Below, piece after piece: positions 1 through 64,000 of a stretch of DNA of 64,000 bases. A model generated the notes under the pieces. That model did no database searches and had not been told where the DNA came from. It saw only the letters and a program-made list of their open reading frames with translations. Made by a program: the position numbers and the translations under genes. Each line of letters starts with the position of its first letter. Position 1 is the stretch's first letter. The stretch is from Mesocentrotus franciscanus (taxonomy: Eukaryota; Echinodermata; Echinoidea; Camarodonta; Strongylocentrotidae), in contig CP137666.1 of NCBI GenBank assembly GCA_037976565.1, positions 9,356,592-9,420,591 on the forward strand, in the 5' to 3' direction.

Positions 1-321
1 ATGGCGTAGCATGAGTGCACCCACTGAGGGAAAACTAAAACGTGGTGGGAAGGGGGGGGGGCACTTGTCTCACTCTGAAAATTAATGCCAATTTACAAGA
101 TTACTGATTAGGCTTAGGGTACGAGAGATGGTCCAGGCATGTTTCCCTTTCTCTCTTATCTCCCGTTTCTCTCTTTGTCACTTTTTTATCACTACTCGAT
201 GGGGAGGGAGCACGTATCCCTTGAACCCTGTAGCTACGTCATCGGGTCTAAGAAAGGAAGAAACTTACGAAAATCCATAGTTTTGACATTTTAGATTTGA
301 TGATTATTATGTGTTTTGTAG
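1..321. other. Intron (5' part lies outside the window)
   Basis: No reading frame or family similarity is seen. The stretch contains a run of nine or ten G near 51-60 and a pyrimidine-rich stretch near 145-190. It ends at the acceptor TTTTGTAG used by the first visible exon. Confidence 0.6.
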
Positions 322-466
322 CTCCAGAAAGATGAAATCGAAGCCTTAGCCAACAAAGTTAAGGGTAAGTTCCAGAGCTTCCAAGACGAACTCGAAAAGA
401 AGGTCGAGGGCCGGGCCGAAAAGGAACAAAAGGACTTTGGGAAGAAAATGGAATTCAGATGTGAAG
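322..466 (+). CDS. DCST-like exon a
   Basis: The exon follows the acceptor TTTTGTAG and is read in frame from CTC CAG AAA. It encodes a highly charged helical stretch rich in Lys and Glu, likely a coiled-coil-like part of the ectodomain, ending in FRCE. The donor is AAG|GTACTT, leaving phase 1. A second, stronger-looking donor (GGTAAGTT) lies inside the exon at 364/365 and has the same phase, so a form 34 codons shorter is possible. Confidence 0.7.
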
Positions 467-3400
467 GTACTTATCATAAAATCTATTCATTTTCCCATCT
501 ATCTCATCACTATATTCATTAATTTGGACCGAAAACGAATCATTATGGGTACATCACGTTAGAAAATGTCGTTCAAGTTTTAGGCCTAATCTTTAATCGA
601 TTTTTAATTGATATTGTATTTAAAAAAAGAACTCAATTTTGCATTATTTATTCTACGGTTATGCTACATGATAATAATAAAATGAAGTTTTATTAAAAAG
701 CAATTATTTTACTGAAAAATATAAACCTTTTAAAGTGATAGAGGTACCTATATATGTATGTATTTTACAAACGTGTAGATAATGATGATGTTGATGAGGA
801 TGATAATAATAATATTTGTAATGATAATAATAATAATAATGCAGTTAATTATAGTAATAATGATAAAGGTAGAGGAGAAGGAAAGAAGAAGAAGAAGAAG
901 TAGGAGACGAAAAAGAAGAAGAAGAAGAATTCCTAAACATTAAATATAAGAATAACAACAAAACCAGGAATAATACTGTTATATCTCCATATCTTGACAG
1001 ATATATTTACGAAGGGTGTGGACAGTTGTCGAGAAGTTTTTCGCCAAAAGGAGAAGGATTGTTACAATCTCATAAAAGCTGAGGAGTAAAACATTTGTTG
1101 TGCTTGCCACTCAAGATGACTTTTCTATGTCGTATCGTTCAAGGTATTGCTGATGATGAGATTTTTTTCAAAAGCTTTTATTCTTTCCTCTCATAAACAT
1201 AATTGCAAATTAATGATTCAAATTTCATTTACAAAATTACAAATGGATTTTCACATTTCGCACTTTGTCATAATTACATGAATCAATATTCGTATAAGTA
1301 ACATTTGCACTTCCTGTTATAGATCGAAATAGAAAAGTTGATAATAAAAAAAGTCGGTACAAAAATTCCGAAGGTTCGTTACTCCAAAGGGTCATCATTC
1401 CGAAAGTATGTTCATCGCAGTAGAATATATTTGCATAGTGTCTTCTTTATAAATATATATTACATTATATTACTAAATTATTTTCGAAAATAAAATGGGG
1501 TTCATAATTCCAAAGGTTCATAAATTCCGAAAATGACATAGATTCCTGCATGAATCGTTATTGTTTTCTTCTTCGGAATCACGAACCTATGGAATAAAGA
1601 ACTCTTATTTCGTTTTCGGAATTATGGAACCCCCTGGTTTGGGAAAATTGTGGTTCGGAATAACTAACCTTCGGAAAAAAGAATCTTCGGAATAGTAATT
1701 GTCTCTCGTTGCGATGATGAGGCTAATTTTTTGCTGTTTCTCTTCTTTTCCAGCGTTTGATTTTCTGTGTGATGCCTCACCGGTCGATACAAACGGTTTG
1801 ATGGACACCTACTATGAAACGAAGAGAGCCTTGCAAAGTTTTGCCAACAACTTCAAGGCAGACTTTAAATGGCAGGTAATTATGCAGGGGTGGATGAAAG
1901 GGTACCCCGTCTTTTTTTTCGGTAGAGGGGCTTGTTATGGGTGATTAAACCTCCTTTCTGTTTTCGGCCGATAACCTTTTTCTTTTTTTTTACTTGTCAA
2001 AATTTAGAATATATGATCCTGGTTTTCTCGATCACAAGTTGGAAATTAGTAATTAATATTTTCAATCTTATAATAGTGCAAATATCTACTTCCTATTATA
2101 ACAAATGTTTGAAAACTTTTTTTTGTCAGGTGACACAATTACTCTCACTGGTTGAACGAGTCTCTGTACAAGAACTTCAAGCAGCCGTCAACCACGAGAT
2201 CGCAAAGAAGAAGCTCTGGTTCGATCTCATTCTCGGGATCGCCAGGTCCGTGCTCTCCGTCACATTCATCCTCGTCTTTAAGAGGTAGTACATTTCAATT
2301 AGCGCCAAACCAAACAAACTAAACACAAAATTACATTCTCGCTGTATGATTTTGAACTTAGAATTTTTGTTTTTTCTATTGAAAATTGAACCCCGGCTAT
2401 TTTCCGTATTAAAATAATGTTCAGTTATTGATAATTTATAATTTGGGTAGATTATTTTTTAACATTCTAAGACAAGTTGATAACAAATTCGAACAGTTGA
2501 TCTTAAAACTGATCTTTCCATTCTGAATGAGAGGCAAATCATTTATCTTTGTTACAGTGCGTTTGACTACAACAACAATTATCTACGAGAAATTCGCTTC
2601 GACAATGTTTACATGACATCGTACTTTATGACGATAGAACGAAGGCGACGGAAAGAGGTTAGTTGAGACGAATTTCATGAGACATTCCATAGACATCTGG
2701 GATAACCACTAGCATATTTTAAGGACGGGAAAGAGATGCTTGCCCCTCCTGACTGATATCTGATCAAAAAGAAAAAAATGCAGCCATATTTTACATACCA
2801 GGGGAGTGTTTCCCAAAGACTAAGATCGACTTAAGATGAACTTGAACTATGGCAGGCCATTCATGCCACTAGTTCCTCTAACCATTCCTGGCATTGGTTT
2901 CTCAAGGGACGTAAATATCGTGGTCACAAATCTACACAATTTAAATTTTGTGATGGTTCATTATTGAAGGAAAAATTTATTATCTAAAGATCATAATCGA
3001 GAGACCAATGATGAGAGCAACAAGTGACATGAATGGCCTGCCATAGTTCAAGTCCAACTTAAGTCGATCTTAGTCTTTGTGAAACACCTCCCAGTAGCTA
3101 TAAGTCTATAAATGCATTGTGTAGACATTTTAAAAATACTTGCTTTTTATTCACAAAGTATTTTTGGATGATACCCCAAACGCACAGTAGGGCATTCAAG
3201 AAGTGTTTTAGTTACTGGACCATACAATGTCATGTATGGAACAGAGGAGACTGATATGTCTTGCCCTTCCTAAGGCCATGGTCTGGACCCGCCACTGGAG
3301 ATAACAATTATTGCACACTAATGAGTTATGATGTTTAATTATCAAAAGATCATGCTGGGATATAATTCATTCTTCAATTCATATATCAATCATCACTGTT

Positions 3401-6400
3401 TATCGTAAATATGATGTATTCGAAACCCCATAAAATAAAAATAGAAAATAGAAAATACACATTATTATAACCGAATTTAACTACAATAATTGTTCAGTTT
3501 GACACTGTACAATGGAATACGTCTCGTAAAAACATGTTTTAAACATATATTTTCTATTTTTATAAAGATAATTAGTAAAATGTCTTGTCTGAGAGTAAAA
3601 AAGAGTGAAACCGAAAGATTACTAGTAGCTATTATAAGGTCATCGCAAAGACTTAAAGGAATCAATTTATTAAAGGGCATTTCAGTACCTTATTGCATAT
3701 AAAAATCGTGTTCAGCTAAATGAAATATGTCATTTCAATGTTCGTACATTTCTAAAGGTGATGGACAAGGCTATTGAAATTGCAGAAGCTTGATTTCTTA
3801 AAAGTCTATTCCGATTTTTTTTTTCATTATTTTTAGGGTCGGAAAAGTTTGTTGCCTTTGAAGAAATCAGAACAGAAGGACATAATCGAACCATTCAAAT
3901 GCTCTCTGCAGAAGACTGAGAAAAGTAAATGGGTGAGAATTCAGATTCAGATTTAGTTTCAGATTTATATTCGTTTAGTTACCATTTTCAAATAATCTGA
4001 CAAAAAAGTGCTTAACCTCAAGAATGCATAACATCAATAAATTCCAGATTAAAATGATGTGTTTCATATTATCTGGGTAAAAAGTAATTAAACTTTAATA
4101 ATTTTACAATAATATATGACACGCAACTTTCTAGGAAATATATTTCTTTGACAGACAGTAGGACAAGTTTACAAGCTCGGTTTGTATAATTATATAACAT
4201 GTCCAAAAATAAGTTAAACCAATCTGTACTGAAATGTACCCATTTACCACTGAGTGGAGTGGGACAAAATAATTATTACGTGGGCAAAAGACCATGTCCA
4301 AGGATGAAAGCACCGAGCAAGGATCGGACTTGGGACCTCTCGTTTGAGATTTAGGAGCCTTCACCAGCATGCCACAGTGCTCCCACAGTGCTCCCATTCA
4401 ATCAATGTAATTGGTATTAACCTTATCAGGATAATTTTTATGAGATTTCTTCTTTACTTAAAATAGTTTCAATGTAGCTTATATTCGTTTCATTTTCCTT
4501 ACGTTATCGAACTACCTCATCGTTTACTATATCAATGACGTCATCTAGATTAAGAGTATTCTTCGTTTGACGCCTCAAATCCTCGTCACCGTGTTCATCA
4601 TCGCCATCGACCAACTTTTCTACTCCGCCCTCGATCTCATACAACGTCATAGTCTGGTGGATTTTAAATTTGATGGTAAGTGAACATTTCTAACCATTTT
4701 AAAGTAATGATGTGTGATGGATATTATGGCATCTGTACGTTAAACCTAGGAGTTTTTAGTCTAATAACTTCATTACATTACAGTGAATTTACAGAAAAAG
4801 TAATGTAAAATGGGTGAACTTAATGAAATGAAAAACACCACGGATGAATAAAGTTATAATGATAAATAAGAAGGAGAATGGGAGGGGGAGATGCAGATAC
4901 ACACGGGATAAATCTTTTTCCTTCTCCGCTACAGAACGTAATGTACATGATCGTATATTATGCTGTACATCACAGCATTCCCCCTTCTTTTTCCTTCTTA
5001 CTCTGAAATTTGATTGGTTATCTAAGGTGAACACGTGATCCGCTTTGCCATCCACGGAGACGGCGCCGTGGCCAGTGTATTTCGTAAAGTGTTTTTGACA
5101 TTTAGCAGCGAGCATCGGATAGCGAAGGTGTCGTCCAATAAACGTAAGTTCACAACGGGGTTCTGGCTAAACTGTTACGAGGGCAAATTAAACTACTTTA
5201 CTTTATCATTCGGCTGTACAATAGCGATGAAACATTTGTGTATCGTGAGCAAAATCGTATATGTATGTCTGTGTTATGACAGGCAATAGTAAGCAGTAGG
5301 CCTAAGTGTTCAAAGAATAATAATTAAGGCCCTCTTTTAATTTTTTTAATAAATAAGAATGACAGTGTTACAATGCTTTGTTACTATATATTCTTGGGCG
5401 GATCCATAGAGAGGGGGTCACGATGGGTCTGGACCTCCATCTGTCGGCTTGTCATAGGTTGTGCATGAGACCCTATCTTTTTGCCCGATAAACCTCTCCA
5501 ACTTTTTTGTCCTTGCATTGCTTGTCAGAATCTAGGGGACCCCTTTTAGATAATCCTGGATCCGCCCTGCTAGTAATAACACATTTAAATTGGCTAACAA
5601 AATATCATGCTGAAATTCTTTCCATTTTGCACACTGCATAGACTGCTTACCGGTAGCCAGCAAAGTCAAGAGAAGTACCAATATTCTCATTATGAGTCTC
5701 TGGATATCTGTGTTGGCGCTCCTTTATTTTGAGGCGTACGGATTGAGGATACGAAGAGTGATATGTGCTTTCTTTTATCCAAAGGTAAATTTCATATTGT
5801 TCTTTACCCCCTTATTTTTCATTATTTCCCTCTTTAGTCGTAAGAATACACCACGCACTTGAATTTAAAACGTGTTCTACTTTTATAGTTCTCCTTCAAG
5901 CAGATGAGTGAAAGTCCAGTTTCTTCTAGGTATCATAATGATTAGGTATCACTTCCTTTGGAGTTGAATATAGTAGAATACAATCCAAAGGAGTGGTTGA
6001 TTAACTCTTTAAGAGTGAATTCCACTATTTTGATATGACCCCCTAAACGTGGATTTCCACTTCTGCACATTCAGAGATTAACGATGATCACGTACAGTAT
6101 AAACCTTTACCCCACTGTTATATCGGCAAAGAATCTTGATCAGGAATTTTTTCGGGTCATTATTTACTCCACTTTAAATTCGATGGAGAAAATTTGCAAG
6201 TATTACGATAACGTCATGTTCTTTTGTTTTGTCTTATTATTCTTCTCATTCTATTTCTCTCTTAGCAAGCAAAATCGAATACATTTATTGTACAAAAATA
6301 CACAATACTGCAAAATCATATTTCATAAAACTTAATCAGTACTACTTAACCTTTTATTTAAATAAATGAAAGTAGTAGCTTATATTTGATACATTAATAA

Positions 6401-6769
6401 AGGCAAAGTATTTCCGAAATTATGTTGTTCTTGCTTTCATAATTCGATACGATTTTCTATCTTTGTGTACACCATTCAAAGCCATTTGATTTCTTACGCA
6501 TTCATTTATCAATGCTACTATAAAAATAATATCAATATTAATTGTTCATAATTTTATAAACTGATCGGTTTATTCAAATTCTGACAGTAAAAAATAAAAA
6601 TAAAAAAAAATTCCTATTTGAAAGTTATTGTTCTCCGTCTTTCTTTTGTTGTCAGAGGGAGAAAAAACGAGTGCTATTTCTATACAACGAGCAACTTAGG
6701 AAAAGGGCGGGATTCCTTAAACATGCTCGCATTAAAGTACGCCGAATGGTCAAAGAGCAAAATCTTGTG
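322..6769 (+). CDS. DC-STAMP domain protein gene (DCST1/DCST2-like), ten internal exons, partial
   Basis: Joining the ten exons listed below gives about 421 codons. In family members such as vertebrate DCST1/DCST2, fly sneaky and worm SPE-42/SPE-49, the protein is a multi-pass sperm membrane protein needed for sperm-egg fusion or post-fusion events. Seen here: a cysteine-rich ectodomain-like stretch with the signature HLLCLPLK and following Cys residues, then membrane-like segments encoded near 2217-2280, 4567-4640 and 5685-5745, the positively charged ERRRRKEGRKSLLPLKKSE linker, and a basic C-terminal tail. Splice phases agree at every junction except within the second exon, which appears to lack one base. 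The start codon and 5' exons lie upstream. The C-terminal cysteine-rich (RING-like) exon expected for DCST1/2 is not found. Assignment to DCST1 rather than DCST2 is unresolved. The family call is firm; whether the gene is functional is not. Confidence 0.85.
781..862. repeat. Imperfect (AAT/GAT)n microsatellite
   Basis: Repeated GATGAT and AATAAT triplets with interruptions run across this stretch of the intron. Confidence 0.85.
870..930. repeat. GAA/AGG-rich purine microsatellite
   Basis: Two runs of (GAA)n separated by TAGGAGACGAAA form a nearly pure purine strand. Confidence 0.85.
1001..1143 (+). CDS. DCST-like exon b, with apparent 1-base deletion
   Basis: The first half reads in the frame inherited from exon a (DIFTKGVDSCREVFRQKEKD, then CYNLIKAEE) and reaches TAA at 1087-1089. 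The second half reads in another frame as GVKHLLCLPLKMTFLCRIVQ, which contains the family's conserved LLCLPLK signature and joins in phase 1 to the next exon. The two frames overlap only at 1083-1086, so one G seems to be missing in GAGGAG at 1081-1086. The following donor is CAAG|GTATTG. Either the allele is broken or the base was lost in sequencing or assembly. Confidence 0.8.
1144..1753. other. Intron with foldback-like repeat
   Basis: The intron is dominated by the ATTCCGAA-type repeat described separately. It ends at the acceptor CTTTTCCAG. Confidence 0.7.
1360..1702. repeat. ATTCCGAA foldback-like interspersed repeat
   Basis: The left part contains ATTCCGAAGGTTCGTTA, ATTCCGAAAG and ATTCCAAAGGTTCA on the plus strand. 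The right part contains CTTCGGAATCACGAACC, TTCGGAATTATGGAACC and CTTCGGAATAG, which are the same motif inverted. This is an imperfect inverted arrangement with short internal direct repeats, as in foldback-type MITEs. The limits are approximate. Confidence 0.5.
1754..1875 (+). CDS. DCST-like exon c
   Basis: Starts after TTTTCCAG in phase 1 and completes GCG. Encodes AFDFLCDASPVDTNGL and a helical stretch ending FKADFKWQ, before the donor CAG|GTAATT. The CDAS cysteine continues the cysteine-rich ectodomain pattern begun in exon b. Confidence 0.85.
2130..2284 (+). CDS. DCST-like exon d (membrane segment)
   Basis: Follows the acceptor TTTTGTCAG in phase 0. Encodes VTQLLSLVERVSVQELQ, then a hydrophobic segment with the core LILGIARSVLSVTFILVF, a probable transmembrane helix, ending in KR at the donor AAGAG|GTAGTA (phase 2). 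Confidence 0.88.
2558..2657 (+). CDS. DCST-like exon e
   Basis: Follows the acceptor TTGTTACAG and encodes SAFDYNNNYLREIRFDNVYM, then TSYFMTIERRRRKE. The FDN-Y-T pattern is typical of the DC-STAMP domain; the terminal Arg cluster begins a cytoplasm-like linker. Donor GAG|GTTAGT, phase 0. Confidence 0.88.
2658..3836. other. Large intron holding a MITE
   Basis: Apart from the TA-flanked MITE at 2798-3094, nothing recognisable is seen. Short open frames near 3480-3700 exist on both strands but have no family features. The acceptor is ATTTTTAG. Confidence 0.75.
2798..3094. mobile_element. MITE, Tc1/mariner-like, TA-flanked
   Basis: Inverted termini of about 65 bp: the left end reads CCAGGGGAGTGTTTCCCAAA and the right end, inverted, CTGGGAGGTGTTTCACAAA. 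Both continue into AGACTAAGATCGACTTAAG and the ATGGCAGGCCATTCATG palindromic stretch. TA lies on each side (2796-2797 and 3095-3096), matching the TA target duplication of Tc1/mariner elements. No transposase frame is present, so it is non-autonomous. Confidence 0.85.
3837..3932 (+). CDS. DCST-like exon f
   Basis: Encodes GRKSLLPLKKSEQKDIIEPF, then KCSLQKTEKSKW, before the donor TGG|GTGAGA, phase 0. The LLPL motif in a basic linker is a recurring feature of DCST proteins. Confidence 0.88.
3933..4548. other. Intron with SINE-like insertion
   Basis: Holds the minus-strand tRNA-SINE-like sequence listed separately. The acceptor is TCATCTAG. Confidence 0.7.
4232..4395 (-). mobile_element. Probable tRNA-derived SINE
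   Basis: Read on the minus strand it begins GGGAGCACTGTGGCATGCTG, where TGGCATGCTGG resembles a Pol III A box. About 50 bases on it has AAGTCCGATCC, a degraded B box. The tail includes CCACTCAGTGGTAAATGGGT. The 5' end carries a short tandem copy of GGGAGCACTGT. Limits and family are uncertain. Confidence 0.5.
4549..4675 (+). CDS. DCST-like exon g (membrane segment)
   Basis: Encodes IKSILRLTPQ, then the hydrophobic ILVTVFIIAIDQLFYSALDL, then IQRHSLVDFKFD. The FIIAIDQLFYSALD core is a membrane segment of the DC-STAMP domain, with a polar Asp inside as is usual in the family. Donor GATG|GTAAGT, phase 1. Confidence 0.9.
4676..5026. other. Intron, no recognisable content
   Basis: Frames are open on both strands through part of it, but none has family features. 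The acceptor ATCTAAG is weak in pyrimidines near the AG, but the upstream stretch (CCCCTTCTTTTTCCTTC) is a good polypyrimidine tract. Confidence 0.65.
5027..5143 (+). CDS. DCST-like exon h
   Basis: Encodes GEHVIRFAIHGDGAVASVFR, then KVFLTFSSEHRIAKVSSNK, ending at the consensus donor AAC|GTAAGT in phase 1. G-G-V-A and the Ser-Asn before a Cys in the next exon match the extracellular loop of DC-STAMP domains. Confidence 0.88.
5144..5641. other. Intron with short inverted-terminus repeat
   Basis: Holds the GGGCGGATCCA repeat described separately. The acceptor is CACTGCATAG. Confidence 0.65.
5396..5577. mobile_element. Short element with GGGCGGATCCA inverted ends
   Basis: Left end GGGCGGATCCATAGAG and right end (inverted) GGGCGGATCCAGGATT are followed by GGGGGTC and GGGGTC respectively. 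hAT-type MITEs often have GGGCGGATCC-like ends, but I see no clear 8-bp target duplication, so the superfamily is a guess. Confidence 0.5.
5642..5784 (+). CDS. DCST-like exon i (membrane segment)
   Basis: Completes CAC, then encodes CLPVASKVKRSTN, the hydrophobic ILIMSLWISVLALLYFEAYG and LRIRRVICAFFYPK before the donor AAG|GTAAAT (phase 0). The C-L-P motif followed by a last membrane helix and a basic RIRR segment is characteristic of the C-terminal half of the DC-STAMP domain. Confidence 0.9.
5785..6655. other. Intron, no recognisable repeat or gene
   Basis: AT-rich. A short open frame at 6084-6335 has no family features. The acceptor is TTTGTTGTCAG. Confidence 0.65.
6656..6769 (+). CDS. 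DCST-like exon j, last visible
   Basis: Encodes REKKRVLFLYNEQLRKRAGF, then LKHARIKVRRMVKEQNLV, before the donor GTG|GTGAGT (phase 0). The sequence R-RV-LYN-L-RR is a conserved cytoplasmic segment just after the last DC-STAMP membrane helix. An intact donor shows that at least one more exon, normally the cysteine-rich tail, should follow; none is seen before the window end. Confidence 0.88.
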
Positions 6770-7545
6770 GTGAGTTAGTGAGAAATTAATAAGATGAATT
6801 TTAAAAGACTTTTGAATAACAGGGGGAAATGATAACTACTAATCCTATCCTCCCTTGAGTCCCCCCTGTGAACATGGAGATGATTTTATCTGTTTGACTT
6901 TTGATAATTTTGCTCCTGTTTCGGTACAGCGCCTGTTTAGTGATTTTTTAAAAATTCTTTACCATAATTCTTTCAAATAGATGGGATTAGAATATTAACA
7001 TCTAGTACTATGGGTACTGTGGGGGTAGACTTGCCAAACAACGACTTATTACCATTTTTGATATCATGATAATTATTATAATTTCATATAAACGTACAAC
7101 CTGTGATATACCAGTGTTCAGTTGAGTATTCCAAACATGCTTCTTAAATCCTATCTGCAATAGTTTTGCCAGGAGGGATTAGACTTCCCTGCATAGTCAC
7201 TGACAGGTGGTTATCTCATTAAATCAGCTATCAATTAACATAAGAAAAAGGGGAACGTGGGGACCAACGGTCACCGCTTAGGCATTGTTTGCTATATAGA
7301 GGGCGCAAGTAGCTATAAGTAGCTATGGAGCTTTAAACAAAAGGTTTATCCAGTCTTCTCCGAAAGTATTGATAAATGAGCGGCTTTTAAGAGGCATATC
7401 TGACGTGACAGCAGCCCAAGGCGATCGGGATCTTGCATGTTATGGCCATTTCACTCCATTAATTTTAGCACATGCGCAGTTATCGATGAATATTCAAATG
7501 GTAAAAAAGATTTAAATAAGGACGTGGCCGCCAGGTGAAGAATGC
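6770..7545. other. Intron or 3' flank before the array
   Basis: No exon with family features, no RNA gene and no clear repeat is seen. It contains GCAAGTAGCTATAAGTAGCT, a short tandem duplication near 7306-7325. The expected C-terminal DCST exon is absent. Confidence 0.6.
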
Positions 7546-7611
7546 CTACTAACCATTAAATAAAAGCTCTTCTTATATCTACATTATATTATCACGATCT
7601 TTATTCAATTT
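7546..7611 (+). repeat. Degenerate L tail at array edge
   Basis: CTACTAACCATTAAATAAA and CACGATCTTTATTCAATTT align with the standard L ending but with many differences, which marks the left limit of the array. Confidence 0.7.
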
Positions 7612-9026
7612 CCGTGGGTTCACTGCATCACGTACAAATCTTTCGCCTTTTACTAAAGATTTCCGTGCAGACGACCGCTATGATCGGAATATAGCAATTT
7701 ATTATTGCCTCGTCTGCGGATGAGGCTCATAATCATGAACAGAAAGTAAGCACATACTTCATTATGGTTCTGTAGACAATAATATTACTGAGTAATTTAT
7801 GCTTTGAAACAATTTTGACAACTCCCCAAAAGGGTATCATCAGCTACTGTATATAACGTGTGCAAAGGGAAGCAGCTTAATGATCAAATCTTTCATATTA
7901 TATCTTGCGGACGTATTTCACATCAGAAAAGTTCAGTTTATCGTAGCTGGCAACAGCACATGCCGACTGGTATTTAATCCTTCAGTTTCGTACGTTCGTC
8001 CCTGATCAATTGCTCGGCGTCTGTGCAACTTATAATCCGATTTACTAACATATTACAATTTATGAATGTCTCTTTCCTGTGGGTCCCATAGTGACGAGTT
8101 ATTGCATTAACCTCTTATTAATGAATGAACTACAATATTTGGAATCCAGTCTGCATACATTACTTGTTGCTATATCGGCAAGCCTCGGGCAAGCTTTCAC
8201 GTTTGTAATCAAAATCTGTTTCGTTTACAATCAAATTTGTTTGATTATATTCATGATTATTGCACGTGGTAATATATAAAGTTAGTAAACTTTCTTTGCA
8301 TGTTTGTTGGCCTCATGCGAAGACGAGGCATAAATAAATTGTTAAATTCCGATCATAGCGGTCCTCTGCACGGAAATCTTTAGTAAAAGGCGAAAGATTT
8401 GTGCGTGATGCAGTGAACCCACGGATACTGAACCATGATCGGGATATCTAGATGTAGATATAAGGAGAGTAGCAAGTTAATAGTTAGTAAAGCTTTTTAC
8501 GTTGGGCCCACGATCTTCCATTCTAATCAAAATATTTAAATGACCATAAAGAGGTATTCGTGTTAATGAATCAATGAAAAGGTGCTTCATTGTGAATTAA
8601 AGATAAAAGCATAATAAAGTAATTCCCTCTTCGACCACTGTATTTAATATGTCTATTTTTATGCTTTTTTGTTTACAAACAAATTCAAGATCTTTCCCCC
8701 AAAAGGGTAATTAATAATGCATGAAATTACATGTATACCTTTGCTGACGAAATTTATATTAGACAATTTTAGAGGCTTGTCGTAAGTTCGTCTCACATGG
8801 CAACTTGTATTAATCCTGTAGATCTCGAGTGTATGTCTATGCTCATTGTGCTCGGCGCCTGCGCACTGATAGATGATTGTGTCATACTCGCTATTGTTAT
8901 TTAAATATTTATAATTATATAGAATGAGATTGCTATATATGAACTCAAGGTGAAATAGATCCACTAACCATTGACTTACTAAACTACTTACACCTACATT
9001 TTGATAACTCGATCTGCATTCTTTAT
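7612..9026 (+). repeat. Edge module, L/S chimera
   Basis: Up to about 8200 this is a diverged L module; its head hairpin at 7707-7726 has a TGCG loop instead of TTCG. After AAGCCTCGGGCAAGCTTTCA it switches to S sequence with the inverted head at 8310-8424. It differs from interior modules far more than these differ from each other. Confidence 0.85.
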
Positions 9027-9863
9027 CCGTGGGTTCACTGCATCACGCACAAATCTTTCGCCTTTTACTAAAGATTTCCGTGCAGAGGACCGCTATGATC
9101 GGTATATAACAATTTATTATTGCCTCGTTTTCGGATGAGGCTCATAAACATGAAAAGAAAGCAAACAAATACTTCATTACGATTTTGTACACAAATTATT
9201 ACTGAGTAAGTAATGCTTTGAAGCAATTTCGACCCCACCCACCCCCAAAAAAGGTACCATCAACTACTGTATAACGTTTGCAAAGTAGCAGTTTAAATCT
9301 CAAATCTTTCGTGTTATATCTTGCGGGCGTATTTCACTTCAGAATAGTTCAAAGCCTTGTCTGAAGTTTATCTCAGCTGGCAACAGCACATGCCGACTGG
9401 GATTTCATCCTTCAAATTTCGTAGCTTCGTCTATGGTCAGTCGATCGGCGTCTGTGCATATTTTAGACCGGTTTACTAAAATATTCAAATTTAGGAAAGT
9501 CTCTTGCCTGTAGAACCTTTAGTGACGAGTTATTGTATTAACCTGTTACTAATGAATGAACTTCAATACTTGGAATTCAGTCTGCATACACTACTTGTTA
9601 CTATGTCGGGCAAGCCTAGGACAAGCTTTCAGATTTTCATGGACAACCTTTCAAGAAGAAAAAATATGCGTAAAATTTGAAGATTTTAGTTAACCGGTCT
9701 TTTAATGATTAGGACGTAGGACAGGTGTTCTCTATTATCATTCAAATAGTTGTAATTAGAATAAGAATGTCACGTTCTACGGGGTAAGTAGAGTTACTAA
9801 CCATTGACTTACTAAAACTCATTTTTTATTCTACATATTGATAACTCGATCTTTATTCATTAT
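9027..9863 (+). repeat. L module 1
   Basis: Early-block subtype: AACCTTTAGTGACGAG without the TATA insertion and CCTGTTACTAATG. The head hairpin is GCCTCGTTTTCGGATGAGGC. Confidence 0.92.
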
Positions 9864-11044
9864 CCGTGGGTTCACTGCATCACGTACAAATCTTTCGCCT
9901 TTTACTAAAGATTTCCATGCAGAGGACCGCTATGATCGGTTTATAACAATTTATTATTGCCTCGTCTTCGGATGAGGCTCATTAATCATGAAAAGTAAGA
10001 TATCACAATAGTTTATTTAAAACAACCAATACTCCTTGGTTTCGAATAATATATGATTATTTCCTTTCGATCAACTAAACTGTTTTATTCACGTTTTAAT
10101 TATCCGTTTTTATTAATCAATTGTTGCGACGAAAAGAAGTCCTTTTTACACTCCTATAGAGCTCTTTGATTGTTTTTTCTTTCTTCCGATAGTTTTTAAA
10201 ACATAGGGACCTTTAAACTATTTGTAAACTAAATCTGTTTTGTTCACAATCAAATTTGTTTGATTATATTCTTGATTATTGCACGTGGTAATATATAAAG
10301 TTAGTAAACTTTCTTTGCATGTTTGTTGGCCTCATCCGAAGACGAGGCATAAATAAATTGTTAAATTCCGATCATAGCGGTCCTCTGCACGGAAATCTTT
10401 AGTAAAGGCGAAAGATTTGTGCGTGATGCAGTGAACCCACGGATACTGAACCATGATCGGGATATCTAGATGTAGATATAAGGAGAGTAGCAAGTTAATA
10501 GTTAGTAAAGCTATTTTACGTTGGGCCCACGATCTTCCATTCTAATCAAAATATTTAAATGACCATAAAGAGGTATTCGTGTTAATGAATCAATGAAAAG
10601 GTGCTTAATTGTGAATTAAAGATAAAAGCATAATAAAGTAATTCCCTCTTCGACCACTGTATTTAATATGTCTATTTTTATGCTTTTTTGTTTACAAACA
10701 AATTCAAGATCTTTCCCCAAAAGGGTAATTAATAATGCATGAAATTACATGTATACCTTTGCTGACGAAATTTATATTAGACAATTTTAGAGGCTTGTCG
10801 TAAGTTCGTCTCACATGGCAACTTGTATTAATCCTGTAGATCTCGAGTGTATGTCTATGCTCATTGTGCTCGGCGCCTGCGCACTGATAGATGATTGTGT
10901 CATACTCGCTATTGTTATTTAAATATTTATAATTATATAGAATGAGATTGCTATATATGAACTCAAGGTGAAATAGATCCACTAACCATTGACTTACTAA
11001 ACTACTTACACCTACATTTTGATAACTCGATCTGCATTCTTTAT
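9864..11044 (+). repeat. S module 1
   Basis: Head has CACGTACAAATC and TTTCCATGCAG variants. The inverted head has the one-T-shorter CTTTAGTAAAGGCG. Confidence 0.92.
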
Positions 11045-11879
11045 CCGTGGGTTCACTGCATCACGCACAAATCTTTCGCCTTTTACTAAAGATTTCCGTG
11101 CAGAGGACCGCTATGATCGGTATATAACAATTTATTATTGCCTCGTTTTCGGATGAGGCTCATAAACATGAAAAGAAAGCAAACAAATACTTCATTACGA
11201 TTTTGTACACAAATTATTACTGAGTAAGTAATGCTTTGAAGCAATTTCGACCCCACCCACTCCAAAAAAAAGGTACCATCAACTACTGTATAACGTTTGC
11301 AAAGTAGCAGTTTAAATCTCAAATCTTTCGTGTTATATCTTGCGGGCGTATTTCACTTCAGAATAGTTCAAAGCCTTGTCTGAAGTTTATCTCAGCTGGC
11401 AACAGCACATGCCGACTGGGATTTCATCCTTCAAATTTCGTAGCTTCGTCTATGGTCAGTCGATCGGCGTCTGTGCATATTTTAGACCGGTTTACTAAAA
11501 TATTCAAATTTAGGAAAGTCTCTTGCCTGTAGAACCTTTAGTGACGAGTTATTGTATTAACCTGTTACTAATGAATGAACTTCAATACTTGGAATTCAGT
11601 CTGCATACACTACTTGTTACTATGTCGGGCAAGCCTAGGACAAGCTTTCAGATTTTCAAGGACAACCTTTCAAGAAGAAAAAAATATGCGTAAAATTTGA
11701 AGATTTTAGTTAACCGGTCTTTTAATGATTAGGACGTAGGACAGGTGTTCTCTATTATCATTCAAATAGTTGTAATTAGAATAAGAATGTCACGTTCTAC
11801 AGGGTAAGTAGAGTTACTAACCATTGACTTACTAAAACTCTTTTATCTACATATTGATAACTCGATCTTTATTCATTAT
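11045..11879 (+). repeat. L module 2
   Basis: Near-identical to L module 1; the tract before GGTACC is CCCACTCCAAAAAAAA. Confidence 0.92.
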
Positions 11880-13063
11880 CCGTGGGTTCACTGCATCACG
11901 TACAAATCTTTCGCCTTTTACTAAAGATTTCCATGCAGAGGACCGCTATGATCGGTTTATAACAATTTATTATTGCCTCGTCTTCGGATGAGGCTCATTA
12001 ATCATGAAAAGTAAGATATCACAATAGTTTATTTAAAACAACCAATACTCCTTGGTTTCGAATTATATATGATTATTTCCTTTCGATCAACTAAACTGTT
12101 TTATTCACGTTTTAATTATCCGTTTTTATTAATAAATTGTTGCGACGAAAAGAAGTCCTCTTTACACTCCTATATAGTGCTCTTTGATTGTTTTTTCTTT
12201 CTTCCGATAGTTTTTAAAACATAGGGACCTTTAAACTATTTGTAAACTAAATCTGTTTTGTTCACAATCAAATTTGTTTGATTATATTCTTGATTATTGC
12301 ACGTGGTAATATATAAAGTTAGTAAACTTTCTTTGCATGTTTGTTGGCCTCATCCGAAGACGAGGCATAAATAAATTGTTAAATTCCGATCATAGCGGTC
12401 CTCTGCACGGAAATCTTTAGTAAAAGGCGAAAGATTTGTGCGTGATGCAGTGAACCCACGGATACTGAACCATGATCGGGATATCTAGATGTAGATATAA
12501 GGAGAGTAGCAAGTTAATAGTTAGTAAAGCTATTTTACGTTGGGCCCACGATCTTCCATTCTAATCAAAATATTTAAATGACCATAAAAAGGTATTCGTG
12601 TTAATGAATCAATGAAAAGGTGTTTAATTGTGAATTAAAGATAAAAGCATAATAAAGTAATTCCCTCTTCGACCACTGTATTTAATATGTCTATTTTTAT
12701 GCTTTTTTGTTTACAAACAAATTCAAGATCTTTCCCCAAAAGGGTAATTAATAATGCATGAAATTACATGTATACCTTTGCTGACGAAATTTATATTAGA
12801 CAATTTTAGAGGCTTGTCGTAAGTTCGTCTCACATGGCAACTTGTATTAATCCTGTAGATCTCGAGTGTATGTCTATGCTCATTGTGCTCGGCGCCTGCG
12901 CACTGATAGATGATTGTGTCATACTCTCTATTGTTATTTAAATATTTATAATTATATAGAATGAGATTGCTATATATGAACTCAAGGTGAAATAGATCCA
13001 CTAACCATTGACTTACTAAACTACTTACACCTACATTTTGATAACTCGATCTGCATTCTTTAT
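11880..13063 (+). repeat. S module 2
   Basis: Shares CACGTACAAATC and TTTCCATGCAG with S module 1, which suggests that the L-S pair was duplicated as a unit of about 2.02 kb. Confidence 0.92.
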
Positions 13064-13907
13064 CCGTGGGTTCACTGCATCACGCACAAATCTTTCGCCT
13101 TTTACTAAAGATTTCCGTGCAGAGGACCGCTATGATCGGTATATAACAATTTATTATTGCCTCGTTTTCGGATGAGGCTCATAAACATGAAAAGAAAGCA
13201 AACAAATACTTCATTACGATTTTGTACACAAATTATTACTGAGTAAGTAATGCTTTGAAGCAATTTCGACCCCACCCACTCCCCCCCCCCCAAAAAAAAG
13301 GTACCATCAACTACTGTATAACGTTTGCAAAGTAGCAGTTTAAATCTCAAATCTTTCGTGTTATATCTTGCGGGCGTATTTCACTTCAGAATAGTTCAAA
13401 GCCTTGTCTGAAGTTTATCTCAGCTGGCAACAGCACATGCCGACTGGGATTTCATCCTTCAAATTTCGTAGCTTCGTCTATGGTCAGTCGATCGGCGTCT
13501 GTGCATATTTTAGACCGGTTTACTAAAATATTCAAATTTATGAAAGTCTCTTGCCTGTAGAACCTTTAGTGACGAGTTATTGTATTAACCTGTTACTAAT
13601 GAATGAACTTCAATACTTGGAATTCAGTCTGCATACACTACTTGTTACTATGTCGGGCAAGCCTAGGACAAGCTTTCAGATTTTCAAGGACAACCTTTCA
13701 AGAAGAAAAAAATATGCGTAAAATTTGAAGATTTTAGTTAACCGGTCTTTTAATGATTAGGACGTAGGACAGGTGTTCTCTATTATCATTCAAATAGTTG
13801 TAATTAGAATAAGAATGTCACGTTCTACGGGGTAAGTAGAGTTACTAACCATTGACTTACTAAAACTCTTTTATCTACATATTGATAACTCGATCTTTAT
13901 TCATTAT
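13064..13907 (+). repeat. L module 3
   Basis: Carries an expanded C tract at 13281-13291 followed by eight A. Confidence 0.92.
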
Positions 13908-15090
13908 CCGTGGGTTCACTGCATCACGTACAAATCTTTCGCCTTTTACTAAAGATTTCCGTGCAGAGGACCGCTATGATCGGTTTATAACAATTTATTA
14001 TTGCCTCGTCTTCGGATGAGGCTCATTAATCATGAAAAGTAAGATATCACAATAGTTTATTTAAAACAACCAATACTCCTTGGTTTCGAATTATATATGA
14101 TTATTTCCTTTCGATCAACTAAACTGTTTTATTCACGTTTTAATTATCCGTTTTTATTAATAAATTGTTGCGACGAAAAGAAGTCCTCTTTACACTCCTA
14201 TATAGTGCTCTTTGATTGTTTTTCTTTCTTCCGATAGTTTTGAAAACATAGGGACCTTTAAACTATTTGTAAACAAAATCTGTTTTGTTCACAATCAAAT
14301 TTGTTTGATTATATTCTTGATTATTGCACGTGGTAATATATAAAGTTAGTAAACTTTCTTTGCATGTTTGTTGGCCTCATCCGAAGACGAGGCATAAATA
14401 AATTGTTAAATTCCGATCATAGCGGTCCTCTGCACGGAAATCTTTAGTAAAAGGCGAAAGATTTGTGCGTGATGCAGTGAACCCACGGATACTGAACCAT
14501 GATCGGGATATCTAGATGTAGATATAAGGAGAGTAGCAAGTTAATAGTTAGTAAAGCTATTTTACGTTGGGCCCACGATCTTCCATTCTAATCAAAATAT
14601 TTAAATGACCATAAAGAGGTATTCGTGTTAATGAATCAATGAAAAGGTGTTTAATTGTGAATTAAAGATAAAAACATAATAAAGTAATTCCTCTTCGACC
14701 ACTGTATTTAATATGTCTATTTTTATGCTTTTTTGTTTACAAACAAATTCAAGATCTTTCCCCCAAAAGGGTAATTAATAATGCATGAAATTACATGTAT
14801 ACCTTTGCTGACGAAATTTATATTAGACAATTTTAGAGGCTTGTCGTAAGTTCGTCTCACATGGCAACTTGTATTAATCCTGTAGATCTCGAGTGTATGT
14901 CTATGCTCATTGTGCTCGGCGCCTGCGCACTGATAGATGATTGTGTCATACTCTCTATTGTTATTTCAATATTTGTAATTATATAGAATGAGATTGCTAT
15001 ATATGAACTCAAGGTGAAATAGATCCACTAACCATTGACTTACTAAACTACTTACACCTACATTTTGATAACTCGATCTGCATTCTTTAT
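13908..15090 (+). repeat. S module 3
   Basis: Followed directly by another S. Spacer hairpins are clear here: 14272-14289, 14293-14310 and 14342-14357. The ~100-aa frame on the minus strand is broken by a stop (TTATTTCAATATT). Confidence 0.92.
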
Positions 15091-15938
15091 CCGTGGGTTC
15101 ACTGCATCACGCACAAATCTTTCGCCTTTTACTAAAGATTTCCGTGCAGAGGACCGCTATGATCGGTATATAACAATTTATTATTGCCTCGTCTTCGGAT
15201 GAGGCTCATTAATCATGAAAAGTAAGATATCACCATAGTTTATTTAAAACAACCAATACTCCTTGGTTTCGAATAATATATGATAATTTCCTTTCGATCA
15301 ACTAAACTGTTTTTTTCATGTTTTAATTATCCGTTTTTATTAATAAATTGTTGCGACGAAAAGAAGTCCTCTTTCTCCTATATAGCGCTCTTTGATTGTT
15401 TGTTCTTTCTTCCGATAGTTTTGAAAACCTAGGGACCTTTAAACTATTTGTAAACAAAATCTGTTTTGTTCACAATCAAATTTGTTTGATTATATTCTTG
15501 ATTATTGCACGTGGTAATATATAAAGTTAGTAAACTTTCTTTGCATGTTTGTTGGCCTCATCCGAAGACGAGGCATAAATAAATTGTTAAATTCCGATCA
15601 TAGCGGTCCTCTGCACGGAAATCTTTAGTAAAAGGCGAAAGATTTGTGCGTGATGCAGTGAACCCACGGATACTGAACAATGATCGGGATATCTAGAGTT
15701 CGTCTCACATGGCAACTTGTATTAATCCTGTAGATCTGGAGTGTATGTCTATGCTCATTGTGCTCGGCGCCGGCGCACTGATAGATGATTGTGTCATACT
15801 CGCTATTGTTATTTAAATATTTGTAATTATATAGAATGAGATTGCTATATATGAACTCAAGGTGAAATAGATCCACTAACCATTGACTTACTAAACTACT
15901 TACACCTACATTTTGATAACTCGATCTGCATTCTTTAT
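15091..15938 (+). repeat. S module 4, internally deleted
   Basis: About 335 bp are missing at the junction 15697/15698 (ATATCTAGA joined to GTTCGTCTCAC), which removes the region between the inverted head and the conserved 3' core. Almost no microhomology is visible. Confidence 0.9.
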
Positions 15939-17124
15939 CCGTGGGTTCACTGCATCACGCACAAATCTTTCGCCTTTTACTAAAGATTTCCGTGCAGAGG
16001 ACCGCTATGATCGGTATATAACAATTTATTATTGCCTCGTCTTCGGATGAGGCTCATTAATCATGAAAAGTAAGATATCACAATAGTTTATTTAAAACAA
16101 CCAATACTCCTTGGTTTCGAATAATATATGATTATTTCCTTTCGATCAACTAAACTGTTTTATTTCACGTTTTAATTATCCGTTTTTATTAATAAATTGT
16201 TGCGACGAAAAGAAGTCCTCTTTACACTCCTATAGCGCTCTTTGATTGTTTGTTCTTTCTTCCGATAGTTTTGAAAACCTATAGGGACCTTTAAACTATT
16301 TGTAAACAAAATCTGTTTTGTTAACAATCAAATTTGTTTGATTATATTCATGATTATTGCACGTGGTAATATATAAGGTTAGTAAACTTTCTTTGCATGT
16401 TTGTTGGCCTCATCCGAAGACGAGGCATAAATAAATTGTTAAATTCCGATCATAGCGGTCCTCTGCACGGAAATCTTTAGTAAAAGGCGAAAGATTTGTG
16501 CGTGATGCAGTGAACCCACGGATACTGAACAATGATCGGGATATCTAGATGTAGATATAAGGAGAGTAGCAAGTTAATAGTTAGTAAAGCTATTTTACGT
16601 TGGGCCCACGATCTTCCATTCTAATCAAAATATTTAAATGACCATAAAGAGGTATTCGTGTTAATGAATCAATGAAAAGGTGCTTAATTACGAATTAAAG
16701 ATAAAAACATAATAAAGTAATCGCCTCTTCGACCACTGTATTTAATATGTCTATTTTTATGCTTTTTTGTTTACAAACAAATTCAAGATCTTTCCCCCAA
16801 AAGGGTAATTAATAATGCATGAAATTACATGTATACCTTTGCTGACGAAATTTATATTAGACAATTTTAGAGGCTTGTCGTAAGTTCGTCTCACATGGCA
16901 ACTTGTATTAATCCTGTAGATCTCGAGTGTATGTCTATGCTCATTGTGCTCGGCGCCTGCGCACTGATAGATGATTGTGTCATACTCGCTATTGTTATTT
17001 AAATATTTGTAATTATATAGAATGAGATTGCTATATATGAACTCAAGGTGAAATAGATCCACTAACCATTGACTTACTAAACTACTTACACCTACATTTT
17101 GATAACTCGATCTGCATTCTTTAT
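15939..17124 (+). repeat. S module 5
   Basis: Has AACCTATAGGGACC and TTTTGTTAACAATC variants. This is the first module of the block that reappears at 38064. Confidence 0.92.
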
Positions 17125-18310
17125 CCGTGGGTTCACTGCATCACGCACAAATCTTTCGCCTTTTACTAAAGATTTCCGTGCAGAGGACCGCTATGATCGG
17201 TATATAACAATTTATTATTGCCTCGTCTTCGGATGAGGCTCATTAATCATGAAAAGTAAGATATCACAATAGTTTATTTAAAACAACCAATACTCCTTGG
17301 TTTCGAATAATATATGATTATTTCCTTTCGATCAACTAAACTGTTTTATTTCACGTTTTAATTATCCGTTTTTATTAATAAATTGTTGCGACGAAAAGAA
17401 GTCCTCTTTACACTCCTATAGCGCTCTTTGATTGTTTGTTCTTTCTTCCGATAGTTTTGAAAACCTATAGGGACCTTTAAACTATTTGTAAACAAAATCT
17501 GTTTTGTTAACAATCAAATTTGTTTGATTATATTCATGATTATTGCACGTGGTAATATATAAGGTTAGTAAACTTTCTTTGCATGTTTGTTGGCCTCATC
17601 CGAAGACGAGGCATAAATAAATTGTTAAATTCCGATCATAGCGGTCCTCTGCACGGAAATCTTTAGTAAAAGGCGAAAGATTTGTGCGTGATGCAGTGAA
17701 CCCACGGATACTGAACAATGATCGGGATATCTAGATGTAGATATAAGGAGAGTAGCAAGTTAATAGTTAGTAAAGCTATTTTACGTTGGGCCCACGATCT
17801 TCCATTCTAATCAAAATATTTAAATGACCATAAAGAGGTATTCGTGTTAATGAATCAATGAAAAGTTGCTTAATTATGAATTAAAGATAAAAACATATTA
17901 AAGTAATCGCCTCTTCGACCACTGTATTTAATATGTCTATTTTTATGCTTTTTTGTTTACAAACAAATTCAAGATCTTTCCCCCAAAAGGGTAATTAATA
18001 ATGCATGAAATTACATGTATACCTTTGCTGACGAAATTTATATTAGACAATTTTAGAGGCTTGTCGTAAGTTCGTCTCACATGGCAACTTGTATTAATCC
18101 TGTAGATCTCGAGTGTATGTCTATGCTCATTGTGCTCGGCGCCTGCGCACTGATAGATGATTGTGTCATACTCGCTATTGTTATTTAAATATTTATAAAT
18201 ATGGAGAATGAGATTGCTATATATGAACTCAAGGTGAAATAGATCCACTAACCATTGACTTACTAAACTACTTACACCTACATTTTGATAACTCGATCTG
18301 CATTCTTTAT
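17125..18310 (+). repeat. S module 6
   Basis: Carries TTTATAAATATGGAGAATG near its end and AAAAGTTGCTTAATTATG, variants shared with the S module at 39248. Confidence 0.92.
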
Positions 18311-19148
18311 CCGTGGGTTCACTGCATCACGCACAAATCTTTCGCCTTTACTAAAGATTTCCGTGCAGAGGACCGCTATGATCGGTATATAACAATTTAT
18401 TATTGCCTCGTTTTCGGATGAGGCTCATAAACATGAAAAGAAAGCAAACAAATATTTCATTACGATTTTGTACACAAATTATTACTGAGTAATTAATGCT
18501 TTGAAGCAATTTCGACCCCACCCACTCCCCAAAAAAGGTACCATCAACTACTGTATAATGTTTGCAAAGTTAGCAGTTTAAATCTCAAATCTTTCGTATT
18601 ATATCTTGCGGGCGTATTTCACTTCAGAATAGTTCAAAGCCTTGTCTGAAGTTTATCTCAGCTGGCAACAGCACATGCCGACTGGGATATCATCCTTCAG
18701 ATTTCGTATCCTCGTCTATGGTCAGTCGATCGGCGTCTGTGCAACTTTTAGACCGGTTTACTAACATATTCAAATTTATGAAAGTCTCTTGCCTGTAGAA
18801 CCTTTATATAGTGACGAGTTATTGTATTAACCTATTACTAATGAATGAACTTCAATACTTGGAATTCAGTCTGCATACACTACTTGTTACTATGTCGGGC
18901 AAGCCTAGGACAAGCTTTCAGATTTTCAAGGACAACCTTTCAAGAAGAAAAAATATGCGTAAAATTTTAAGATTTTAGTTAACCGGTCTTTTCATGATTA
19001 GGACGTAGAACAGGTGTTCTTTATTATCATTCAAATAGATGTAATTAGAATAAGAATGTCACGTTCTACGGGGTAAGTAGAGTTACTAACCATTGACTTA
19101 CTAAAAATCTTTTATCTACATATTGATAACTCGATCTTTATTCATTAT
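18311..19148 (+). repeat. L module 4
   Basis: Later-block subtype: AACCTTTATATAGTGACGAG and CCTATTACTAATG. Very close to the L at 40432. Confidence 0.92.
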
Positions 19149-20287
19149 CCGTGGGTTCACTGCATCACGCACAAATCTTTCGCCTTTTACTAAAGATTTC
19201 CGTGCAGAGGACCGCTGTGATCGGAATTTAACAATTTATTATTGCCTCGTCTTCGGATGAGGCTCATTAATCATGAAAAGTAAGATATCACAATAGTTTA
19301 TTTAAAACAACCAATACTCCTTGGTTTCGAATAATATATGATTATTTCCTTTCGATCAACTAAACTGTTTTATTTCACGTTTTAATTATCCGTTTTTATT
19401 AGTTGCGACGAAAAGAAGTTTCTTTCTTCCGATAGATTTGAAAACCTAGGGACCTTTAAACTATTTGTAAACAAAATCTGTTTTGTTCACAATCAAATTT
19501 GTTTGATTATATTCTTGATTATTGCACGTGGTAATATATAAAGTTAGTAAACTTTCTTTGCATGTTTGTTGGCCTCATCCGAAGACGAGGCATAAATAAA
19601 TTGTTAAATTCCGATCATAGCGGTCCTTTGCACGGAAATCTTTAGTAAAAGGCGAAAGATTTGTGCGTGATGCAGTGAACCCACGGATACTGAACAATGA
19701 TCGGGATATCTAGATGTAGATATAAGGAGAGAAGCAAGTTAATAGTTAGTAAAGCTATTTTACGTTGGGCCCACGTTCTTCCATTCTAATCAAAATATTT
19801 AAATGACCATAAAGAGGTATTCGTGTTAATGAATCAATGAAAAGGTGCTTAATTTTGAATTAAAGATAAAAACATAATAAATAATCGCCTCTTCGACTAC
19901 TGTATTTAATATGTCTATTTTTATGCTTTTTGTTTACAAACAAATTCAAGATCTTTCCCCCAAAAGGGTAATTAATAATGCATGAAATTACATGTATACC
20001 TTTGCTGACGAAATTTATATTAGACAATTTTAGAGGCTTGTCGTAAGTTCGTCTCACATGGCAACTTGTATAAATCCTGTAGATCTCGAGTGTATGTCTA
20101 TGCTCATTGTGCTCGGCGCCTGCGCACTGATAGATGATTGTGTCATACTCTCTATTGTTATTTAAATATTTGTAATTATATAGAATAAGATTGCTATATA
20201 TGAACTCATGGTGAAATAGATCCACTAACCATTGACTTACTAAACTACTTACACCTACATTTTGATAACTCGATGTGCATTCTTTAT
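19149..20287 (+). repeat. S module 7, short subtype
   Basis: About 45 bp shorter than standard S, because TTTTTATTAG is joined to TTGCGACGAAAAGAAGTTTC. The inverted head carries CGGTCCTTTGCACGG. Confidence 0.92.
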
Positions 20288-21856
20288 CCGTGGGTTCACT
20301 GCATCACGCACAAATCTTTCGCCTTTTACTAAAGATTTCCGTGCAGAGGACCGCTATGATCGGTATATAACAATTTATTATTGCCTCGTTTTCGGATGAG
20401 GCTCATAAACATGAAAAGAAAGCAAACAAATATTTCATTACGATTTTGTACACAAATTATTACTGAGTAATTAATGCTTTGAAGCAATTTCGACCCCATC
20501 CCCCCCCGAAAAGGTACCATCAACTACTGTCTATAACGTTTGCAAAATTAGCAGTTTAAATCTCAAATCTTTCGTATTATATCTTGCGGGCGTATTTCAC
20601 TTCAGAATAGTTCAAAGCCTTGTCTGAAGTTTATCTCAGCTGGCAACAGCACATGCCGACTGGGATTTCATCCTTCAAATTTTGTAGCTTCGTCTATGGT
20701 CAGTCGATCGGCGTCTGTGCAAATTTTAGACCGGTTTACTAACATATTCAAATTTATGAAAGTCTCTTGCCTGTAGAACCTTTATATAGTGACGAGTTAT
20801 TGTATTAACCTATTACTAATGAATGAACTTCAATACTTGGAATTCAGTTTGCATACACTACTTGTTACCATGGACCTATTACGGATGGACATTCGACGTG
20901 ATTCTTTCTTTGATCCAATGAGTTCCACCGCCTTCTGTTATGTGCATCTTAATGAGAACATTCAGCTGTTCTAACAATAACGACTGCTCAAGCATTATCG
21001 GTCATTGACAAGGGAGCAGTTTTCCTCTTTTGGGTTTTGTTTGGATGGTGTGCTCTGTAAGAGTGTGTCTTTTAAAAAGCATCCCCAATGGGGAGCAGCA
21101 AAGTGGAAAAGCAGACGATTTTGGTGATATGAAATGTATTATTACTGATTCGCACACTTTCGCACACACCCATGACCTTATAAAACAATTAGAAGGCCAT
21201 GATCTTTATAAGCCCTGTGCATTGTAACTTTGGAATATTATGAGGAAATTGGAAACGGGATTTTAAATCACAACCAATCCAAATATAACCTCTATCTGGA
21301 AATATAAACGTGTTTTTCAAAATAAAATACAGTACACGGAACAACAATTTCCGATTATAAACCAGAACTGCACATCGATTTTCCATGATTTAAGCGAGTT
21401 ATTATCTTCTGCGCATGATGATTAACTTGTGTAAAATCACTATCCTGATTCTGTCCCGGCTTTTTGGCGGTGGACCTCATGAGATCAAAGTGAAGAAACA
21501 TGTACGGAATGTTATTGAAACGACATTGACGGAGACAATCACAATGAATTCGTTAAGAAAACGACGAATGTCCATCCGTAATAGGTCCATGTTGTTACTA
21601 TGTCGGGCAAGCCTAGGACAAGCTTTCAGATTTTCAAGGACAACCTTTCAAGAAGAAAAAAATATGCGTAAAATTTGAAGATTTAGTTAACCGGTCTTTT
21701 AATGATTAGGACGTAGGACATGTGTTCTCTATTATCATTCAAATAGTTGTAATTAGAATAAGAATGTCACGTTCTACGGGGTAAGTAGAGTTACTAACCA
21801 TTGACTTACTAAAACTCTTTTATCTACATATTGATAACTCGATCTTTATTCATTAT
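20288..21856 (+). repeat. L module 5 with MITE
   Basis: An L module split by the 723-bp element at 20869-21591. The L sequence resumes at TATGTCGGGCAAGCC. Confidence 0.93.
20869..21591. mobile_element. Non-autonomous DNA transposon in L, copy 1
   Basis: Begins CATGGACCTATTACGGATGG and ends with its inverse (CCATCCGTAATAGGTCCATG); the perfect inverted repeat is 27 bp. It is flanked by TTGTTAC on both sides (20862-20868 and 21592-21598), a single TTGTTAC in empty L modules. CA/TG ends with a 7-8 bp duplication would suit the hAT or P superfamilies; no transposase is encoded. Confidence 0.9.
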
Positions 21857-23039
21857 TTTTGGGTTCACTGCATCACGCACAAATCTTTCGCCTTTACTAA
21901 AGATTTCCGTGCAGAGGACCGCTATGATCGGTATATAACAATTTATTATTGCCTCGTCTTCGGATGATGCTCATTAATCATGAAAAGTAAGATATCACAA
22001 TAGTTTATTTAAAACAACCAATACTCCTTGGTTTCGAATAATATATGATTATTTCCTTTCGATCAACTAAACTGTTTTATTGCACGCTTTAATTATCCGT
22101 TTTTATTAATAAATTGTTGCGACGAAAAGAAGTACTCTTTACACTCCTATAGCGCTCTTTGATTGTTTGTTCTTTCTTCCGATAGTTTTGAAAACCTAGG
22201 GACCTTTAAACTATTTGTAAACAAAATCTGTTTTGTTCACAATGAAATTTGTTTGATAATATTCATGATTATTGCACGTGGTAATATATAAGGTTAGTAA
22301 ACTTTCTTTGCATGTTTGTTGGCCTCATCCGAAGACGAGGCATAAATAAATTGTTAAATTCCGATCATAGCGGTCCTCTGCACGGAAATCTTTAGTAAAA
22401 GGCGAAAGATTTGTGCGTGATGCAGTGAACCCACGGATACTGAACCATGATCGGGATATCTAAATGTAGATATAAGGAGAGTAGCAAGTTAATAGTTAGT
22501 AAAGCTATTGTACGTTGGGCCCACGATCTTCCATTCTAATCAAAATATTTAAATGACCATAAAGAGGTATTCATGTTAATGAACCAATGAAAAGGTGCTT
22601 AATTATGAATTAAAGATAAAAACATAATAAAGTAATCGCCTCTTCGACCACTGTATTTAATACGTCTATTTTTATGCTTTTTTGTTTATAAACAAATTCA
22701 AGATCTTTCCCCCAAAAGGGTAATTAATAATGCATGAAATTACATGTATACCTTTGCTGACGAAATTTATATTAGACAATTTTAGAGGCTTGTCGTAAGT
22801 TCGTCTCACATGGCAACTTGTATTAATCCTGTAGATCTCGAGTGTATGTCTATGCTCATTGTGCTCGGCGCCTGCGCACTGATAGATGATTGTGTCATAC
22901 TCGCTATTGTTATTTAAATATTTATAAATATGGAGAATGAGATTGCTATATATGAACTCAAGGTGAAATAGATCCACTAACCATTGACTTACTAAACTAC
23001 TTACACCTACATTTTGATAACTCGATCTGCATTCTTTAT
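21857..23039 (+). repeat. S module 8, altered head
   Basis: The head starts TTTTGGG instead of CCGTGGG and its hairpin ends GATGATGC, which breaks one base pair. These changes occur only in S modules directly after a MITE-bearing L. Confidence 0.92.
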
Positions 23040-24064
23040 CCGTGGGTTCACTGCATCACGCACAAATCTTTCGCCTTTTACTAAAGATTTCCGTGCAGAG
23101 GACCGCTATGATCGGTATATAACAATTTATTATTGCCTCGTTTTCGGATGAGGCTCATAAAGATGAAAAGAAAGCAAACAAATATTTCATTACGATTTGT
23201 ACACAAAGTATTACTGAGTAATTAATGCTTTGAAGCAATTTCGACCCCACCCACTCCCCCAAAAAAAGGTACCATCAACTACTGTATAACGTTTGCAAAG
23301 TAGCAGTTTAAATCTCAAATCTTTCGTATTATATCTTGCGGGCGTATTTCACTTCAGAATAGTTCAAAGCCTTGTCTGAAGTTTATCTCAGCTGGCAACA
23401 GCACATGCCGACTGGGATATCATCCTTCAGATTTCGTATCCTCGTCTATGGTCAGTCGATCGGCGTCTGTGCAACTTTTAGACCGGTTTACTAACATATT
23501 CAAATTTATGAAAGTCTCTTGCCTGTAGAACCTTTATATAGTGACGAGTTATTGTATTAACCTATTACTAATGAATGAACTTCAATACTTGGAATTCAGT
23601 CTGCATACACTACTTGTTACTATGTCGGGCAAGCCTAGGACAAGCTTTCAGATTTTCAAGGACAACCTTTCAAGAAGAAAAAAATATGCGTAAAATTTGA
23701 AGATTTTAGTTAACCGGTCTTTTCATGATTAGGACGTAGAACAGGTGTTCTTTATTATCATTCAAATATATGTAATTAGAATAAGAATGTCACGTTCTAC
23801 GGGGTAAGTAGAGTTACTAACCATTGACTTACTAAAAATCTTTTATCTACATATTGATAACTCGATCTTTATTCAACTAGGCGTTGTGGCGTGCGCCTGT
23901 AATCCAGCTAACAGTGGAAGTTACAAACTGATTCAGCCGAGGACGCAGGTTCGAAACTGAATCGCGTCTTTCGGATGGTGACGTTAAAGGTCGGTCCCCA
24001 GACGTAAATAATCATATCTGATTGATACACGTCTGTAAAAACCCAATACACACACATTCATTAT
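23040..24064 (+). repeat. L module 6 with SINE
   Basis: An L module whose last bases are separated by the 180-bp SINE at 23876-24055. Confidence 0.93.
23876..24055 (+). mobile_element. SINE with 7SL/Alu-like head, copy 1
   Basis: The 5' part, GTGGCGTGCGCCTGTAATCC, closely resembles the start of 7SL RNA and Alu around the Pol III A box. GGTTCGAAAC at 23948-23957 is a B-box match about 55 bp on. The end is AATACACACAC. ATTCA is duplicated on both sides (23871-23875 and 24056-24060) and single in L modules without the insertion. Confidence 0.85.
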
Positions 24065-25203
24065 CCGTGGGTTCACTGCATCACGCACAAATCTTTCGCC
24101 TTTTACTAAAGATTTCCGTGCAGAGGACCGCTGTGATCGGAATTTAACAATTTATTATTGCCTCGTCTTCGGATGAGGCTCATTAATCATGAAAAGTAAG
24201 ATATCACAATAGTTTATTTAAAACAACCAATACTCCTTGGTTTCGAATAATATATGATTATTTCCTTTCGATCAACTAAACTGTTTTATTTCACGTTTTA
24301 ATTATCCGTTTTTATTAGTTGCGACGAAAAGAAGTTTCTTTCTTCCGATAGATTTGAAAACCTAGGGACCTTTAAACTATTTGTAAACAAAATCTGTTTT
24401 GTTCACAATCAAATTTGTTTGATTATATTCATGATTATTGCACGTGGTAATATATAAGGTTAGTAAACTTTCTTTGCATGTTTGTTGGCCTCATCCGAAG
24501 ACGAGGCATAAATAAATTGTTAAATTCCGATCATAGCGGTCCTCTGCACGGAAATCTTTAGTAAAAGGCGAAAGATTTGTGCGTGATGCAGTGAACCCAC
24601 GGATACTGAACAATGATCGGGATATCTAGATGTAGATATAAGGAGAGAAGCAAGTTAATAGTTAGTAAAGCTATTTTACGTTGGGCCCACGTTCTTCCAT
24701 TCTAATCAAAATATTTAAATGACCATAAAGAGGTATTCGTGTTAATGAATCAATGAAAAGGTGCTTAATTATGAATTAAAGATAAAAACATAATAAATAA
24801 TCGCCTCTTCGACTACTGTATTTAATATGTCTATTTTTATGCTTTTTTGTTTACAAACAAATTCAAGATCTTTCCCCCAAAAGGGTAATTAATAATGCAT
24901 GAAATTACATGTATACCTTTGCTGACGAAATTTATATTAGACAATTTTAGAGGCTTGTCGTAAGTTCGTCTCACATGGCAACTTGTATAATCCTGTAGAT
25001 CTCGAGTGTATGTCTATGCTCATTGTGCTCGGCGCCTGCGCACTGATAGATGATTGTGTCATACTCTCTATTGTTATTTAAATATTTGTAATTATATAGA
25101 ATAAGATTGCTATATATGAACTCAAGGTGAAATAGATCCACTAACCATTGACTTACTAAACTACTTACACCTACATTTTGATAACTCGATCTGCATTCTT
25201 TAT
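24065..25203 (+). repeat. S module 9, short subtype
   Basis: Same shortened spacer as S module 7, with GCTGTGATCGGAATTTAAC in the head. Confidence 0.92.
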
Positions 25204-26774
25204 CCGTGGGTTCACTGCATCACGCACAAATCTTTCGCCTTTTACTAAAGATTTCCGTGCAGAGGACCGCTATGATCGGTATATAACAATTTATTATTGC
25301 CTCGTTTTCGGATGAGGCTCATAAACATGAAAAGAAAGCAAACAAATATTTCATTACGATTTTGTACACAAATTATTACTGAGTAATTAATGCTTTGAAG
25401 CAATTTCGACCCCATCCCCCCACCCCCCGAAAAGGTACCATCAACTACTGTCTATAACGTTTGCAAAATTAGCAGTTTAAATCTCAAATCTTTCGTATTA
25501 TATCTTGCGGGCGTATTTCACTTCAGAATAGTTCAAAGCCTTGTCTGAAGTTTATCTCAGCTGGCAACAGCACATGCCGACTGGGATTTCATCCTTCAAA
25601 TTTTGTAGCTTCGTCTATGGTCAGTCGATCGGCGTCTGTGCAAATTTTAGACCGGTTTACTAACATATTCAAATTTATGAAAGTCTCTTGCCTGTAGAAC
25701 CTTTATATAGTGACGAGTTATTGTATTAACCTATTACTAATGAATGAACTTCAATACTTGGAATTCAGTTTGCATACACTACTTGTTACCATGGACCTAT
25801 TACGGATGGACATTCGACGTGATTCTTTCTTTGATCCAATGAGTTCCACCGCCTTCTGTTATGTGCATCTTAATGAGAACATTCAGCTGTTCTAACAATA
25901 ACGACTGCTCAAGCATTATCGGTCATTGACAAGGAGCAGTTTTCCTCTTTTGGGTTTTGTTTGGATGGTGTGCTCTGTAAGAGTGTGTCTTTTAAAAAGC
26001 ATCCCCAATGGGGAGCAGCAAAGTGGAAAAGCAGACGATTTTGGTGATATGAAATGTATTATTACTGATTCGCACACTCGCACACACCCATGACCTTATA
26101 AAACAATTAGAAGGCCATGATCTTTATAAGCCCTGTGCATTGTAACTTTGGAATATTATGAGGAAATTGGAAACGGGATTTTAAATCACAACCAATCCAA
26201 ATATAACCTCTATCTGGAAATATAAACGTGTTTTTCAAAATAAAATACAGTACACGGAACAACAATTTCCGATTATAAACCAGAACTGCACATCGATTTT
26301 CCATGATTTAAGCGAGTTATTATCTTCTGCGCATGATGATTAACTTGTGTAAAATCACTATCCTGATTCTGTCCCGGCTTTTTGGCGGTGGACCTCATGA
26401 GATCAAAGTGAAGAAACATGTACGGAATGTTATTGAAACGACATTGACGGAGACAATCACAATGAATTCGTTAAGAAAACGACGAATGTCCATCCGTAAT
26501 AGGTCCATGTTGTTACTATGTCGGGCAAGCCTAGGACAAGCTTTCAGATTTTCAAGGACAACCTTTCAAGAAGAAAAAAATATGCGTAAAATTTGAAGAT
26601 TTAGTTAACCGGTCTTTTAATGATTAGGACGTAGGACATGTGTTCTCTATTATCATTCAAATAGTTGTAATTAGAATAAGAATGTCACGTTCTACGGGGT
26701 AAGTAGAGTTACTAACCATTGACTTACTAAAACTCTTTTATCTACATATTGATAACTCGATCTTTATTCATTAT
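25204..26774 (+). repeat. L module 7 with MITE
   Basis: Second member of the repeating S, L+MITE, S, L+SINE order, 4,916 bp after L module 5. Confidence 0.93.
25790..26509. mobile_element. Non-autonomous DNA transposon in L, copy 2
   Basis: Same insertion point and termini as copy 1; 720 bp, with small internal deletions (for example CGCACACTCGCACACACC). Confidence 0.9.
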
Positions 26775-27957
26775 TTTTGGGTTCACTGCATCACGCACAA
26801 ATCTTTCGCCTTTACTAAAGATTTCCGTGCAGAGGACCGCTATGATCGGTATATAACAATTTATTATTGCCTCGTCTTCGGATGATGCTCATTAATCATG
26901 AAAAGTAAGATATCACAATAGTTTATTTAAAACAACCAATACTCCTTGGTTTCGAATAATATATGATTATTTCCTTTCGATCAACTAAACTGTTTTATTG
27001 CACGCTTTAATTATCCGTTTTTATTAATAAATTGTTGCGACGAAAAGAAGTACTCTTTACACTCCTATAGCGCTCTTTGATTGTTTGTTCTTTCTTCCGA
27101 TAGTTTTGAAAACCTAGGGACCTTTAAACTATTTGTAAACAAAATCTGTTTTGTTCACAATGAAATTTGTTTGATAATATTCATGATTATTGCACGTGGT
27201 AATATATAAGGTTAGTAAACTTTCTTTGCATGTTTGTTGGCCTCATCCGAAGACGAGGCATAAATAAATTGTTAAATTCCGATCATAGCGGTCCTCTGCA
27301 CGGAAATCTTTAGTAAAAGGCGAAAGATTTGTGCGTGATGCAGTGAACCCACGGATACTGAACCATGATCGGGATATCTAAATGTAGATATAAGGAGAGT
27401 AGCAAGTTAATAGTTAGTAAAGCTATTGTACGTTGGGCCCACGATCTTCCATTCTAATCAAAATATTTAAATGACCATAAAGAGGTATTCATGTTAATGA
27501 ACCAATGAAAAGGTGCTTAATTATGAATTAAAGATAAAAACATAATAAAGTAATCGCCTCTTCGACCACTGTATTTAATATGTCTATTTTTATACTTTTT
27601 TGTTTATAAACAAATTCAAGATCTTTCCCCCAAAAGGGTAATTAATAATGCATGAAATTACATGTATACCTTTGCTGACGAAATTTATATTAGACAATTT
27701 TAGAGGCTTGTCGTAAGTTCGTCTCACATGGCAACTTGTATTAATCCTGTAGATCTCGAGTGTATGTCTATGCTCATTGTGCTCGGCGCCTGCGCACTGA
27801 TAGATGATTGTGTCATACTCGCTATTGTTATTTAAATATTTATAAATATGGAGAATGAGATTGCTATATATGAACTCAAGGTGAAATAGATCCACTAACC
27901 ATTGACTTACTAAACTACTTACACCTACATTTTGATAACTCGATCTGCATTCTTTAT
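26775..27957 (+). repeat. S module 10, altered head
   Basis: TTTTGGG head start and GATGATGC hairpin end, as in the other S modules that follow a MITE-bearing L. Confidence 0.92.
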
Positions 27958-28979
27958 CCGTGGGTTCACTGCATCACGCACAAATCTTTCGCCTTTTACT
28001 AAAGATTTCCGTGCAGAGGACCGCTATGATCGGTATATAACAATTTATTATTGCCTCGTTTTCGGATGAGGCTCATAAAGATGAAAAGAAAGCAAACAAA
28101 TATTTCATTACGATTTGTACACAAAGTATTACTGAGTAATTAATGCTTTGAAGCAATTTCGACCCCACCCACCCAAAAAAAAGGTACCATCAACTACTGT
28201 ATAACGTTTGCAAAGTAGCAGTTTAAATCTCAAATCTTTCGTATTATATCTTGCGGGCGTATTTCACTTCAGAATAGTTCAAAGCCTTGTCTGAAGTTTA
28301 TCTCAGCTGGCAACAGCACATGCCGACTGGGATATCATCCTTCAGATTTCGTATCCTCGTCTATGGTCAGTCGATCGGCGTCTGTGCAACTTTTAGACCG
28401 GTTTACTAACATATTCAAATTTATGAAAGTCTCTTGCCTGTAGAACCTTTATATAGTGACGAGTTATTGTATTAACCTATTACTAATGAATGAACTTCAA
28501 TACTTGGAATTCAGTCTGCATACACTACTTGTTACTATGTCGGGCAAGCCTAGGACAAGCTTTCAGATTTTCAAGGACAACCTTTCAAGAAGAAAAAAAT
28601 ATGCGTAAAATTTGAAGATTTTAGTTAACCGGTCTTTTCATGATTAGGACGTAGAACAGGTGTTCTTTATTATCATTCAAATATATGTAATTAGAATAAG
28701 AATGTCACGTTCTACGGGGTAAGTAGAGTTACTAACCATTGACTTACTAAAAATCTTTTATCTACATATTGATAACTCGATCTTTATTCAACTAGGCGTT
28801 GTGGCGTGCGCCTGTAATCCAGCTAACAGTGGAAGTTACAAACTGATTCAGCCGAGGACGCAGGTTCGAAACTGAATCGCGTCTTTCGGATGGTGACGTT
28901 AAAGGTCGGTCCCCAGACGTAAATAATCATATCTGATTGATACACGTCTGTAAAAACCCAATACACACACATTCATTAT
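27958..28979 (+). repeat. L module 8 with SINE
   Basis: Lies 4,918 bp after L module 6. The C tract is short (CCCACCCACCCAAAAAAAA). Confidence 0.93.
28791..28970 (+). mobile_element. SINE with 7SL/Alu-like head, copy 2
   Basis: Identical in length and position within L to copy 1, with the same ATTCA duplication. Confidence 0.85.
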
Positions 28980-30117
28980 CCGTGGGTTCACTGCATCACG
29001 CACAAATCTTTCGCCTTTACTAAAGATTTCCGTGCAGAGGACCGCTGTGATCGGAATTTAACAATTTATTATTGCCTCGTCTTCGGATGAGGCTCATTAA
29101 TCATGAAAAGTAAGATATCACAATAGTTTATTTAAAACAACCAATACTCCTTGGTTTCGAATAATATATGATTATTTCCTTTCGATCAACTAAACTGTTT
29201 TATTTCACGTTTTAATTATCCGTTTTTATTAGTTGCGACGAAAAGAAGTTTCTTTCTTCCGATAGATTTGAAAACCTAGGGACCTTTAAACTATTTGTAA
29301 ACAAAATCTGTTTTGTTCACAATCAAATTTGTTTGATTATATTCATGATTATTGCACGTGGTAATATATAAGGTTAGTAAACTTTCTTTGCATGTTTGTT
29401 GGCCTCATCCGAAGACGAGGCATAAATAAATTGTTAAATTCCGATCATAGCGGTCCTCTGCACGGAAATCTTTAGTAAAAGGCGAAAGATTTGTGCGTGA
29501 TGCAGTGAACCCACGGATACTGAACCATGATCGGGATATCTAAATGTAGATATAAGGAGAGTAGCAAGTTAATAGTTAGTAAAGCTATTGTACGTTGGGC
29601 CCACGATCTTCCATTCTAATCAAAATATTTAAATGACCATAAAGAGGTATTCATGTTAATGAACCAATGAAAAGGTGCTTAATTATGAATTAAAGATAAA
29701 AACATAATAAAGTAATCGCCTCTTCGACCACTGTATTTAATATGTCTATTTTTATGCTTTTTTGTTTACAAACAAATTCAAGATCTTTCCCCCAAAAGGG
29801 TAATTAATAATGCATGAAATTACATGTATACCTTTGCTGACGAAATTTATATTAGACAATTTTAGAGGCTTGTCGTAAGTTCGTCTCACATGGCAACTTG
29901 TATTAATCCTGTAGATCTCGAGTGTATGTCTATGCTCATTGTGCTCGGCGCCTGCGCACTGATAGATGATTGTGTCATACTCGCTATTGTTATTTAAATA
30001 TTTATATATGGAGAATGAGATTGCTATATATGAACTCAAGGTGAAATAGATCCACTAACCATTGACTTACTAAACTACTTACACCTACATTTTGATAACT
30101 CGATCTGCATTCTTTAT
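28980..30117 (+). repeat. S module 11, short subtype, recombinant
   Basis: Its 5' half is like S module 9, but from GAACCATGATCGGG onward it carries the variants of the MITE-linked S (CTAAATGTAG, TTCATGTTAATGAACC). This suggests an internal crossover or conversion. Confidence 0.9.
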
Positions 30118-31149
30118 CCGTGGGTTCACTGCATCACGCACAAATCTTTCGCCTTTTACTAAAGATTTCCGTGCAGAGGACCGCTATGATCGGTATATAA
30201 CAATTTATTATTGCCTCGTTTTCGGATGAGGCTCATAAAGATGAAAAGAAAGCAAACAAATATTTCATTACGATTTGTACACAAAGTATTACTGAGTAAT
30301 TAATGCTTTGAAGCAATTTCGACCCCACCCACTCCCCCCCCCCAAAAAAAAAGGTACCATCAACTACTGTATAACGTTTGCAAAGTAGCAGTTTAAATCT
30401 CAAATCTTTCGTATTATATCTTGCGGGCGTATTTCACTTCAGAATAGTTCAAAGCCTTGTCTGAAGTTTATCTCAGCTGGCAACAGCACATGCCGACTGG
30501 GATATCATCCTTCAGATTTCGTATCCTCGTCTATGGTCAGTCGATCGGCGTCTGTGCAACTTTTAGACCGGTTTACTAACATATTCAAATTTATGAAAGT
30601 CTCTTGCCTGTAGAACCTTTATATAGTGACGAGTTATTGTATTAACCTATTACTAATGAATGAACTTCAATACTTGGAATTCAGTCTGCATACACTACTT
30701 GTTACTATGTCGGGCAAGCCTAGGACAAGCTTTCAGATTTTCAAGGACAACCTTTCAAGAAGAAAAAAATATGCGTAAAATTTGAAGATTTTAGTTAACC
30801 GGTCTTTTCATGATTAGGACGTAGAACAGGTGTTCTTTATTATCATTCAAATATATGTAATTAGAATAAGAATGTCACGTTCTACGGGGTAAGTAGAGTT
30901 ACTAACCATTGACTTACTAAAAATCTTTTATCTACATATTGATAACTCGATCTTTATTCAACTAGGCGTTGTGGCGTGCGCCTGTAATCCAGCTAACAGT
31001 GGAAGTTACAAACTGATTCAGCCGAGGACGCAGGTTCGAAACTGAATCGCGTCTTTCGGATGGTGACGTTAAAGGTCGGTCCCCAGACGTAAATAATCAT
31101 ATCTGATTGATACACGTCTGTAAAAACCCAATACACACACATTCATTAT
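30118..31149 (+). repeat. L module 9 with SINE
   Basis: Follows the recombinant S, so two L+SINE modules are separated by a single S rather than by a full 4.9-kb unit. Long C tract at 30333-30343. Confidence 0.93.
30961..31140 (+). mobile_element. SINE with 7SL/Alu-like head, copy 3
   Basis: Same site, length and flanking ATTCA as copies 1 and 2. Confidence 0.85.
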
Positions 31150-32288
31150 CCGTGGGTTCACTGCATCACGCACAAATCTTTCGCCTTTTACTAAAGATTT
31201 CCGTGCAGAGGACCGCTGTGATCGGAATTTAACAATTTATTATTGCCTCGTCTTCGGATGAGGCTCATTAATCATGAAAAGTAAGATATCACAATAGTTT
31301 ATTTAAAACAACCAATACTCCTTGGTTTCGAATAATATATGATTATTTCCTTTCGATCAACTAAACTGTTTTATTTCACGTTTTAATTATCCGTTTTTAT
31401 TAGTTGCGACGAAAAGAAGTTTCTTTCTTCCGATAGATTTGAAAACCTAGGGACCTTTAAACTATTTGTAAACAAAATCTGTTTTGTTCACAATCAAATT
31501 TGTTTGATTATATTCATGATTATTGCACGTGGTAATATATAAGGTTAGTAAACTTTCTTTGCATGTTTGTTGGCCTCATCCGAAGACGAGGCATAAATAA
31601 ATTGTTAAATTCCGATCATAGCGGTCCTCTGCACGGAAATCTTTAGTAAAAGGCGAAAGATTTGTGCGTGATGCAGTGAACCCACGGATACTGAACAATG
31701 ATCGGGATATCTAGATGTAGATATAAGGAGAGAAGCAAGTTAATAGTTAGTAAAGCTATTTTACGTTGGGCCCACGTTCTTCCATTCTAATCAAAATATT
31801 TAAATGACCATAAAGAGGTATTCGTGTTAATGAATCAATGAAAAGGTGCTTAATTTTGAATTAAAGATAAAAACATAATAAATAATCGCCTCTTCGACTA
31901 CTGTATTTAATATGTCTATTTTTATGCTTTTTGTTTACAAACAAATTCAAGATCTTTCCCCCAAAAGGGTAATTAATAATGCATGAAATTACATGTATAC
32001 CTTTGCTGACGAAATTTATATTAGACAATTTTAGAGGCTTGTCGTAAGTTCGTCTCACATGGCAACTTGTATAAATCCTGTAGATCTCGAGTGTATGTCT
32101 ATGCTCATTGTGCTCGGCGCCTGCGCACTGATAGATGATTGTGTCATACTCTCTATTGTTATTTAAATATTTGTAATTATATAGAATAAGATTGCTATAT
32201 ATGAACTCATGGTGAAATAGATCCACTAACCATTGACTTACTAAACTACTTACACCTACATTTTGATAACTCGATCTGCATTCTTTAT
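31150..32288 (+). repeat. S module 12, short subtype
   Basis: Shares TTGTATAAATCCTG and GAACTCATGGTG with S modules 7 and 17. Confidence 0.92.
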
Positions 32289-33859
32289 CCGTGGGTTCAC
32301 TGCATCACGCACAAATCTTTCGCCTTTTACTAAAGATTTCCGTGCAGAGGACCGCTATGATCGGTATATAACAATTTATTATTGCCTCGTTTTCGGATGA
32401 GGCTCATAAACATGAAAAGAAAGCAAACAAATATTTCATTACGATTTTGTACACAAATTATTACTGAGTAATTAATGCTTTGAAGCAATTTCGACCCCAT
32501 CCCCCCCCGAAAAGGTACCATCAACTACTGTCTATAACGTTTGCAAAATTAGCAGTTTAAATCTCAAATCTTTCGTATTATATCTTGCGGGCGTATTTCA
32601 CTTCAGAATAGTTCAAAGCCTTGTCTGAAGTTTATCTCAGCTGGCAACAGCACATGCCGACTGGGATTTCATCCTTCAAATTTTGTAGCTTCGTCTATGG
32701 TCAGTCGATCGGCGTCTGTGCAAATTTTAGACCGGTTTACTAACATATTCAAATTTATGAAAGTCTCTTGCCTGTAGAACCTTTATATAGTGACGAGTTA
32801 TTGTATTAACCTATTACTAATGAATGAACTTCAATACTTGGAATTCAGTTTGCATACACTACTTGTTACCATGGACCTATTACGGATGGACATTCGACGT
32901 GATTCTTTCTTTGATCCAATGAGTTCCACCGCCTTCTGTTATGTGCATCTTAATGAGAACATTCAGCTGTTCTAACAATAACGACTGCTCAAGCATTATC
33001 GGTCATTGACAAGGGAGCAGTTTTCCTCTTTTGGGTTTTGTTTGGATGGTGTGCTCTGTAAGAGTGTGTCTTTTAAAAAAAGCATCCCCAATGGGGAGCA
33101 GCAAAGTGGAAAAGCAGACGATTTTGGTGATATGAAATGTATTATTACTGATTCGCACACTTTCGCACACACCCATGACCTTATAAAACAATTAGAAGGC
33201 CATGATCTTTATAAGCCCTGTGCATTGTAACTTTGGAATATTATGAGGAAATTGGAAACGGGATTTTAAATCACAACCAATCCAAATATAACCTCTATCT
33301 GGAAATATAAACGTGTTTTTCAAAATAAAATACAGTACACGGAACAACAATTTCCGATTATAAACCAGAACTGCACATCGATTTTCCATGATTTAAGCGA
33401 GTTATTATCTTCTGCGCATGATGATTAACTTGTGTAAAATCACTATCCTGATTCTGTCCCGGCTTTTTGGCGGTGGACCTCATGAGATCAAAGTGAAGAA
33501 ACATGTACGGAATGTTATTGAAACGACATTGACGGAGACAATCACAATGAATTCGTTAAGAAAACGACGAATGTCCATCCGTAATAGGTCCATGTTGTTA
33601 CTATGTCGGGCAAGCCTAGGACAAGCTTTCAGATTTTCAAGGACAACCTTTCAAGAAGAAAAAAATATGCGTAAAATTTGAAGATTTAGTTAACCGGTCT
33701 TTTAATGATTAGGACGTAGGACATGTGTTCTCTATTATCATTCAAATAGTTGTAATTAGAATAAGAATGTCACGTTCTACGGGGTAAGTAGAGTTACTAA
33801 CCATTGACTTACTAAAACTCTTTTATCTACATATTGATAACTCGATCTTTATTCATTAT
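32289..33859 (+). repeat. L module 10 with MITE
   Basis: Third MITE-bearing L; its tract reads CCCCATCCCCCCCCGAAAAGG. Confidence 0.93.
32870..33594. mobile_element. Non-autonomous DNA transposon in L, copy 3
   Basis: 725 bp, the longest copy, with TTTTAAAAAAAGCATCC where copies 1 and 2 have fewer A. Same TTGTTAC flanks. Confidence 0.9.
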
Positions 33860-35043
33860 TTTTGGGTTCACTGCATCACGCACAAATCTTTCGCCTTTTA
33901 CTAAAGATTTCCGTGCAGAGGACCGCTATGATCGGTATATAACAATTTATTATTGCCTCGTCTTCGGATGATGCTCATTAATCATGAAAAGTAAGATATC
34001 ACAATAGTTTATTTAAAACAACCAATACTCCTTGGTTTCGAATAATATATGATTATTTCCTTTCGATCAACTAAACTGTTTTATTGCACGCTTTAATTAT
34101 CCGTTTTTATTAATAAATTGTTGCGACGAAAAGAAGTACTCTTTACACTCCTATAGCGCTCTTTGATTGTTTGTTCTTTCTTCCGATAGTTTTGAAAACC
34201 TAGGGACCTTTAAACTATTTGTAAACAAAATCTGTTTTGTTCACAATGAAATTTGTTTGATAATATTCATGATTATTGCACGTGGTAATATATAAGGTTA
34301 GTAAACTTTCTTTGCATGTTTGTTGGCCTCATCCGAAGACGAGGCATAAATAAATTGTTAAATTCCGATCATAGCGGTCCTCTGCACGGAAATCTTTAGT
34401 AAAAGGCGAAAGATTTGTGCGTGATGCAGTGAACCCACGGATACTGAACCATGATCGGGATATCTAAATGTAGATATAAGGAGAGTAGCAAGTTAATAGT
34501 TAGTAAAGCTATTGTACGTTGGGCCCACGATCTTCCATTCTAATCAAAATATTTAAATGACCATAAAGAGGTATTCATGTTAATGAACCAATGAAAAGGT
34601 GCTTAATTATGAATTAAAGATAAAAACATAATAAAGTAATCGCCTCTTCGACCACTGTATTTAATATGTCTATTTTTATACTTTTTTGTTTATAAACAAA
34701 TTCAAGATCTTTCCCCCAAAAGGGTAATTAATAATGCATGAAATTACATGTATACCTTTGCTGACGAAATTTATATTAGACAATTTTAGAGGCTTGTCGT
34801 AAGTTCGTCTCACATGGCAACTTGTATTAATCCTGTAGATCTCGAGTGTATGTCTATGCTCATTGTGCTCGGCGCCTGCGCACTGATAGATGATTGTGTC
34901 ATACTCGCTATTGTTATTTAAATATTTATAAATATGGAGAATGAGATTGCTATATATGAACTCAAGGTGAAATAGATCCACTAACCATTGACTTACTAAA
35001 CTACTTACACCTACATTTTGATAACTCGATCTGCATTCTTTAT
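33860..35043 (+). repeat. S module 13, altered head
   Basis: TTTTGGG head start and GATGATGC hairpin end, following the MITE-bearing L. Confidence 0.92.
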
Positions 35044-36075
35044 CCGTGGGTTCACTGCATCACGCACAAATCTTTCGCCTTTTACTAAAGATTTCCGTGC
35101 AGAGGACCGCTATGATCGGTATATAACAATTTATTATTGCCTCGTTTTCGGATGAGGCTCATAAAGATGAAAAGAAAGCAAACAAATATTTCATTACGAT
35201 TTGTACACAAAGTATTACTGAGTAATTAATGCTTTGAAGCAATTTCGACCCCACCCACTCCCCCCCCCCAAAAAAAAAGGTACCATCAACTACTGTATAA
35301 CGTTTGCAAAGTAGCAGTTTAAATCTCAAATCTTTCGTATTATATCTTGCGGGCGTATTTCACTTCAGAATAGTTCAAAGCCTTGTCTGAAGTTTATCTC
35401 AGCTGGCAACAGCACATGCCGACTGGGATATCATCCTTCAGATTTCGTATCCTCGTCTATGGTCAGTCGATCGGCGTCTGTGCAACTTTTAGACCGGTTT
35501 ACTAACATATTCAAATTTATGAAAGTCTCTTGCCTGTAGAACCTTTATATAGTGACGAGTTATTGTATTAACCTATTACTAATGAATGAACTTCAATACT
35601 TGGAATTCAGTCTGCATACACTACTTGTTACTATGTCGGGCAAGCCTAGGACAAGCTTTCAGATTTTCAAGGACAACCTTTCAAGAAGAAAAAAATATGC
35701 GTAAAATTTGAAGATTTTAGTTAACCGGTCTTTTCATGATTAGGACGTAGAACAGGTGTTCTTTATTATCATTCAAATATATGTAATTAGAATAAGAATG
35801 TCACGTTCTACGGGGTAAGTAGAGTTACTAACCATTGACTTACTAAAAATCTTTTATCTACATATTGATAACTCGATCTTTATTCAACTAGGCGTTGTGG
35901 CGTGCGCCTGTAATCCAGCTAACAGTGGAAGTTACAAACTGATTCAGCCGAGGACGCAGGTTCGAAACTGAATCGCGTCTTTCGGATGGTGACGTTAAAG
36001 GTCGGTCCCCAGACGTAAATAATCATATCTGATTGATACACGTCTGTAAAAACCCAATACACACACATTCATTAT
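35044..36075 (+). repeat. L module 11 with SINE
   Basis: C tract at 35260-35269 followed by nine A. Confidence 0.93.
35887..36066 (+). mobile_element. SINE with 7SL/Alu-like head, copy 4
   Basis: Same site and flanks as the other copies. Confidence 0.85.
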
Positions 36076-37222
36076 CCGTGGGTTCACTGCATCACGCACA
36101 AATCTTTCGCCTTTACTAAAGATTTCCGTGCAGAGGACCGCTGTGATCGGAATTTAACAATTTATTATTGCCTCGTCTTCGGATGAGGCTCATTAATCAT
36201 GAAAAGTAAGATATCACAATAGTTTATTTAAAACAACCAATACTCCTTGGTTTCGAATAATATATGATTATTTCCATTCGATCAACTAAACTGTTTTATT
36301 TCACGTTTTAATTATCCGTTTTTATTAATAAATTGTTGCGACGAAAAGAAGTTTCTTTCTTCCGATAGATTTGAAAACCTAGGGACCTTTAAACTATTTG
36401 TTAACAAAATCTGTTTTGTTCACAATCAAATTTGTTTGATTATATTCATGATTATTGCACGTGGTAATATATAAAGTTAGTAAACTTTCTTTGCATGTTT
36501 GTTGGCCTCATCCGAAGACGAGGCATAAATAAATTGTTAAATTCCGATCATAGCGGTCCTCTGCACGGAAATCTTTAGTAAAAGGCGAAAGATTTGTGCG
36601 TGATGCAGTGAACCCACGGATACTGAACAATGATCGGGATATCTAGATGTAGATATAAGGAGAGTAGCAAGTTAATAGTTAGTAAAGCTATTTTACGTTG
36701 GGCCCACGATCTTCCATTCTAATCAAAATATTTAAATGACCATAAAGAGGTATTCGTGTTAATGAATCAATGAAAAGGTGCTTAATTATGAATTAAAGAT
36801 AAAAACATAATAAAGTAATCGCCTCTTCGACCACTGTATTTAATATGTCTATTTTTATGCTTTTTTGTTTACAAACAAATTCAAGATCTTTCCCCCAAAA
36901 GGGTAATTAATAATGCATGAAATTACATGTATACCTTTGCTGACGAAATTTATATTAGACAATTTTAGAGGCTTGTCGTAAGTTCGTCTCACATGGCAAC
37001 TTGTATTAATCCTGTAGATCTCGAGTGTATGTCTATGCTCATTGTGCTCGGCGCCTGCGCACTGATAGATGATTGTGTCATACTCTCTATTGTTATTTAA
37101 ATATTTGTAATTATATAGAATAAGATTGCTATATATGAACTCAAGGTGAAATAGATCCACTAACCATTGACTTACTAAACTACTTACACCTACATTTTGA
37201 TAACTCGATCTGCATTCTTTAT
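36076..37222 (+). repeat. S module 14, intermediate-length subtype
   Basis: Keeps AATAAATTGTTGCGACG but lacks the segment with CTCCTATAGCGCTC. Has TTGTTAACAAAATCTG, shared with the S at 48149. Confidence 0.92.
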
Positions 37223-38063
37223 CCGTGGGTTCACTGCATCACGCACAAATCTTTCGCCTTTTACTAAAGATTTCCGTGCAGAGGACCGCTATGATCGGTA
37301 TATAACAATTTATTATTGCCTCGTTTTCGGATGAGGCTCATAAAGATGAAAAGAAAGCAAACAAATATTTCATTACGATTTTGTACACAAATTATTACTG
37401 AGTAATTAATGCTTTGAAGCAATTTCGACCCCGCCCACCCCCAAAAAAAAGGTACCATCAACTACTGTATAATGTTTGCAAAGTTAGCAGTTTAAATCTC
37501 AAATCTTTCGTATTATATCTTGCGGGCGTATTTCACTTCAGAATAGTTCAAAGCCTTGTCTGAAGTTTATCTCAGCTGGCAACAGCACATGCCGACTGGG
37601 ATATCATCCTTCAGATTTCGTATCCTCGTCTATGGTCAGTCGATCGGCGTCTGTGCAACTTTTAGACCGGTTTACTAACATATTCAAATTTATGAAAGTC
37701 TCTTGCCTGTAGAACCTTTATATAGTGACGAGTTATTGTATTAACCTATTACTAATGAATGAACTTCAATACTTGGAATTCAGTCTGCATACACTACTTG
37801 TTACTATGTCGGGCAAGCCTAGGACAAGCTTTCAGATTTTCAAGGACAACCTTTCAAGAAGAAAAAAATATGCGTAAAATTTGAAGATTTTAGTTAACCG
37901 GTCTTTTAATGATTAGGACGTAGGCCAGGTGTTCTCTAGTATCATTCAAATATTTGTAATTAGAATAAGAATGTCACGTTCTACGGGGTAAGTAGAGTTA
38001 CTAACCATTGACTTACTAAAACTCTTTTATCTACATATTGATAACTCGATCTTTATTCATTAT
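37223..38063 (+). repeat. L module 12
   Basis: No insertion. Carries GTAGGCCAGGTGTTCTCTAG, a variant shared with the L modules at 49293, 52522, 56924 and 60150. Confidence 0.92.
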
Positions 38064-38178
38064 CCGTGGGTTCACTGCATCACGCACAAATCTTTCGCCT
38101 TTTACTAAAGATTTCCGTGCAGAGGACCGCTATGATCGGTATATAACAATTTATTATTGCCTCGTCTTCGGATGAGGC
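38064..38178 (+). repeat. 115-bp head, left arm (reference copy)
   Basis: Contains a stem GCACAAATCTTT paired with AAAGATTTCCGTGC around an 11-base loop, outer CTGCA/TGCAG complementarity, then CCGCTATGATCGG and the 20-base hairpin. The same sequence opens every S and L module. Confidence 0.9.
38159..38178 (+). other. C(TTCG)G hairpin, reference copy
   Basis: GCCTCGTCTTCGGATGAGGC folds into an 8-bp stem (one G-T pair) capped by TTCG with a C-G closing pair. In RNA this is the exceptionally stable cUUCGg tetraloop. Confidence 0.85.
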
Positions 38179-38529
38179 TCATTAATCATGAAAAGTAAGA
38201 TATCACAATAGTTTATTTAAAACAACCAATACTCCTTGGTTTCGAATAATATATGATTATTTCCTTTCGATCAACTAAACTGTTTTATTTCACGTTTTAA
38301 TTATCCGTTTTTATTCATAAATTGTTGCGACGAAAAGAAGTCCTCTTTACACTCTTATAGCGCTCTTTGATTGTTTGTTCTTTCTTCCGATAGTTTTGAA
38401 AACCTATAGGGACCTTTAAACTATTTGTAAACAAAATCTGTTTTGTTAACAATTAAATTTGTTTGATTATTAATGATTATTGCACGTGGTAATATATAAG
38501 GTTAGTAAACTTTCTTTGCATGTTTGTTG

Positions 38530-38644
38530 GCCTCATCCGAAGACGAGGCATAAATAAATTGGTAAATTCCGATCATAGCGGTCCTCTGCACGGAAATCTT
38601 TAGTAAAAGGCGAAAGATTTGTGCGTGATGCAGTGAACCCACGG
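38530..38644 (-). repeat. 115-bp head, inverted right arm (reference copy)
   Basis: Reverse complement of the left arm, starting GCCTCATCCGAAGACGAGGC and ending GTGAACCCACGG. It is separated from the left arm by 351 bp; present in S modules and absent from L. Confidence 0.9.
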
Positions 38645-39247
38645 ATACTGAACAATGATCGGGATATCTAGATGTAGATATAAGGAGAGTAGCAAGTTAA
38701 TAGTTAGTAAAGCTATTTTACGTTGGGCCCACGATCTTCCATTCTAATCAAAATATTTAAATGACCATAAAGAGGTATTCGTGTTAATGAATCAATGAAA
38801 AGGTGCTTAATTACGAATTAAAGATAAAAACATAATAAAGTAATCGCCTCTTCGACCACTGTATTTAATATGTCTATTTTTATGCTTTTTTGTTTACAAA
38901 CAAATTCAAGATCTTTCCCCCAAAAGGGTAATTAATAATGCATGAAATTACATGTATACCTTTGCTGACGAAATTTATATTAGACAATTTTAGAGGCTTG
39001 TCGTAAGTTCGTCTCACATGGCAACTTGTATTAATCCTGTAGATCTCGAGTGTATGTCTATGCTCATTGTGCTCGGCGCCTGCGCACTGATAGATGATTG
39101 TGTCATACTCGCTATTGTTATTTAAATATTTGTAATTATATAGAATGAGATTGCTTTATATGAACTCAAGGTGAAATAGATCCACTAACCATTGACTTAC
39201 TAAACTACTTACACCTACATTTTGATAACTCGATCTGCATTCTTTAT

Positions 39248-40431
39248 CCGTGGGTTCACTGCATCACGCACAAATCTTTCGCCTTTACTAAAGATTTCCG
39301 TGCAGAGGACCGCTATGATCGGTATATAACAATTTATTATTGCCTCGTCTTCGGATGAGGCTCATTAATCATGAAAAGTAAGATATCACAATAGTTTATT
39401 TAAAACAACCAATACTCCTTGGTTTCGAATAATATATGATTATTTCCTTTCGATCAACTAAACTGTTTTATTTCACGTTTTAATTATCCGTTTTTATTAA
39501 TAAATTGTTGCGACGAAAAGAAGTCCTCTTTACACTCCTATAGCGCTCTTTGATTGTTTGTTCTTTCTTCCGATAGTTTTGAAAACCTATAGGGACCTTT
39601 AAACTATTTGTAAACAAAATCTGTTTTGTTAACAATCAAATTTGTTTGATTATATTCATGATTATTGCACGTGGTAATATATAAGGTTAGTAAACTTTCT
39701 TTGCATGTTTGTTGGCCTCATCCGAAGACGAGGCATAAATAAATTGTTAAATTCCGATCATAGCGGTCCTCTGCACGGAAATCTTTAGTAAAGGCGAAAG
39801 ATTTGTGCGTGATGCAGTGAACCCACGGATACTGAACAATGATCGGGATATCTAGATGTAGATATAAGGAGAGTAGCAAGTTAATAGTTAGTAAAGCTAT
39901 TTTACGTTGGACCCACGATCTTCCATTCTAATCAAAATATTTAAATGACCATAAAGAGGTATTCGTGTTAATGAATCAATGAAAAGTTGCTTAATTATGA
40001 ATTAAAGATAAAAACATATTAAAGTAATCGCCTCTTCGACCACTGTATTTAATACGTCTATTTTTATGCTTTTTTGTTTACAAACAAATTCAAGATCTTT
40101 CCCCCAAAAGGGTAATTAATAATGCATGAAATTACATGTATACCTTTGCTGACGAAATTTATATTAGACAATTTTAGAGGCTTGTCGTAAGTTCGTCTCA
40201 CATGGCAACTTGTATTAATCCTGTAGATCTCGAGTGTATGTCTATGCTCATTGTGCTCGGCGCCTGCGCACTGATAGATGATTGTGTCATACTCGCTATT
40301 GTTATTTAAATATTTGTAAATATGGAGAATGAGATTGCTATATATGAACTCAAGGTGAAATAGATCCACTAACCATTGACTTACTAAACTACTTACACCT
40401 ACATTTTGATAACTCGATCTGCATTCTTTAT
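39248..40431 (+). repeat. S module 16
   Basis: Counterpart of the S at 17125: shares AAAAGTTGCTTAATTATG and AAATATGGAGAATG. Confidence 0.92.
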
Positions 40432-41270
40432 CCGTGGGTTCACTGCATCACGCACAAATCTTTCGCCTTTACTAAAGATTTCCGTGCAGAGGACCGCTAT
40501 GATCGGTATATAACAATTTATTATTGCCTCGTTTTCGGATGAGGCTCATAAACATGAAAAGAAAGCAAACAAATATTTCATTACGATTTTGTACACAAAT
40601 TATTACTGAGTAATTAATGCTTTGAAGCAATTTCGACCCCGCCCACTCCCCAAAAAAGGTACCATCAACTACTGTATAATGTTTGCAAAGTTAGCAGTTT
40701 AAATCTCAAATCTTTCGTATTATATCTTGCGGGCGTATTTCACTTCAGAATAGTTCAAAGCCTTGTCTGAAGTTTATCTCAGCTGGCAACAGCACATGCC
40801 GACTGGGATATCATCCTTCAGATTTCGTATCCTCGTCTATGGTCAGTCGATCGGCGTCTGTGCAACTTTTAGACCGGTTTACTAACATATTCAAATTTAT
40901 GAAAGTCTCTTGCCTGTAGAACCTTTATATAGTGACGAGTTATTGTATTAACCTATTACTAATGAATGAACTTCAATACTTGGAATTCAGTCTGCATACA
41001 CTACTTGTTACTATGTCGGGCAAGCCTAGGACAAGCTTTCAGATTTTCAAGGACAACCTTTCAAGAAGAAAAAAATATGCGTAAAATTTTAAGATTTTAG
41101 TTAACCGGTCTTTTCATGATTAGGACGTAGAACAGGTGTTCTTTATTATCATTCAAATAGATGTAATTAGAATAAGAATGTCACGTTCTACGGGGTAAGT
41201 AGAGTTACTAACCATTGACTTACTAAAAATCTTTTATCTACATATTGATAACTCGATCTTTATTCATTAT
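40432..41270 (+). repeat. L module 13
   Basis: Counterpart of the L at 18311; shares GTATAATGTTTGCAAAG and AAAATTTTAAGATTTTAG. Confidence 0.92.
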
Positions 41271-42408
41271 CCGTGGGTTCACTGCATCACGCACAAATCT
41301 TTCGCCTTTTACTAAAGATTTCCGTGCAGAGGACCGCTGTGATCGGAATTTAACAATTTATTATTGCCTCGTCTTCGGATGAGGCTCATTAATCATGAAA
41401 AGTAAGATATCACAATAGTTTATTTAAAACAACCAATACTCCTTGGTTTCGAATAATATATGATTATTTCCTTTCGATCAACTAAACTGTTTTATTTCAC
41501 GTTTTAATTATCCGTTTTTATTAGTTGCGACGAAAAGAAGTTTCTTTCTTCCGATAGATTTGAAAACCTAGGGACCTTTAAACTATTTGTAAACAAAATC
41601 TGTTTTGTTCACAATCAAATTTGTTTGATTATATTCATGATTATTGCACGTGGTAATATATAAAGTTAGTAAACTTTCTTTGCATGTTTGTTGGCCTCAT
41701 CCGAAGACGAGGCATAAATAAATTGTTAAATTCCGATCATAGCGGTCCTTGCACGGAAATCTTTAGTAAAAGGCGAAAGATTTGTGCGTGATGCAGTGAA
41801 CCCACGGATACTGAACAATGATCGGGATATCTAGATGTAGATATAAGGAGAGAAGCAAGTTAATAGTTAGTAAAGCTATTTTACGTTGGGCCCACGTTCT
41901 TCCATTCTAATCAAAATATTTAAATGACCATAAAGAGGTATTCGTGTTAATGAATCAATGAAAAGGTGCTTAATTTTGAATTAAAGATAAAAACATAATA
42001 AATAATCGCCTCTTCGACTACTGTATTTAATATGTCTATTTTTATGCTTTTTGTTTACAAACAAATTCAAGATCTTTCCCCCAAAAGGGTAATTAATAAT
42101 GCATGAAATTACATGTATACCTTTGCTGACGAAATTTATATTAGACAATTTTAGAGGCTTGTCGTAAGTTCGTCTCACATGGCAACTTGTATAAATCCTG
42201 TAGATCTCGAGTGTATGTCTATGCTCATTGTGCTCGGCGCCTGCGCACTGATAGATGATTGTGTCATACTCTCTATTGTTATTTAAATATTTGTAATTAT
42301 ATAGAATAAGATTGCTATATATGAACTCATGGTGAAATAGATCCACTAACCATTGACTTACTAAACTACTTACACCTACATTTTGATAACTCGATGTGCA
42401 TTCTTTAT
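41271..42408 (+). repeat. S module 17, short subtype
   Basis: Counterpart of the S at 19149. The same inverted-head position is mutated (GCGGTCCTTGCACGG), and CTCGATGTGCATTC is shared at the end. Confidence 0.92.
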
Positions 42409-43967
42409 CCGTGGGTTCACTGCATCACGCACAAATCTTTCGCCTTTACTAAAGATTTCCGTGCAGAGGACCGCTATGATCGGTATATAACAATTTATTA
42501 TTGCCTCGTTTTCGGATGAGGCTCATAAACATGAAAAGAAAGCAAACAAATATTTCATTACGATTTTGTACACAAATTATTACTGAGTAATTAATGCTTT
42601 GAAGCAATTTCGACCCCATCCCCCCCCGAAAAGGTACCATCAACTACTGTCTATAACGTTTGCAAAATTAGCAGTTTAAATCTCAAATCTTTCGTATTAT
42701 ATCTTGCGGGCGTATTTCACTTCAGAATAGTTCAAAGCCTTGTCTGAAGTTTATCTCAGCTGGCAACAGCACATGCCGACTGGGATTTCATCCTTCAAAT
42801 TTTGTAGCTTCGTCTATGGTCAGTCGATCGGCGTCTGTGCAAATTTTAGACCGGTTTACTAACATATTCAAATTTATGAAAGTCTCTTGCCTGTAGAACC
42901 TTTATATAGTGACGAGTTATTGTATTAACCTATTACTAATGAATGAACTTCAATACTTGGAATTCAGTTTGCATACACTACTTGTTACCATGGACCTATT
43001 ACGGATGGACATTCGACGTGATTCTTTCTTTGATCCAATGAGTTCCACCGCCTTCTGTTATGTGCATCTTAATGAGAACATTCAGCTGTTCTAACAATAA
43101 CGACTGCTCAAGCATTATCGGTCATTGACAAGGGAGCAGTTTTCCTCTTTTGGGTTTTGTTTGGATGGTGTGCTCTGTAAGAGTGTGTCTTTTAAAAAAA
43201 GCATCCCCAATGGGAGCAGCAAAGTGGAAAAGCAGACGATTTTGGTGATATGAAATGTATTATTACTGATTCGCACACTCGCACACACCCATGACCTTAT
43301 AAAACAATTAGAAGGCCATGATCTTTATAAGCCCTGTGCATTGTAACTTTGGAATATTATGAGAAATTGGGGAAACGGATTTAAATCACAACCAATCAAA
43401 TATAACCCTATCTGGAAATATAAACGTTTTTCAAAATAAAATACAGTACACGGAACAACAATTTCCGATTATAAACCAGAACTGCACATCGATTTTCCAT
43501 GATTTAAGCGAGTTATTATCTTCTGCATGATGATTAACTTGTGTAAAATCACTATCCTGATTCTGTCCCGGCTTTTTGGCGGTGGACCTCATGAGATCAA
43601 AGTGAAGAAACATGTACGGAATGTTATTGAAACGACATTGACGGAGACAATCACAATGAATTCGTTAAGAAAACGACGAATGTCCATCCGTAATAGGTCC
43701 ATGTTGTTACTATGTCGGGCAAGCCTAGGACAAGCTTTCAGATTTTCAAGGACAACCTTTCAAGAAGAAAAAATATGCGTAAAATTTGAAGATTTAGTTA
43801 ACCGGTCTTTTAATGATTAGGACGTAGGACATGTGTTCTCTATTATCATTCAAATAGTTGTAATTAGAATAAGAATGTCACGTTCTACGGGGTAAGTAGA
43901 GTTACTAACCATTGACTTACTAAAACTCTTTTATCTACATATTGATAACTCGATCTTTATTCATTAT
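42409..43967 (+). repeat. L module 14 with MITE
   Basis: Counterpart of the L at 20288; its insert carries several extra 1-2 base deletions. Confidence 0.93.
42989..43703. mobile_element. Non-autonomous DNA transposon in L, copy 4
   Basis: 715 bp, the most eroded copy (for example GAGAAATTGGGGAAACGG). The inverted termini and TTGTTAC flanks are intact. Confidence 0.9.
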
Positions 43968-45150
43968 TTTTGGGTTCACTGCATCACGCACAAATCTTTC
44001 GCCTTTTACTAAAGATTTCCGTGCAGAGGACCGCTATGATCGGTATATAACAATTTATTATTGCCTCGTCTTCGGATGATGCTCATTAATCATGAAAAGT
44101 AAGATATCACAATAGTTTATTTAAAACAACCAATACTCCTTGGTTTCGAATAATATATGATTATTTCCTTTCGATCAACTAAACTGTTTTATTTCACGCT
44201 TTAATTATCCGTTTTTATTAATAAATTGTTGAGACGAAAAGAAGTCCTCTTTACACTCCTATAGCGCTCTTTGATTGTTTGTTCTTTCTTCCGATAGTTT
44301 TGAAAACCTATGGACCTTTAAACTATTTGTAAACAAAATCTGTTTTGTTCACAATCAAATTTGTTTGATAATATTCATGATTATTGCACGTGGTAATATA
44401 TAAGTTAGTAAACTTTCTTTGCATGTTTGTTGGCCTCATCCGAAGACGAGGCATAAATAAATTGTTAAATTCCGATCATAGCGGTCCTCTGCACGGAAAT
44501 CTTTAGTAAAAGGCGAAAGATTTGTGCGTGATGCAGTGAACCCACGGATACTGAACCATGATCGGGATATCTAAATGTAGATATAAGGAGAGTAGCAAGT
44601 TAATAGTTAGTAAAGCTATTTTACGTTGGGCCCACGATCTTCCATTCTAATCAAAATATTTAAATGACCATAAAAAGGTATTCGTGTTAATGAATCAATG
44701 AAAAGGTGCTTAATTATGAATTAAAGATAAAAACATAATAAAGTAATCGCCTCTTCGACCACTGTATTTAATACGTCTATTTTTATGCTTTTTTGTTTAT
44801 AAACAAATTCAAGATCTTTCCCCCAAAAGGGTAATTAATAATGCATGAAATTACATGTATACCTTTGCTGACGAAATTTATATTAGACAATTTTAGAGGC
44901 TTGTCGTAAGTTCGTCTCACATGGCAACTTGTATTAATCCTGTAGATCTCGAGTGTATGTCTATGCTCATTGTGCTCGGCGCCTGCGCACTGATAGATGA
45001 TTGTGTCATACTCGCTATTGTTATTTAAATATTTATAAATATGGAGAATGAGATTGCTATATATGAACTCAAGGTGAAATAGATCCACTAACCATTGACT
45101 TACTAAACTACTTACACCTACATTTTGATAACTCGATCTGCATTCTTTAT
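43968..45150 (+). repeat. S module 18, altered head
   Basis: TTTTGGG head start and GATGATGC hairpin end, as in all S modules after a MITE-bearing L. Unlike these it has TTTCACGCTTTAATTATCC and GAAGTCCTC. Confidence 0.92.
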
Positions 45151-46171
45151 CCGTGGGTTCACTGCATCACGCACAAATCTTTCGCCTTTACTAAAGATTT
45201 CCGTGCAGAGGACCGCTATGATCGGTATATAACAATTTATTATTGCCTCGTTTTCGGATGAGGCTCATAAAGATGAAAAGAAAGCAAACAAATATTTCAT
45301 TACGATTTGTACACAAAGTATTACTGAGTAATTAATGCTTTGAAGCAATTTCGACCCCACCCACTCCCAAAAAAGGTACCATCAACTACTGTATAACGTT
45401 TGCAAAGTAGCAGTTTAAATCTCAAATCTTTCGTATTATATCTTGCGGGCGTATTTCACTTCAGAATAGTTCAAAGCCTTGTCTGAAGTTTATCTCAGCT
45501 GGCAACAGCACATGCCGACTGGGATATCATCCTTCAGATTTCGTATCCTCGTCTATGGTCAGTCGATCGGCGTCTGTGCAACTTTTAGACCGGTTTACTA
45601 ACATATTCAAATTTATGAAAGTCTCTTGCCTGTAGAACCTTTATATAGTGACGAGTTATTGTATTAACCTATTACTAATGAATGAACTTCAATACTTGGA
45701 ATTCAGTCTGCATACACTACTTGTTACTATGTCGGGCAAGCCTAGGACAAGCTTTCAGATTTTCAAGGACAACCTTTCAAGAAGAAAAAAATATGCGTAA
45801 AATTTGAAGATTTTAGTTAACCGGTCTTTTCATGATTAGGACGTAGAACAGGTGTTCTTTATTATCATTCAAATATATGTAATTAGAATAAGAATGTCAC
45901 GTTCTACGGGGTAAGTAGAGTTACTAACCATTGACTTACTAAAAATCTTTTATCTACATATTGATAACTCGATCTTTATTCAACTAGGCGTTGTGGCGTG
46001 CGCCTGTAATCCAGCTAACAGTGGAAGTTACAAACTGATTCAGCCGAGGACGCAGGTTCGAAACTGAATCGCGTCTTTCGGATGGTGACGTTAAAGGTCG
46101 GTCCCCAGACGTAAATAATCATATCTGATTGATACACGTCTGTAAAAACCCAATACACACACATTCATTAT
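45151..46171 (+). repeat. L module 15 with SINE
   Basis: Counterpart of the L at 23040. Confidence 0.93.
45983..46162 (+). mobile_element. SINE with 7SL/Alu-like head, copy 5
   Basis: Same site and flanks; last visible copy. None occurs after this point. Confidence 0.85.
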
Positions 46172-47312
46172 CCGTGGGTTCACTGCATCACGCACAAATC
46201 TTTCGCCTTTTACTAAAGATTTCCGTGCAGAGGACCGCTGTGATCGGAATTTAACAATTTATTATTGCCTCGTCTTCGGATGAGGCTCATTAATCATGAA
46301 AAGTAAGATATCACAATAGTTTATTTAAAACAACCAATACTCCTTGGTTTCGAATAATATATGATTATTTCCTTTCGATCAACTAAACTGTTTTATTTCA
46401 CGTTTTAATTATCCGTTTTTATTAGTTGCGACGAAAAGAAGTTTCTTTCTTCCGATAGATTTGAAAACCTAGGGACCTTTAAACTATTTGTAAACAAAAT
46501 CTGTTTTGTTCACAATCAAATTTGTTTGATTATATTCATGATTATTGCACGTGGTAATATATAAGGTTAGTAAACTTTCTTTGCATGTTTGTTGGCCTCA
46601 TCCGAAGACGAGGCATAAATAAATTGTTAAATTCCGATCATAGCGGTCCTCTGCACGGAAATCTTTAGTAAAAGGCGAAAGATTTGTGCGTGATGCAGTG
46701 AACCCACGGATACTGAACCATGATCGGGATATCTAAATGTAGATATAAGGAGAGTAGCAAGTTAATAGTTAGTAAAGCTATTGTACGTTGGGCCCACGAT
46801 CTTCCATTCTAATCAAAATATTTAAATGACCATAAAGAGGTATTCATGTTAATGAACCAATGAAAAGGTGCTTAATTATGAATTAAAGATAAAAACATAA
46901 TAAAGTAATCGCCTCTTCGACCACTGTATTTAATATGTCTATTTTTATGCTTTTTTGTTTACAAACAAATTCAAGATCTTTCCCCCAAAAGGGTAATTAA
47001 TAATGCATGAAATTACATGTATACCTTTGCTGACGAAATTTATATTAGACAATTTTAGAGGCTTGTCGTAAGTTCGTCTCACATGGCAACTTGTATTAAT
47101 CCTGTAGATCTCGAGTGTATGTCTATGCTCATTGTGCTCGGCGCCTGCGCACTGATAGATGATTGTGTCATACTCGCTATTGTTATTTAAATATTTGTAA
47201 TTATATAGAATGAGATTGCTATATATGAACTCAAGGTGAAATAGATCCACTAACCATTGACTTACTAAACTACTTACACCTACATTTTGATAACTCGATC
47301 TGCATTCTTTAT
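46172..47312 (+). repeat. S module 19, short subtype, recombinant
   Basis: Has the short spacer, then MITE-linked variants (CTAAATGTAG, TTCATGTTAATGAACC) like S module 11, and a standard TTTGTAATTATATAGAATG end. Confidence 0.9.
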
Positions 47313-48148
47313 CCGTGGGTTCACTGCATCACGCACAAATCTTTCGCCTTTTACTAAAGATTTCCGTGCAGAGGACCGCTATGATCGGTATATAACAATT
47401 TATTATTGCCTCGTTTTCGGATGAGGCTCATAAAGATGAAAAGAAAGCAAACAAATATTTCATTACGATTTGTACACAAAGTATTACTGAGTAATTAATG
47501 CTTTGAAGCAATTTCGACCCCACCCTCCCCCAAAAAAGGTACCATCAACTACTGTATAACGTTTGCAAAGTAGCAGTTTAAATCTCAAATCTTTCGTATT
47601 ATATCTTGCGGGCGTATTTCACTTCAGAATAGTTCAAAGCCTTGTCTGAAGTTTATCTCAGCTGGCAACAGCACATGCCGACTGGGATATCATCCTTCAG
47701 ATTTCGTATCCTCGTCTATGGTCAGTCGATCGGCGTCTGTGCAACTTTTAGACCGGTTTACTAACATATTCAAATTTATGAAAGTCTCTTGCCTGTAGAA
47801 CCTTTATATAGTGACGAGTTATTGTATTAACCTATTACTAATGAATGAACTTCAATACTTGGAATTCAGTCTGCATACACTACTTGTTACTATGTCGGGC
47901 AAGCCTAGGACAAGCTTTCAGATTTTCAAGGACAACCTTTCAAGAAGAAAAAATATGCGTAAAATTTGAAGATTTTAGTTAACCGGTCTTTTCATGATTA
48001 GGACGTAGAACAGGTGTTCTTTATTATCATTCAAATAGATGTAATTAGAATAAGAATGTCACGTTCTACGGGGTAAGTAGAGTTACTAACCATTGACTTA
48101 CTAAAAATCTTTTATCTACATATTGATAACTCGATCTTTATTCATTAT
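47313..48148 (+). repeat. L module 16
   Basis: No insertion; ATAAAGATGAAAAG and CGATTTGTACACAAAG variants as in L+SINE modules, so it is an L of that lineage without the SINE. Confidence 0.92.
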
Positions 48149-49292
48149 CCGTGGGTTCACTGCATCACGCACAAATCTTTCGCCTTTTACTAAAGATTTC
48201 CGTGCAGAGGACCGCTATGATCGGTATATAACAATTTATTATTGCCTCGTCTTCGGATGAGGCTCATTAATCATGAAAAGTAAGATATCACAATAGTTTA
48301 TTTAAAACAACCAATACTCCTTGGTTTCGAATAATATATGATTATTTCCATTCGATCAACTAAACTGTTTTATTTCACGTTTTAATTATCCGTTTTTATT
48401 AATAAATTGTTGCGACGAAAAGAAGTTTCTTTCTTCCGATAGATTTGAAAACCTAGGGACCTTTAAACTATTTGTTAACAAAATCTGTTTTGTTCACAAT
48501 CAAATTTGTTTGATTATATTCATGATTATTGCACGTGGTAATATATAAAGTTAGTAAACTTTCTTTGCATGTTTGTTGGCCTCATCCGAAGACGAGGCAT
48601 AAATAAATTGTTAAATTCCGATCATAGCGGTCCTCTGCACGGAAATCTTTAGTAAAAGGCGAAAGATTTGTGCGTGATGCAGTGAACCCACGGATACTGA
48701 ACAATGATCGGGATATCTAGATGTAGATATAAGGAGAGTAGCAAGTTAATAGTTAGTAAAGCTATTTTACGTTGGGCCCACGATCTTCCATTCTAATCAA
48801 AATATTTAAATGACCATAAAGAGGTATTCGTGTTAATGAATCAATGAAAAGGTGCTTAATTATGAATTAAAGATAAAAACATAATAAATAATCGCCTCTT
48901 CGACCACTGTATTTAATATGTCTATTTTTATGCTTTTTGTTTACAAACAAATTCAAGATCTTTCCCAAAAGGGTAATTAATAATGCATGAAATTACATGT
49001 ATACCTTTGCTGACGAAATTTATATTAGACAATTTTAGAGGCTTGTCGTAAGTTCGTCTCACATGGCAACTTGTATAAATCCTGTAGATCTCGAGTGTAT
49101 GTCTATGCTCATTGTGCTCGGCGCCTGCGCACTGATAGATGATTGTGTCATACTCTCTATTGTTATTTAAATATTTGTAATTATATAGAATAAGATTGCT
49201 ATATATGAACTCAAGGTGAAATAGATCCACTAACCATTGACTTACTAAACTACTTACACCTACATTTTGATAACTCGATCTGCATTCTTTAT
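48149..49292 (+). repeat. S module 20, intermediate-length subtype
   Basis: Close to the S at 36076 (TTTCCATTCGATCAAC, TTGTTAACAAAATCTG). Confidence 0.92.
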
Positions 49293-50139
49293 CCGTGGGT
49301 TCACTGCATCACGCACAAATCTTTCGCCTTTTACTAAAGATTTCCGTGCAGAGGACCGCTATGATCGGTATATAACAATTTATTATTGCCTCGTTTTCGG
49401 ATGAGGCTCATAAACATGAAAAGAAAGCAAACAAATATTTCATTACGATTTTGTACACAAATTATTACTGAGTAATTAATGCTTTGAAGCAATTTCGACC
49501 CCACCCACTCCCCCCCCCCCAAAAAAAGGTACCATCAACTACTGTATAATGTTTGCAAAGTTAGCAGTTTAAATCTCAAATCTTTCGTATTATATCTTGC
49601 GGGCGTATTTCACTTCAGAATAGTTCAAAGCCTTGTCTGAAGTTTATCTCAGCTGGCAACAGCACATGCCGACTGGGATATCATCCTTCAGATTTCGTAT
49701 CCTCGTCTATGGTCAGTCGATCGGCGTCTGTGCAACTTTTAGACCGGTTTACTAACATATTCAAATTTATGAAAGTCTCTTGCCTGTAGAACCTTTATAT
49801 AGTGACGAGTTATTGTATTAACCTATTACTAATGAATGAACTTCAATACTTGGAATTCAGTCTGCATACACTACTTGTTACTATGTCGGGCAAGCCTAGG
49901 ACAAGCTTTCAGATTTTCAAGGACAACCTTTCAAGAAGAAAAAATATGCGTAAAATTTTAAGATTTTAGTTAACCGGTCTTTTAATGATTAGGACGTAGG
50001 CCAGGTGTTCTCTAGTATCATTCAAATATTTGTAATTAGAATAAGAATGTCACGTTCTACGGGGTAAGTAGAGTTACTAACCATTGACTTACTAAAACTC
50101 TTTTATCTACATATTGATAACTCGATCTTTATTCATTAT
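49293..50139 (+). repeat. L module 17
   Basis: Carries the GTAGGCCAGGTG variant and an expanded C tract at 49510-49520. Confidence 0.92.
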
Positions 50140-51322
50140 CCGTGGGTTCACTGCATCACGCACAAATCTTTCGCCTTTTACTAAAGATTTCCGTGCAGAG
50201 GACCGCTATGATCGGTATATAACAATTTATTATTGCCTCGTCTTCGGATGAGGCTCATTAATCATGAAAAGTAAGATATCACAATAGTTTATTTAAAACA
50301 ACCAATACTCCTTGGTTTCGAATAATATATGATTATTTCCTTTCGATCAACTAAACTGTTTTATTTCACGTTTTAATTATCCGTTTTTATTCATAAATTG
50401 TTGCGACGAAAAGAAGTCCTCTTTACACTCTTATAGCGCTCTTTGATTGTTTGTTCTTTCTTCCGATAGTTTTGAAAACCTATAGGGACCTTTAAACTAT
50501 TTGTAAACAAAATCTGTTTTGTTAACAATTAAATTTGTTTGATTATTAATGATTATTGCACGTGGTAATATATAAGGTTAGTAAACTTTCTTTGCATGTT
50601 TGTTGGCCTCATCCGAAGACGAGGCATAAATAAATTGGTAAATTCCGATCATAGCGGTCCTCTGCACGGAAATCTTTAGTAAAGGCGAAAGATTTGTGCG
50701 TGATGCAGTGAACCCACGGATACTGAACAATGATCGGGATATCTAGATGTAGATATAAGGAGAGTAGCAAGTTAATAGTTAGTAAAGCTATTTTACGTTG
50801 GGCCCACGATCTTCCATTCTAATCAAAATATTTAAATGACCATAAAGAGGTATTCGTGTTAATGAATCAATGAAAAGGTGCTTAATTACGAATTAAAGAT
50901 AAAAACATAATAAAGTAATCGCCTCTTCGACCACTGTATTTAATATGTCTATTTTTATGCTTTTTTGTTTACAAACAAATTCAAGATCTTTCCCCCAAAA
51001 GGGTAATTAATAATGCATGAAATTACATGTATACCTTTGCTGACGAAATTTATATTAGACAATTTTAGAGGCTTGTCGTAAGTTCGTCTCACATGGCAAC
51101 TTGTATTAATCCTGTAGATCTCGAGTGTATGTCTATGCTCATTGTGCTCGGCGCCTGCGCACTGATAGATGATTGTGTCATACTCGCTATTGTTATTTAA
51201 ATATTTGTAATTATATAGAATGAGATTGCTTTATATGAACTCAAGGTGAAATAGATCCACTAACCATTGACTTACTGAACTACTTACACCTACATTTTGA
51301 TAACTCGATCTGCATTCTTTAT
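50140..51322 (+). repeat. S module 21
   Basis: First S of the S-S-L region; TTTTTATTCATAAATTG and CTCTTATAGCGCTC variants. Confidence 0.92.
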
Positions 51323-52521
51323 CCGTGGGTTCACTGCATCACGCACAAATCTTTCGCCTTTTACTAAAGATTTCCGTGCAGAGGACCGCTATGATCGGTA
51401 TATAACAATTTATTGTTGCCTCGTCTTCGGATGAGGCTCATTAATCATGAAAAGTAAAATATCACCATAGTTTATTTAAAACAACCAATACTCCTTGGTT
51501 TCGAATAATATATGATTATTTCCTTTCGATCAACTAAACTGTTTTATTTCACGTTTTAATTATCCGTTTTTATTCATAAATTGTTGCGACGAAAAGAAGT
51601 CCTCTTTACACTCTTATAGCGCTCTTTGATTGTTTGTTCTTTCTTCCGATAGTTTTGAAAACCTATAGGGACCTTTAAACTATTTGTAAACAAAATCTGT
51701 TTTGTTAACAATTAAATTTGTTTGATTATTAATGATTATTGCACGTGGTAATATATAAGGTTAGTAAACTTTCTTTGCATGTTTGTTGGCCTCATCCGAA
51801 GACGAGGCATAAATAATAAATAAATAAATAAATTGGTGAATTCCGATCATAGCGGTCCTCTGCACGGAAATCTTTAGTAAAAGGCGAAAGATTTGTGCGT
51901 GATGCAGTGAACCCACGGATACTGAACAATGATCGGGATATCTAGATGTAGATATAAGGAGAGTAGCAAGTTAATAGTTAGTAAAGCTATTTTACGTTGG
52001 GCCCACGATCTTCCATTCTAATCAAAATATTTAAATGACCATAAAGAGGTATTCGTGTTAATGAATCAATGAAAAGGTGCTTAATTACGAATTAAAGATA
52101 AAAACATAATAAAGTAATCGCCTCTTCGACCACTGTATTTAATATGTCTATTTTTATGCTTTTTTGTTTACAAACAAATTCAAGATCTTTCCCCCAAAAG
52201 GGTAATTAATAATGCATGAAATTACATGTATACCTTTGCTGACGAAATTTATATTAGACAATTTTAGAGGCTTGTCGTAAGTTCGTCTCACATGGCAACT
52301 TGTATTAATCCTGTAGATCTCGAGTGTATGTCTATGCTCATTGTGCTCGGCGCCTGCGCACTGATAGATGATTGTGTCATACTCACTATTGTTATTTAAA
52401 TATTTGTAATTATATAGAATAAGATTGCTATATATGAACTCAAGGTGAAATAGATCCACTAACCATTGACTTACTAAACTACTTACACCTACATTTTGAT
52501 AACTCGATCTGCATTCTTTAT
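51323..52521 (+). repeat. S module 22, TAAA-expanded
   Basis: 1,199 bp, the longest S, because of an ATAAATAATAAATAAATAAA run at 51811-51832 just after the inverted-head hairpin. Confidence 0.92.
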
Positions 52522-53367
52522 CCGTGGGTTCACTGCATCACGCACAAATCTTTCGCCTTTTACTAAAGATTTCCGTGCAGAGGACCGCTATGATCGGTAT
52601 ATAACAATTTATTATTGCCTCGTTTTCGGATGAGGCTCATAAACATGAAAAGAAAGCAAACCAATATTTCATTACGATTTTGTACACAAATTATTACTGA
52701 GTAATTAATGCGTTGAAGCAATTTTACCCCACCCCCTAGCTCCCCCCGAAAAGGTACCATCAACTACTGTCTAACGTTTGCAAAGTTAGCAGTTTAAATC
52801 TCAAATCTTTCGTATTAATATATCTTGCGGGCGTATTTCACTTCAGAATAGTTCAAAGCCTTGTCTGAAGTTTATCTCAGCTGGCAACAGCACATGCCGA
52901 CTGGGATATCATCCTTCAGATTTCGTATCCTCGTCTATGGTCAGTCGATCGGCGTCTGTGCAACTTTTAGACCGGTTTACTAACATATTCAAATTTATGA
53001 AAGTCTCTTGCCTGTAGAACCTTTATATAGTGACGAGTTATTGTATTAACCTATTACTAATGAATGAACTTCAATACTTGGAATTCAGTCTGCATACACT
53101 ACTTGTTACTATGTCGGGCAAGCCTAGGACAAGCTTTCAGATTTTCAAGGACAACCTTTCAAGAAGAAAAAATATGCGTAAAATTTTAAGATTTTAGTTA
53201 ACCGGTCTTTTAATGATTAGGACGTAGGCCAGGTGTTCTCTAGTATCATTCAAATATTTGTAATTAGAATAAGAATGTCACGTTCTACGGGGTAAGTAGA
53301 GTTACTAACCATTGACTTACTAAAACTCTTTTATCTACATATTGATAACTCGATCTTTATTCATTAT
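52522..53367 (+). repeat. L module 18
   Basis: Defines a subtype with AAAGCAAACCAATATTTC, AATGCGTTGAAGCAATTTTA and CCCCTAGCTCCCCCCGAAAA. Confidence 0.92.
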
Positions 53368-54557
53368 CCGTGGGTTCACTGCATCACGCACAAATCTTTC
53401 GCCTTTTACTAAAGATTTCCGTGCAGAGGACCGCTATGATCGGTATATAACAATTTATTATTGCCTCGTCTTCGGATGAGGCTCATTAATCATGAAAAGT
53501 AAGATATCACAATAGTTTATTTAAAACAACCAATACTCCTTGGTTTCGAATAATATATGATTATTTCCTTTCGATCAACTAAACTGTTTTATTTCACGTT
53601 TTAATTATCCGTTTTTATTCATAAATTGTTGCGACGAAAAGAAGTCCTCTTTACACTCTTATAGCGCTCTTTGATTGTTTGTTCTTTCTTCCGATAGTTT
53701 TGAAAACCTATAGGGACCTTTAAACTATTTGTAAACAAAATCTGTTTTGTTAACAATTAAATTTGTTTGATTATTAATGATTATTGCACGTGGTAATATA
53801 TAAGGTTAGTAAACTTTCTTTGCATGTTTGTTGGCCTCATCCGAAGACGAGGCATAAATAAATAAATAAATTGGTAAATTCCGATCATAGCGGTCCTCTG
53901 CACGGAAATCTTTAGTAAAAGGCGAAAGATTTGTGCGTGATGCAGTGAACCCACGGATACTGAACAATGATCGGGATATCTAGATGTAGATATAAGGAGA
54001 GTAGCAAGTTAATAGTTAGTAAAGCTATTTTACGTTGGGCCCACGATCTTCCATTCTAATCAAAATATTTAAATGACCATAAAGAGGTATTCGTGTTAAT
54101 GAATCAATGAAAAGGTGCTTAATTACGAATTAAAGATAAAAACATAATAAAGTAATCGCCTCTTCGACCACTGTATTTAATATGTCTATTTTTATGCTTT
54201 TTTGTTTACAAACAAATTCAAGATCTTTCCCAAAAGGGTAATTAATAATGCATGAAATTACATGTATACCTTTGCTGACGAAATTTATATTAGACAATTT
54301 TAGAGGCTTGTCGTAAGTTCGTCTCACATGGCAACTTGTATTAATCCTGTAGATCTCGAGTGTATGTCTATGCTCATTGTGCTCGGCGCCTGCGCACTGA
54401 TAGATGATTGTGTCATACTCGCTATTGTTATTTAAATATTTGTAATTATATAGAATGAGATTGCTTTATATGAACTCAAGGTGAAATAGATCCACTAACC
54501 ATTGACTTACTAAACTACTTACACCTACATTTTGATAACTCGATCTGCATTCTTTAT
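53368..54557 (+). repeat. S module 23, TAAA-expanded
   Basis: Small expansion of ATAAATAAATAAATAAATTG after the inverted-head hairpin. Confidence 0.92.
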
Positions 54558-55739
54558 CCGTGGGTTCACTGCATCACGCACAAATCTTTCGCCTTTTACT
54601 AAAGATTTCCGTGCAGAGGACCGCTATGATCGGTATATAACAATTTATTATTGCCTCGTCTTCGGATGAGGCTCATTAATCATGAAAAGTAAAATATCAC
54701 CATAGTTTATTTAAAACAACCAATACTCCTTGGTTTCGAATAATATATGATTATTTCCTTTCGATCAACTAAACTGTTTTATTTCACGTTTTAATTATCC
54801 GTTTTTATTAATAAATTGTTGCGACGAAAAGAAGTCCTCTTTACACTCCTATAGCGCTCTTTGATTGTTTGTTCTTTCTTCCGATAGTTTTGAAAACCTA
54901 TAGGGACCTTTAAACTATTTTTAAAAAAATCTGTTTTGTTAACAATCAAATTTGTTTGATTATTAATGATTATTGCACGTGGTAATATATAAGGTTAGTA
55001 AACTTTCTTTGCATGTTTGTTGGCCTCATCCGAAGACGAGGCATAAATAAATTGGTAAATTCCGATCATAGCGGTCCTCTGCACGGAAATCTTTAGTAAA
55101 GGCGAAAGATTTGTGCGTGATGCAGTGAACCCACGGATACTGAACAATGATCGGGATATCTAGATGTAGATATAAGGAGAGTAGCAAGTTAATAGTTAGT
55201 AAAGCTATTTTACGTTGGGCCCACGATCTTCCATTCTAATCAAAATATTTAAATGACCATAAAGAGGTATTCGTGTTAATGAATCAATGAAAAGGTGCTT
55301 AATTACGAATTAAAGATAAAAACATAATAAAGTAATCGCCTCTTCGACCACTGTATTTAATATGTCTATTTTTATGCTTTTTTGTTTACAAACAAATTCA
55401 AGATCTTTCCCCCAAAAGGGTAATTAATAATGCATGAAATTACATGTATACCTTTGCTGACGAAATTTATATTAGACAATTTTAGAGGCTTGTCGTAAGT
55501 TCGTCTCACATGGCAACTTGTATTAATCCTGTAGATCTCGAGTGTATGTCTATGCTCATTGTGCTCGGCGCCTGCGCACTGATAGATGATTGTGTCATAC
55601 TCGCTATTGTTATTTAAATATTTGTAATTATATAGAATGAGATTGCTTTATATGAACTCAAGGTGAAATAGATCCACTAACCATTGACTTACTACACTAC
55701 TTACACCTACATTTTGATAACTCGATCTTTATTCATTAT
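54558..55739 (+). repeat. S module 24, with L-type end
   Basis: Ends GATAACTCGATCTTTATTCA, the L ending, instead of the S ending CTGCATTC. The spacer hairpin is degraded to TTTTTAAAAAAATCTG. Confidence 0.9.
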
Positions 55740-56923
55740 CCGTGGGTTCACTGCATCACGCACAAATCTTTCGCCTTTTACTAAAGATTTCCGTGCAGAG
55801 GACCGCTATGATCGGTATATAACAATTTATTGTTGCCTCGTCTTCGGATGAGGCTCATTAATCATGAAAAGTAAAATATCACCATAGTTTATTTAAAACA
55901 ACCAATACTCCTTGGTTTCGAATAATATATGATTATTTCCTTTCGATCAACTAAACTGTTTTATTTCACGTTTTAATTATCCGTTTTTATTAATAAATTG
56001 TTGCGACGAAAAGAAGTCCTCTTTACACTCCTATAGCGCTCTTTGATTGTTTGTTCTTTCTTCCGATAGTTTTGAAAACCTATAGGGACCTTTAAACTAT
56101 TTTAAAAAAAAATCTGTTTTGTTAACAATCAAATTTGTTTGATTATTAATGATTATTGCACGTGGTAATATATAAGGTTAGTAAACTTTCTTTGCATGTT
56201 TGTTGGCCTCATCCGAAGACGAGGCATAAATAAATTGGTAAATTCCGATCATAGCGGTCCTCTGCACGGAAATCTTTAGTAAAAGGCGAAAGATTTGTGC
56301 GTGATGCAGTGAACCCACGGATACTGAACAATGATCGGGATATCTAGATGTAGATATAAGGAGAGTAGCAAGTTAATAGTTAGTAAAGCTATTTTACGTT
56401 GGGCCCACGATCTTCCATTCTAATCAAAATATTTAAATGACCATAAAGAGGTATTCGTGTTAATGAATCAATGAAAAGGTGCTTAATTACGAATTAAAGA
56501 TAAAAACATAATAAAGTAATCGCCTCTTCGACCACTGTATTTAATATGTCTATTTTTATGCTTTTTTGTTTACAAACAAATTCAAGATCTTTCCCCCAAA
56601 AGGGTAATTAATAATGCATGAAATTACATGTATACCTTTGCTGACGAAATTTATATTAGACAATTTTAGAGGCTTGTCGTAAGTTCGTCTCACATGGCAA
56701 CTTGTATTAATCCTGTAGATCTCGAGTGTATGTCTATGCTCATTGTGCTCGGCGCCTGCGCACTGATAGATGATTGTGTCATACTCACTATTGTTATTTA
56801 AATATTTGTAATTATATAGAATAAGATTGCTATATATGAACTCAAGGTGAAATAGATCCACTAACCATTGACTTACTAAACTACTTACACCTACATTTTG
56901 ATAACTCGATCTGCATTCTTTAT
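55740..56923 (+). repeat. S module 25
   Basis: Third consecutive S. The head has TTTATTGTTGCCTCG, shared with the S modules at 51323 and 62169. Confidence 0.92.
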
Positions 56924-57770
56924 CCGTGGGTTCACTGCATCACGCACAAATCTTTCGCCTTTTACTAAAGATTTCCGTGCAGAGGACCGCTATGATCGGT
57001 ATATAACAATTTATTATTGCCTCGTTTTCGGATGAGGCTCATAAACATGAAAAGAAAGCAAACCAATATTTCATTACGATTTTGTACACAAATTATTACT
57101 GAGTAATTAATGCGTTGAAGCAATTTTTACCCCACCCCCTAGCTCCCCCCGAAAAGGTACCATCAACTACTGTCTAACGTTTGCAAAGTTAGCAGTTTAA
57201 ATCTCAAATCTTTCGTATTAATATATCTTGCGGGCGTATTTCACTTCAGAATAGTTCAAAGCCTTGTCTGAAGTTTATCTCAGCTGGCAACAGCACATGC
57301 CGACTGGGATTTCATCCTTCAAATTTTGTAGCTTCGTCTATGGTCAGTCGATCGGCGTCTGTGCAAATTTTAGACCGGTTTACTAACATATTCAAATTTA
57401 TGAAAGTCTCTTGCCTGTAGAACCTTTATATAGTGACGAGTTATTGTATTAACCTATTACTAATGAATGAACTTCAATACTTGGAATTCAGTCTGCATAC
57501 ACTACTTGTTACTATGTCGGGCAAGCCTAGGACAAGCTTTCAGATTTTCAAGGACAACCTTTCAAGAAGAAAAAATATGCGTAAAATTTTAAGATTTTAG
57601 TTAACCGGTCTTTTAATGATTAGGACGTAGGCCAGGTGTTCTCTAGTATCATTCAAATATTTGTAATTAGAATAAGAATGTCACGTTCTACGGGGTAAGT
57701 AGAGTTACTAACCATTGACTTACTAAAACTCTTTTATCTACATATTGATAACTCGATCTTTATTCATTAT
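56924..57770 (+). repeat. L module 19
   Basis: CCCTAGCTCCCCCCG subtype in its first half, but TTTCATCCTTCAAATTTTG in the second, as in MITE-bearing L modules; a mosaic. Confidence 0.92.
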
Positions 57771-58954
57771 CCGTGGGTTCACTGCATCACGCACAAATCT
57801 TTCGCCTTTTACTAAAGATTTCCGTGCAGAGGACCGCTATGATCGGTATATAACAATTTATTATTGCCTCGTCTTCGGATGAGGCTCATTAATCATGAAA
57901 AGTAAGATATCACAATAGTTTATTTAAAACAACCAATACTCCTTGGTTTCGAATAATATATGATTATTTCCTTTCGATCAACTAAACTGTTTTATTTCAC
58001 GTTTTAATTATCCGTTTTTATTCATAAATTGTTGCGACGAAAAGAAGTCCTCTTTACACTCTTATAGCGCTCTTTGATTGTTTGTTCTTTCTTCCGATAG
58101 TTTTGAAAACCTATAGGGACCTTTAAACTATTTGTAAACAAAATCTGTTTTGTTAACAATTAAATTTGTTTGATTATTAATGATTATTGCACGTGGTAAT
58201 ATATAAGGTTAGTAAACTTTCTTTGCATGTTTGTTGGCCTCATCCGAAGACGAGGCATAAATAAATTAATAAATTCCGATCATAGCGGTCCTCTGCACGG
58301 AAATCTTTAGTAAAAGGCGAAAGATTTGTGCGTGATGCAGTGAACCCACGGATACTGAACAATGATCGGGATATCTAGATGTAGATATAAGGAGAGTAGC
58401 AAGTTAATAGTTAGTAAAGCTATTTTACGTTGGGCCCACGATCTTCCATTCTAATCAAAATATTTAAATGACCATAAAGAGGTATTCGTGTTAATGAATC
58501 AATGAAAAGGTGCTTAATTACGAATTAAAGATAAAAACATAATAAAGTAATCGCCTCTTCGACCACTGTATTTAATATGTCTATTTTTATGCTTTTTTGT
58601 TTACAAACAAATTCAAGATCTTTCCCCCAAAAGGGTAATTAATAATGCATGAAATTACATGTATACCTTTGCTGACGAAATTTATATTAGACAATTTTAG
58701 AGGCTTGTCGTAAGTTCGTCTCACATGGCAACTTGTATTAATCCTGTAGATCTCGAGTGTATGTCTATGCTCATTGTGCTCGGCGCCTGCGCACTGATAG
58801 ATGATTGTGTCATACTCGCTATTGTTATTTAAATATTTGTAATTATATAGAATGAGATTGCTTTATATGAACTCAAGGTGAAATAGATCCACTAACCATT
58901 GACTTACTAAACTACTTACACCTACATTTTGATAACTCGATCTGCATTCTTTAT
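57771..58954 (+). repeat. S module 26
   Basis: Has ATAAATTAATAAATTCC after the inverted-head hairpin and the stop-containing TTTATATGAACTC variant. Confidence 0.92.
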
Positions 58955-60149
58955 CCGTGGGTTCACTGCATCACGCACAAATCTTTCGCCTTTTACTAAA
59001 GATTTCCGTGCAGAGGACCGCTATGATCGGTATATAACAATTTATTATTGCCTCGTCTTCGGATGAGGCTCATTAATCATGAAAAGTAAAATATCACAAT
59101 AGTTTATTTAAAACAACCAATACTCCTTGGTTTCGAATAATATATGATTATTTCCTTTCGATCAACTAAACTGTTTTATTTCACGTTTTAATTATCCGTT
59201 TTTATTCATAAATTGTTGCGACGAAAAGAAGTCCTCTTTACACTCTTATAGCGCTCTTTGATTGTTTGTTCTTTCTTCCGATAGTTTTGAAAACCTATAG
59301 GGACCTTTAAACTATTTGTAAACAAAATCTGTTTTGTTAACAATCAAATTTGTTTGATTATTAATGATTATTGCACGTGGTAATATATAAGGTTAGTAAA
59401 CTTTCTTTGCATGTTTGTTGGCCTCATCCGAAGACGAGGCATAAATAAATAAATAAATAAATTGTGAATTCCGATCATAGCGGTCCTCTGCACGGAAATC
59501 TTTAGTAAAAGGCGAAAGATTTGTGCGTGATGCAGTGAACCCACGGATACTGAACAATGATCGGGATATCTAGATGTAGATATAAGGAGAGTAGCAAGTT
59601 AATAGTTAGTAAAGCTATTTTACGTTGGGCCCACGATCTTCCATTCTAATCAAAATATTTAAATGACCATAAAGAGGTATTCGTGTTAATGAATCAATGA
59701 AAAGGTGCTTAATTATGAATTAAAGATAAAAACATAATAAAGTAATCGCCTCTTCGACCACTGTATTTAATATGTCTATTTTTATGCTTTTTTGTTTACA
59801 AACAAATTCAAGATCTTTCCCCCAAAAGGGTAATTAATAATGCATGAAATTACATGTATACCTTTGCTGACGAAATTTATATTAGACAATTTTAGAGGCT
59901 TGTCGTAAGTTCGTCTCACATGGCAACTTGTATTAATCCTGTAGATCTCGAGTGTATGTCTATGCTCATTGTGCTCGGCGCCTGCGCACTGATAGATGAT
60001 TGTGTCATACTCTCTATTGTTATTTAAATATTTGTAATTATATAGAATAAGATTGCTATATATGAACTCAAGGTGAAATAGATCCACTAACCATTGACTT
60101 ACTAAACTACTTACACCTACATTTTGATAACTCGATCTGCATTCTTTAT
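58955..60149 (+). repeat. S module 27, TAAA-expanded
   Basis: Run of about five TAAA units at 59441-59462. Confidence 0.92.
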
Positions 60150-60985
60150 CCGTGGGTTCACTGCATCACGCACAAATCTTTCGCCTTTTACTAAAGATTT
60201 CCGTGCAGAGGACCGCTATGATCGGTATATAACAATTTATTATTGCCTCGTTTTCGGATGAGGCTCATAAACATGAAAAGAAAGCAAACAAATATTTCAT
60301 TACGATTTTGTACACAAATTATTACTGAGTAATTAATGCTTTGAAGCAATTTTTACCCCACCCCACTCCCCGAAAAGGTACCATCAACTACTGTCTAACG
60401 TTTGCAAAGTTAGCAGTTTAAATCTCAAATCTTTCGTATTTATATCTTGCGGGCGTATTTCACTTCAGAATAGTTCAAAGCCTTGTCTGAAGTTTATCTC
60501 AGCTGGCAACAGCACATGCCGACTGGGATTTCATCCTTCAAATTTTGTAGCTTCGTCTATGGTCAGTCGATCGGCGTCTGTGCAAATTTTAGACCGGTTT
60601 ACTAACATATTCAAATTTATGAAAGTCTCTTGCCTGTAGAACCTTTAGTGACGAGTTATTGTATTAACCTGTTACTAATGAATGAACTTCAATACTTGGA
60701 ATTCAGTCTGCATACACTACTTGTTACTATGTCGGGCAAGCCTAGGACAAGCTTTCAGATTTTCAAGGACAACCTTTCAAGAAGAAAAAATATGCGTAAA
60801 ATTTTAAGATTTTAGTTAACCGGTCTTTTAATGATTAGGACGTAGGCCAGGTGTTCTCTAGTATCATTCAAATATTTGTAATTAGAATAAGAATGTCACG
60901 TTCTACGGGGTAAGTAGAGTTACTAACCATTGACTTACTAAAACTCTTTTATCTACATATTGATAACTCGATCTTTATTCATTAT
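60150..60985 (+). repeat. L module 20, mosaic
   Basis: At about 60637-60680 it carries CCTTTAGTGACGAG and CCTGTTACTAATG, signatures of the first three L modules 47-50 kb away, inside an otherwise late-block L. Confidence 0.92.
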
Positions 60986-62168
60986 CCGTGGGTTCACTGC
61001 ATCACGCACAAATCTTTCGCCTTTACTAAAGATTTCCGTGCAGAGGACCGCTATGATCGGTATATAACAATTTATTATTGCCTCGTCTTCGGATGAGGCT
61101 CATTAATCATGAAAAGTAAGATATCACAATAGTTTATTTAAAACAACCAATACTCCTTGGTTTCGAATAATATATGATTATTTCCTTTCGATCAACTAAA
61201 CTGTTTTATTTCACGTTTTAATTATCCGTTTTTATTCATAAATTGTTGCGACGAAAAGAAGTCCTCTTTACACTCTTATAGCGCTCTTTGATTGTTTGTT
61301 CTTTCTTCCGATAGTTTTGAAAACCTATAGGGACCTTTAAACTATTTGTAAACAAAATCTGTTTTGTTAACAATTAAATTTGTTTGATTATTAATGATTA
61401 TTGCACGTGGTAATATATAAGGTTAGTAAACTTTCTTTGCATGTTTGTTGGCCTCATCCGAAGACGAGGCATAAATAAATTGGTAAATTCCGATCATAGC
61501 GGTCCTCTGCACGGAAATCTTTAGTAAAAGGCGAAAGATTTGTGCGTGATGCAGTGAACCCACGGATACTGAACAATGATCGGGATATCTAGATGTAGAT
61601 ATAAGGAGAGTAGCAAGTTAATAGTTAGTAAAGCTATTTTACGTTGGGCCCACGATCTTCCATTCTAATCAAAATATTTAAATGACCATAAAGAGGTATT
61701 CGTGTTAATGAATCAATGAAAAGGTGCTTAATTACGAATTAAAGATAAAAACATAATAAAGTAATCGCCTCTTCGACCACTGTATTTAATATGTCTATTT
61801 TTATGCTTTTTTGTTTACAAACAAATTCAAGATCTTTCCCCCAAAAGGGTAATTAATAATGCATGAAATTACATGTATACCTTTGCTGACGAAATTTATA
61901 TTAGACAATTTTAGAGGCTTGTCGTAAGTTCGTCTCACATGGCAACTTGTATTAATCCTGTAGATCTCGAGTGTATGTCTATGCTCATTGTGCTCGGCGC
62001 CTGCGCACTGATAGATGATTGTGTCATACTCGCTATTGTTATTTAAATATTTGTAATTATATAGAATGAGATTGCTTTATATGAACTCAAGGTGAAATAG
62101 ATCCACTAACCATTGACTTACTAAACTACTTACACCTACATTTTGATAACTCGATCTTTATTCTTTAT
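60986..62168 (+). repeat. S module 28, hybrid end
   Basis: Ends CGATCTTTATTCTTTATCC, a mixture of the L ending (CTTTATTC) and the S ending (TTCTTTATCC). Confidence 0.91.
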
Positions 62169-63351
62169 CCGTGGGTTCACTGCATCACGCACAAATCTTT
62201 CGCCTTTTACTAAAGATTTCCGTGCAGAGGACCGCTATGATCGGTATATAACAATTTATTGTTGCCTCGTCTTCGGATGAGGCTCATTAATCATGAAAAG
62301 TAAAATATCACCATAGTTTATTTAAAACAACCAATACTCCTTGGTTTCGAATAATATATGATTATTTCCTTTCGATCAACTAAACTGTTTTATTTCACGT
62401 TTTAATTATCCGTTTTTATTAATAAATTGTTGCGACGAAAAGAAGTCCTCTTTACACTCCTATAGCGCTCTTTGATTGTTTGTTCTTTCTTCCGATAGTT
62501 TTGAAAACCTATAGGGACCTTTAAACTATTTTTAAAAAAATCTGTTTTGTTAACAATCAAATTTGTTTGATTATTAATGATTATTGCACGTGGTAATATA
62601 TAAGGTTAGTAAACTTTCTTTGCATGTTTGTTGGCCTCATCCGAAGACGAGGCATAAATAAATTGGTAAATTCCGATCATAGCGGTCCTCTGCACGGAAA
62701 TCTTTAGTAAAAGGCGAAAGATTTGTGCGTGATGCAGTGAACCCACGGATACTGAACAATGATCGGGATATCTAGATGTAGATATAAGGAGAGTAGCAAG
62801 TTAATAGTTAGTAAAGCTATTTTACGTTGGGCCCACGATCTTCCATTCTAATCAAAATATTTAAATGACCATAAAGAGGTATTCGTGTTAATGAATCAAT
62901 GAAAAGGTGCTTAATTACGAATTAAAGATAAAAACATAATAAAGTAATCGCCTCTTCGACCACTGTATTTAATATGTCTATTTTTATGCTTTTTTGTTTA
63001 CAAACAAATTCAAGATCTTTCCCCCAAAAGGGTAATTAATAATGCATGAAATTACATGTATACCTTTGCTGACGAAATTTATATTAGACAATTTTAGAGG
63101 CTTGTCGTAAGTTCGTCTCACATGGCAACTTGTATTAATCCTGTAGATCTCGAGTGTATGTCTATGCTCATTGTGCTCGGCGCCTGCGCACTGATAGATG
63201 ATTGTGTCATACTCACTATTGTTATTTAAATATTTGTAATTATATAGAATAAGATTGCTATATATGAACTCAAGGTGAAATAGATCCACTAACCATTGAC
63301 TTACTAAACTACTTACACCTACATTTTGATAACTCGATCTGCATTCTTTAT
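62169..63351 (+). repeat. S module 29
   Basis: TTTATTGTTGCCTCG head variant and degraded first spacer hairpin (TTTTTAAAAAAATCTG), like the S at 54558. Confidence 0.92.
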
Positions 63352-64000
63352 CCGTGGGTTCACTGCATCACGCACAAATCTTTCGCCTTTACTAAAGATT
63401 TCCGTGCAGAGGACCGCTATGATCGGTATATAACAATTTATTATTGCCTCGTTTTCGGATGAGGCTCATAAACATGAAAAGAAAGCAAACCAATATTTCA
63501 TCACGATTTTGTACACAAATTATTACTGAGTAATTAATGCGTTGAAGCAATTTTACCCCACCCTAGCTCCCCCCGAAAAGGTACCATCAACTACTGTCTA
63601 ACGTTTGCAAAGTTAGCAGTTTAAATCTCAAATCTTTCGTATTAATATATCTTGCGGGCGTATTTCACTTCAGAATAGTTCAAAGCCTTGTCTGAAGTTT
63701 ATCTCAGCTGGCAACAGCACATGCCGACTGGGATTTCATCCTTCAAATTTTGTAGCTTCGTCTATGGTCAGTCGATCGGCGTCTGTGCAAATTTTAGACC
63801 GGTTTACTAACATATTCAAATTTATGAAAGTCTCTTGCCTGTAGAACCTTTATATAGTGACGAGTTATTGTATTAACCTATTACTAATGAATGAACTTCA
63901 ATACTTGGAATTCAGTCTGCATACACTACTTGTTACTATGTCGGGCAAGCCTAGGACAAGCTTTCAGATTTTCAAGGACAACCTTTCAAGAAGAAAAAAA
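63352..64000 (+). repeat. L module 21, cut by window end
   Basis: CCCTAGCTCCCCCCG subtype with AATCTTTCGTATTAATATAT. The array clearly continues to the right. Confidence 0.92.

What the first reader, a model, noticed from the sequence alone, without database searches (positions are those of the whole stretch)
38064..38644. 115-bp head conserved in three contexts while module bodies have diverged
The head is nearly identical at the start of S, inverted inside S, and at the start of L. Elsewhere S and L share only faint similarity. Differences between arms cluster in the AT-rich segment before the hairpin; the first ~77 bases and the last 20 are the same. This requires selection on the head, frequent gene conversion among heads, or later spread of the head as its own unit. 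It is the best candidate here for an undescribed functional element.
Basis: partly seen in the sequence, partly recalled or inferred. Interest (0 to 1): 0.75.

Follow-up and report, generated by a model that had tools for sequence, protein, structure and literature searches.

The report
Tandem array of U5 snRNA genes
The repeated 115-letter "head" is the gene for U5, a core RNA of the splicing machinery, present here in tandem copies of a divergent form whose stems were rewritten while their pairing was kept; that explains its conservation and makes it a recognisable gene, not a new kind of element.

Summary
Every head is a U5 spliceosomal snRNA gene: 81 Rfam RF00020 matches in the window, 86 in the whole array. 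S holds a convergent U5 pair; L starts with one more. The "AT-rich segment" is the Sm-site region and the "hairpin" is U5's 3' stem-loop. Conservation around the head falls at promoter and 3'-box positions that U2 and U4 genes of this genome also show.

Selection is supported. Between duplicated blocks, head nt 1-78 have 0/2021 substitutions, bodies 115/14233. Mobile spread is not: 88 near-exact matches, none outside the array and a neighbouring cluster.

The unusual part: the genome also has at least seven dispersed, conventional U5 genes. Array U5 differs from the one compared in stem I and the 3' end, with six or seven pairs changed on both sides and pairing kept: a structure-preserving second U5 class, amplified up to twelvefold. 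Whether it is expressed or specialised (say in oocytes) cannot be told here. A one-T loss in loop I in 16 of 86 copies is unexplained and may be an assembly error.

The parts
7609..63466 (.). U5 snRNA gene array inside the window (81 genes; 5 more matches beyond the window end)
   Evidence: Rfam RF00020 above gathering score
37220..37338 (+). U5 snRNA gene at the start of the L module that precedes the finding (83.9 bits)
38061..38179 (+). U5 snRNA gene, S-unit + copy (83.4 bits)
38529..38647 (-). U5 snRNA gene, S-unit inverted copy (87.2 bits), convergent with the previous one
39245..39362 (+). next U5 copy, hybrid (L-type upstream, S-type downstream), with the one-T loop I contraction
38000..38014 (+). 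PSE-like promoter block ACTAACCATTGACTT at -61; a block of this form is at -61 in 77 of 86 copies and at -65 in one
38694..38708 (-). PSE-like promoter block of the inverted U5 copy
38096..38106 (+). U5 loop I (CGCCTTTTACT), nt 36-46
   Evidence: alignment to RF00020
38148..38159 (+). Sm-site region AATTTATTATTG (the finding's AT-rich segment)
38159..38178 (+). 3' terminal hairpin with UUCG loop
38191..38200 (+). 3'-box-like element AAAAGTAAGA
   Evidence: a 3' box in 80 of 86 array copies
38510..38519 (-). 3'-box-like element (GCAAAGAAAG) of the inverted copy

Best explanation
The head is a U5 spliceosomal snRNA gene, and the window holds most of a 59-kb tandem array of 86 such genes. Most carry an upstream PSE-like block at -61 and a 3' box and should be transcribed as independent snRNA genes (inferred). 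The RNA has the U5 fold: stem I, loop I that holds the exons, an Sm-type site and a 3' hairpin. Purifying selection on that RNA keeps the gene nearly constant in three contexts while the spacers diverge. Unequal exchange and block duplication, sometimes through the genes themselves, set copy number and mix spacer types (inferred from the duplicated blocks and hybrids). The array encodes a second U5 class, with stem I and the 3' hairpin rewritten by paired changes relative to the dispersed conventional U5 genes. Shown: identity, paired changes, promoter and 3'-box positions, slower change of heads. Inferred: transcription, Sm assembly and use in splicing.
For: 81 RF00020 matches in the window, 63.4-87.5 bits against a gathering score of 40, plus 5 beyond it, the weakest at 40.4. 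Fold: covariance-model alignments of the two genes of the finding; MFE folds of five array-class sequences, z -1.7 to -2.9. Against one dispersed copy (L009), 4 stem I pairs (3 in + copies) and 3 pairs of the 3' stem change on both sides with pairing kept; on 14 sequences slid controls give 0-1 such stem I pairs against 4. 3' box in 80 of 86 array copies, 15/15 U2 and 11/11 U4, against 2.1% of background windows; PSE core at -62 to -52 in 79 of 86 array copies, 15/15 U2, 11/11 U4 and 6/6 dispersed U5 tested, against 16%. Two disjoint duplicate block pairs: nt 1-78 0/2021, bodies 115/14233, P 5e-7. S-like unit 158 kb away: 1/78 against 115/583, P 4e-6.
Against: No expression data. The Sm-site region (AAUUUAUUAUUG or AAUUUAUUUAUG) is not an uninterrupted U-run. 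Array U5 has A-A at pair 14-63, and the + copy U-U at pair 3-80. The outer helix 3-6/77-80 comes from the Rfam consensus; it is in the MFE folds of the array copies but not in that of the one dispersed copy folded. 16 of 86 copies lack one T in loop I. At least 9 copies look damaged or cut off from their promoter. Only 4 of 6 dispersed U5 matched the 3'-box motif. A 13-base comparison of the array PSE block with seven dispersed U5 promoters was not significant (P 0.21-0.89); only the short core and its position are shared, and many U2 and U4 copies tested are near-identical neighbours, not independent.
Confidence: 0.93

Rival explanations
1. The heads are alike mainly because of gene conversion among them, with little selection.
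For: Seven copies join L-type upstream to S-type downstream across the head. Representatives of + and - contexts share nt 1-77 exactly, and B and C copies hardly vary there. Conversion from the array into the unit 158 kb away cannot be excluded.
Against: The S-like unit 158 kb away keeps one head at 77/78 while its inverted twin has 7/77 changes, lost bases and 47 bits; the twin too is closer than its body (P 0.03). Six or seven double changes kept pairing relative to a dispersed copy. + and - copies keep distinct Sm regions: AATTTATTATTG in 51 of 55 + copies, an ATTTATG ending in all 31 - copies.
Confidence: 0.15
2. The head is a mobile element (MITE or SINE, for instance a SINE with an snRNA-derived head) that spread into the array.
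For: SINEs with snRNA-derived heads are known (title seen in a reference list). SINE-like and TIR-bearing inserts exist in the array.
Against: All 88 matches of a 32-base head pattern with up to 3 mismatches lie in the array (85) or the neighbouring C1:9.203-9.206 Mb cluster (3). Promoter and 3' box are conserved around the heads.
Confidence: 0.02
3. The array is a pseudogene farm: a decayed U5 lineage amplified as satellite DNA, with the dispersed genes doing the work.
For: Loop I contractions (16 of 86), promoter-displacing inserts before 5 copies (one read in full), 5'-end and 3'-stem damage in 4 copies. At least seven dispersed conventional U5 genes.
Against: 54 of 86 copies match the consensus at all five elements checked, 66 counting loop I length variants. 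Paired changes in stems. Slower change of heads than bodies among duplicated blocks.
Confidence: 0.12

Closest known systems
U5 spliceosomal snRNA genes (Rfam RF00020)
   Same: Score, fold, loop I, Sm-region position, 3' hairpin, promoter and 3'-box placement
   Different: Stem I and 3' hairpin differ from the genome's own conventional U5 by paired changes; Sm region interrupted by A
Tandem snRNA arrays (primate U2 array, seen only as a reference title; U2-U5 arrays of fish, PMC3464664, passages read)
   Same: Tandem snRNA genes with variable spacers, PSE and 3' box; in the fish array the U5 gene (pi 0.009) varies less than spacer 1 (0.031), about as much as spacer 2 (0.010)
   Different: Only U5 was found here, in convergent pairs plus single copies, 86 copies, and divergent from the dispersed genes
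Developmentally switched snRNA isoforms (fly U5, Xenopus and sea urchin U1; PMC4291461, passages read)
   Same: Several classes of one snRNA in one genome
   Different: That paper calls mouse U5 variation confined to the 3' end; here stem I is rewritten too. Expression here is unknown

Membership tests
U5 snRNA (RF00020) | Covariance-model score above the curated cut-off | tested here: met
   81 window matches 63.4-87.5 bits against 40; 5 more in L039, the weakest at 40.4
U5 snRNA (RF00020) | Loop I on a closed 8-bp stem | tested here: met
   Helix 28-35/47-54 unchanged in 14 sequences. Loop run of full length in 70 of 86 copies, one T short in 16
U5 snRNA (RF00020) | Stem I pairing | tested here: met
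   96.3% of 322 cells paired over three helices in 14 sequences (6 dispersed, L042, 7 array)
U5 snRNA (RF00020) | Sm-protein binding site | tested here: inconclusive
   AAUUUAUU... at the right place, but not an uninterrupted U-run; binding not testable
U5 snRNA (RF00020) | snRNA-type promoter and 3' box | tested here: met
   compared with U2 and U4 of the same genome; the longer promoter comparison was not significant
U5 snRNA (RF00020) | RNA present in U5 snRNP | not testable with these tools
   No RNA data
Oocyte/embryo-type tandem snRNA array | Tandem copies distinct in sequence from dispersed copies | tested here: met
Oocyte/embryo-type tandem snRNA array | Stage-restricted expression | not testable with these tools
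   No expression data
MITE or SINE | Dispersed solo copies with target-site duplications | tested here: not met
   None of 88 pattern matches lies outside the C1 array and its neighbour cluster

The most novel reading that the evidence does not exclude
The array encodes a second, dedicated U5: same exon-holding loop, rewritten stems, up to twelve times as many genes as the conventional U5, used by a specialised snRNP in one stage or tissue (for instance oocytes). In the families examined only U5 shows such a split: two array U1 copies and one dispersed copy are nearly identical, nine full-length U2 copies are 96.8-100% identical to a tenth, and 11 of 12 U4 matches score alike. U6 was not examined.
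Probability: 0.3. Interest if true: 0.7.

Novelty: new variant of a known kind. Interest (0 to 1): 0.42.

Why it matters
A first reading without annotation found a core spliceosomal gene from its conservation pattern alone. Beyond that, two U5 classes separated by paired stem changes in one genome, one with few copies and one massively amplified, give a natural test of whether U5 isoforms make functionally distinct spliceosomes.

Tried and rejected
A parallel divergent set of all snRNAs. The U2 search showed a second score class (22 of 46 matches at 121.8-130.9 bits). Ten of these 22 were read: nine keep ordinary U2 from nt 35 or 38 on with the first part replaced, one keeps nt 1-131 followed by other sequence (the nine also). 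They are junctions or fragments, not a divergent U2. The breakpoint lies in the stretch that a paper on U2-targeting retrotransposons (PMC4640811, passages read) gives as target-like sequence; the elements themselves were not identified. U4 gave 11 matches at 122-123 bits and one at 89. U1 gave 36, 35 over the cut-off, 27 on C7. U6 was asked for once and not answered. Counts from genome searches are lower bounds, since only the best candidates are scored (47, 40).

The loop I contraction as a functional variant. Its state differs in 14 of 56 duplicate pairs (16.4 expected if independent of descent) against 6 of 505 other four-base runs. It follows neither nearest-flank descent (2 of 16, 2.8 expected, P 0.74) nor neighbourhood (P 0.56). 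One of the nine 134.5-bit U1 array copies was read and shows a one-base loss in a GGGG run. I read these as a likely assembly error or mutation hot spot, no evidence of function. In one search one of six block pairs (no mismatch, overlapping ranges) had apparently been aligned to itself; one search drops that pair. The five pairs overlap; the two do not.

The Fisher test used a body with an unrelated tail; one search leaves it out. Control (a) does not help for 'pairs with a change on both sides' (422 of 500 shuffles reach it) or 'further pair types' (499 of 500); cells with such a change and the covariation score (0 of 500) do. The array/dispersed split is one contrast, so cells are not independent events. 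The 3'-stem register was set by me from the folds. In one search array copies were searched over 46 bases for the 3' box, other genes over the first 25 start positions, background windows over 33 bases.

Naming the species: Pfam on 8 window ORFs gave one match under its cut-off; a protein search with a neighbouring exon gave one unnamed relative. A head pattern found nothing in viral contigs. Paper searches showed no such U5 class among the titles and abstract starts listed; most lists were cut to the first 8-20 papers, so this is no proof of absence. Marz 2008 and Kazmaier 1987 were seen only as references; Chen 2005 is not held.

Full report
What it is. A scan of the window against Rfam returns 81 matches above the gathering score, all RF00020, the U5 spliceosomal RNA, on both strands. 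The finding's two arms are the U5 genes at 38061-38179 (+) and 38529-38647 (-), which face each other tail to tail; + copies also start the L modules (for example 37220-37338). The window lies at C1:9356592-9420591 of an unnamed 773-Mb, 21-contig assembly, a eukaryote and probably an animal (inferred). Five more U5 matches follow within 2.8 kb of the window end and none in the next 20 kb read, so the array has 86 copies over about 59 kb. By upstream type there are 19 A (S-type +), 29 B (L-type +), 31 C (inverted), 5 D and 2 others.

The observation. In one representative of each of the three contexts nt 1-77 are identical; nt 78-97 drop to 15/20 between + and - copies; nt 98-119 are 20-21/22; bodies are 42-56% identical. 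Within contexts, diversity per site over nt 1-78 is 0.026 (A), 0 (B) and 0.0009 (C), against 0.15, 0.033 and 0.053 in the upstream bodies. The AT-rich segment is the Sm-site region: AATTTATTATTG in 51 of 55 + copies, AATTTATTTATG or a longer or variant form in the 31 - copies, with TTTA expansions in three of them (51809, 53833, 59441). The hairpin is the U5 3' stem-loop. The conserved stretches outside the head fall where snRNA genes carry control elements. A PSE-like block begins at -61 in 77 of 86 copies and at -65 in one. A short core of it is found in 79 of 86 copies, 15/15 U2, 11/11 U4 and 6/6 dispersed U5 tested, between -62 and -56, and a 3' box in 80 of 86 array copies (10-12 bases after the gene in 75), 15/15 U2, 11/11 U4 and 4/6 dispersed U5; background is 16% and 2.1% of windows. 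A longer 13-base comparison of promoter blocks was not significant.

Selection, exchange or spread. Between two disjoint pairs of duplicated blocks, heads have 8/3073 substitutions, head nt 1-78 have 0/2021 and bodies 115/14233 (P 5e-4 and 5e-7). The finding's own refutation test, equal rates in heads and bodies, is thus not met. For older time, a small cluster 158 kb away (L042) holds an S-like unit. Its first U5 differs from the array at 1/78 sites while the homologous body differs at 115/583 (P 4e-6); its inverted twin has decayed in score (47 bits) with 7/77 changes, still somewhat fewer than the body (P 0.03). Conversion from the array into that unit cannot be excluded. Exchange through heads does happen: seven copies carry L-type sequence upstream and S-type downstream, which is how runs of S without L can arise (inferred). 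Spread as an independent unit is not supported: a 32-base head pattern with up to three mismatches has 88 matches in the assembly, 85 in the array and 3 in the neighbouring cluster.

Two U5 classes. Searching the assembly with RF00020 and with a dispersed copy shows at least seven dispersed U5 genes, four on C5 and three on C3, of conventional form. Array U5 is 81-83% identical to the query over 86 alignable bases and unlike it at the 3' end. In 14 aligned sequences nt 28-66 are alike, loop I included, apart from one base in the edge copy 7609. Against the dispersed copy L009, the - copy has four stem I pairs changed on both sides with pairing kept (three in the + copy, where the fourth is U-U), and the 3' stem has three such pairs. 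On 14 sequences 96.3% of stem cells pair, with 23 cells changed on both sides against 10.3 in shuffles, and 0-1 pairs under slid controls. One pair (14-63) is lost in the array class. The outer helix 3-6/77-80 is taken from the Rfam consensus and is absent from the MFE fold of the dispersed copy. The array class is therefore best read as a U5 paralogue whose fold was kept through change, not simple decay. In the other families examined array and dispersed copies are much closer: U1 (two array copies, one dispersed), full-length U2 (nine copies against L052, 96.8-100%) and U4 (11 of 12 at equal score). U6 was not examined.

Function. The best reading is that these genes are transcribed as U5 snRNA and enter U5 snRNPs. 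Nothing here shows expression. By analogy with stage-switched snRNA isoforms (PMC4291461, passages read) the array could serve a stage with high demand, such as oocytes or embryos; that is a guess. Of the 86 copies, 54 match the consensus in all five elements checked and 12 more differ only in loop I length (the Sm region was not one of the five). Five D copies have a changed upstream, read in full for one, where a SINE-like insert lies between promoter and gene; four copies have changed 5' ends and 3' stems.

An unexplained detail. Sixteen of 86 copies lack one T in loop I. The state is discordant in 14 of 56 duplicate pairs against 6 of 505 other four-base runs, and follows neither descent nor neighbourhood. 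No other site of nt 1-80 is discordant in more than 2 of the 56 pairs, and an A/G difference at nt 72 stays with its block type in the listing (judged by eye), which speaks against simple gene conversion. Assembly error, a hot spot or real heterogeneity remain possible.

Noticed in passing
window 23156-24061 (before the U5 copy at 24062; by the same upstream end also 28977, 31147, 36073, 46169): A SINE-like insert of about 190 bp with an SRP-RNA-like start (28.9 bits, below the gathering score of 70) separates promoter and U5 gene, with a short ATTCA duplication. Read in full for one of five copies.
   Followed up: partly
window 20404-21853 (by spacing also before 26772, 33857, 43965): An insert of about 720 bp with terminal inverted repeats (DNA-transposon-like) in a long L body (one of four read); the U5 copies after such bodies have a changed 5' end and 3' stem.
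   Followed up: partly
L079-L086 and L088 (C2, C4, C5, C6, C16, C19, C21): U2 genes cut at nt 35 or 38 and joined to other upstream sequence, several sharing that sequence: perhaps 3' junctions of U2-targeted retroelements, as Keno and Utopia target U2.
   Followed up: partly
window, 16 of 86 U5 copies (e.g. 39245, 39714, 40429); L090 for U1: One-base contractions of a four-base run inside snRNA genes (U5 loop I, U1 GGGG); in the U5 array far more often than in other four-base runs. Cause unknown.
   Followed up: partly
G000 C7:10047064-10081188: A U1 array (27 of 36 U1 matches, spacing often about 1.13 kb) beside dispersed U1 genes; two array copies and one dispersed copy are nearly identical in the gene.
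   Followed up: partly
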